This document shows, in pieces, positions 1-39,147 of a stretch of 39,147 nt of DNA. The position numbers were made by a program, and so were the translations under genes. Source of the stretch: Methanosphaera stadtmanae. Its GTDB lineage: Archaea; Methanobacteriota; Methanobacteria; Methanobacteriales; Methanobacteriaceae. Numbering within the stretch: position 1 is the first letter of the stretch; each line of letters starts with the position of its first letter. The stretch lies in assembly GCA_015062815.1 (NCBI GenBank), contig SUTP01000006.1, positions 1 through 39,147 of the forward strand, given 5' to 3'. A model generated the notes under the pieces. It saw only the letters and a list, made by a program, of their open reading frames with translations. It did not search any database and was not told the DNA's origin.

Positions 1-34
1 TTGAACAAAGACAAAAATAAATTTTATGATAATC

Positions 35-78
35 AAAAAAGAGTATTAACTATTATTATTTAGTAATACTTTTTTTTA
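35..78. terminator. Hairpin followed by T-run
   Basis: AGTATTA (42-48) pairs with TAATACT (64-70), and CTA/TAG extends the stem with one bulged A. The stem is flanked by an A-run on the left and a run of eight T on the right, so it could end transcription from either side. No gene is visible between base 1 and 223. A second, weaker hairpin lies at 119-157 (GTGTTTT / AAAACAC), followed by seven T at 163-169. Confidence 0.45.
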
Positions 79-223
79 TCTAAAAATAATTTTGTCAAGT
101 ACTCATTATAAGATGTGGGTGTTTTCAAGTAATAATATTATAATATTTTAAAAACACTACGATTTTTTTGTCATTTTCTATGACTTTAAAAGAATTTTTT
201 TAGCTTTATCAGGTTCATATAAT

Positions 224-493
224 TTATAAGTCATGTTTAATCTTTTGTTCCAATAATGTTATTCTTTCATCCAACTTTTTAATTGTTATTTCAGAAACAT
301 TAGTTAAATTTCCATTTTCAAAATTTTCTATTTCTTTATTGTAAAATTCGGATTCTTCATCGAAAAATTCTTCATTTTCTTTATAATAATCAATAAGACG
401 AGTTATTACATCATTAAAAGTATCTTTTTTAGAAGCTAATTGAGACAAAGCATCATGAGTACTTTTGGATATTTTAATAGTTTTTGTCATCAT
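224..493 (-). CDS. Ribbon-helix-helix (VapB-like) regulator, orphan antitoxin-type
   Basis: Small protein of 89 residues. The N-terminus (TKTIKISKSTHDALSQLA) has the alternating beta-strand and helix pattern of archaeal ribbon-helix-helix proteins of the VapB antitoxin type, which bind DNA as dimers. The C-terminal part is acidic and ends in a heptad-like helix (residues 70-88) that could bind a toxin or form an oligomer. The first ATG is preceded by AGGT at a normal distance; a second ATG follows at once. No PIN-domain or other toxin gene lies beside it in the window, so it may be a solitary regulator or have lost its partner. A palindrome overlaps its promoter, which suits autoregulation. 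Family call fairly sure, function unsure. Confidence 0.7.
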   Translation of the reverse strand: MMTKTIKISKSTHDALSQLASKKDTFNDVITRLIDYYKENEEFFDEESEFYNKEIENFENGNLTNVSEITIKKLDERITLLEQKIKHDL

Positions 494-508
494 ATTTATA
501 CCTAATAG

Positions 509-527
509 TAGTATACTTAGTATACTA
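509..527. promoter_or_regulatory. Near-perfect palindrome over the RHH gene promoter
   Basis: TAGTATACTTAGTATACTA is a 19-base palindrome broken only at its central base. It lies 16-34 bases ahead of the leftward ribbon-helix-helix start at 493 and touches the TATA-like stretch TTTATAGTA read on the minus strand. Ribbon-helix-helix proteins usually repress their own promoters by binding such repeats, so this is the likely operator. Confidence 0.55.
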
Positions 528-637
528 TAAATATATTACAAATAAGTCAATTCAACTTTTTGATACATTTAATATGGGCTTTTACAATAAATAATGTTTC
601 ATATAATGATTTAGTTTTATCCTGACACTATCCGGAT

Positions 638-670
638 GAATATATGGAAAACCATTTCCATAATTTATTC
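638..670. repeat. Hairpin in the gap before the DUF169 gene
   Basis: TATGGAAA (643-650) and TTTCCATA (655-662) form a perfect 8-bp stem with an ACCA loop. GAATA (638-642) and TATTC (666-670) extend it across a 3-base bulge. It has no T-run behind it. The rest of the 340-base gap (494-833) holds only AT-rich sequence and the likely promoter of the next gene, with a TATA-like TTTATAG near 789. Confidence 0.4.
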
Positions 671-833
671 AAATATTGTCTAGCATTATAACTTTGAAAA
701 TCCACGAATAGTTTCCTGTAAAATTATTCTTTTTTCATTAATAAAAAGAGAATTTTATAATAAAAATCTAAATTAATATTTAAATCTATTTATAGCTCTA
801 ATTTAAAAAAGTATTATTAAGGAGATGTGTTTA

Positions 834-1415
834 ATGAGTGATTATGTTACTTTGGCAAATAATTTAAAAAATGAGTTAAAATTGGAAAAAGAGCCTGTTG
901 CTGTTAAAATATTTGAAAAAGAAGAAGATGCTAGTGCAATATTACCTAAATTTGATTCAAAAGCCAGACATTGTGGTATGGTTTATGAGGCTCAAAATGG
1001 TAAATCATTTTATTCAACTATTGATGAACATACCTGTTTAAAAGGTGCTAAAATTTTAGGATTGGCTGAAAATGATAATGATCCTATTGTACCTTTTTTA
1101 GAAAAAGAATCTGAAGCTATTGCATATGCACCACTTGAGAAAGCTAACTTCAAACCTGATTCTGTGTTGATTTATGTAACACCTATTCAAGCAAAGGATC
1201 TTGCTAAAATGTATAGAGTTAAGGTTGGTAAAAGATTCCGTGGAGACTTTTATGCAGCTTTTAGTTTATGTTCTGATGCAACTATTATTCCTATGAAAAC
1301 TAATGAGCCTAATTTAACTTTAGGTTGTGGTGGTTCTAGAAAGGATGGTCATATTGAGGATTATGAAGAGGTTATTGGTTTAACTATTGATAACTTGGAA
1401 TCATTGTTTAATTAA
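834..1415 (+). CDS. DUF169 family protein
   Basis: A 193-residue protein with the layout of the DUF169 family, widespread in methanogens and anaerobic bacteria: an N-terminal segment with EPVAVKIF, a central conserved Cys/His stretch (CGMVYEAQ, then DEHTCLKGA) and a C-terminal CSDATIIPM...GCGGSRKDG segment. The biochemical role of the family is not established; conserved Cys residues suggest metal or redox chemistry. I place the start at the ATG at 834 because AAGGAG at 819-824 sits 9 bases before it. The in-frame ATG at 825 abuts that ribosome site and would be unusable. It stands alone between an orphan regulator and a convergent exporter gene. Confidence 0.8.
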   Translation: MSDYVTLANNLKNELKLEKEPVAVKIFEKEEDASAILPKFDSKARHCGMVYEAQNGKSFYSTIDEHTCLKGAKILGLAENDNDPIVPFLEKESEAIAYAPLEKANFKPDSVLIYVTPIQAKDLAKMYRVKVGKRFRGDFYAAFSLCSDATIIPMKTNEPNLTLGCGGSRKDGHIEDYEEVIGLTIDNLESLFN

Positions 1416-1458
1416 TTAAACCTATAATTTCTCCCCATTTTTTTTTTAAATATCTTTT

Positions 1459-2802
1459 TTAACTACTATTTTTGATTAAACGGTTTATATATGTACTGGA
1501 CCATATGAATGTTATGATACATGCTGTTAATTGTCCTGCTATTATTCCATACCATGCACCATGTTCGCCCATTGTCAATACCATTGCAAATATGTATGAG
1601 AATATTAAAGAAAATATTAATTGTCTCATTAATGTTTGTATCATTGCTGTTATTCCTTTTCCTAATCCCTGAAATGTTAATGTTGAAGGTGCTCCAATTG
1701 CTGTGCAGAAGAAGAATGGTATCATTGTAATTAGGAATTCTATCATTGTAGCAGATAAATGTGCACTTTTTTCTGAATAACTGAATAGATAGACTATCTG
1801 TGGTGCAAATATAAGAATTATTAAGCCAATAATTACTGAAGCAAGTAGTGACAGTAATATACTATATCTTTGTGCTGTTTGTATATTTTTAAATCTTCTA
1901 GCTCCGTAATTTGCTCCTACAACAGATACTAGTGCTGTTGAAATTGCTACTATTGGCATGACTCCAAGAGTTATTACTCTCCAGCATGTTGAATATACTG
2001 CAACAGCATCTGTAGATGCTACTATTGTTAATAATGCTGAGAATACTGCTGCAAATACTGCTGTCATAACCATTTCTAAACTAGCTGGAAGACCTACACC
2101 AAGTATGTCTTTAGTTATTTCTTGACTAAACTTAAAATTTGATTTGAATGGTTTGAGATAAGTATCCTTTTTGATGTAAATCCAGTAATACAAGACAAAT
2201 ATAACTGTAGTTGTTGATATGATCGTTGCATATGCTGCTCCGCTTACTCCCATTCCTAGTAAATAAATGAATATTGGATCAAGAATCATATTCAGTATTC
2301 CTGATATTGCCATTGCATACATTGTTCTTGTCACATCACCTTCTGCTCTGAGTATTCCATACATTGAATTTGGTAAAACAAATAATACTGTACCCGTAAA
2401 CATTATTGTACCATATTCTATTGCATAAGATAATGTTTGTCCAGCACCCATTACTATTAATACAGGTTTCATTAAGATTAATAGTAAAATCATTATTATT
2501 AATGATATGATAATAGTTAAAATTATGCTATGAATAGCTCCATTATCTGCTTTATCTTTACGTTTTTGACCAATATAACGTGATATGGATGCTGTTGCAC
2601 CAGCTCCCAGTCCATTTCCCAGACCTATTAATATAAGAAATAATGGTGTTACAAAACCTACACCTGCAAGTGCATCAGCTCCCAGACCTGCAACCCATAT
2701 ACCATCCACTAGGTTATAGATACTTGTGATAATCATTGATATCATCAGTGGCCCTGATAATTTTCTAATAGCAGTTTTTGGATTTCCTAATAATAATTCC
2801 AC
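1459..2802 (-). CDS. MATE family multidrug/cation antiporter
   Basis: A 447-residue membrane protein with about twelve hydrophobic segments and MATE (MatE/NorM) signatures: PKTAIRKLSGPLMISMI at the start, LGADALAGVGFVTPLF, LGNGLGAGATASISRYIGQ, and the half-repeat near VVGANYGARRF. MATE proteins export drugs or metabolites in exchange for Na+ or H+. It is closely related to the second exporter at 25165-26550. The start is uncertain. The only canonical codon in the frame is GTG at 2802, with a poor ribosome site, yet the frame stays open for another 21 codons upstream to a TAA, with no ATG, GTG or TTG. The native start may be noncanonical, or an ATG may have been lost. Confidence 0.9.
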   Translation of the reverse strand: MELLLGNPKTAIRKLSGPLMISMIITSIYNLVDGIWVAGLGADALAGVGFVTPLFLILIGLGNGLGAGATASISRYIGQKRKDKADNGAIHSIILTIIISLIIMILLLILMKPVLIVMGAGQTLSYAIEYGTIMFTGTVLFVLPNSMYGILRAEGDVTRTMYAMAISGILNMILDPIFIYLLGMGVSGAAYATIISTTTVIFVLYYWIYIKKDTYLKPFKSNFKFSQEITKDILGVGLPASLEMVMTAVFAAVFSALLTIVASTDAVAVYSTCWRVITLGVMPIVAISTALVSVVGANYGARRFKNIQTAQRYSILLSLLASVIIGLIILIFAPQIVYLFSYSEKSAHLSATMIEFLITMIPFFFCTAIGAPSTLTFQGLGKGITAMIQTLMRQLIFSLIFSYIFAMVLTMGEHGAWYGIIAGQLTACIITFIWSSTYINRLIKNSS

Positions 2803-2945
2803 ACCTTTTGTAGTTTTATCATCTGATTCATTTTCAATTTGATTAACTATATCAAAACACCCCCATTAAATAATAAAAAATTACAAGTAAAGGTATATTT
2901 TTCATCATATAAAAATAGTAATATTGAATAATAGGAGTAATTCTG

Positions 2946-3650
2946 ATGGTTAAACAAATTGAATCATGTTTAATATGTGGTCATGATATTCAATATTTAG
3001 AGGAAACAAAAGAAATGAATTGTTTCTATTGTAATAGATTATTTTCTAGTAATGCTTCATGTATTAATAATCATTACGTGTGTGATGAATGTCATTCCAA
3101 AAATGCAATTGAAGCTATTATGAAAATAGCAAAAGAAGAAAACTCTGGAAATCCTCTTGAAATTGCTGTTAAAATGATGAAAAATCCCCACGTTCATATG
3201 CATGGACCTGAAAATCATGTACTGGTAGGTGCTGCATTATTAACTGCATACAAAAATAGTGGTGGAAAAATAGAAGATTTTAATAAATCTCTTCTTGAAA
3301 TAAGAAAACGTGGCTCTCAAGTTCCCGGTGGTATATGTGGAAATTGGGGTTGCTGTGGTGCAGCTGTTAGCAGTGGTATTTTCATAAGTGTAATTACTGA
3401 TTCAACACCACTTAGTAAAAAACCTCTTGCTCTTTCAACAAATATGACTTCTAAAGCACTTGCAAAAATTGGTGAAATTGGTGGACCACGATGCTGTAAA
3501 AGAAATGGTTTCTTATCAATACTCGAAGCAGTTAAATATGTTGAAGAAGTTTTTGACATTAAAATGAACCTAACAGATAATTATAAATGTGAATTTTACC
3601 ATAAAAATAAGGAGTGTATAGCTAACAGATGCCCTTTTTTTGAAATATGA
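2946..3650 (+). CDS. DUF5714-type Cys-rich protein
   Basis: A 234-residue soluble protein. Residues 1-50 carry paired cysteines (CLICG, CFYC, CDEC), as in a zinc ribbon. The middle holds a glycine/cysteine-rich core (PGGICGNWGCCGAAVSSGIF, then GGPRCCKRNGFLSI). The C-terminus has further Cys (CEFYHKNKECIANRCPFF). This matches my memory of the DUF5714 family of methanogens and clostridia, whose function is unknown; the many Cys suggest an Fe-S or zinc site. A TATA-like ATATAAAAATAG near 2910 and AGGAG at 2932-2936 precede the ATG. The downstream gene at 3738 starts 87 bases after the stop and may be co-transcribed. Confidence 0.7.
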   Translation: MVKQIESCLICGHDIQYLEETKEMNCFYCNRLFSSNASCINNHYVCDECHSKNAIEAIMKIAKEENSGNPLEIAVKMMKNPHVHMHGPENHVLVGAALLTAYKNSGGKIEDFNKSLLEIRKRGSQVPGGICGNWGCCGAAVSSGIFISVITDSTPLSKKPLALSTNMTSKALAKIGEIGGPRCCKRNGFLSILEAVKYVEEVFDIKMNLTDNYKCEFYHKNKECIANRCPFFEI

Positions 3651-3737
3651 AAAATATTTAAGAAGTATAACACAAGTTACTACAAAACCACTAAAAACTT
3701 TAAAAACCTTGAAGATATATAATTAATAGGTGTTTAG

Positions 3738-4208
3738 ATGAGCAATATAAATGTTGATAATATTATTTTTACTGAATTATTAAATAGATTTCTAGATAAG
3801 TATTCTGCTAATGATGAAGATATGAAAAATGAACTTAATTTGTATTTACAAGAAAATCAGGACACTCTGTTAAAAATTATTAAATTAGATGAATTTCCTT
3901 TGACAGATCTTGCTAAACAGAAGTTCGTGACCAGCATACAATTAACCAATAATCCCCTAGAAATCAATGATTCACTTGAAGAGTTTATGATTAATAAAAT
4001 GTTTAATTTAAATCTTGATAAAAAAGAGGAAGCAGAAAATAGTCCTTGTATTAATATTTATTATGATGTTCAAAAGATGCATTGTATAGGATGTGGAAAA
4101 GAAGCTCTTTATGACTTAACTACTCAAGCTATAGAAAGATTAAATATTAAGGAAAATGAGATTGTATTCTGTATTAATACTTATAATTCTCTAAAAGAGA
4201 ATAATTAA
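3738..4208 (+). CDS. Hypothetical protein with C-terminal CxxC motif
   Basis: A 156-residue acidic protein I do not recognise. The N-terminal two thirds are predicted helical (LLNRFLDKYSANDEDMKNELNLYLQEN split over several helices). The last third has a short beta/Cys part, C-INIYYD, MHCIGCGKEALYDL, ending VFCINTYN. The CIGC pair could bind a metal or act in redox chemistry. It lies behind the Cys-rich DUF5714-type gene on the same strand and converges on the radical-SAM-like gene 12 bases away. The ATG is preceded by TAGGTG at 3728-3733. No function can be assigned. Confidence 0.65.
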   Translation: MSNINVDNIIFTELLNRFLDKYSANDEDMKNELNLYLQENQDTLLKIIKLDEFPLTDLAKQKFVTSIQLTNNPLEINDSLEEFMINKMFNLNLDKKEEAENSPCINIYYDVQKMHCIGCGKEALYDLTTQAIERLNIKENEIVFCINTYNSLKENN

Positions 4209-4220
4209 CCATTTTCTCAT

Positions 4221-5159
4221 TTAATTTTTTCTAAAATCATTTAGAATATCCTGTATTTCTTCAATATTGTATATGTTTGGATTTGTATTATCTGTATATA
4301 CTCCGGAGATTATATTTACTCCTAATTTAAGTAATTCGTTTATTATGCTTATTCCATTTGTCGGATATTTATATTTAATATTTATATCAGGCAGTATTGT
4401 TCGTAATATGGCTACTATTTTTAAGAGATAATTATTATTGTATTGTGGATGATATTCTTCAGGATTATCACAAAATGGATCTACTCCCAATACTTCAACC
4501 GTGTTAATATTAAAATCTATGATTTTACGAATTAATACTGCAATATCAACAGGTGATTCACCAGAATTAATTAAAAGTTCACCTACTAAGTCAATATTTG
4601 AAGAATTATCAGATAATTCTTTAATAAATTTCTCATACATATTAACTGATTTAGGATTATTATCAGATAAATCTAATTTTCTCAAATCATATAAATCAAT
4701 GATTAATGCATCAATATCCAAATCATCAATATCCGCGTAATGTTTATATGGAACTTTAATATTAACTTTAACTTCGTGAGAATTAAGAAGTTGTACCAGT
4801 TTAAAAAGTTCGTTACTGCTAAATTCAGTTAATGTATAACAATTAATTGCACTGATACCACACTGGTCAATATTTCTTAACTTAATATTAATCAGGTTCT
4901 CCGTATATTTAGGATGGTATTGTTCAGTCGTGTAAAGACTTCTACAGTTACAAGCAGACATGCCAATAAACGTCAATAAAACTGGTGGATAATGAATATC
5001 CTGTTCTAAGAATATTTCTGAATCTAAGTTATTGTTATTTTCACTAGCTTTATCCATAAGTTTATCTAGTTGTTCACCTTCACTTAATCCCAGAACATAT
5101 TCCATATCTTCATCTAAAACAACTTGTTTAGAAAATCTTTCTAATATATCATTTATCAT
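4221..5159 (-). CDS. Degenerate radical-SAM / BioB-like protein
   Basis: A 312-residue protein. The N-terminal helical segment (ILERFSKQVVLDEDMEYVLG, then LSEGEQLDKLMDKASE) resembles the lead-in of biotin-synthase-like radical SAM enzymes. The rest alternates helix and strand like a TIM barrel (INIKLRNID, VKVNIKVPY, IDALIIDLYDL, VGELLINSGESPVD, VEVLGVDPF, NIISGVYTDN). The CxxxCxxC cluster motif expected near residue 70 is replaced by ACNCRSLY, with only two close Cys (70, 72). It may therefore be a non-catalytic or differently liganded relative. The ATG at 5159 is chosen because TGTGAT lies just before it; GTG at 5168 is part of that site. The ferredoxin gene ends 15 bases upstream on the same strand, suggesting an electron-transfer pair. 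Confidence 0.6.
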   Translation of the reverse strand: MINDILERFSKQVVLDEDMEYVLGLSEGEQLDKLMDKASENNNNLDSEIFLEQDIHYPPVLLTFIGMSACNCRSLYTTEQYHPKYTENLINIKLRNIDQCGISAINCYTLTEFSSNELFKLVQLLNSHEVKVNIKVPYKHYADIDDLDIDALIIDLYDLRKLDLSDNNPKSVNMYEKFIKELSDNSSNIDLVGELLINSGESPVDIAVLIRKIIDFNINTVEVLGVDPFCDNPEEYHPQYNNNYLLKIVAILRTILPDINIKYKYPTNGISIINELLKLGVNIISGVYTDNTNPNIYNIEEIQDILNDFRKN

Positions 5160-5174
5160 AATAATCACAAAATA

Positions 5175-5357
5175 TTAAGATTCAACTAAAGTAATTGCAT
5201 CAAAGATACATTCGGTTATACATAATCCACAACCAACACATGTATCAGGATTTTTTTCTTTAACATAAGCTCTGACAAATAAATTATCTACAGGACATAC
5301 TTTAACACATTTACCGCATCCTACACATTTTAAAACAGAAATTTTAATTTTACTCAT
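5175..5357 (-). CDS. 2[4Fe-4S] ferredoxin
   Basis: A 60-residue ferredoxin with two complete cluster motifs: Cys 11, 14, 17, 21 and Cys 40, 43, 46, 50, both CX2CX2CX3C, each followed by the usual small/Pro or Ile residues. It carries low-potential electrons in the cytoplasm. The start is the ATG at 5357, with AGGTGAT at 5364-5370 six bases away; the longer reading to 5405 would add a hydrophobic stretch unlike ferredoxins. It leads a two-gene leftward unit with the radical-SAM-like gene and may be its electron donor (inference). A TATA-like ATATAAAAT lies near 5431-5441 on the minus strand. Confidence 0.9.
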   Translation of the reverse strand: MSKIKISVLKCVGCGKCVKVCPVDNLFVRAYVKEKNPDTCVGCGLCITECIFDAITLVES

Positions 5358-6066
5358 GAATATATCACCTATAATTATTATAAAAAATGACTTAAAGACC
5401 AGCAAAACTGGTAAAAAAATAACATAATATTTTATATGCTTAAGGTATGTTACTAATAATACTTAATTTTTAAGCTTTTAGAATCATTATATTGATAATT
5501 AAAAATGATTATAAACATTGTTAAATATGTTTATACGATAAAGTAAGTTAAAATTAACTGAAAATAGAAAAAACTACTAAAAAAAATAAAGATATGATTA
5601 AAATATGGGGAATTTATTTCTTATTTGACAATAAAATCATTAAAAAGTATAACGTGAATTTTGTAATGATAGATTTGAAATAAATTTAAGTTAGTTTTAA
5701 TCATATAGTTTGTAATTTCCTGAAATATCTTTTTAGGAGATAAGTAATTCTTATATTTAAAGATATTTTTGAATGTTATATTTGCAAATGAAATATTATA
5801 ATAATTTTTTAACAATTTTATTATCTTAACTTAATAATTATAATGATAATTCATTAGAAATTATTAAGTAATAATACTAACTTGTAAGTAGTATATAAAG
5901 CTATCGAATATTTGTTCTAAAATAAAATTAGTTATTTTCTAATAAATTGAAGGAGATTCTAGTAATAATAATCAAGCAACATTTATAATAATATAATACA
6001 TATAGTAATATGTTAAAAAAAATTAAAATTTACAAAAAAAATCAAGATTGTAAAGGAAATTTTTAT
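5358..6066. other. AT-rich divergent intergenic region
   Basis: About 700 bases between the ferredoxin and the TetR gene. It holds the leftward ferredoxin promoter near 5435, an inverted repeat ATACTA-N9-TAGTAT at 5874-5894 that runs into a rightward TATA box (TATATAAAG, 5892-5900), and an isolated AAGGAGAT at 5950-5957 with no start codon behind it. A leftward open frame at 5621-5815 has biased, low-complexity composition and I do not accept it as a gene. Confidence 0.5.
5874..5900 (+). promoter_or_regulatory. Inverted repeat plus TATA box before TetR gene 1
   Basis: ATACTA (5874-5879) and TAGTAT (5889-5894) form a perfect inverted repeat with a 9-base spacer, and a TATA-like TATATAAAG follows directly. 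A repressor bound here would cover the TATA box. The 13-mer ATACTAACTTGTA at 5874-5886 recurs exactly at 37816-37828, in the gap upstream of the second TetR gene. The gene start is 170 bases downstream, so the leader would be long. Confidence 0.45.
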
Positions 6067-6654
6067 ATGAACACTGAAGAAAATATATTAAAAACAACAT
6101 ATGAATTATTACTAGAAAAAAGAAATTTAAACATATCAATGTCTGAAATATGTAAAAAATCAAATAATAGTCCAGGTACAATATATTATCACTTCAAAAA
6201 CAAAGAAGAACTTATCAAAGCAACACTAACAAAGTATATAATAAATGTATATTTTAATCAAATAAGTTATTTCAAAATTTTGCAAGGTACCACTTTTGAT
6301 AAAATTAAATATTGCTACAATATTGCACTAAATTTTAATCAAGACATAAAAATAAATGATAATGATTTGAATAAATTTTTATTATTAATCTTGCAAAGCA
6401 AAGAAAAATACCCTGACTTATTCCTAAAATATACAAAAGTTAAAAGTTCTTTTAATAAAGTGTTAAATAATATTATATCCGAAGGTATAAAAAATGATGA
6501 ATTAAAAAACGACTTGGATGTTGAAAAAATAGTTGACATCATAAAAAAAGATATTAACGGCATATTTTTCACAAAATACCTGAATGATACAGAAGATATA
6601 GAAAAATTAACCAATTATAGTTTCGCATTAACCTGGAATTATATAAAAAAATAA
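6067..6654 (+). CDS. TetR/AcrR family transcriptional regulator
   Basis: A 195-residue regulator. Residues 1-50 form the TetR helix-turn-helix: ILKTTYELLLEKRNLNISMS, EICKKSNNSPGTIYYHFKNKEEL. The all-helical remainder is the ligand and dimer domain. I start it at the ATG at 6067, which aligns with the start of the paralogue at 38445; 19 basic codons upstream (from 6010) look like untranslated A-rich leader. AAAGGAAA precedes the ATG. Both paralogues end alike (TWNYIKK versus VWNSLKP). The target genes are not evident: the next gene downstream is nearly 600 bases away. Autoregulation through the inverted repeat at 5874-5894 is possible. Confidence 0.85.
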   Translation: MNTEENILKTTYELLLEKRNLNISMSEICKKSNNSPGTIYYHFKNKEELIKATLTKYIINVYFNQISYFKILQGTTFDKIKYCYNIALNFNQDIKINDNDLNKFLLLILQSKEKYPDLFLKYTKVKSSFNKVLNNIISEGIKNDELKNDLDVEKIVDIIKKDINGIFFTKYLNDTEDIEKLTNYSFALTWNYIKK

Positions 6655-7236
6655 AATAATCACCCCTAATTATCTCTCATTTTATCAATTTCAAAGTAAT
6701 TTAAACTACCTGCATTTTTATTATCGATTATACAATTTTCATTACTCGATTATTTCATCTTTACCTAAAATTTTCAGATAACTTTTAATTATTAAAACCC
6801 ATAATAGTCAAAAACATACTACAGTCAAGTACACATCTTTTATTAACTGTTTTTCTATAATATCCATTTATTAACTAATATTTAAACACTTAACAGTTTA
6901 AATATGCTTTTTATGTATTTTATTATTTTGTAGAAAAATCAGAGTATTAATAATTTTAAACAGGATTCATACCAATTCCATTAAGAATTTTTAATTTCTA
7001 TGGTTTTAAGATTTTTATTTATTACTTTTATTAGGATAACTTATGATTTTTTAATACTTATCAAGACCCCTATATGAATACTTCTCAACACCCCCATGAT
7101 TACTTATCAACACCCCCCATTACTTATCAATCCCCCTTAGATTTGCTTTATAATAAAAAAAATATAAAGAAAAAAACAAGAATGTGAAAAAAACAACATT
7201 CCAAATACAAACATTTATAATAAGAAGGTGATTAAA
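6655..7236. other. Long intergenic region with direct-repeat array
   Basis: About 580 bases without a credible gene. Most is featureless AT-rich sequence. The right-hand part holds four C-rich direct repeats (7055-7137), a TATA-like TTTATAATAAA at 7145-7155 and a small hairpin GAATGT/ACATTC near 7180-7200, all ahead of the small gene at 7237. Confidence 0.5.
7055..7137 (+). repeat. Four direct repeats of TACTTATCAACACCCCC
   Basis: Copies start at 7055 (TACTTATCAAGACCCC), 7079 (TACTTCTCAACACCCCC), 7101 (TACTTATCAACACCCCCC) and 7121 (TACTTATCAATCCCCC). The starts are 24, 22 and 20 bases apart, close to two helical turns. The C-runs stand out in this AT-rich sequence. The array ends 8 bases before a TATA-like box, where an archaeal activator or repressor would bind. 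It is not a CRISPR: units are short, spacers are 3-8 bases, and there are no cas genes. Confidence 0.75.
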
Positions 7237-7410
7237 ATGTTAGAATTCATTAGAAAAGAAAATATTCGTAGTTTAGAAGCCAATAAACCCTATCTAATAA
7301 ATGATATAAATGTGAACGAAATAAACATGAGCACACTTATCATAATTACAACATTAATGGTTTTATTTATCACATCAATTAAACTCATAACGATATCAGG
7401 AAATATTTAA
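7237..7410 (+). CDS. Small single-span membrane protein
   Basis: A 57-residue protein: a polar N-terminus (LEFIRKENIRSLEANKPYL) followed by one strongly hydrophobic segment (STLIIITTLMVLFITSIKLI, about residues 31-50) and a short tail. The start is the ATG at 7237, because GAAGGTGAT at 7224-7232 is a strong ribosome site whose GTG should not itself be the start. A TATA-like box at 7145-7155 and the four-copy repeat array precede it, so it appears to be a regulated gene of its own. I do not recognise a family and give no function. Confidence 0.6.
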   Translation: MLEFIRKENIRSLEANKPYLINDINVNEINMSTLIIITTLMVLFITSIKLITISGNI

Positions 7411-7509
7411 GATTCACAAAAAACACCCTCCATAGAATCTCAAATAATAATCTACATACGTATATGAAATATAAAATCATTATTTAGTTCATATCAAAGG
7501 GATATTAAA

Positions 7510-7620
7510 ATGATTATACAAGATAAAATAACAAAGTTTATAGAGAGCCAAAATAAAGATAAGAAAAAAACTGTTAAAATAAGTATGAGCCAAAACTTAT
7601 TAAGCAAATACAGGGATTGA
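7510..7620 (+). CDS. Possible 36-residue basic small protein
   Basis: An ATG at 7510 opens 36 codons to TGA at 7618-7620. The product is lysine-rich, beginning MIIQDKITKFIESQNKD and ending MSQNLLSKYRD. A TATA-like GAAATATAAAAT lies at 7465-7476 and AAAGGGAT at 7497-7504 sits six bases before the ATG, so all parts of a small gene are present. It lies 100 bases after the membrane micro-protein gene. No homology is recognised and it could be chance in AT-rich DNA. Confidence 0.35.
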   Translation: MIIQDKITKFIESQNKDKKKTVKISMSQNLLSKYRD

Positions 7621-7783
7621 TTTCTTTACTTACCTTTTACTATTTTTTTACTAAATTTATTAATAATTTTAATTTTAAGACCACATAATTATTTCATTAA
7701 AACATTCAAACTTTATAATTTAACTTTCTCAGTTAAAAATCATTATATAAATACAAGTAATATATCTTATGATAGGAATTATC

Positions 7784-8431
7784 ATGTCAAATGTAATATT
7801 TTCAATCAAGGATGATTATTTGCCTAAAGATTATTTAACAATATCCACTAATTCAAAAATTGATTCTGATAATAAAATCACATATTTTTCACTTGGTCGA
7901 AACACAGATATCAGCAGTGAAAAATATTCAAAAAATGTTATTTTAGTAATTAATGGTGGCTATGGTGAAATAATTATAAATGATGAAATTAAAGATCTTA
8001 AAACTAATGATTTCATATTTATTCCTAAAGAAACTCTTTATGGATTAAATACCAGTGAAGGATTAATTTTTACAGAAATTATAATGTGTGAGGAGAATTA
8101 TATTATGAACGAAATGATTAAAGATGGTGAAATTTTTAAACTAGCTGATCTTCTAAGTTATGAAGATGATAGTATTGTTAACATGGATTTAATATCAAAT
8201 GACAGTCTTAAATTTGTTATTATGGCTTTTGATGAAGGTACTTCTTTATCAGAACATGCTGCTCCTGGTGAAGCATTGATTTTTGCTTTGGATGGTGAAG
8301 CTATTATTGGATATGAAGGTCAGACATGTCCTATTAAATCCGGTGAAAATTTTAAGTTTAATAAGGGTGGTCTTCATAGTATTGAAGCTACTGGTAAATT
8401 TAAAATGGCTTTACTTTTAACATTTGATTAA
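7784..8431 (+). CDS. Double-cupin domain protein
   Basis: A 215-residue protein with two consecutive cupin beta-barrels. The first spans about residues 25-105 (VINGGYGEIIINDEIKDL, TNDFIFIPKETLYGL) and the second about 130-212 (LSEHAAPGEALIFALDGEA, then GYEGQTCPIKSGENFKFNKG, GLHSIEA). The second barrel keeps the metal-site pattern HxAxxxE...H; the first lacks it. Such bicupins bind small molecules or metals; the ligand here is unknown. Start at the ATG at 7784, preceded by AGGA; the ATG at 7769 is too close to the TATA-like TATATAAATA at 7744-7753. It is monocistronic. Confidence 0.8.
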   Translation: MSNVIFSIKDDYLPKDYLTISTNSKIDSDNKITYFSLGRNTDISSEKYSKNVILVINGGYGEIIINDEIKDLKTNDFIFIPKETLYGLNTSEGLIFTEIIMCEENYIMNEMIKDGEIFKLADLLSYEDDSIVNMDLISNDSLKFVIMAFDEGTSLSEHAAPGEALIFALDGEAIIGYEGQTCPIKSGENFKFNKGGLHSIEATGKFKMALLLTFD

Positions 8432-8935
8432 TCTCCTTATAATAATTTTTTTTACTTCATTTAAATTTAAATAATGATTAAATAAATAATATTTTTATTA
8501 AATAACTTCAATTATTTAATTATATAAAATACATTATTTTAATAGATGATTTAATTTAATAATTTATAAGAATAATAGATACATGAATTCACGAAAAAAA
8601 TAAAGAAATAAAGAATTTACATGAAAAGAACTTAAAAACCCTTAGAAAATTAATTTTCTTCCTATACTTCTTTTTTATTTTAATTTAAGCTTTTTTAATC
8701 ATTTTTATCATACTTAAATATCTTTTTATATTTATTTTCTAATACTTATTTTCTATCTCTAATGAATTTTCTTATTAAATTTAAAATCAAAAATTTAACA
8801 TTAAGGTACTGCTTAAACAATACCATTGCTCTGTTAGAAAATATATTATAAATATTTAAAAAAACAAAGTATTAATTGTATAATATTTTTATTTAATTTT
8901 CTTTTAGATAAATATTTTATATGGAGATTAAAATT
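8432..8935. other. Intergenic region before the amino-acid transporter
   Basis: About 500 AT-rich bases. A perfect 16-base palindrome AGAAAATTAATTTTCT lies at 8644-8659 with T-rich sequence behind it, possibly a terminator for the cupin gene. A TATA-like TATTATAAATATT near 8843-8855 is a likely promoter for the transporter operon. No gene is seen. Confidence 0.45.
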
Positions 8936-9766
8936 ATGAATAAGAAATATTTAGGTGTAATGATAGTAGGAATACTAATGATTTGTGCAGTAGTAGGATA
9001 CTCTTATTCACCAGATAATACAGTAGTCGCAGCTGAAACTAATGATGATACAAAATTAGTTGTAGGATTCGATGCTGAATTCCCACCTTACGGTTACAAA
9101 AACGATAAGGGAGAATATGTCGGATTCGATTTAGATTTAGCTCAAGAAGTATGTAAAAGAAATGGATGGACATTAGTAAAACAACCAATTGATTGGGATG
9201 CAAAAGATAGTGAATTAAACTCTGGAACAATAGACTGTATCTGGAATGGATTTACTATTAATGGTAGAGAAAACGATTATCTATGGTCTGAACCATACAT
9301 AGACAACAAACAAGTATTTGTTGTTAAAAAAGATTCAGGAATTAATTCATTTGAATCTTTAAGTGGTAAAACAGTTGAAACTCAAAAAGATTCTTCAGCT
9401 TTAGCAGCACTTGAAGGTGATCAAAAAGCATTAGCTGGCACTTTTGCTACTTTAACTCAAGTAGCAGATTATAATACAGCTTTCATGGATTTAGAGTCTG
9501 GTGCATGTGATGCTATTGCTTTAGATAAAGGAGTAGCTCAATACCAAATATCACAAAAAGGTTCAGATAAATACATTATGCTTGAAAAAGAATTATCTTC
9601 AGAACAATATGGTATTGGATTCAAAAAAGGTAATGAACAATTAAAAAATCAAGTACAAAAAACATTAAATGAAATGTACGCTGATGGAACAGTAGCTAAA
9701 ATAGCAGAAAATTACAAAGACTATGGTGTTCCAGGTTCATTAATTAATCAAACAGCCAATAAATAA
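8936..9766 (+). CDS. Polar amino-acid ABC transporter, substrate-binding protein
   Basis: A 276-residue family 3 extracellular solute-binding protein. Residues 1-30 are a signal or anchor segment (KKYLGVMIVGILMICAVVGY) before a linker. The mature part starts KLVVGFDAEFPPYGY and continues through GFDLDLAQEVCKRNGW, NGFTINGRENDYLWSEPY (containing the Arg that usually contacts the substrate carboxylate) and ALDKGVAQYQIS. It captures an amino acid outside the membrane and delivers it to the permease encoded 19 bases downstream. The start is the ATG at 8936, with GGAGAT at 8923-8928; the ATG at 8921 overlaps that site. The substrate cannot be named from sequence alone. Confidence 0.93.
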   Translation: MNKKYLGVMIVGILMICAVVGYSYSPDNTVVAAETNDDTKLVVGFDAEFPPYGYKNDKGEYVGFDLDLAQEVCKRNGWTLVKQPIDWDAKDSELNSGTIDCIWNGFTINGRENDYLWSEPYIDNKQVFVVKKDSGINSFESLSGKTVETQKDSSALAALEGDQKALAGTFATLTQVADYNTAFMDLESGACDAIALDKGVAQYQISQKGSDKYIMLEKELSSEQYGIGFKKGNEQLKNQVQKTLNEMYADGTVAKIAENYKDYGVPGSLINQTANK

Positions 9767-9785
9767 ATAATTAAGAGAGGTTTTT

Positions 9786-10436
9786 ATGTCATTAGTTACA
9801 ATGATACCTCAATTAGCAGAAGGTATGCTTACTTCCATAATGATATTTGCTCTTACATTACTTTTTTCTCTCCCTTTAGGACTTGTAGTTGCCGGAGGTA
9901 GAAAAAGTAATTATCGAATCATAAGCATGATTACACGTGCATATATCTCAATTATGAGAGGTACACCTTTAATGTTACAATTAATTGTAATATTCTTTGC
10001 ACCATATTACATATTTGGTTTTTCACTTTCAAGTGACTATAGGATGATTGCAGTTATTATAGCATTTTCAATTAATTATGCTGCTTACTTTGGTGAAATA
10101 TACAGGGGAGGTATAGAATCTATACCTAAAGGTCAGTACGAAGCTGCTGAAGTATTAGGTTATACTAGAATACAAACATTCTTCCGTATAATTTTACCAC
10201 AAGTTATAAAGACAGTATTACCTTCAATTACAAATGAAGTGATTACACTAGTAAAAGATACATCACTTTCTTTTGTAATAGCAGTACCCGAAATGTTCAC
10301 AATAGCAAAACAAATAGCAGCAGCTGATGCATCAATTAATGCACTTCTTGTTGCAGGTATATTCTATTATGTTTTCAATGTTGTAGTTGCAAGAGTAATG
10401 GTACATATTGAACAAAAACTAGATTATTACGAATAG
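9786..10436 (+). CDS. Polar amino-acid ABC transporter, permease
   Basis: A 216-residue inner-membrane permease of the His/Glu/Gln/Arg (HisM-type) family with about five hydrophobic segments. It has the N-terminal family signature ([15 protein letters not shown]) and the EAA loop that docks the ATPase ([19 protein letters not shown], residues 117-135). Only one permease gene is present, so the channel is presumably a homodimer. AGAGAGG precedes the ATG. It is the middle gene of the three-gene importer operon, 10 bases ahead of the ATPase gene. Confidence 0.93.
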
Positions 10437-10446
10437 GAGGAATATC

Positions 10447-11130
10447 ATGAGTTTATTAGAAGTTAAAAATCTTAAGAAAAGTTTTGATGATAATGAAGTT
10501 CTAAAAGATATTTCTTTTAATGTAAACGAAGGAGAAGTACTATGTATTATTGGTCCTTCAGGGTCTGGTAAATCTACAGTACTAAGAATACTAACCAAAC
10601 TTGAAACTAAAGATAGTGGTGAAATTAATTTTGATGGAACATTTGGATTAGTATTCCAAAACTTCAACCTTTTTCCACATTATTCAGTAATGAAAAACAT
10701 AAGTGATGCACCCATTAATGTCCAAAAAAGAGACAAAAAAGAAGTTGAAAAAGAAGCAAAAGAATTGCTTAAAAAAATGGGTTTAGAAGATAAAGCAGAT
10801 GCATATCCATGTGAATTATCAGGTGGACAGCAACAGAGAGTATCTATTGCTCGTGCTTTAGCTATGAATCCTGATATTTTATACTTTGATGAGCCTACTT
10901 CTGCATTGGATCCTGAATTAACTGGTGAAATACTTAATGTTATGAAAGATTTGGCAGAAGAAAATATTACTATGGTTATTGTTACTCATGAAATGAATTT
11001 TGCAAAAAATGTAGCAGATAATATAATATTCATGGATAATGGGGTTATAGTAGAAGAAGGTACTCCTGAAGAAGTATTTAATTCAGATAATGAAAGAATG
11101 CAATCATTCTTAGGTAAATTCCAGGATTAG
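10447..11130 (+). CDS. Polar amino-acid ABC transporter, ATPase
   Basis: A 227-residue ABC ATPase. Walker A is GPSGSGKST (36-44), the Q-loop Gln is 71 ([13 protein letters not shown]), the signature is LSGGQQQR, Walker B is [12 protein letters not shown] and the switch His is in VTHEMNFA. It powers the importer. The stretch between Walker A and the Q-loop is about 15-20 residues shorter than usual for this family ([11 protein letters not shown] directly after GEI), an in-frame loss that leaves all catalytic motifs. AGGAGGAA lies before the ATG. A strong hairpin terminator overlaps its stop codon. Confidence 0.93.
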
Positions 11131-11159
11131 ATAGATTTTTTCTATCTACATCTTTTTTA
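11128..11159 (+). terminator. Hairpin terminator of the amino-acid importer operon
   Basis: TAGATAGA (11128-11135) and TCTATCTA (11141-11148) form a perfect 8-bp stem with a loop of five T, followed by CATCTTTTTTATT. The first three bases are the stop codon of the ATPase gene. The layout resembles an intrinsic terminator. Confidence 0.7.
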
Positions 11160-11305
11160 TTAAACTATTTTTATATTTATTATTATGAACATTGTTTATC
11201 ACTACTTTGATAAAAGATAGGATTTTTGTATTTGGTGTTCAGATTTATTATGATATTTCTATAAATAATATCATTAAAAAATAGTAAAAAGTGATAATTT
11301 TATAA

Positions 11306-12709
11306 TTAATGGGACTCTAATTTTTCATACTCTTTCTTGAATTTCCTAACTAATTCAATATCATCATTAATCATTATATTGAAGAGTCCCTTTATCAATA
11401 TTTTATTAATATTTAAAACTATTTCTTCAGGCTTAAATATTTTCTTAGTTTCTAATAGAATACCCTTATAATCAGGTTTATTATTGAAATCTTTCTTAAA
11501 CTCTTCTTTTATTTCATACCTCCATTGTTTAGGAATAAATTCTTCAAAAATTAAGGTAATATCTTCTGCAAAACTATTTCCTAATATCACATAATAATCA
11601 ATTTTCTCCTTATTCTTCTTCATATCAACATCCTTTAACAGCATATTAAATGATCCATAATTTTGATATCCGAATGGTACATATCGTCCTTCAACAGAAT
11701 GTGCACAATATTCATTCATTATCCTATAATATCTTGTATTTAAAATACTATAAAATGAAATAGCCTCAATTGCATCGGTTTTATCACTGTTTAATATATA
11801 CATTAATGATTGAGTAAATATTTTTGAAAGAATATGATGACTTAATTCATGAATAATAGTAGATATTTGACCTGATTTATCCAATCTATCATCAACATGA
11901 ATTATATTGAATTTATAATAACCTAATTCTGCACCTTTACTCTTATATTCTATACTTGCATAGGATAATCCTAAAATAAGTATTTTCTTAAATACTGAAA
12001 GTTCATCTAGATTAATATTATTTTCTTTAACTATTTGCCTGAAGTTTTTCTTTCCTTCTTCTTTAATATTATATAATATTTTTTCATATTCTGATACTGT
12101 TAATTGATGATTTTCAATTGATTTAATTCTTTCAGGATTAAAAATATTTTCAAATTTATTTAAATCTGTAACTGTTTTAAAGTCATCTTCACTTAATGAT
12201 TTCATATTTAACTTAATAGTATCATCTTCTTCAATAATTAAGTTATCACCAGATTTTTTTATTGTGTTTTCTTCATTGAATGAATTTAACAAATCATCAA
12301 TCTTAATCTTCTTATCCTTAACATCCTCTACATTTTCTATTACTTTATCTTTAGCAGAATATATTTTTTTAATCTTTCTTTTAATCATTAAAGCTTCTGG
12401 ATTTTTAGAATCATTTTTCAGTGCAATATCACAGTACAATAATGATTTTTTATAATTTTTAGCTAAATATAATAAATGTGCCTTACCGCTCCATGCTAGA
12501 GAATTACTATTATCATACTTTAATGCCCTGTTAAATGAATAATATGCTTTTTCAAAATCTTTTAATTTAGCTAAACAATATCCTGAAAGTACCCAAACAC
12601 AGGAATTTTCTTTATCATCCCTTAATATTTCTTTTAAATACTTGATTGCTTTTTTATAATTCTTTAATTTAATATTATCCAATGCTTTTATTAATAATTC
12701 ATTATTCAT
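11306..12709 (-). CDS. TPR protein with HELSH metallopeptidase-like motif
   Basis: A 467-residue protein. Residues 1-115 hold three tetratricopeptide repeats (KNYKKAIKYLKEILRDDKEN and two similar units), used for protein binding. A charged linker (120-185) follows. The C-terminal half contains STIIHELSHHILSKIF with HExxH at 287-291 and a downstream MNEYCAHSVEGR that may supply a third, Glu zinc ligand (E333 or E340), as in gluzincin peptidases. Peptidase activity is inference; no known family was recognised. AGGTGA precedes the ATG. It is the last gene of the leftward Hsp70/kinase block, so it may act on, or be delivered by, that machinery. Confidence 0.7.
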   Translation of the reverse strand: MNNELLIKALDNIKLKNYKKAIKYLKEILRDDKENSCVWVLSGYCLAKLKDFEKAYYSFNRALKYDNSNSLAWSGKAHLLYLAKNYKKSLLYCDIALKNDSKNPEALMIKRKIKKIYSAKDKVIENVEDVKDKKIKIDDLLNSFNEENTIKKSGDNLIIEEDDTIKLNMKSLSEDDFKTVTDLNKFENIFNPERIKSIENHQLTVSEYEKILYNIKEEGKKNFRQIVKENNINLDELSVFKKILILGLSYASIEYKSKGAELGYYKFNIIHVDDRLDKSGQISTIIHELSHHILSKIFTQSLMYILNSDKTDAIEAISFYSILNTRYYRIMNEYCAHSVEGRYVPFGYQNYGSFNMLLKDVDMKKNKEKIDYYVILGNSFAEDITLIFEEFIPKQWRYEIKEEFKKDFNNKPDYKGILLETKKIFKPEEIVLNINKILIKGLFNIMINDDIELVRKFKKEYEKLESH

Positions 12710-12771
12710 TTATTTCACCTGAAAAGTAATAAAAAGGTAGGGGCTTATCTTATCACAGTGTTTAAACTTGA

Positions 12772-13530
12772 TTAATCTAAAAATTTTATATTAGCCAATA
12801 CATCATCCATATTATTTATTGGCTTAGATAAATTAATGTCAAGATATGCTTTATCTACTGTTCCAAAACTGGAAGATAAAATCAATTGATTACCATAAAT
12901 CATATATGCATTGACCACTGTATGACCCACTATCATACAGTTAGAACCAATAATTTTTAAAAAATTATCAACATCTTCTTCATTATAATTAACATCATAA
13001 CGATTCCATAAGAAATCATAAAGAGGTTGAAAATTATAATCATTGTAAAAGATTTCATTAAAATCATTCATTGATTTAACTAATTTTGAAGGACCTGTAT
13101 GTGATATAAATAATCCATTAGCTGTTTTTACAAAAAAGGGCATTGATTTAAAATATTCCACATACTCTGATAAATAAGGTTCTAAGCTTCCCTTTTTTTC
13201 AATTATTAAATTTTCAAAATCATTTGTTTGATTCTGATATCCCTTAAAAACTGGAGTACCAGTAATATGACTCCATTCATGATTTCCTAGAAGAGGATGG
13301 AAATTAGAATATTTCTTATCTTTTTCAATAACATCTTCAATAATTTCAATGGATTTATCATCTTCATAAATGGAATGAATGAAATCTCCAACAAATACTA
13401 AATGAAAATCTGGATTATTACAATCCCATAAATTTATGTATTTCTCATAATCCTCTAAATCACCATGTAAATCCGTGACTATTAAAAGACGACCTTTATC
13501 CGGTAATTTAATAAATTTTTTTGTATTCAT
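12772..13530 (-). CDS. PPP-like metallophosphoesterase (protein phosphatase type)
   Basis: A 252-residue calcineurin-fold phosphoesterase. The metal-binding motifs appear in order: DLHGD (D20, H22), GDFIH (D49), GNHE (N83, H84), SHTGPS and GHTVV. The DxHG, GDxx and GNHE arrangement is that of PPP-type Ser/Thr phosphatases and ApaH-like enzymes; GDFIH replaces the usual GDxVDRG, so it is a divergent member. Start at the ATG at 13530, with GGCGAT just before it; the ATG at 13536 overlaps that site. Lying on the same strand as a Ser/Thr kinase gene five kilobases upstream, it is the natural candidate to reverse that kinase's phosphorylations (inference). Confidence 0.82.
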   Translation of the reverse strand: MNTKKFIKLPDKGRLLIVTDLHGDLEDYEKYINLWDCNNPDFHLVFVGDFIHSIYEDDKSIEIIEDVIEKDKKYSNFHPLLGNHEWSHITGTPVFKGYQNQTNDFENLIIEKKGSLEPYLSEYVEYFKSMPFFVKTANGLFISHTGPSKLVKSMNDFNEIFYNDYNFQPLYDFLWNRYDVNYNEEDVDNFLKIIGSNCMIVGHTVVNAYMIYGNQLILSSSFGTVDKAYLDINLSKPINNMDDVLANIKFLD

Positions 13531-13614
13531 AATCATCGCCTAAAAAAAAAATTAAAAAAAGTGTTTTATTATTTCACATTAAAGCTGGTACACGGATTTC
13601 TTAATAAATGATTT

Positions 13615-13881
13615 TTAATCCCTACGAGGAAAATGACAAACTTTCTTAAGTAAATCGTTAGGATTTCCTACTTCAATAAATATAAATTCAGTTAATTCTT
13701 TCCTTAATTTTTCTAATTCATATTCATTATTATTTGTAACAGCTTCATTAATATCATCTGATATTCTGTCTAATTTCTGTTGTAACAGAATTTTCTTAGA
13801 ATCATCAGTTAAATTATTAATTTTTTCTTGAGCTTCATCTCTTAGATTTTGTACTTCTTTAAAACATTTTTCTGTTTTCAT
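13615..13881 (-). CDS. Stand-alone copy of the Hsp70 C-terminal lid fragment
   Basis: An 88-residue protein that is almost entirely a copy of part of its neighbour. From residue 8, EVQNLRDEAQEKINNLTDDS and the following 55 residues align closely with Hsp70 residues 701-773. A run of 42 bases (13810-13851) is identical to 14294-14335. It has its own ATG at 13881 and an AGGAGAT site, 46 bases after the Hsp70 stop. It ends differently (KKVCHFPRRD). It may be the debris of a tandem duplication or a working small protein that mimics the Hsp70 lid. The intact start and ribosome site favour expression. Confidence 0.65.
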   Translation of the reverse strand: MKTEKCFKEVQNLRDEAQEKINNLTDDSKKILLQQKLDRISDDINEAVTNNNEYELEKLRKELTEFIFIEVGNPNDLLKKVCHFPRRD

Positions 13882-13927
13882 AAAATCTCCTAAAAAAAAT
13901 ATTATAAAGAAATATTTTATTATACTA

Positions 13928-16438
13928 TTATATAAGTCCTCCTGGAATTTCAAAACCACCAGAACCTCCAATATTAGTTGAAAGTTCTGCAAGTTGTTGT
14001 ACAACATTTACTAACATTTCAAAATCATCTTCAGCAAGTGCTTTCATACCTGCCTGTTTTAAATCATTGACAATACGAAGGTCTTCATCCTTATATTCTC
14101 CTTCCATAATTAAATAAAGGGCAAGTTGTTTAAGTAATTCTTTAGGATCCTCTACTTCAGTAGCTATGAATTCAACTAATTCTTCCTGTAACTTTTCTAA
14201 TCCATAGTCATCATTATTTCTAACAGCTTCATCAACATCGTCCGATATTCTGTCTAACTTTTGTTGTAATTCGAACTTCTTAGGACTATCACCTAAATTA
14301 TTAATTTTTTCTTGAGCTTCATCTCTTAGATTTTGAAGTTGTTTAGGTTTATTTGAGGAGTCTAATAACTTTTCAATTAAATCTAATTTATTATTTAAAT
14401 CATTTATACGCTTATCTGCTTGATTTATTGCAGCATCATCATTTTCTGCTGTTTTAATAAAAGTATCTATATCATTGAGAATATTTTCATCTTCTATTTC
14501 TTTCCAGTATTGGTTTATTTTGGCATTATTAGTAATTTGTTTACACTTAGATTGTAATTCATTCATTCTATCTTTAGCAGCCTGATATTTTTGTTTAACA
14601 ACCCCAATATCAGAAGGTAAATCTGGAATAATTTTACAATCAAAGCTTTGATCAAGCTCAGGAATTGTTACATCAATCGTGATTATACGTGATTCATCAA
14701 TATTTACTTTTAATGCTACTTCACTTCCTTTATCTAAATTATTATCTACATCTAATCCTGTGATTTTTAATTCACCGACTTTTGTATTTCTAGATGCTAC
14801 TTCATAAGTACCATTATACAATGGAACTATTACATATGTAGAACTATCACCCTTTACTATATCTGTTGATGTTTTGAAAATTTCCATATTATCATAAGGT
14901 ATAGGAGAACCTTCTTTAGCTAGTACAAATAATGTATCATCAGCTAATCCTAATCCTAGTGTATGTGGAAGAATATCTTTTGGAGGAGCTATGTCACATT
15001 TATAAATTATAGCATTAGGAGAATTTTCACTAATTTCCACTAAACTACCATTTGCATCAAATACATCAATAGAATATGTATTTTCAATATCTTCAGGAAG
15101 TAATTCAAATTCAAAATATCCATCCTCTTCTATTGGAACTTTACCTGTGGTAGTTTCTGTTTTTATATTAGTTACCTCAATTTCAAATCCTGTGAAATCA
15201 TCAACATTATCTGATAATAATGTACCGAAAACAAAGAATTCAACATCTTTTGGACCTGTTGTATTATAATCTAAATCAATACCAAAAGAACCTTCATGTG
15301 GTGGTATATCATTATTTTCATCAATTAATGTTCCTGCATATATTGCTGCTCCTTTAGCTACTACTGTAACAGGATCTAAATTATATTTTAAAGGTTTGTT
15401 AAATTCATTTTCTAATCTATCCCTAATTATAGGACTGAGAGTGGAACCTCCTACAAGAATAATAGAATCAACATCATCCATTGTTAATGAAGCTTTACTT
15501 AATGCATCTTTACAATGATTTATTGTCCTGTTTATAAAGGAATCCATAGTATTTTTAAGTTCTTCCTTAGTTAAGGTATATTCAAAATCATAAATTTCAT
15601 CATTATTAACTAGTAGAGTTTCTATAAATATGTCTGCTTCATTTTGTGTTGATAAAGTTTTTTTAGCATCTTCAGCAGCACCTTTAAGCTTAGCAAATGG
15701 TTTACTATATTTATTATTACTTCTTTCAAAATCAGATATATTTAAATCATTTTTTACTTCTTTAACAAGAATATTATCAACAAGTGCATCATCTATTAAT
15801 TTTCCACCAAGATATTCATCACCAGAATGAGATACATGATTAAATTCATCACCATCTAATCTAACAACAGATACATCGAATGTACCTCCACCAAAATCAT
15901 AAATTAACCAAATACCTTCATCTTCTTTACTTGCATTTTTTCCATAAGCATAAGCGGCTGCTACAGGTTCCATTATTAAACTTGTATTTTTAAATCCTGC
16001 AAGTTTAGCTGCTTCTATAGTTGCTTGTGTTTGATGTGGACCAAAGTCAGCTGGAACTGTGATTACTACAGAGTTAACTTTTGTATTTATTTGTTTATCA
16101 ACTGAATTTCTTAATTCTTTTAATACTTCTGCAGATAATTCTTCTGGAGAATATTCATTACCGGAACGTTTAAATTTATATTTTTTAGGTACTCCCATAT
16201 CTAATTTGAATTCGCCTCTAGCATTATCTGAACTTCTTATATATTCATTTTTAGCCTTATTACCTACAATAATATGTCCCCTTTTATCTTCAGCTACCAC
16301 AGAAGGTGTGAAATTCATATTACTTGTATAATTAGGTATTACCTCTGTATCATTTCCTACAACGTGAGCTATAATTGAGGTTGTTGTTCCTAAATCAATT
16401 CCAAAATCCACTGTATTAGTCCTTAATTGCTTTGTCAT
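13928..16438 (-). CDS. Hsp70 (DnaK-like) chaperone with inserted domain
   Basis: An 836-residue Hsp70, longer than the usual 600-650. The ATPase domain covers residues 9-372 with FGIDLGTTTS, IYDFGGGTFDVSVV and ILVGGSTLSPIIRDRL. About 110 residues (375-485) rich in beta strands are inserted before the substrate domain, which resumes at ILPHTLGLGLADDTLFVLA and runs to about 608. Coiled helices (610-820) and a Gly-rich tail (GGSGGFEIPGGLI) follow. It binds and releases protein clients under ATP control. GrpE-like, J-like and Clp genes lie upstream on the same strand, giving a full chaperone set. Start at the ATG at 16438 after TGGTGA; the ATG at 16450 overlaps that site. Confidence 0.93.
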   Translation of the reverse strand: MTKQLRTNTVDFGIDLGTTTSIIAHVVGNDTEVIPNYTSNMNFTPSVVAEDKRGHIIVGNKAKNEYIRSSDNARGEFKLDMGVPKKYKFKRSGNEYSPEELSAEVLKELRNSVDKQINTKVNSVVITVPADFGPHQTQATIEAAKLAGFKNTSLIMEPVAAAYAYGKNASKEDEGIWLIYDFGGGTFDVSVVRLDGDEFNHVSHSGDEYLGGKLIDDALVDNILVKEVKNDLNISDFERSNNKYSKPFAKLKGAAEDAKKTLSTQNEADIFIETLLVNNDEIYDFEYTLTKEELKNTMDSFINRTINHCKDALSKASLTMDDVDSIILVGGSTLSPIIRDRLENEFNKPLKYNLDPVTVVAKGAAIYAGTLIDENNDIPPHEGSFGIDLDYNTTGPKDVEFFVFGTLLSDNVDDFTGFEIEVTNIKTETTTGKVPIEEDGYFEFELLPEDIENTYSIDVFDANGSLVEISENSPNAIIYKCDIAPPKDILPHTLGLGLADDTLFVLAKEGSPIPYDNMEIFKTSTDIVKGDSSTYVIVPLYNGTYEVASRNTKVGELKITGLDVDNNLDKGSEVALKVNIDESRIITIDVTIPELDQSFDCKIIPDLPSDIGVVKQKYQAAKDRMNELQSKCKQITNNAKINQYWKEIEDENILNDIDTFIKTAENDDAAINQADKRINDLNNKLDLIEKLLDSSNKPKQLQNLRDEAQEKINNLGDSPKKFELQQKLDRISDDVDEAVRNNDDYGLEKLQEELVEFIATEVEDPKELLKQLALYLIMEGEYKDEDLRIVNDLKQAGMKALAEDDFEMLVNVVQQLAELSTNIGGSGGFEIPGGLI

Positions 16439-16474
16439 ATCTTTCACCATTAATTTATTTATCGATTTTAAAAA

Positions 16475-17374
16475 CTATTCTTCTTGAGCTAGAGTAACGT
16501 AAACTTCTGCTTTTAAGATTTTTTGATTCTTATAATATATCTCTGGTTTTACTGTTTCAGAGATGATATCCTCTTTAATATTTGAATCATGTTCAAATGC
16601 CTTAACATCTATATTTTTATTTACTGAGTATGTTTCTCCTGTTAAATCCCTAATTTCAAAACCATATTTTGATAATTTTAATAAAATTATTTCATATTGT
16701 CTGACAATAGAATTTATTGGTCTTAAACTGTCTTTAATAATATTTTTAGCCTGTTTGATTTCTTCTAACTGATTTTTTAATTCATTAATCTTTTGATTAA
16801 GTTGTTCAATTTGAATATCATCATCAACAACTATAATATCTTCATCCATTTGATCTACAGATTCAGTTTCATCTGATGTATCCCTATTTATTACCACATC
16901 ATCAACAGCACTTGATTGACCTATTTTGTTTTGAATCTCATCTATATTATCCAGTAATATTTTTTCTTGATTTGTTAAAATATCATTTAAAGTAGCTGAT
17001 TGATTATTTTCCTGGTATTCTTTAGCTGTATTTCCAATTTTCCATAAATTAGTTATTAATTCTGCTATCTCTTTTAATGAAGGATTCGACTTTTGAATAT
17101 CTTCTACTAATCCTATTAAAACTTGTTGTACTTCTGATAATCTATTGTTTAATATGATTTCCATTCCTGAAGAGGATTTTTTGATTCTATTAGAAGGATA
17201 TTGCTGATTTACATTATATTGCCTGGTCTGATTTTTTTTATTAATTTGAATATTCTGGACCTGTTTATAAGCATCAGAATATTTATCATTTTTTTTAGAA
17301 TCCTTTTTATCATTTTTATTGAAAAATGATTTTGATACTCTATCAAATAGATTATTCTTTTTATTATCTCCCAT
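16475..17374 (-). CDS. GrpE-like nucleotide-exchange protein (divergent)
   Basis: A 299-residue protein. Residues 1-70 are Lys/Asn/Gln-rich and disordered. A coiled coil spans about 186-213 (IEQLNQKINELKNQLEEIKQ). Residues 230-297 resemble the GrpE head: LLKLSKYGFEIRDLTGE, then PEIYYKNQKILKAEVYVTLA, matching the GrpE order of a Gly-containing helix end and a final strand of the type Y...A.V.V. GrpE dimers release ADP from Hsp70; the gene lies 36 bases upstream of the Hsp70 gene, which supports this role. The match is to fold and context rather than clear identity, so it remains a prediction. GGTGAT precedes the ATG. Confidence 0.6.
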   Translation of the reverse strand: MGDNKKNNLFDRVSKSFFNKNDKKDSKKNDKYSDAYKQVQNIQINKKNQTRQYNVNQQYPSNRIKKSSSGMEIILNNRLSEVQQVLIGLVEDIQKSNPSLKEIAELITNLWKIGNTAKEYQENNQSATLNDILTNQEKILLDNIDEIQNKIGQSSAVDDVVINRDTSDETESVDQMDEDIIVVDDDIQIEQLNQKINELKNQLEEIKQAKNIIKDSLRPINSIVRQYEIILLKLSKYGFEIRDLTGETYSVNKNIDVKAFEHDSNIKEDIISETVKPEIYYKNQKILKAEVYVTLAQEE

Positions 17375-17429
17375 AAAATCACCATTAGAGTATTCCTAAT
17401 ATTTTAAATAATTATATTCAAATACCTGG

Positions 17430-18764
17430 TTATCCGAAAGGTTTAAAAATTACAATAATTAGTATTATAAATACAATTAGAGCCATTAATAGACACACAC
17501 AGCTTTGTGTTTGCTTTTTTTCATTCAACTTTTTTTGTTCTTCCTGTTTTACTGCTTCTTCATACATTCTTTTTAGTTCTTCTTGTTTTCTTCTTTCTTC
17601 ATCAGATGGTACATCTTTAATCATTTCTTTTAATTTAACAGCATTTTGTTTTAGATCTTCATCTGCAGCAAAACGACTTATAAATTCTAATATTTCAACT
17701 ATTTTTTGAATTTTATTATCAGTCATTGCATTAGACAAAAGTTCTTCATTATTTAGACAACTTAGCATTTTTTGACAAACAGAATCTCTCATTTTATTCG
17801 AAATACTATTATTATAGAATAAATCCTGTGTTAATATTTTCATGAATGGTTCAACATTATTCTCATACTCTACTAGTATATCTAATTTAGTAGAACCATA
17901 TGCTGAGTTAAATTTACCGTCAAATGAATCCCCAAGATTTTTAATTGAATGTTCAAATGTTTCCAATATTTTAGAAGCTGTTCTATTAATTAGTTTTGAA
18001 TCAAAAGATGATTCTTCAGTAGCATTTATTATACCATTAATTAACCTTAAATTCCTTTCAGAAATATTACTAGACTTTGATAGGTTTTTAATTAATGAAA
18101 TATTGATATTTAATAAATCTGCAGGCAACTGCTCGAAAATTTCATCCACATATTCATTAGTTAAACGAGGATCATTCAATGAATTAACCCTTTGTTTAAC
18201 AAAATTCTTAAAATTATTAGAACCTGATAAAATAAGAGACCAATATTTTATTGCATCAGTTAGATATACTACTGCATCATAATCTTCTTTTTCAAACAGT
18301 TCTAGTGCTCTGATATGATTTATTACTGCTAAATTATGAACTGATGTTGTGTTAGTTGATTCAGTTTTAGATTGAGATTCCCAATATTTTTTAGCACTAT
18401 CATAGTCATTGTTATTTAAATATTTTATTACAAATTCTTCTAATGGTTCTTCTAATGTTTTTGGCCAAAACCAAAATATTTCATCAAGTAATCTTGTTCT
18501 AACATCGGTTAATCTGTTTCTTGCATTCTGATAATCTATATATGATGGTGCTGGAGAAACTGGTAATAATAATGTAACATTTCCCTTATCAAATACTCCT
18601 TCCAATGGATTAGTATCATCATAGGATGCATCTTTTCTTTTGAACCTTTTCTTGTATGCCTCCACCTTAGTCATACGATTATCAATTATGTTGGTTTTAT
18701 CTGTGATATTTAATCCAAAAAGTCTAAAACCATTTATTTTATATATATTCTGATTAATTTCCAT
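17430..18764 (-). CDS. Tail-anchored J-like/helical-repeat protein
   Basis: A 444-residue protein. The N-terminus (INGFRLFGLNITDKTNIIDN, then RNRLTDVRTRLLDEIFWFWP, to residue 101) resembles J-like domains found with bacterial Hsp70 clusters, where a helix ending in a Trp-rich FWFWP follows; the HPD tripeptide that defines true J-domains is missing. The middle is all helical and TPR-like. Residues 385-420 form a Lys/Glu coiled coil, and 422-441 are a single membrane span (CLLMALIVFIILIIVIF) right at the C-terminus, so the protein should be tail-anchored facing the cytoplasm. It may bring Hsp70 to the membrane (inference). GGGGTAAG precedes the ATG, which lies 15 bases after the kinase stop. 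Confidence 0.6.
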   Translation of the reverse strand: MEINQNIYKINGFRLFGLNITDKTNIIDNRMTKVEAYKKRFKRKDASYDDTNPLEGVFDKGNVTLLLPVSPAPSYIDYQNARNRLTDVRTRLLDEIFWFWPKTLEEPLEEFVIKYLNNNDYDSAKKYWESQSKTESTNTTSVHNLAVINHIRALELFEKEDYDAVVYLTDAIKYWSLILSGSNNFKNFVKQRVNSLNDPRLTNEYVDEIFEQLPADLLNINISLIKNLSKSSNISERNLRLINGIINATEESSFDSKLINRTASKILETFEHSIKNLGDSFDGKFNSAYGSTKLDILVEYENNVEPFMKILTQDLFYNNSISNKMRDSVCQKMLSCLNNEELLSNAMTDNKIQKIVEILEFISRFAADEDLKQNAVKLKEMIKDVPSDEERRKQEELKRMYEEAVKQEEQKKLNEKKQTQSCVCLLMALIVFIILIIVIFKPFG

Positions 18765-18779
18765 TTTACTTACCCCATA

Positions 18780-20441
18780 TTACATTGCTAATCCTCTTTT
18801 CCATAACGAAAGTTTTGAAGAGTATTTATCTTTCTTATTTTCATCTGCTAGTACTATAAACTCCATTAATTTAGAAGCTTTGAATATGTTTTCTATGTTA
18901 TAATTGGATTTTCTCCTTAATTTTAAGGATTCCTTCTCAATGGTATCAATATCCCTGCTTTTAAGGGTATCCAGTATAGGTTCATATTCCTTCTTAATTT
19001 CATTGTTTTTATTAATTAATTCTTCCAGTGAGTTAACTGCTTTATCTAAATCATGGTCTTTACTTAAATTTGATAAAATATCATTCCATAATATTATATA
19101 TCCTTCATATGAATCCCTAAGACTTGGAGTATATGCTATGGCTTCTTCTAATAGTGTACTTGCTAAACTGTAATTTGAATCATTTTCACTGTATACTTTA
19201 AATGCTTCATCAATAAGTTTTCTGTCTGGCATTTCATCTTTCCATAATCTAAGTCGGTATGTATATTTTTCACGAATATACATATCTGAAATAATTAATC
19301 TCTCCAGAATTTCTATAGCTTCTTTTAATTTATTTTCCTGTTTAGCTAAGGCAAATGCCCTATTTAATGATTCTTCCACAGTTTCTGAAATATCATCAGT
19401 GACAATACTTTGCATTGTTTCAACTTGATTATCATCTTGATCTGAATTATATATACTGCCTGATGATGAACTTTGAGAAGTATAAATTATTGTAGTTTCA
19501 TCTACTCCTAAATTATCCATGTAATGATTAAGTGTATCTAAAAGTTCCCCTGCATTAGCATATCTTTGCCTTGGATCCATAGATAAACATTTTACCACCA
19601 TGTCATCTATCTCCTGTGTTACTTCTGAATTATAATTACTTGGTAATTCCAATTCATTTTCCCATGGTTTTCCAGCAAACAAATCATACATATCATAATT
19701 ATCAAGTTCAAATGGGAAACGATTAGTTAATAACTGATAAAAGATAACACCTACAGCATAAATATCACTCATAGTTGAGAATTTCTTTTTATAACATTCA
19801 GGAGCCATATATAATGGAGTACCTGCAACGGATACATTAGCCATAGTAGTAGCAGTTTCTTTAGCCAGACCAAAATCTGTTATTTTAATTAATGGTTTAC
19901 CATCATCAAATTCCACCATAAGATTTTGAGGTTTTAAATCCCTGTGAATAATCTTATTGGGATCATTTGAATGTAAAACATTTAATCCTATACATATTTG
20001 TTTCATTATGTCTATTACTTCAATTATAGGCATTAATCTGTTATGATTACGAAAAGACTTCCAATATTTCCATAAATCGCCTCCGGCAACATATTCCATG
20101 ATAAAATATGCATATTTTTCTTCACGATTTCCTTTTTTTCCACCAAAATTGAAGAATCCCTGTTTATCTTGTCCAAATATTGAAATAATACCTGCATCAT
20201 GTATACTTATAACATTCTGATGTCTTATTAAAGTAGCAAGTCTTGCTTCTTCAAATATTCCCTCAACTTTAGTATTAGGCTGTAATGGTTCCTTATTTAT
20301 TTTCATGGCACGACGATCAGATAAATATTTATGTCTTGTTAAATATACATCAGCAAAACCACCAGCTCCTAAGAAGTCTTCAACAATGTATTGACCTCTA
20401 AAATATTCTTCAACCATCTGTTTAATTTTACTTTGATTCAT
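18780..20441 (-). CDS. Ser/Thr protein kinase with C-terminal helical repeats
   Basis: A 553-residue Hanks-type kinase, uncommon in methanogens. All core motifs are present: Gly loop GAGGFADVY (25-33), catalytic Lys 47 (AMKINK), HRDLKPQN (166-173), DFG (189-191), activation segment GTPLYMAPE, and the C-lobe Asp in SDIYAVGV. It should be active. A linker (310-345) is rich in Ser/Asp, a possible autophosphorylation site. Residues 350-550 are TPR-like helices. There is no membrane span. Start at the ATG at 20441 with GGTGTAT before it. The Clp gene ends 12 bases upstream, so the two are co-transcribed. Likely targets are neighbours and the FHA protein (inference). Confidence 0.92.
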   Translation of the reverse strand: MNQSKIKQMVEEYFRGQYIVEDFLGAGGFADVYLTRHKYLSDRRAMKINKEPLQPNTKVEGIFEEARLATLIRHQNVISIHDAGIISIFGQDKQGFFNFGGKKGNREEKYAYFIMEYVAGGDLWKYWKSFRNHNRLMPIIEVIDIMKQICIGLNVLHSNDPNKIIHRDLKPQNLMVEFDDGKPLIKITDFGLAKETATTMANVSVAGTPLYMAPECYKKKFSTMSDIYAVGVIFYQLLTNRFPFELDNYDMYDLFAGKPWENELELPSNYNSEVTQEIDDMVVKCLSMDPRQRYANAGELLDTLNHYMDNLGVDETTIIYTSQSSSSGSIYNSDQDDNQVETMQSIVTDDISETVEESLNRAFALAKQENKLKEAIEILERLIISDMYIREKYTYRLRLWKDEMPDRKLIDEAFKVYSENDSNYSLASTLLEEAIAYTPSLRDSYEGYIILWNDILSNLSKDHDLDKAVNSLEELINKNNEIKKEYEPILDTLKSRDIDTIEKESLKLRRKSNYNIENIFKASKLMEFIVLADENKKDKYSSKLSLWKRGLAM

Positions 20442-20453
20442 AAGATACACCCA

Positions 20454-22754
20454 TTATATAACTTTAAATTTTAACTCCTGATTACTCATTAATATTAATA
20501 TGGTATCTCCAGATTCCACATCTGCCTCTATAATCATGTCAGATATTGGGTATTCCAGTTCCTTTTCAATAGTTCTTTTAAGGTATCTTGCACCAAAATT
20601 CTCATTATAGCCTTTATTACTAAGATATTCATATGCAGATTCATCAACATCAAGTTCTATAGATTTTTCTGAATATATACGACTAGATAATTCTTTAACA
20701 TATAATTTAACTAAATCTTTTTGAGCTGATTTAGTTAATGAATTAAATAGTATTACATCATCAATTCTATTAACTAATTCAGGTCTCATAACTTGAGCTA
20801 AATTATCCAGTATTTCAAGAGTGTTCATTTGTTCATTGTGACTATGATAACCATAGGCTACATCATATTCCTGATTTTCAAGTTGAATATTTGAAGTCAT
20901 GACAAAAATACAATTTTTAGCATTTACAGTCTTTCCTTTTCCATCAGTTAAGCGTCCTTCATCAAAAGCCTGTAAAAATATGTCAAAAATCTTAGGATGA
21001 GCTTTTTCTATTTCATCTAATAGAATCATTGAATATGGATTGTTTTTAATAGCATTAGTTAAAAATCCACCCTCTTCATTTCCTTTATAACCCGGAGGTG
21101 ACCCTATTAATTTTGAAATAGAATGTTCTTCTTTATATTCAGACATGTCAACTCGTATTAATGATTTTTCACTACCAAATAAATAAGATGCTAATACTTT
21201 AGAGAAATATGTTTTACCTACACCAGTCGGACCTAAAAATAGAAATATTGCCAATGGTTTTTCTGGATTACTAATACCCACATATGACTTTTTAATTCTT
21301 TTGGTGACTTTATCAACAGCTTGATCTTGTCCTATTATCTTTGACTTTAGGTAAGATTCAAGATTTTGAGCTTTTTCTAAATTAGATGATTCATCCATAA
21401 TAGGTATTCCTGTCCATTCTGATATTATTGTTTTAACATCCTCCTGACTGACAACCGTTTCAATATTTAAGGAATTGGTAATATCTAATTTTGGTATAAG
21501 TTTACGGGAACAGGCTTCATCAATAACATCTAATGCTTTATCTGGAAGATTTCTATCTGGAATATATCTTACAGTTAAATTCACAGCAGATTCTATTGCT
21601 TCATCAGAAATTTTTACATTATGATATTCTTCATAATTTTCCTTTAAACCCTTGAGAATTATTAATGTATCCTCTGGTGATGGTTCTCCTAAAACAACTG
21701 GTTGAAATCTTCTTTCAAATGCAGGATCTGTTTCAAAATATTTTGTATATTCACTTAAAGTAGTTGCTCCTATTACTACTAAATCACCATTGGTTAATGC
21801 TGGCTTTATAATATTTGAAGCATCTAAACTTCCACCAGAAGAACCTGCACCCAATATTGTATGAATTTCATCCATAAATACAATAATATCAGGATTTTCC
21901 TTAGTTTCTTTTACAAGTTTGGTGATTTTTTCTTCAAAGTCTCCACGATACTTTGTACCTGCTATTAATGATGCAATATTTATTTCAATAATTTCCTTAT
22001 CCTTTAATAGATTTTTCATACTTCCATCAGCGATTTTAATAGCTAAACCTTTGACTAGTGCTGTTTTTCCTACCCCCGGTTCACCTATAATTAATGGATT
22101 ATTCTTTTTTTGTTTGCTTAAAGTTCTAACAACTTGCAATAATTCATCATCTCTGCCAATTACTGGAGTTAATTTACCTTCTCTAGCTAATTGTGTTAAA
22201 TTTACACCATGTTTAACTAATATACTATTTTTAGATAATTTAGAATGATTATTGTCTTGTTTTAGTTTTAAACTGTCTTTCATATCATCCAAATTCATAT
22301 TATTATCTTCAAAAAAAGTTTTTATAATATCTGATGGATTATTTATAATAGCTTTGAGCAAATGAATACAAGTAATAGTATCACAATTACTATCTTCAGC
22401 AATATTATCAGCTATATTAAAAATATCTTTACAAGATTCTGATCTTGGAATCATATTTTTATCAGATTTGTATTCTCCTTTACCTTTTAAACTACGTATA
22501 CCTCTACGTATACTAGTTGGTTCTAAGTTAAATTGGGAAAAGAAGTCATTTATTTCATCATTTTCTGAATTTATAGTATCTGCATATTCTTCATCAAAAT
22601 TGACTTTATTTTCATTGATTAAATATACAATTTTTTCAATACTACAAATTCCCATTAATAATTCATCTTCTGAAAAAAATTCCTGATTAAGATTTTTAGC
22701 TTCAGCTGAACCTAATTCCCATGCTAAATAAGAACTTTTAGATAATTTAGCCAT
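20454..22754 (-). CDS. Clp/Hsp100 double-AAA unfoldase without middle domain
   Basis: A 766-residue class I Clp ATPase. An N-terminal Clp-N-like region (1-170) precedes AAA-1 with Walker A GEPGVGKT (224-231), VFMDEIH, pore loop KYRG (268-271) and arginine finger (347-349). AAA-2 has GPTGVGKT (508-515), LLDEIEKAHP and pore loop GYKG. The linker between the two modules is only about 40 residues, so the coiled middle domain of ClpB is absent, as in ClpA. It should thread and unfold proteins. No ClpP gene is present in the window and archaea generally lack one; YDVAYGYHS occupies the place of the ClpP-binding loop. First gene of the leftward run; GAAGGT precedes its ATG. Confidence 0.93.
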   Translation of the reverse strand: MAKLSKSSYLAWELGSAEAKNLNQEFFSEDELLMGICSIEKIVYLINENKVNFDEEYADTINSENDEINDFFSQFNLEPTSIRRGIRSLKGKGEYKSDKNMIPRSESCKDIFNIADNIAEDSNCDTITCIHLLKAIINNPSDIIKTFFEDNNMNLDDMKDSLKLKQDNNHSKLSKNSILVKHGVNLTQLAREGKLTPVIGRDDELLQVVRTLSKQKKNNPLIIGEPGVGKTALVKGLAIKIADGSMKNLLKDKEIIEINIASLIAGTKYRGDFEEKITKLVKETKENPDIIVFMDEIHTILGAGSSGGSLDASNIIKPALTNGDLVVIGATTLSEYTKYFETDPAFERRFQPVVLGEPSPEDTLIILKGLKENYEEYHNVKISDEAIESAVNLTVRYIPDRNLPDKALDVIDEACSRKLIPKLDITNSLNIETVVSQEDVKTIISEWTGIPIMDESSNLEKAQNLESYLKSKIIGQDQAVDKVTKRIKKSYVGISNPEKPLAIFLFLGPTGVGKTYFSKVLASYLFGSEKSLIRVDMSEYKEEHSISKLIGSPPGYKGNEEGGFLTNAIKNNPYSMILLDEIEKAHPKIFDIFLQAFDEGRLTDGKGKTVNAKNCIFVMTSNIQLENQEYDVAYGYHSHNEQMNTLEILDNLAQVMRPELVNRIDDVILFNSLTKSAQKDLVKLYVKELSSRIYSEKSIELDVDESAYEYLSNKGYNENFGARYLKRTIEKELEYPISDMIIEADVESGDTILILMSNQELKFKVI

Positions 22755-22992
22755 CCAATACCTTCTACATAATTTAATAATTTATGTTTAAAGTTTTATT
22801 GATATTGCTTTATAACATGAATAAAGTAATTCATTTATAGAAGATATATACAATTAAATTAAAAATAAGTTTATAAGAAAGATTTAAACTAATCATTTTA
22901 TAAAATTAAGAGAAATTATTTGGAATATTAATAATCTGAGTTAAATTATATTTAAATAAGTCTTTTAATTAAACAAAAGTAGGAGGTTTAAT

Positions 22993-23385
22993 ATGAATAG
23001 TACACAAATAAATATAGCCCGCTGTGCTGGTCGAATAGTAGCAGCTGTTGTATTGAGTATTATTGCTGCATTGATTCTGGGAGCTATATCACATTTCATA
23101 TTTGGTGATTGGAATATCGCAATAATCTTTGTATTTATTCTAGTAGCTGCTTCATCAAGTGGACCTAGTATAACTGATATTGAATCAAAAAGTCTATTAA
23201 TTATTACTGGTATTATCGGTTCAATAATTGTATATTATCTAATAAGAATAATTTTACCTATGGTATTTGGTCCAGCATATGTTTTCCCATTCTCATTATT
23301 TGGATTAGGAGAATATATAACAGGTTTAATTATTACAATAATTATTGGAATATTAACTTCATTACTCGTATGGTCTTATAATTAG
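22993..23385 (+). CDS. Four-span small membrane protein
   Basis: A 130-residue, very hydrophobic protein with about four membrane segments: residues 14-38, 41-55, 66-90 and 105-127. It has short polar loops (SSGPSITDIESKS) and almost no charged residues. I do not recognise a family. A strong AGGAGG at 22981-22986 precedes the ATG. It is transcribed away from the Clp gene, sharing the 238-base promoter gap with it, and converges on the HTH-FHA gene 42 bases away. Its place inside the chaperone/kinase block suggests a linked role, perhaps as membrane partner, but nothing in the sequence proves it. Confidence 0.7.
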   Translation: MNSTQINIARCAGRIVAAVVLSIIAALILGAISHFIFGDWNIAIIFVFILVAASSSGPSITDIESKSLLIITGIIGSIIVYYLIRIILPMVFGPAYVFPFSLFGLGEYITGLIITIIIGILTSLLVWSYN

Positions 23386-23427
23386 TCTGTAATGAGTTTA
23401 AATTATTTTATTTTTTTTTAGAAACTT

Positions 23428-24207
23428 TTAATAGGAACAGAAAATAATTGCAGAGCCTCCTCCCCTTGATAACTTAAGGAAAGTATTATTTTTTAATTTA
23501 GTTACAATTCCATTCTTAATTTTTCTATTTGAAATATATGTTCCATTAGAACTATTTTCATCTAGAATACACCAGTTATTATTTTCATAAAATATTTTTA
23601 AATGAGGTTTATCCACTTTGGAAACACTATAATATTCACTGTTTAAAATAATATTTGTTTGAGAATTATCAATTTTTTTACTTGATTTCCGACCAATATG
23701 AACTATATCCTCTTTATTAAGTTTGAAAGTTTTTCCTTTATCTGAACCATTAAAAATAGTTAAAATACAATGTTTACCATCAAAATCTTTTTGATTTTCT
23801 TTGAATAAATCAAAAAAACCTATTAATTCATCTGATAAAAAGGTTATCTCTAAAAAAAAGTCTTCAAAAGCATCTACCTTTAATGCATAAACATTAACCT
23901 GTCTTGGTCCTACTTTATTAGGTATTTCTTTTTTAATTTGAATTATTTCTATTAATCCTGCATCACAAAGTTGTTTCATGTGTTGACCTAACATTTGAGG
24001 ACTGATTACAATATCATATTTATTTTTAAGAATAATATTTATTTCACGTGAATATGGATAATCATTTAAAGAATCAGCATTTTTCTGATAATCTCTTAAT
24101 ATTTCTAATATACTAAACCTGACATTATTATCTACTGCTGCCAATTTGTGAAATATTTTATTTAATTCTAAACTTCCTACAAATTCTGTTTCTTCTGTAT
24201 ATGTCAT
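23428..24207 (-). CDS. Winged-helix DNA-binding protein with FHA domain
   Basis: A 259-residue protein with two parts. Residues 15-115 form a winged helix: FHKLAAVDNNVRFSILEILR, recognition region ISPQMLGQHMKQLCDAGLIE, and a wing with PRQVNVYAL. Residues 146-259 form a forkhead-associated domain that binds phosphothreonine, with IGRK (R173), a Ser/His pair in SVSKVDKPHLKIF and SSNGTYISNRKI (N221). The fusion suits a regulator that reads the state of a Ser/Thr kinase, and such a kinase is encoded 3 kb away. It faces the block from upstream, in the same orientation. AGTGAT precedes the ATG. Likely target promoters are those in 22755-22992 (inference). Confidence 0.88.
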   Translation of the reverse strand: MTYTEETEFVGSLELNKIFHKLAAVDNNVRFSILEILRDYQKNADSLNDYPYSREINIILKNKYDIVISPQMLGQHMKQLCDAGLIEIIQIKKEIPNKVGPRQVNVYALKVDAFEDFFLEITFLSDELIGFFDLFKENQKDFDGKHCILTIFNGSDKGKTFKLNKEDIVHIGRKSSKKIDNSQTNIILNSEYYSVSKVDKPHLKIFYENNNWCILDENSSNGTYISNRKIKNGIVTKLKNNTFLKLSRGGGSAIIFCSY

Positions 24208-24683
24208 TTAAATCACTTTAAACGATTTTATCCCCATATAATTTTTTGAGTTTTTTTAAGATGTTTTATTATTCATTTACCCTATTATCCACTAAATAAA
24301 AATGATTTAAAAATTTTAAATTTATAATTAAATGTATCATGTTAAATGTATTTAAGTAGAATAAAGATAATACTTTATACTAAAATAAGTATTAGTTAAT
24401 ATTGAATTAATCATTTTCCCCCCCCCCTTTTATTTTAAAAATCATGATATATGAGAATAATTAAAAATAATTGATTTATTAGAGATTTTAGTTTATTATT
24501 TCTAGATTAATAAAAAAGTAGTGTTTTAAATTTGAAAAATAAATTTTAATTAATAAATGTTTTATAAAATTGTTGATATGTCAACTTTATATACTAGCAT
24601 ATATAAACATATATAATAGTTGATAAGTCAACATTTTATTTTTATTATAAATTATTTTATCAAATATTAAAGAGGTGAATTTT
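24208..24683. other. Divergent intergenic region with C10 tract
   Basis: About 475 bases between the leftward HTH-FHA gene and the rightward MarR operon. It contains a run of ten C at 24418-24427 in otherwise AT-rich DNA, and the two operator palindromes of the MarR gene near its right end. No gene is seen. Confidence 0.6.
24572..24632 (+). promoter_or_regulatory. MarR operon promoter flanked by twin palindromic operators
   Basis: GTTGATATGTCAAC (24572-24585) and GTTGATAAGTCAAC (24619-24632) share the arms GTTGA and TCAAC and differ by one central base. They lie 47 bases apart, centre to centre. Between them is a TATA-like ATATATAAAC at 24599-24608. Transcription would begin near the second site. 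MarR-family dimers bind such palindromes, and here they would block both TATA recognition and the polymerase. Confidence 0.75.
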
Positions 24684-25172
24684 TTGGATAGATGTATGTT
24701 AAAAAATGATGAATGGCTCAATAATAAACACATAGGCCCATTAATATCCATTATCAAACGTTCACAGACAATTTATTTAAATCATAATCTTCAAGATTAT
24801 AATTTAGGAAACGGACAAGCATTCATACTCAGAAAATTATATTCTTGTAGCCAAGATAATAAGATAAATCAGGATTTTTTTGTGAAACATTTCCAAATTG
24901 ACAAAGCATCTATTGCAAGAAGTATTAAAAAATTAGAAGAAAGAAACTATATAGAACGAAAAATTGATCCAAACAATAGACGCCAATATTTAATTTCACT
25001 AACTGATGAAGGAAAAAATATTGCTGAAGAAATTAAAAGATATGAAGAAGAATGGGAAAATTACATATACGAAAAATACCCTAATGAAAAAGAAGTACTT
25101 TTAAATAATCTAAAAGAAATGGCAATATTATCCTTAGAACTAATTGAAAAACAGGAGGAGAAAAATGAGTGA
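24684..25172 (+). CDS. MarR family transcriptional regulator
   Basis: A 162-residue MarR protein. Helical dimer arms surround a winged helix (about residues 55-100): NQDFFVKHFQIDKASIARSI, KKLEERNYIERK, wing PNNRRQYLISLTDEG. Members usually repress exporter genes and let go when a drug or phenolic ligand binds. I choose the TTG at 24684, because AGGTGA at 24673-24678 sits five bases before it. GTG at 24675 lies inside that site, and the ATG at 24696 is too far away. It overlaps the exporter gene by 8 bases, so the two are translationally coupled. Two palindromes upstream are probable operators. Confidence 0.88.
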   Translation: MDRCMLKNDEWLNNKHIGPLISIIKRSQTIYLNHNLQDYNLGNGQAFILRKLYSCSQDNKINQDFFVKHFQIDKASIARSIKKLEERNYIERKIDPNNRRQYLISLTDEGKNIAEEIKRYEEEWENYIYEKYPNEKEVLLNNLKEMAILSLELIEKQEEKNE

Positions 25173-26550
25173 AGTTGTTCCAAAAAATAAATCACAAAAA
25201 AATATAGACTTAATTAGAGGAGATCCAAAAGTAGCTATTAGAAAACTATCTGTTCCAACAATGATGTCCATGATATTAATCATGCTTTATAACTTAGCAG
25301 ATAGTTTATGGGTGGCTGGACTCGGTGCTGATTCACTTGCAGCATTAGGATTCATCACACCATTATTTATGATATTAATCGGTGTAGGTAACGGTATAGG
25401 AGCAGGTGCCACATCATTAATTGCACGTGCTATAGGAGCTAAAAATAAAAAATTAGCAGATAATGCTGCAGCACATAGTGTAGTATTTGCAGTAATAATA
25501 TCATTAATAATACCTATAATACTTATCCCATTTTTAAAGGATATCCTATTAACCATGGGTGCTGGAAATACTTACCAGTATGGTTTAGCTTATGGTAATA
25601 TAGTATTCCTTGCAATGATAGTATTCATATTATCCGGTGTACTATCCGCATTACTAAGAGCAGAAGGTGATGTAAACAGGTCAATGTATGCCATAGCAAT
25701 AACTGCCATATTAAATATAGTAATAGACCCATTATTTATTTACACATTAGGGTGGGGTATAGCTGGAGCAGCATTAGCTACCGTATTATCTTCATTAATA
25801 TCTGTAATAGTAATGGCATATTGGATATGGGGTAAAAATGATACATACCTCAAAATCACAAAAAGTAATTTCGAATATAAAAACTCAATTCTTAAAGACA
25901 TATCATTAGTAGCTATACCTAACATGACAGAAACAGTGGTATTTTCCATAATGATAATGTGTATAAATGCAATGCTAACAATGGTTGGAGGAACAACAGA
26001 AGTAGCAGCATTTAGTGCAGCATCAAGAATAAATCAATTCGCTATGATTCCATTAATAGGAATTGGAACAGCAATGCTAACAGTAGCTGGAGCAGCATTT
26101 GGTTCTAAAGATTATGATAAACTAAGTGAAGCACACAGTTATTCAATTGTATTTAGTTACATAATATCAATAATACTATGTATAATAATGTTCTTTGGAT
26201 CAGACTATATCTCAATGATATTTACATACACAGACCAAAGTGCAGCATTATCACCACTGATTTCAAACATACTTAGAATACTATGTTTCTTCCTATTAGC
26301 AATACCAGCAGGTATGATGTCTGCAATGACATTCCAAGGAGTAGGAAAAGGAATGACATCTCTTGCAATAACAATATTCAGAGCATTACTTATAGAAATA
26401 GCATTAGCTTATATATTAGGTATTGTACTAGGATTAGGAGTAAATGGTATATATTCAGGTATGGTATTAGCAGCAGTTGTAGGTACTATTGTATCCTATG
26501 GATGGTGTAAGTTATACTTAAACCGATTAAAACGAAATTATTATTCTTAA
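25165..26550 (+). CDS. MATE family efflux transporter (MarR-controlled)
   Basis: A 461-residue exporter with about twelve hydrophobic segments. MATE signatures are DPKVAIRKLSVPTMMSMI, LGADSLAALGFITPLF, GNGIGAGATSLIARAIG and VAGAAFGSKDYDKL. It is a paralogue of the protein at 1459-2802; the first 60 residues align almost throughout. It should export drugs or metabolites using an ion gradient. The ATG at 25165 follows AGGAGGAG; the first ATG in the frame, at 25144, lies well inside the MarR gene. It shares the MarR promoter, so a toxic compound that releases MarR would induce it. A T-run at 26559-26566 after the stop may end transcription. Confidence 0.93.
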   Translation: MSEVVPKNKSQKNIDLIRGDPKVAIRKLSVPTMMSMILIMLYNLADSLWVAGLGADSLAALGFITPLFMILIGVGNGIGAGATSLIARAIGAKNKKLADNAAAHSVVFAVIISLIIPIILIPFLKDILLTMGAGNTYQYGLAYGNIVFLAMIVFILSGVLSALLRAEGDVNRSMYAIAITAILNIVIDPLFIYTLGWGIAGAALATVLSSLISVIVMAYWIWGKNDTYLKITKSNFEYKNSILKDISLVAIPNMTETVVFSIMIMCINAMLTMVGGTTEVAAFSAASRINQFAMIPLIGIGTAMLTVAGAAFGSKDYDKLSEAHSYSIVFSYIISIILCIIMFFGSDYISMIFTYTDQSAALSPLISNILRILCFFLLAIPAGMMSAMTFQGVGKGMTSLAITIFRALLIEIALAYILGIVLGLGVNGIYSGMVLAAVVGTIVSYGWCKLYLNRLKRNYYS

Positions 26551-26688
26551 CCTCCCCTATTTTTTTTATATAAAATTAATTATTTTTTAATTTGTTCTTA
26601 CTTAAATTAAATACTCTTTTTTCAAAATTACAATAGATTTATATTTGATTAGATATAAATAGCTACATCTAAAGAGGAGGTTAAAATA

Positions 26689-27330
26689 ATGGAACAATAT
26701 AATAAAAAAGAATTAAATATTGAAGTAAAGAATTTACCATTCCAAGATTTTCTTACATCACGCTATTCAATGACTGTACGAGTTAATGCTCAAAAAACCT
26801 ATGAATATTCAAAAAAAAATAATATGCCCTTCTTCAACATGGCTGTTGCATGTATATTAGAGGCCATAAATGAAATTTCAGAATTTAAAAGAAGAATTAT
26901 AGATAATAAAGTTTATGAATATGATAAGATAAATGCTATTAGTCCCATCATGCAAGAAGATCATACTATTAGGGAGATTGAAATTTTACCCTTATCTGAA
27001 CATGATTCATTGGAAAGATTTAATGAATACATTGAAGAAAAAAAGAAAAACATAGAAAGTAATGAATTTCTTGTAGAACCTTCTTTAAGAGATCAAATGC
27101 CTATATGTAATTTATCATGTATTCCATGGATTAATTTTGATTCTATGACAAATATTATTGCTTCTCCAAATCAGTTAATGCCTGTGATTACATGGGGTAA
27201 ATTAGTGGATGGTAAAATTCCTGTATCTTTAACTGCCAGTCATATGTTCGTTTTCAGTTATCATTTCAAGTTATTCTATGAAAAATTGGAACAATATCTA
27301 GAAAAACCTGAATTATTGATTAAAGGATAA
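26689..27330 (+). CDS. Chloramphenicol acetyltransferase-like protein, active site altered
   Basis: A 213-residue protein of the CAT (PF00302-type) fold, which transfers acetyl groups from CoA. Family features are SRYSMTVRVNAQKTYEYSKK, FNMAVACILEAINE, CNLSCIPWINFDSM and the C-terminal PVSLTASHMFVFSYHF. The catalytic His is retained (H185), but the family's usual HHxxxDG is SHMFVFS here: the structural Asp and Gly are gone. True chloramphenicol resistance is therefore doubtful; it may use another substrate or be inactive. AGAGGAGG precedes the ATG. It has its own TATA-like box near 26640, 140 bases after the MATE gene. Confidence 0.82.
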   Translation: MEQYNKKELNIEVKNLPFQDFLTSRYSMTVRVNAQKTYEYSKKNNMPFFNMAVACILEAINEISEFKRRIIDNKVYEYDKINAISPIMQEDHTIREIEILPLSEHDSLERFNEYIEEKKKNIESNEFLVEPSLRDQMPICNLSCIPWINFDSMTNIIASPNQLMPVITWGKLVDGKIPVSLTASHMFVFSYHFKLFYEKLEQYLEKPELLIKG

Positions 27331-27385
27331 TTATGAAATGTTTTATTTATTATAAAAAATATATGTAATTAATAAAGGTGAATAA

Positions 27386-27967
27386 ATGTTAAAAATAATA
27401 GGTATTGTGGGTAGTCCAAGAAATGATGGAAATACTGAATTTATGGTTAAAACAGCCTTGGATGAAATAAATAAACATGGAATTGAAACAGAATTAATTA
27501 CATTACATGATAAAAATATTTCTTATTGTGTTGGTTGCGATAAATGTAAAAGTACAAATCAATGTATAATTAATGATGATATGCAGGAATTAACCAGAAA
27601 AGTTCAAAATGCCGATGGAATTATAATGAGTAGTCCAGTATACTTTGGGGATATGACAGGACTGGCAAAAACATTTATTGACAGATTAAGACCATTACGT
27701 AATATTCATGCATTCAAATATAAAGTATGTGGTGCCATCAGTACGGGTGGTTTTAGAAATGGTGGTCAGGAAACTACTATTAGTTCTATTCATGATTTCT
27801 TCCTTATTCAGGGAGGAATTATTGTAGGTGATGATAGACCAACTGCCCATTATGGTGGAACTGGAGTAGGCAATACTAGTGATGATGAAACTGCAATTAC
27901 AACAAGTATCAATTTAGCACATAGAATGATTGATGTAACCAAAAAGATAAATAACGTCCTGGATTGA
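27386..27967 (+). CDS. Iron-sulfur flavoprotein (NADPH-dependent FMN reductase fold)
   Basis: A 193-residue flavodoxin-like protein. The FMN phosphate loop is GSPRNDGNTEF (9-19). The compact cluster motif is Cys 48, 51, 54, 60 (CX2CX2CX5C), as in the methanogen iron-sulfur flavoproteins (Isf). SSPVYFGDMTGLAKTFIDR is the flavin-contact helix. Such proteins move electrons between ferredoxin and FMN and can reduce O2 or peroxide in methanogens. AAAGGTGA precedes the ATG. The small membrane protein starts within a few bases of the stop codon, so the two probably form an operon. Confidence 0.9.
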   Translation: MLKIIGIVGSPRNDGNTEFMVKTALDEINKHGIETELITLHDKNISYCVGCDKCKSTNQCIINDDMQELTRKVQNADGIIMSSPVYFGDMTGLAKTFIDRLRPLRNIHAFKYKVCGAISTGGFRNGGQETTISSIHDFFLIQGGIIVGDDRPTAHYGGTGVGNTSDDETAITTSINLAHRMIDVTKKINNVLD

Positions 27968-27972
27968 ACAAT

Positions 27973-28281
27973 ATGACAAAGAAAAGTTTTCTAGCTAGAA
28001 CATCAACCAAAATATATTTAAAAACTTATTTAGGTGTTTTAACATTAATGTTTTTAATTCCCATAAGTTACATGTTCCTTATTGAAAAAAGTGCTATAAT
28101 GTTCGGTGCTAACATTTTATTCTTTGAAATGAATTTATTTCTAAGTTTAGTACTTATGATATACACTTATTTTACCCGATATGAAAATAAAAACTGGAAA
28201 TTATATATTATTTACTTTATAATGAGTTTAATATATTTAATTTCTAGTATGCTAATAATGGGTAGTAATATCTACCTATAA
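27973..28281 (+). CDS. Small three- to four-span membrane protein
   Basis: A 102-residue protein with hydrophobic segments at about residues 17-35, 42-64 and 76-98 and basic ends. I do not recognise the family. It starts at the ATG at 27973, or at the TTG at 27964 that overlaps the stop of the flavoprotein gene; the ribosome site is weak either way (GGATTGA). It is most likely co-translated with the flavoprotein. It converges on the GNAT gene 36 bases away. Function unknown. Confidence 0.6.
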   Translation: MTKKSFLARTSTKIYLKTYLGVLTLMFLIPISYMFLIEKSAIMFGANILFFEMNLFLSLVLMIYTYFTRYENKNWKLYIIYFIMSLIYLISSMLIMGSNIYL

Positions 28282-28317
28282 ATTAAAACGAATGATTGAA
28301 AAAAATAAAAAAGAAAA

Positions 28318-28842
28318 TTAAAATAATTTATCATATACTTCAAATAATAGTAAACCTCTTTCTTCATCATCCACTTCTATGGAATCTATATTAGAAAAAC
28401 CATTATTTAAATAGAGTTTTTCTATACCTATATTATTTTTATTAATGCATAATCGAACAGTTTTAATGTTCTCTTCAATACATTTATTAAATGCGTAGTC
28501 TAACATTTTATTAGCTATACCCTGCTTTTTATAGTTTTGGTTTACTGCAACAAGATGAATATAATATGATTCATCCTTTGAAGCATTTACTCTCCAGTTA
28601 ATTGTTTTATATTGTTGTATAGGTATCTTATCAATAATAATTGATGAAACTATTTGTGAATCAATTAAACCTATATATAAGTTTCCTGATTCAATTGAAT
28701 TTATTAAATATTCTTTTTTTGGATAAACACCATATTCCCAGTTAGGATTATTTTTATTATTTTTTATTTGATTAATAACCTCTTTATAATGTTTAATTAT
28801 TATATCAACATCATTACTATTTGATTTCCTTATTTCAAACAT
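28318..28842 (-). CDS. GNAT family N-acetyltransferase
   Basis: A 174-residue GNAT. The acetyl-CoA-binding strand and loop are clear: YYIHLVAVNQNYKKQGIANK, of the V..x..R/QGIG/A type, followed by a helix MLDYAFNKCIEENIK and the final VRLCINKNNIGIEKLYLNNGF. It transfers acetyl from acetyl-CoA to an amine of unknown identity. The ATG follows GAGGTGATGCC, a strong ribosome site. It is leftward and alone, with a TATA-like TATATATATA near 28869-28882. Confidence 0.88.
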   Translation of the reverse strand: MFEIRKSNSNDVDIIIKHYKEVINQIKNNKNNPNWEYGVYPKKEYLINSIESGNLYIGLIDSQIVSSIIIDKIPIQQYKTINWRVNASKDESYYIHLVAVNQNYKKQGIANKMLDYAFNKCIEENIKTVRLCINKNNIGIEKLYLNNGFSNIDSIEVDDEERGLLLFEVYDKLF

Positions 28843-29199
28843 GGCATCACCTCGTGAACCGTGAAAATAATATATATATAAAGGATTTTAATTAAATTAT
28901 TTTAAACTATAATTTTTGTATTTTGACTTTGAATAGTAATTAATATGGAATATTTATTTTCTTTTGAGTGTTAATTCGAATAAAGACCTGATTATTTAAA
29001 CATTTCATATTATACCATGAAAGATTAAACATTATAGTAATCAAAAGAAAAATATTTTGGTATGATTAAACAATGTTTTATTTTTAATAATATATAATGA
29101 TATATACTAATTAATATTTAACATTGATTAATCTATCACTTAAAATAAATAGGATTAAAATTATATTTTCAAAAAGCAATTTTAATAAAAAATAGGATT
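28843..29199. other. AT-rich intergenic region with imperfect inverted repeat
   Basis: About 357 bases. It holds the GNAT promoter at its left end. TTTTCTTTTGA (28957-28967) and its complement TCAAAAGAAAA (29041-29051) form an inverted repeat about 73 bases apart, and the flanks AATATT also match. A short TTTCAT/ATGAAA hairpin lies within it. It could be the trailer of the radical-SAM operon. No gene is seen. Confidence 0.4.
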
Positions 29200-29802
29200 T
29201 TAGATATTATTTTGATTAAAGATTTTTTTAATGGATTCGTTATCTGCCATTCCATTGACAATTATTGAACCATCCTTATTTAGTCTTATTTCTATTTTAT
29301 TTTTTTCATTTTTCAGATTATTTTTCAAATTCTTGTATTTATTTGATAAAAAATGATATTGTTGATTTGTAGAACCTACCCATAATTTATGAATAGTCCT
29401 TTTTTCATATATGAATGGTTCTGTAATCAAAATATCTGTAATAGACAATAAATTATTCCAATTAGCACAATTAACTTTTTTTATTATATCATATGAATAA
29501 CCAGTGAATATTACAATAGATAATCCTTCTTTAATCAATAATAATGATAATTCATACAAAGCTTTTGATTGTAATAATGGTTCTCCACCTGAATAAGTTA
29601 CTCCCTCTATAGTTTTATTTTTTAGTATTTCCTCTGCCAATTCTTCAACAGTATATTGATTAGCTGTTGACAAGTCCCATGTTTGTGGTGAATTACAATT
29701 ATAACAATGCTTCAAACATCCCTGTACGAAAATACAAGTTCTTTTTCCAGGTCCTTCAACCATTGTATTATTTATAATTTTATATACGTTTAAAGTATTC
29801 AT
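29200..29802 (-). CDS. Radical SAM activase-like protein (NrdG/PflA-type, single cluster)
   Basis: A 200-residue radical SAM protein. The cluster motif CLKHCYNC puts Cys at 29, 33 and 36, and the SAM-binding GGEPL lies in VTYSGGEPLLQSK. The start EGPGKRTCIFVQGC and the short length match activases of the NrdG type, which make a glycyl radical on a partner or modify it. No anaerobic ribonucleotide reductase or other glycyl-radical enzyme is encoded nearby. It lies 21 bases after the Ycf46-like ATPase gene on the same strand, so its substrate is probably within this operon (inference). AAAGGAT precedes the ATG. Confidence 0.88.
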   Translation of the reverse strand: MNTLNVYKIINNTMVEGPGKRTCIFVQGCLKHCYNCNSPQTWDLSTANQYTVEELAEEILKNKTIEGVTYSGGEPLLQSKALYELSLLLIKEGLSIVIFTGYSYDIIKKVNCANWNNLLSITDILITEPFIYEKRTIHKLWVGSTNQQYHFLSNKYKNLKNNLKNEKNKIEIRLNKDGSIIVNGMADNESIKKIFNQNNI

Positions 29803-29823
29803 AATAATCCTTTAATAAAAAAT

Positions 29824-31503
29824 TTAGAAGTCTAAAGCTCTGCCACCACGTGAATCATAAATATCTGATGGTGAAGGTTTATCTCCTGAAGAATCATCAT
29901 CAGATGGTTCATCCTGAGATATGTCAATAGATGTATTGGTTTTATAATTTTTCATATCATCTTGTGTTGTTGCTGCTACTGCCCTAATATCTGCCCATTT
30001 TCTGATAGAAGTTATTTGTTCAGCTTGTGTGACACTTAAAGGAATTGTATTTTTAATAGCATTTTCAAAATCTGACATTTTAATACTTCTTTCTTCTGCA
30101 TATGCATCAAATAATCCCATTATTACTAACTGTTCTATTTCTGCTCCACCAAAACCTTCTGTTAAACTGGATAAATGATTTAAAGTTTCTTCATTTATTT
30201 CAAAATCACCTATGACATCAGGATGTTTGAGTCTGGATTTTAAATGTACTTCAAATATTTGTTTTCTTTCATTGAATGTTGGTAAGTCTATGAAAAATAT
30301 TTCATCAAATCTTCCTTTACGCATCATTTCTGAGGGTAAACCGGAAATATTGTTTGCTGTAGCTACTACAAATACTGGCTTGGTTTTTTCTTGCATCCAA
30401 CTAAGAAATGTACCAAATATACGACTACTTGTTCCACTATCTCCACCATTTCCTAGACCCGAGAATCCTTTTTCTATTTCATCAATCCATAATATACATG
30501 GTGAAATAGCTTCTGCTGTTTTAATAGCTTCCCTCATATTTGCTTCACTATTACCTACATACATATTAAATACTTTGGATACATCAAATCTTAACAAAGG
30601 TAAATGCCACATTGAACTAATAGCTTTTGCTATTAAACTTTTTCCACACCCTGGAACACCGGTTAATAGAACACCCTTTGGTGATGGTAAACCATACTTT
30701 TTAGCAGAATCTAGCCATGATTTATCTCTTATTTTTAACCATTTTTTCAGATTTTCGAGTCCACCTACATCATCAATATTAACTGTTGAATCGATATATT
30801 CTAATAAATCATTTTTCTTGATTACCTGGCTTTTTTCTTTTAAAACCAGGTCAACATCCCCACCATTTAAACAACCATCATTTACCATGGCTCTGGCATA
30901 TGCATTTTCAGCTTCTTGTAATGTTAAACCTACTGCTGCTTTAACTAATGATTCTTTTTCCTTTTCATTTAAATTTACTTTTAAATTAGTTCCAGCATTA
31001 GATTCAATCATATTATTTAAAACTTCTTCAATTTCATCAGCTGTAGGAAGATCAAAATCCATTATTGTTACATCTTTCTTTAAATCATCAGGAATCTCAT
31101 TATTAGATGATATGAATATTACATTTTTAGGTTCTATGCTCTGTTTTAAATTAGGCATCAAATCTTTGAAAGAACGGATGATATTATAATCTACACCACC
31201 ATTACATTTTTCACAAAATGTATGAAAATCTAGTAAAATAAACAGTCCTGGTTGATTATAATCCCTGATAAAATTTATAGCAGATATTTTTTCATAAGTA
31301 TTTTCTTCAATCATACCATCCTGATTTCTAAAACCTTCTGAAGATTTCCATATGTGAACATTTCTAACTGTATGTATTAATTCGGGTGTTGTTACTATAC
31401 GGTTTATTTCATTGATAATACGATCTTCTTCATATGTGGTAATGTGTATATATGGAAATCTGGCCCTTAACAAGTCACACAATTCTTTATCAAATTCAGT
31501 CAT
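29824..31503 (-). CDS. Ycf46-type AAA ATPase
   Basis: A 559-residue AAA protein. The N-terminal half (1-235) has a degenerate P-loop-like fold (LFILLDFHTF, NVIFISSN), as in Ycf46 of cyanobacteria and plastids. The AAA module has GVPGCGKS (282-289), LWIDEIEKGFSG, an NMYVGNSE pore/ISS region and arginine fingers in MRKGRFDE (R395, R398), then a helical lid to about 500. The last 50 residues are acidic (DEPSDDDSSGD). It should remodel proteins as a ring. Start taken at 31503 after AATGAT; the ATG at 31512 is also possible. Neighbours of DUF2997 and DUF1257 type support the Ycf46 identity. Confidence 0.85.
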   Translation of the reverse strand: MTEFDKELCDLLRARFPYIHITTYEEDRIINEINRIVTTPELIHTVRNVHIWKSSEGFRNQDGMIEENTYEKISAINFIRDYNQPGLFILLDFHTFCEKCNGGVDYNIIRSFKDLMPNLKQSIEPKNVIFISSNNEIPDDLKKDVTIMDFDLPTADEIEEVLNNMIESNAGTNLKVNLNEKEKESLVKAAVGLTLQEAENAYARAMVNDGCLNGGDVDLVLKEKSQVIKKNDLLEYIDSTVNIDDVGGLENLKKWLKIRDKSWLDSAKKYGLPSPKGVLLTGVPGCGKSLIAKAISSMWHLPLLRFDVSKVFNMYVGNSEANMREAIKTAEAISPCILWIDEIEKGFSGLGNGGDSGTSSRIFGTFLSWMQEKTKPVFVVATANNISGLPSEMMRKGRFDEIFFIDLPTFNERKQIFEVHLKSRLKHPDVIGDFEINEETLNHLSSLTEGFGGAEIEQLVIMGLFDAYAEERSIKMSDFENAIKNTIPLSVTQAEQITSIRKWADIRAVAATTQDDMKNYKTNTSIDISQDEPSDDDSSGDKPSPSDIYDSRGGRALDF

Positions 31504-31588
31504 TTTAATCATTCTCTAAGTTATTTATTTTAGAATTAAAAGTTGATGTTTGTTCAATAGTATTATTTCAAGTACTGATACGGGTACA

Positions 31589-31795
31589 TTAATAATTTAA
31601 TTGTTTTTCTCTATTATTATTGATATTTTCTTCTTCATCTTCATAATATTCTTTCGTATGTTCTAAATTAACCGTTTTAGAATTAGTAAGTTCTTCGATT
31701 ATTTTAACATAATCATCACATTTTTTTCCTTTAATACCTTTTGTCTCGGCTTCAACAGTTCCATCCTTTTTAATCTTAATTATTAATTTAGACAT
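31589..31795 (-). CDS. DUF2997 family small protein
   Basis: A 68-residue protein. SKLIIKIKKDGTVEAETKGI, followed by KGKKCDDYVKIIEELTNSK, has the pattern of DUF2997: a beta hairpin with DG, then xGxxCxx and a helix. The family commonly travels with DUF1257 (Ycf35-like) proteins. An acidic tail follows (YYEDEEENINNN). The conserved Cys (about 27) is kept. Start at the ATG at 31795, with GGGTGAT in front; the ATG at 31807 overlaps that site. It lies between the DUF1257-like and Ycf46-like genes. Function unknown. Confidence 0.75.
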   Translation of the reverse strand: MSKLIIKIKKDGTVEAETKGIKGKKCDDYVKIIEELTNSKTVNLEHTKEYYEDEEENINNNREKQLNY

Positions 31796-31835
31796 GAAAT
31801 CACCCATATTACTTTTCTAAATCTTTGTATTGAAA

Positions 31836-32603
31836 TTATATATTAATTGTTAAAACTATAGAATCTTTATCATCAACAATTTCTGATTCCAATGAATAAT
31901 TTTGTTCCTTAATTTTCTTTAATACATTTTCATAAGTTATTTCCTGAACTTGTGTAGCATATTCATCTTTAAGATTATCCAAGAATTTTCTTGTTTCTTC
32001 CTTATTATAATTGCCTAAAAAGATAATATCATATGTACCATCTTTTGTTTTTGAAAGCATTATCTCTCCTTTGTTAATAAAGTTATCTCTTTGTTCTTCT
32101 GTATTATATCCCAAATAACTAGTTTTCATAATATTTTCAATAATTTCCTTATTTTTCATATTTGTTGAAATCATTTGTTTTTTAATAGCTACTTCTTTTT
32201 TAGGTTTGATAACATTATTGCTATAAATAGTTTTTTTATCCTCTAAAACAATTTCTTCATAAAGATTCATTTGATTTAATCTATAAAAATATTCTTTTGT
32301 CAGATTATTTAAAAATATTACAGAATCATTTATATCATAACCACCTAGCAATGCAATTTGTATTTGACCATTATCTAATGTATTAAAACACATCATGCCA
32401 GAATCCCTAAAATTTGTTAATGATCTTTTATTTTTAAAACCTAATAAATTATTTTCTAAGATATCTTCCATTAAATCAAAGTCAGTCATTTTAGTTGTAA
32501 TTTTAAAATCAACATTTGAAGAATCTGACTTTAAATCTTTTATATCACTTGCTTTATCTATTTGATCTAAAGGTAAAGGAATTGTTTCCAAATGTATACT
32601 CAT
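31836..32603 (-). CDS. DUF1257 (Ycf35)-like protein
   Basis: A 255-residue protein with two similar halves. Each has a segment LLGFKNKRSLTNF or LGYNTEEQRDNF, then DNGQIQIALLGGYD or KDGTYDIIFLGNYN, then a helix with a Tyr (FLNNLTKEYFYRLN / FLDNLKDEYATQVQ). The end, VLKKIKEQNYSLESEIVDDK and a hydrophobic strand, matches the tail of Ycf35/DUF1257 proteins. So it looks like an internal duplication of that fold. The function of the family is unknown. GGGTTGA precedes the ATG. It sits second in the operon, followed by DUF2997 and Ycf46-like genes, a combination I know from cyanobacteria and other bacteria. Confidence 0.65.
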   Translation of the reverse strand: MSIHLETIPLPLDQIDKASDIKDLKSDSSNVDFKITTKMTDFDLMEDILENNLLGFKNKRSLTNFRDSGMMCFNTLDNGQIQIALLGGYDINDSVIFLNNLTKEYFYRLNQMNLYEEIVLEDKKTIYSNNVIKPKKEVAIKKQMISTNMKNKEIIENIMKTSYLGYNTEEQRDNFINKGEIMLSKTKDGTYDIIFLGNYNKEETRKFLDNLKDEYATQVQEITYENVLKKIKEQNYSLESEIVDDKDSIVLTINI

Positions 32604-32615
32604 GTTTTCAACCCA

Positions 32616-33305
32616 TTATAAATCCACTTTTCTTCCCCGTGTAACAGGTATTGATTTTTCATCTATAAATGTTTCATCTTTAATCTGTTTAATTTGATAA
32701 TCCTTAAGATTTAGCATCACACGTAAATCATCATATGATTTAATATATTTACCATTATTTCTAAATTGAATTATTTTCTTTGACTGTATTAAATTTAATC
32801 CATTTAAATTAGATAATTCTTCTTGTGTAGCTATATTTATATCTATTTTATCTTTTTTAATTTCTATATTTTCTACTGGTTTAACGACTGGTTCTTCATC
32901 TTGTTCTATCTTATTATCATGATCAAATTCAATTCTATTAGATTCATATTCTATTTTAGGTTTATATTCTACTTTAGGTTCAACTTCTATCCTATTATTA
33001 GGTTCAGGTTCATTTTGAGGAATATTATAATTATTTTGATTATATGTATCCTGTGAATTAGCTGATTCTTCTTCAACAGATAATCTTGAAGCCCTTCTAT
33101 TTAATATAAACACCATTATACCTGAAAGTAATAAATATAATCTTCTTAAATGATTATTACCCGCAATAAAAGTTAATAGGAAAAATAATAGAATTATTAA
33201 AGCACAACAATTTTGCCAGTCACTCCAATCGTCTCTGTAAAGATAACCAAAAATTGCTATGGAAAAAATTAAAAATATGATAAATCCTATAATTTCCAAA
33301 ATCAT
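32616..33305 (-). CDS. Membrane-anchored helix-hairpin-helix (ComEA-like) protein
   Basis: A 229-residue protein. Three hydrophobic segments lie at residues 2-21, 33-49 and 53-68. A long polar linker (75-150) carries repeated E-x-x-x-Y/I-E-P units (IEVEPKVEYKPKIEYESNRI). Residues 153-212 form a ComEA-type double helix-hairpin-helix (INIATQEELSNLNGLNLIQS, KKIIQFRNNGKYIKSYDDL). Such modules usually bind DNA; here it should be held at the membrane, probably on the inner face. Start at the ATG at 33305 behind AGAGGGG. It leads the Ycf46 operon, with a TATA-like box at 33355-33366 and an insertion sequence just beyond. Confidence 0.75.
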   Translation of the reverse strand: MILEIIGFIIFLIFSIAIFGYLYRDDWSDWQNCCALIILLFFLLTFIAGNNHLRRLYLLLSGIMVFILNRRASRLSVEEESANSQDTYNQNNYNIPQNEPEPNNRIEVEPKVEYKPKIEYESNRIEFDHDNKIEQDEEPVVKPVENIEIKKDKIDINIATQEELSNLNGLNLIQSKKIIQFRNNGKYIKSYDDLRVMLNLKDYQIKQIKDETFIDEKSIPVTRGRKVDL

Positions 33306-33354
33306 TAAATCAAACCCCTCTAATATAATAAAGAGTTTATAACACATTAATAAT

Positions 33355-33366
33355 AAATTTTTATAA
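33355..33366 (-). promoter_or_regulatory. TATA box of the Ycf46/DUF1257 operon
   Basis: Read on the minus strand, TTATAAAAATTT lies about 55 bases ahead of the ATG at 33305, which predicts a leader of about 30 bases. The insertion sequence's left target duplication (33366-33374) touches its upstream edge, so the box survives but the original upstream DNA is now 1.27 kb away. Confidence 0.5.
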
Positions 33367-33374
33367 TTATTTAA

Positions 33375-34633
33375 TTAGCCCCTTTGATAAGATCACATTT
33401 GACTGAGCTTTTGTAGGGCTGTTTTTGTCTTAGTGGTTTGGTTTACTGCAATTGTTATTAATAATACTCTTAGATAGATGTCTTTTGTGAATGAATTGAC
33501 TGTGTATTTGTGTATTTTATGCATATTGAATGCTTGTTTGCATACTTTAAAGAAATCTTCAATATAACCACGTATTGGTTTATACTGTTTCCAATTTTTA
33601 ATTAAATTGATTAGTTGATTAGTAGCTTTCTTTAATAACTTTTTTATTTTATTATTTCTTTTATTTTTCTTAAATAGTTCTAGTGGATAGTGCAAATAGG
33701 TCATGAGTTTGTCTTTTTTGAAGGTTGTTTTTGGGAAGATTAATGGTATGATTTTATAGTCCAATATACCTTTTTGATAGTTTTCATAGCTATAATATCC
33801 TTTGTCAAAGAGTAATATGTCTAATGGTTGTATTATTCTTGATTTTTTTAGTTGTTCCATGATTTCTGTGAATAATTTTGTATCGTGAGGTGCTCCTTGG
33901 TGGATTAATATCATTACTGGAGTTAATGATTCTTTTTCTAATACCATGGTAACTTTATAACCGATATAATGTCCTTTGGAGGATGAATAGGACCATTTTA
34001 AATCTAATTTTTCTAGATATTTCTTGCTATATGTTGATCTTAAGAAATTCATATCAACATCTACAGGAGTTGCATCAACCAAGAAAGTTAATTTTTTATT
34101 GTGTTTACGTGTAAAATTAGTTCTTAATAATCTGTTTACTAAATTAACAATGGTTATTATGTTAATTTTAGATAAACGAGTAATTATGGAGTTTAAGCTT
34201 GGAACTTTAAAAATGTTACAAAATTTTCTTAATTGTGAGTTGTTTTTTAATTCATCCAAGATAAATGATAATTCATAATTGTATGTGAAGCTTAAAAAAT
34301 AGATTTTTAAATCATTTATAAATGTTTCAATTGGTTTTATACCATATGAAGCAATAATTTGTCTACTTTTTTTAGAATCGATAAAATTAAATATTTCTTT
34401 AAACATATTATAATTAGAGTCTTGTTTACTAAAATACAAATGATGTTTCATGTAATCGCCAATATAATATATGTAACTCATTGTATATAAATATTAGTAT
34501 ACAATGACTCTTTTTTACTTATATGAGGGATAATACGGATGTATTATTAAAATTTAAAACTATTTTTATAAAAAAATTTAGAAAATAAGGAAGCATTGCT
34601 CTCAAAAATTTACATTTTTGTCAAGGGGGCTAA
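33375..34633 (-). mobile_element. Complete insertion sequence, 1259 bp, DDE transposase
   Basis: The left end TTAGCCCCTTTGATAAGA (33375-33392) and the complement of the right end, TTAGCCCCCTTGACAAAA (34616-34633), match at 14 of 18 bases. The identical 9-base sequence ATTATTTAA directly flanks both ends (33366-33374 and 34634-34642), a target site duplication. One transposase gene fills most of the element and stops inside the left inverted repeat. All parts are intact, suggesting recent insertion. Confidence 0.9.
33393..34451 (-). CDS. IS4/IS5-type DDE transposase
   Basis: A 352-residue transposase with the expected acidic triad: Asp in LTFLVDATPVD, Asp in ILLFDKGYYSYENYQ and Glu in RGYIEDFFKVCKQAF (the Y-x2-E type signature). 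The N-terminal part is helical and basic. It cuts and rejoins the element ends. The start is the ATG at 34451, with GGCGAT before it; the ATG at 34481 gives an unlikely Tyr-rich extension. A TATA-like TTTATATAC lies near 34486-34494. The stop codon lies directly after the left inverted repeat. The 9-bp duplication agrees with some IS4 and IS5 groups; I do not assign a named family. Confidence 0.92.
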   Translation of the reverse strand: MKHHLYFSKQDSNYNMFKEIFNFIDSKKSRQIIASYGIKPIETFINDLKIYFLSFTYNYELSFILDELKNNSQLRKFCNIFKVPSLNSIITRLSKINIITIVNLVNRLLRTNFTRKHNKKLTFLVDATPVDVDMNFLRSTYSKKYLEKLDLKWSYSSSKGHYIGYKVTMVLEKESLTPVMILIHQGAPHDTKLFTEIMEQLKKSRIIQPLDILLFDKGYYSYENYQKGILDYKIIPLIFPKTTFKKDKLMTYLHYPLELFKKNKRNNKIKKLLKKATNQLINLIKNWKQYKPIRGYIEDFFKVCKQAFNMHKIHKYTVNSFTKDIYLRVLLITIAVNQTTKTKTALQKLSQM

Positions 34634-34642
34634 ATTATTTAA

Positions 34643-35026
34643 TATAAACTTCATAATCAAAAGAAATATTGATTGAGTTTGAAGTTAGATAACGTGACTA
34701 GTATATGTATGTAAATATTTTATGAAAAAAAAACAATGAAAAAAAATTATTAATTAAATAAACAATTAATATAACGTTATATGATTAAATAAACATTAAA
34801 ATAATTAGATTAATTATAATTTATCTTATATAATTCTTTTAAGTTTAATAAACTATCAGTTCAATCCTATTTTTTAAAATATTTTTCCTATTTTTATAGT
34901 TAAATATAATATCTTAAGATAACAAATAAATAGATTGTATAAAAATTAATAGGTTATTAAAAAATAATCTAATTGATTTTTTTAAAGCGATATAATTTTT
35001 AATTATATAAAAGGTAAGGTGTAAAG
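34643..35026. other. Intergenic region before fprA with palindrome and direct repeats
   Basis: About 385 AT-rich bases. ATATAACGTTATAT at 34769-34782 is a perfect 14-base palindrome, and ATTAAATAAACA occurs just before (34753-34764) and just after (34784-34795) it. TATA-like sequences lie at 34938-34946 (TATAAAAAT) and 34990-34995. These suggest a regulated promoter for fprA. No gene is seen. Confidence 0.5.
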
Positions 35027-36253
35027 ATGAAAGCAGATTCTGTAAAGATAGCTGATGGCGTATACTGGGTAGGTGCTCTTGATTGGGATGCTCGTGACTT
35101 CCATGGTTTCGCTGTACCAGGTATGACATATAATGCATACTTAGTATTTGGTGATGAAAAAATTGCACTCATTGATAATGTATATGATGGCTTTTTCCCA
35201 GAAATGTGGGCGAGAATAGAAGACGCATTTGCAAAAGAAGAAAAAGAAATCAAAATCGATGTATTAGTACAAAACCATATAGAAAACGACCACATAGGTT
35301 CTATACCAGAATTTTTAGAAAAATGTCCTGATGTAGAATTTTATTGTACTCAAGCAGCAAGTGTAGGTCTAAAAAGACAATTTCACTGCTTAGCTAATCA
35401 GGAAATGATAGTAATTTCTACTGGTGATACTTTAGATTTAGGTGGTAAAACATTTACATTTGTAAACGCCCCTATGTTACACTGGCCTGATAGTAACTTC
35501 ACATTATACAACGAAGAAGGTATCCTCTTCTCTAACGATGCATTCGGACAACATATTTGTGAAAGTAAAAGATTTGATGTTGATATAGACCCTGGTTACT
35601 TAGAATTACATTCTAAAAGATTCTATGCTAACTTAGTACAATTATCAGCAACAATGGTACTTGGCAAAGTTGCAGAAATGACTGAAGCAGGTTACTTAGA
35701 TAATCTTACAATGATAGCACCATGTCATGGTCAAATTTGGAAAGAACCTGGTAAAATTGTGGAATTATATGCTAAATGGGCTAAAGGAGAATCTGATGAA
35801 AAAATAACACTAATTTATGAAACTATGCATCATTCAACTCAAAAAATGGCTCACCAAATTGTTGAAGGAATCATGTCAGAGGGTGTGGAAGCTAAAATGC
35901 ATTTCATAAGATATGATCCTGAATCAGATATACTTGCAGATATATTAGACAGTAAAGCTATTGTTCTAGGTGTACCAACCATGATGAACAATCCATATCC
36001 AAAAATTGGAAATTTATTAGCATATTTAAACTGTGTAAATCATGCAAATACAGGTGTAAGTAAAAAAGCTGTAGTATTCTCATCTAAAGGATGGGCTGGT
36101 GGAGCAATTCCAAAACTAACAGCAAGCTTAACTGAATCTGGATTTGATGTATTAGAAGATGAATCTATAGAAGAAATATATGTACCTGATGATAACGATT
36201 TAGATAAATGTTATGAATTAGGTAAAAAATTGGCTCAGATGGTTAAAGAGTAG
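35027..36253 (+). CDS. fprA: F420H2 oxidase (flavodiiron protein FprA)
   Basis: A 408-residue type A flavodiiron protein. The N-terminal metallo-beta-lactamase-like domain carries the diiron ligands: H84, E86, D88 and H89 in NHIENDHIG, further His in APMLHWPDSNF and an Asp in FSNDAFGQHICES. The C-terminal flavodoxin domain (from about residue 255) begins LIYETMHHSTQKMAHQI and binds FMN. In methanogens it reduces O2 to water with reduced coenzyme F420, protecting the anaerobe. Translated codons such as ttc and gaa look more optimised than in neighbours, which agrees with strong expression. AAGGTG precedes the ATG. It is monocistronic, and its upstream gap holds a palindrome. Confidence 0.95.
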   Translation: MKADSVKIADGVYWVGALDWDARDFHGFAVPGMTYNAYLVFGDEKIALIDNVYDGFFPEMWARIEDAFAKEEKEIKIDVLVQNHIENDHIGSIPEFLEKCPDVEFYCTQAASVGLKRQFHCLANQEMIVISTGDTLDLGGKTFTFVNAPMLHWPDSNFTLYNEEGILFSNDAFGQHICESKRFDVDIDPGYLELHSKRFYANLVQLSATMVLGKVAEMTEAGYLDNLTMIAPCHGQIWKEPGKIVELYAKWAKGESDEKITLIYETMHHSTQKMAHQIVEGIMSEGVEAKMHFIRYDPESDILADILDSKAIVLGVPTMMNNPYPKIGNLLAYLNCVNHANTGVSKKAVVFSSKGWAGGAIPKLTASLTESGFDVLEDESIEEIYVPDDNDLDKCYELGKKLAQMVKE

Positions 36254-36405
36254 TTGCCTTTATCCTGTAAAAACTATAAACTATTATCAATACTTATTAT
36301 AATCAGACGAAGAATATCCTTCTTTATCTCATTTAACCTCCATTTTTAATTAAATATTACTTATTTTAGATTATATTAAATTGTAAATAATTAATTATAT
36401 TAAAA

Positions 36406-36437
36406 GAGAAAATCATTATTACAAAATAATTTCTTTT
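36406..36437. terminator. Stem-loop with T-run after fprA
   Basis: AGAAA and ATTATT on the left pair with AATAAT and TTTCT on the right, with a 3-base bulge and a four-base ACAA loop, followed by TTTT. It lies 150 bases after the fprA stop and 65 bases after the end of the leftward nuclease gene, so it could serve either or both. Confidence 0.4.
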
Positions 36438-36503
36438 TAGAATTAGATGATTTATCCTGAAAAAAAGATAAAAATAATTAAAATTAAAAATAGAATAAAA
36501 TGG

Positions 36504-37229
36504 TTATGGATTACATGATTTACATGGTTCATAACCACTGTTTATTGCCTCTTGTCTTGAATTGAATGTAATCTTGTTATTTTCAGATATTTTTTGACCC
36601 CATTTACATGAGGGCTTATGGAATTTTTTAGAATTGGAACTAGCTACATAAATCCCTGAGCTATCCGAATTTACATCATTTGATATAGTTGATGTTGATT
36701 GAGTATTATGAGATGGCGTATTTTCATTAGTCCATGAATATGGATAGAACTCACTTGGAGGCATATACATTACTTCTGCAAGTCCTTCTTTTAATAGCAT
36801 TTCATTTAGATTTTTACCATTTACAATAACCACTGCTAAATATCGTCCATATTTATCTTGATTTTTTGAGTCATCAATATCTAATCCAACTTCTTTATTT
36901 AGGCATAACTTTTCAGTAAAATACTTAGATACGTCTGCGCCTGTTACTCCTTTTTCTGGTGTATTTACTCCTACAAAACGTACTTTTCCAACACCATCAA
37001 CATAGATTGTGTCACCATCAACTACTTTAGTACATATACCACTTCTTTCAACGTGACAGTTAGTATTGTTATATGCATTTAGTATACTGTTTGAATCTAT
37101 TCCACTATATTGGGAATATGAAATATCATGTGAAAATCCAGTTCCTGTATATGCATTTATAGTTGATAATGTACAAAGAAGTATGATAAACATAAGAAGT
37201 ATGGAAATATATCTTTTTCCAATTTTCAT
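36504..37229 (-). CDS. Secreted thermonuclease-like protein with Cys/His zinc module
   Basis: A 241-residue protein. Residues 1-26 are a signal peptide (ISILLMFIILLCTLSTINA). A staphylococcal-nuclease domain covers 62-155 with the catalytic pattern intact: D71/D73 (VVDGDTIYV), R84 and E92 (RFVGVNTPEKG) and R129 (DKYGRYLAVV). After a Ser/Asn/Thr linker, residues 193-241 hold H204, C208, C236 and C239 (KFHKPSCKWG, EPCKSCNP), the Ada-like zinc module often attached to secreted nucleases. It should cut DNA or RNA outside the cell, perhaps for nucleotide scavenging. GAGGGG precedes the ATG. Single gene. Confidence 0.9.
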   Translation of the reverse strand: MKIGKRYISILLMFIILLCTLSTINAYTGTGFSHDISYSQYSGIDSNSILNAYNNTNCHVERSGICTKVVDGDTIYVDGVGKVRFVGVNTPEKGVTGADVSKYFTEKLCLNKEVGLDIDDSKNQDKYGRYLAVVIVNGKNLNEMLLKEGLAEVMYMPPSEFYPYSWTNENTPSHNTQSTSTISNDVNSDSSGIYVASSNSKKFHKPSCKWGQKISENNKITFNSRQEAINSGYEPCKSCNP

Positions 37230-37383
37230 TTTATTCCCCTCTTTGATTATAGTTTCTTTTTAATCATATTTAAGATTATAGATTAGTTTATAATATTATT
37301 AGAGCTTTTTACTAATATTTCAGTAAATAAGAATTATATAACAAAAAAATTCTTCATATAGTTACTTTAAAATAGTATACTTA

Positions 37384-37411
37384 AAAATATTCTACAGAAA
37401 AAAAATAAAAT
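37384..37411 (-). terminator. T-rich terminator of the histone gene
   Basis: Read on the minus strand, a T-rich tract TTTTATTTTTTTTCTG begins about 36 bases after the histone stop codon. Archaeal polymerase stops at such U-runs without needing a hairpin. Confidence 0.5.
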
Positions 37412-37446
37412 TCATAAAGAAGGGGGTTAAGAGTTTAATCTGACAT

Positions 37447-37644
37447 TTATAATGCTAATTCAATGTCAGAAGCTTTGATTGTTTTTCTTCCAGCGTGTTT
37501 TGCAAGTTTTACAGCACGTTCAGAGATATCTGTTCCGATATTTTCGAGTTGTTTTGTTAATTCTTCAACTGCGTCATCGCTTACTCTTGAAGCGCCTGCA
37601 TTTTTTAAAATTCTTGCTACTGGAGCTTTTGGTAATTCTGTCAT
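37447..37644 (-). CDS. Archaeal histone (HMf-type)
   Basis: A 65-residue single-fold histone: [20 protein letters not shown], then [20 protein letters not shown], then [20 protein letters not shown]. It has the three helices and two loops of HMfA/HMfB, including the loop residues KTIKASD and the N-terminal helix end AGASRVS. It has no tails. It dimerises and wraps DNA into chains. The start is the ATG at 37644 behind AAGGAGGAA, the best ribosome site in the window; the ATG at 37668 gives a non-histone extension. A TATA-like ATTTAAATAC lies at 37691-37700. Expected to be highly expressed. Confidence 0.97.
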
Positions 37645-38444
37645 AATTTTTTTCCTCCTTGTATACATATAGTTTTATATGTGCTAGTATTTAAATGTAT
37701 GAGTTTATTTTTTATTATTGTAATTTATTTATCAATAATTTTTGATAAAAGAATGTAGGACTAAACTGTTTTTTGGTACCATAACTATTAATTTATATTA
37801 ATAAATTTTATAATTATACTAACTTGTATATCAAAATTCATGTAGTATTATACTAAGAATTAACAGATTTTTTTTTAATAACAATTAAAAATAAATTAAT
37901 ATAATATAAAAATGTTTAACTTTTAGTAATTTTTATTATAATTTTTATATTATTAATACAATATAATTTACAATATAAAAAATTTTAATATATTTTAAAA
38001 ATTTTTTTGTAGTGAGTAATCAATACATATAAATATCATATCTTAATATAAATATAATATGACTAACAAGAAGGGTATTACTAATAAAACTTGTTAGTTG
38101 ATTATTTGAGAGATAATTAATTAAAGATTAATTGAATTTGTTTATTTATTAAAGATATGCTGAATAAGATTAGAAATAATTATCAAATTAATTTTTTTAT
38201 TATTTAAATTCTTTAAAATCCTATTAATATGCAGTTAATTATAATTGTGACTAAATCAATTATCCAAAAAAAATAATAACAAATTCTAATCTTTAATTCT
38301 AAAAGAAATCATATCCATGAAGTAAACTATTCAAAGACTATTTTTAAAAGAAAAAATATCTTAAAGTAATAATAATCCCCCATTTGTTAAACTAGTTTTA
38401 CAAAATATTTATATTTAAAAGAGAGATATAATAACAGAGATATT
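37645..38444. other. 800-base intergenic region with several inverted repeats
   Basis: No gene is seen. It contains the histone promoter at its left end, the 13-mer ATACTAACTTGTA at 37816-37828 (identical to one before TetR gene 1), the palindrome TAGTAT-T-ATACTA at 37843-37855, and a spaced inverted repeat ACTAACAAG / CTTGTTAGT at 38062-38098 behind a TATA-like ATATAAATATAA. A TATA-like TTATATTTAAAAG at 38409-38421 probably serves the TetR gene. Confidence 0.55.
38062..38098. repeat. Perfect 9-bp inverted repeat with 19-base loop
   Basis: ACTAACAAG (38062-38070) and CTTGTTAGT (38090-38098) are exact complements separated by 19 bases. A TATA-like stretch lies directly upstream at 38047-38058. 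It may be a dimer or tetramer operator, or the first hairpin of a small RNA; the sequence alone does not decide. Confidence 0.55.
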
Positions 38445-39053
38445 ATGTCAACATATGATAAAATCATGGAAACTACATATAAGTTATGTACAGAAAAAGG
38501 ATTTAATAATGTATCTTTATCAGATATATGCAAAAAATCCGGAATAGGCTCAGGAACATTATATTATTACTTTAAAAGTAAAGATGAACTAATGGAATCA
38601 GTATTAATAAAGTTTATCTTAGAAAAATTTTATTTAAATTATCAAAAAACACAACATAAAACTAAAAACACAAGAGATCAATTAGAAACCCTATATAAAG
38701 AATTACTTGGATTAAACAAAAATTATAAACCCCATGTTTACGACAGGGTAACTAATCAAGAAACATATAAACAAGTATTAAGTTTATTAAGTGAAGGAAT
38801 ACAAAATAATCATGCCATGAAAGAAGAATATATTAAATATAACAATATGTATACTGAAATGATAAAAAAAATACTGCTCGAAGGAATTGAAAAAAGAGAA
38901 GTAAGATCTGATTTAAACTTGGATGATAGTTTAATAATTATTAAAACCAGTATTCATGGATTATATTTTATGATAATGTCTAATGAAGATTATAATCTAG
39001 AAAAATTAGTTAAAACAAATTTTGAATATGTGTGGAATTCATTAAAACCATGA
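38445..39053 (+). CDS. TetR/AcrR family transcriptional regulator
   Basis: A 202-residue TetR protein. The N-terminal helix-turn-helix is IMETTYKLCTEKGFNNVSLS, DICKKSGIGSGTLYYYFKSK. The helical ligand domain follows, ending KTNFEYVWNSLKP. It is a paralogue of the regulator at 6067-6654, with the same layout and C-terminal pattern. The ATG is preceded by only AGAGAT, and the TATA-like box at 38409-38421 predicts a leader of only a few bases. The regulated gene is not in view. The spaced inverted repeats upstream are possible binding sites. Confidence 0.88.
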   Translation: MSTYDKIMETTYKLCTEKGFNNVSLSDICKKSGIGSGTLYYYFKSKDELMESVLIKFILEKFYLNYQKTQHKTKNTRDQLETLYKELLGLNKNYKPHVYDRVTNQETYKQVLSLLSEGIQNNHAMKEEYIKYNNMYTEMIKKILLEGIEKREVRSDLNLDDSLIIIKTSIHGLYFMIMSNEDYNLEKLVKTNFEYVWNSLKP

Positions 39054-39147
39054 ACTTCTTTTTCATGACAAAGAGTGTTGGCATAAATTCAATTTTTTTG
39101 TCATTGAGTAATACTTTTTGATTTTTTTAGTTCGATTAATTTGAATT

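Follow-up and report, generated by a model that had tools for sequence, protein, structure and literature searches.

A conserved Hsp70–Clp gene block with kinase, phosphatase and FHA genes in gut methanogens as a candidate chaperone-gated conflict module

An HSP70/GrpE/DnaJ theme has been described among the GAP1-N2 GTPase-centric conflict systems (Kaur, Burroughs, Iyer, Aravind 2020, PMC7159879), while type III CoCoNuT systems combine CnuD Hsp70-like proteins, for which degenerate Walker A-like motifs are reported, with a TerY-P kinase/phosphatase (PMC11090510). The gene block analysed here resembles both. It shares with the GAP1-N2 theme a dedicated HSP70 and GrpE, a J/TPR protein and sometimes a second, NBD-only Hsp70 (here at locus L090), as well as predicted conflict-system themes that involve chaperones and links to phosphorylation (PMC7159879); as in CoCoNuT type III, an Hsp70-like protein, a Ser/Thr kinase and a phosphatase meet in a predicted defence locus (PMC11090510). 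In contrast to the GAP1-N2 systems, however, the Hsp70 is joined by a kinase, an FHA regulator, a phosphatase and Clp, with TIR, RyR and STAND proteins as partners. Membership of that group was rejected, given that GAP1-M never lies on the contig bearing the J-like gene in 21 genomes, eight of which carry GAP1-M elsewhere. Unlike CoCoNuT type III, the scanned loci of the present module contain no McrB/McrC-like gene, and, unlike CnuD, its Hsp70 aligns to DnaK over the full nucleotide-binding domain (DnaK structures match at 1e-61) and comes with dedicated GrpE-like and J-like partners.

The window, a stretch of 39,147 nt from Methanosphaera stadtmanae, belongs to a gut- or rumen-type methanogen and holds the block as a compact gene set. 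Every ORF was found at the coordinates and on the strand given by the initial annotation:

11306..12709, minus strand: TPR protein with HExxH (HELSH) metallopeptidase-like domain, 467 aa (TPR 8.3e-10)
12772..13536, minus strand: calcineurin-like phosphoesterase / PPP-like phosphatase, 254 aa (Metallophos 3.8e-12)
13615..14007, minus strand: partial duplication of the Hsp70 3' end, formerly "Hsp70 lid fragment" (83% identity over 218 nt)
13928..16450, minus strand: Hsp70 variant, 840 aa (Pfam HSP70 2.7e-82, residues 16-377)
16475..17374, minus strand: GrpE-like nucleotide-exchange factor, 299 aa, with conserved C-terminal beta domain (AlphaFold and Foldseek)
17430..18764, minus strand: J-like protein, 444 aa (alignment of 33 homologues, AlphaFold pLDDT 93, hhalign to DnaJ)
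18780..20450, minus strand: Ser/Thr protein kinase, 556 aa, with helical C-terminal half (Pkinase 1.5e-48)
20454..22754, minus strand: Clp AAA+ unfoldase, 766 aa, two ATPase modules (AAA_2 1.5e-60, ClpB_D2-small 1.2e-18)
22993..23385, plus strand: small multi-spanning membrane protein, 130 aa, divergent (phmmer matches in loci L050-L053)
23428..24207, minus strand: HTH-FHA protein, 259 aa (FHA PF00498 5.2e-10)

The ORFs from Clp through kinase, J-like and GrpE-like to Hsp70 are separated by 3, 15, 55 and 24 nt, in that order. The Hsp70 variant has the actin-like ATPase domain of PF00012 and consists of a nucleotide-binding domain (residues 16-382), a substrate-binding beta domain from about residue 492 and an extended helical C-terminus. 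The short hydrophobic interdomain linker that runs straight into SBD-beta is absent from this protein; it is replaced by an insert of ~110 aa (382-492), which is conserved in archaeal and bacterial members. A functional lid fragment at 13615-14007 is not supported: the duplication has no counterpart among the relatives' loci compared and is probably a remnant.

Neither the GrpE-like nor the J-like protein itself gives a match in a Pfam scan, and profile searches of the PDB that started from the archaeal alignments gave no significant match. As modelled by AlphaFold, the GrpE-like protein appears to adopt a GrpE fold, with paired long helices and a C-terminal beta domain; the nine best Foldseek matches of the model in the PDB are all GrpE (best E 5e-4), and a Chloroflexi relative matches PF01025 (E=9.6e-4, below the cut-off). 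The J-like protein combines a degenerate J-type N-terminus, an FWFWP signature, an alpha-solenoid and a C-terminal membrane helix. Its N-terminus gives a weak but collinear match to DnaJ J-domains in hhalign (score 19.4 vs <=12.3 in 30 shuffles), and it falls outside a definition by J fold and HPD motif: Pfam gives no match to PF00226, and HPD is absent from all 33 homologues aligned, so classical J stimulation is unlikely. Foldseek with the whole model found no J protein and no useful match, because the solenoid dominates. Clp is of ClpB/A type by Pfam and is the sole AAA_lid_9 (ClpA/B-type) protein found in the assembly. Its score of 736 against the ClpB equivalog model (cut-off 1232) places it outside the ClpB disaggregases, and the D1 lid leads straight into D2, with no ClpB M-domain, in all aligned members. 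The component classes, and probably the biochemistry, are those of the DnaK-DnaJ-GrpE-ClpB bichaperone, whereas the lack of HPD, the domain in place of the Hsp70 linker, the lack of an M-domain and the coupling to kinase, FHA protein and phosphatase set the block apart; the canonical dnaK and dnaJ are encoded separately, on contig C90.

The catalytic motifs of the kinase are intact (HRDLKPQN at 169, DFG at 192), and the same holds for the relatives examined, apart from a DLG in one fused copy; the metal-ligand motifs of the phosphatase (D.HG, GD..H, GNHE, GHTVV) are conserved. The C-terminal FHA domain of the HTH-FHA protein carries the predicted phosphopeptide-binding residues GR..S..H..NG, conserved in 11 sequences, while its N-terminus has an ArsR/TrmB-like winged-helix look when judged by eye, Pfam giving no such domain. 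This gene was initially counted within the block. It is indeed the usual neighbour of the kinase-Hsp70 gene in relatives, but here it lies 0.67 kb from clp, on the far side of the divergent membrane-protein gene, and is therefore probably outside the clp transcript. Methanobrevibacter homologues of the small membrane protein are encoded immediately 5' of clp, on the same strand.

The order Clp–kinase–J-like–GrpE-like–Hsp70–phosphatase is kept across Methanosphaera and Methanobrevibacter genomes. In many of the latter, kinase and Hsp70 form a single protein of ~1170 aa (Pkinase 18-282, HSP70 528-879), whose gene usually adjoins HTH-FHA, with phosphatase and RyR-domain proteins often downstream. 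Hsp70 variant and HTH-FHA occur together in 29 of 30 genomes (expected 7.8, Fisher 3e-22, related genomes counted as independent), HTH-FHA lies within 15 kb at 29 of the 41 Hsp70-variant loci, and a Dehalococcoidia genome has an FHA and winged-helix gene 5' of the kinase. These associations make a good case for kinase–FHA wiring. By the initial annotation, a lack of conserved neighbourhood in related genomes would have spoken against its reading; identical gene order and the fusion of kinase and Hsp70 show that the reading survives this check. Gene order and the co-occurrence of Hsp70 variant and HTH-FHA mark the block as more than a random cluster, and the case for the module itself is strong.

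Within the family the block is patchy (14 of 139 genomes). A reduced core of J-like, GrpE-like and Hsp70 genes, often with a kinase, turns up here and there in some ten bacterial groups as well as in Methanothrix; outside the family the Hsp70 variant adjoins a J-like gene at 18 of 21 loci, and the other three run up to, or close to, the edge of their contig. Given that this core is also found in bacteria, the module is not a speciality of archaea. A sample of 400 Chloroflexota genomes held one clear and one marginal match and therefore yielded no larger bacterial set, plasmids searched with two bacterial J-like queries contained no J-like relatives, and of four stretches on viral contigs that fitted the J-like pattern none is a relative. 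DnaK is 87% identical to that of genome G115 and 75% to that of G041, whereas the Hsp70 variant shows 48% and 59%, respectively; this reversal places the gene trees in conflict. Judged from such sequence comparisons, the block is an accessory operon that was exchanged horizontally between genera.

Immune-type genes recur beside the module. At four loci a TIR gene lies 3-47 nt 5' of clp and keeps the conserved Glu of TIR NADases. TIR genes are found within 12 kb of 7 of the 41 Hsp70-variant loci (0.9 expected) and RyR genes within 15 kb of 17 (Fisher 3e-14), related genomes being counted as independent in both cases. A STAND/WD40 (NLR-like) protein adjoins the FHA-kinase-Hsp70 form, the distant Methanothrix locus is flanked by a TIR-beta-helix protein, and the linked TIR proteins themselves carry fused beta-helix repeats. 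Thoeris and other TIR-NAD-signalling defences are similar in that the linked TIR domains retain the catalytic-position Glu, with RyR domains as plausible partners; here, however, TIR and RyR are variable neighbours outside the conserved core. The window contains no TIR gene, RyR gene or defence island, and the whole assembly no RyR; its single TIR gene is located on a different contig, next to an apparent type I restriction system. PADLOC 2.0 reported no complete anti-phage system at the block, only generic kinase and AAA matches. The earlier interpretation is supported in part: the conserved neighbourhood stands, the conflict context is strengthened by in-operon TIR, adjacent RyR and STAND/WD40 genes, patchiness and horizontal exchange, and the archaeal label and a functional lid fragment find no support; an immune role is something we infer from this context.

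Several of these features would also suit a specialised quality-control or envelope-biogenesis chaperone, in which the J-like protein recruits Hsp70 and Clp for the folding, export or recycling of large surface (adhesin-like) proteins and kinase, phosphatase and FHA protein form an ordinary stress regulator. The membrane helix of the J-like protein, adhesin-like beta-helix or Ig proteins near several loci, the beta-helix repeats of the linked TIR proteins, OmpA/TPR proteins after Hsp70 at some bacterial loci and an HExxH protease consistent with quality control all fit. Yet a folding machine is not expected in the company of TIR, RyR and STAND domains or with so patchy and horizontally exchanged a distribution, and adhesin-like genes are common in these methanogen genomes anyway; we regard this explanation as unlikely. 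Still harder to sustain is a general stress (heat, oxygen) disaggregase island, combining the cell's only Clp disaggregase with an extra Hsp70 and signalling genes that just control expression. Hsp70, GrpE and Clp are classical chaperone partners and the block supplies the only ClpA/B-type ATPase found in the assembly, but canonical dnaK and dnaJ sit elsewhere, the operon is missing from most relatives, and Hsp70 engages ClpB via the M-domain that this Clp lacks.

A type VI-like contractile secretion apparatus is very improbable. Its post-translational switch uses the same four regulator classes (ClpV, FHA, kinase and phosphatase), and Clp scores 611 bits against the TssH/ClpV model; this is under the cut-off of 885 and under its ClpB and ClpA scores, and the ORFs that were scanned with Pfam at the loci include no sheath, tube or baseplate gene, which refutes this explanation as far as tested. 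The chance adjacency of unrelated genes in a single low-quality metagenome bin, for which one might cite the 147 contigs of the assembly, deserves next to no credence and was rejected, as independent genomes, some 99% complete, repeat the order.

We favour instead a private Hsp70 remodelling machine, switched by phosphorylation, that would gate variable effectors as a conflict (antiviral/cell-fate) system, a reading to which we give roughly even chances. At the sequence level, the genes for the variant Hsp70, GrpE-like protein, membrane-anchored J-like protein and Clp lie together with those for an intact Ser/Thr kinase and a phosphatase, and the TIR, RyR and NLR-like proteins beside relatives suggest that the set probably works as a chaperone-gated switch in conflict or cell fate. 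In such a system, a proteotoxic or membrane event would be sensed by the kinase, or by an Hsp70-kinase complex, which would phosphorylate the HTH-FHA protein, the chaperone machine or both; the phosphatase would reset this state, while the FHA protein would read the phospho-mark and adjust transcription. The chaperone would hold or release a variable client, that is, the effector.

A bolder and doubtful extension, drawn by analogy, is a prokaryotic chaperone-guarded immune switch, in which a kinase-fused or kinase-linked Hsp70-GrpE-J-like-Clp machine might poise TIR, RyR, STAND or protease effectors as Hsp70/Hsp90 do for eukaryotic NLRs; in some types a TIR-made, NAD-derived signal might pass to a RyR reader, with the FHA factor tuning expression by kinase output. 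If true, TIR-to-RyR signalling would be a prokaryotic parallel of cADPR-ryanodine-receptor signalling. Our search of the open full-text literature found neither a kinase–Hsp70 fusion nor a description of the module as a unit. The present analysis defines it as a recurring set of linker-inserted private Hsp70, GrpE-like protein, HPD-less J-like protein, kinase, phosphatase and FHA regulator. From the kinase–Hsp70 fusion one would predict an Hsp70 under direct phospho-control, and the TIR/RyR/STAND links make it testable whether dedicated archaeal and bacterial chaperones gate immune-type effectors, as in eukaryotic NLRs. The effectors of other types would be TIR, TIR-RyR, RyR or STAND/WD40 proteins; for the subtype of the window the candidate is the TPR-HExxH protease, in which HELSH lies under a weak Peptidase_M78 match (0.013) and HEL[STA]H and NEYCAH are invariant among six sequences.

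Clp, kinase, J-like, GrpE-like and Hsp70 genes follow one another in the same order at Methanobrevibacter and Methanosphaera loci, with a phosphatase gene near the Hsp70 gene and, in the subtype of the window (fetched loci L049-L053), a TPR-HExxH gene. The block is thus real, a conserved neighbourhood rather than a chance one. All ORFs named in the initial annotation were found in the window, and domain searches upheld its domain assignments; the Hsp70 lid fragment (13615-14007), listed there as a separate component, is a local partial duplication. The TPR protein of the window, whose HExxH motif is invariant among the compared homologues, sits where an effector would be expected. The small membrane-protein gene lying between the phosphatase and TPR genes of L049-L053 is absent from the window. 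By eye, both flanks appear ordinary, with an amino-acid ABC transporter at 8921-11130, and a MarR-like regulator and a MATE-like efflux gene at 24675-26550.

The best evidence for the proposed wiring of these proteins comes from a second form of the module. In many Methanobrevibacter genomes, kinase and Hsp70 constitute a single protein of ~1170 aa (Pfam Pkinase at 18-282, HSP70 at 528-879), whose gene is normally located directly downstream of the HTH-FHA gene (loci L066, L067, L068 and L131-L135). Genes for a phosphatase and RyR-domain proteins follow 3’ of the fusion in most fetched loci; L134 contains neither. Among 139 Methanobacteriaceae genomes, 29 of 30 have the Hsp70 variant together with HTH-FHA. 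Of 41 Hsp70-variant loci, 29 have HTH-FHA no more than 15 kb away (mostly ~2.6 kb centre to centre) and 17 have RyR within that distance; all these counts ignore shared ancestry. In this reading, kinase, Hsp70, FHA protein and phosphatase make up one functional set. In genus g9, treated as Methanobrevibacter, kinase and Hsp70 are separate genes, and an APAF1-like DUF4062-AAA-WD40 protein is encoded beside them. Such archaeal proteins are ~1570 aa long with an NLR-like layout (L062, 2124-6887; L063, 481-5166), the APAF1-like helical match being in L063. The host carries another HTH-FHA gene without Hsp70 on L158 (contig C8; 408-1104 and 3069-3845 noted), in the vicinity of transposase fragments and an apparent MNT-HEPN toxin-antitoxin pair, both judged by eye.

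The chaperone components have unusual features. Residues 16-382 of the Hsp70 variant match the DnaK nucleotide-binding domain, and a second, very weak match starts at ~492 in the substrate-binding beta domain. Archaeal and bacterial members alike carry ~110 conserved, beta-looking residues in the interdomain linker region. Since the linker carries allostery in known Hsp70s, this insert is the best handle on any special mechanism. The Clp protein lacks the M-domain in alignments and is the sole ClpA/B-type ATPase found in the host assembly (2.0 Mb in 147 contigs, the window being contig C86; 88% complete), whose canonical dnaK and dnaJ lie apart on contig C90. The GrpE-like protein of the window gave no match in a Pfam search; a Dehalococcoidia homologue matches GrpE at 9.6e-4, under the curated cut-off. 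Its identity is backed by an AlphaFold model built from 27 homologues, whose nine best PDB matches in Foldseek are GrpE structures. Global TM-scores are low, as is to be expected when the N-terminus is disordered and the stalk mobile. For the J-like family (at least 33 members; DE..WFW core invariant, FWFWP in most), the model has a pLDDT of 93 and begins with four helices, followed by an alpha-solenoid and, at the C-terminus, a membrane helix. The N-terminal part can be aligned collinearly with the J-domains of DnaJ and scores better than shuffled controls, yet the match is weak and contains no HPD motif; the name J-like is therefore fair, while a J-domain co-chaperone is unproven.

Within Methanobacteriaceae, 14 of 139 genomes carry the J-like gene, which is present in no other genera of the sampled phylum. 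When 84,980 species genomes were scanned for the J-like family by two short degenerate patterns, giving lower bounds, at least 21 loci were recovered outside Methanobacteriaceae:

Bacteria: Lentisphaerae, Sumerlaeota, Actinomadura, Chloroflexota, Thermodesulfobacteriota, Accumulibacter, Verrucomicrobiota, Vicinamibacteria, Thiodictyon, Chlorobiaceae
Archaea: Methanothrix

The Hsp70 variant adjoins the J-like gene in 18 of these 21; the remaining three were fetched as DNA that stops a short way from the J-like gene. Seven loci have a kinase in the neighbourhood and one has a Clp; the Dehalococcoidia locus also contains an FHA and winged-helix gene. Prevalence is low, with one clear match among 400 Chloroflexota genomes. 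The host DnaK is 87% identical to that of a genus mate and 75% to that of another genus (G041), whereas its Hsp70 variant is closer to G041 (59%) than to the genus mate (48%); in genus g10, hosts with 95-98% identical DnaK have variants sharing only ~39%. This conflict indicates horizontal exchange or old paralogous subtypes. Some copies lack the kinase or have decayed as a whole or in part (L054, L058), and split kinase/Hsp70 ORFs (L080, 6974-8062; L065, 10337-11733; L058, 4839-10104) reflect recurrent decay or sequencing errors.

Immune-type genes accompany several copies. A TIR gene directly precedes clp by 3-47 nt in L056, L057, L059 and L060, a TIR-RyR gene lies beside the operon in L054, and the far-removed Methanothrix locus is flanked by a TIR-beta-helix protein. 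TIR genes occur within 12 kb of 7 of 41 Hsp70-variant loci (0.9 expected), and the aligned domains retain the catalytic Glu, suggesting that they may act as NADases. Two TIR domains and RyR domains share one archaeal chain in L054 (15843-19133) and L135 (1437-4649), and the Methanobrevibacter-like genome G096, with 26 TIR_2 matches, greatly exceeds most of its relatives in this respect.

Gene content, conserved order, fusion and intact catalytic or binding motifs are observed features of the module, and we consider it very probable that it is a functional unit. The kinase would receive an input and phosphorylate the Hsp70 set and/or the HTH-FHA protein, making regulation phospho-dependent; the phosphatase would reset the system, and the chaperone would control a variable partner. 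A role in conflict, as in predicted chaperone-based conflict systems, has about even chances. In the literature, the module comes closest to two proposals: the HSP70/GrpE/DnaJ theme described for GAP1-N2 systems (PMC7159879) and Hsp70-bearing CoCoNuTs (PMC11090510). GAP1-M, the defining neighbour of the former, never shares a contig with the J-like gene (21 genomes), which speaks against GAP1-N2 membership; no description of this gene combination was found in open-licence literature. Separately, an RNA polymerase Rpb1 domain 5 match in L061 (14899-17847) needs 770 residues to cover 200 model positions, so that an intein or another large insertion is probably present.
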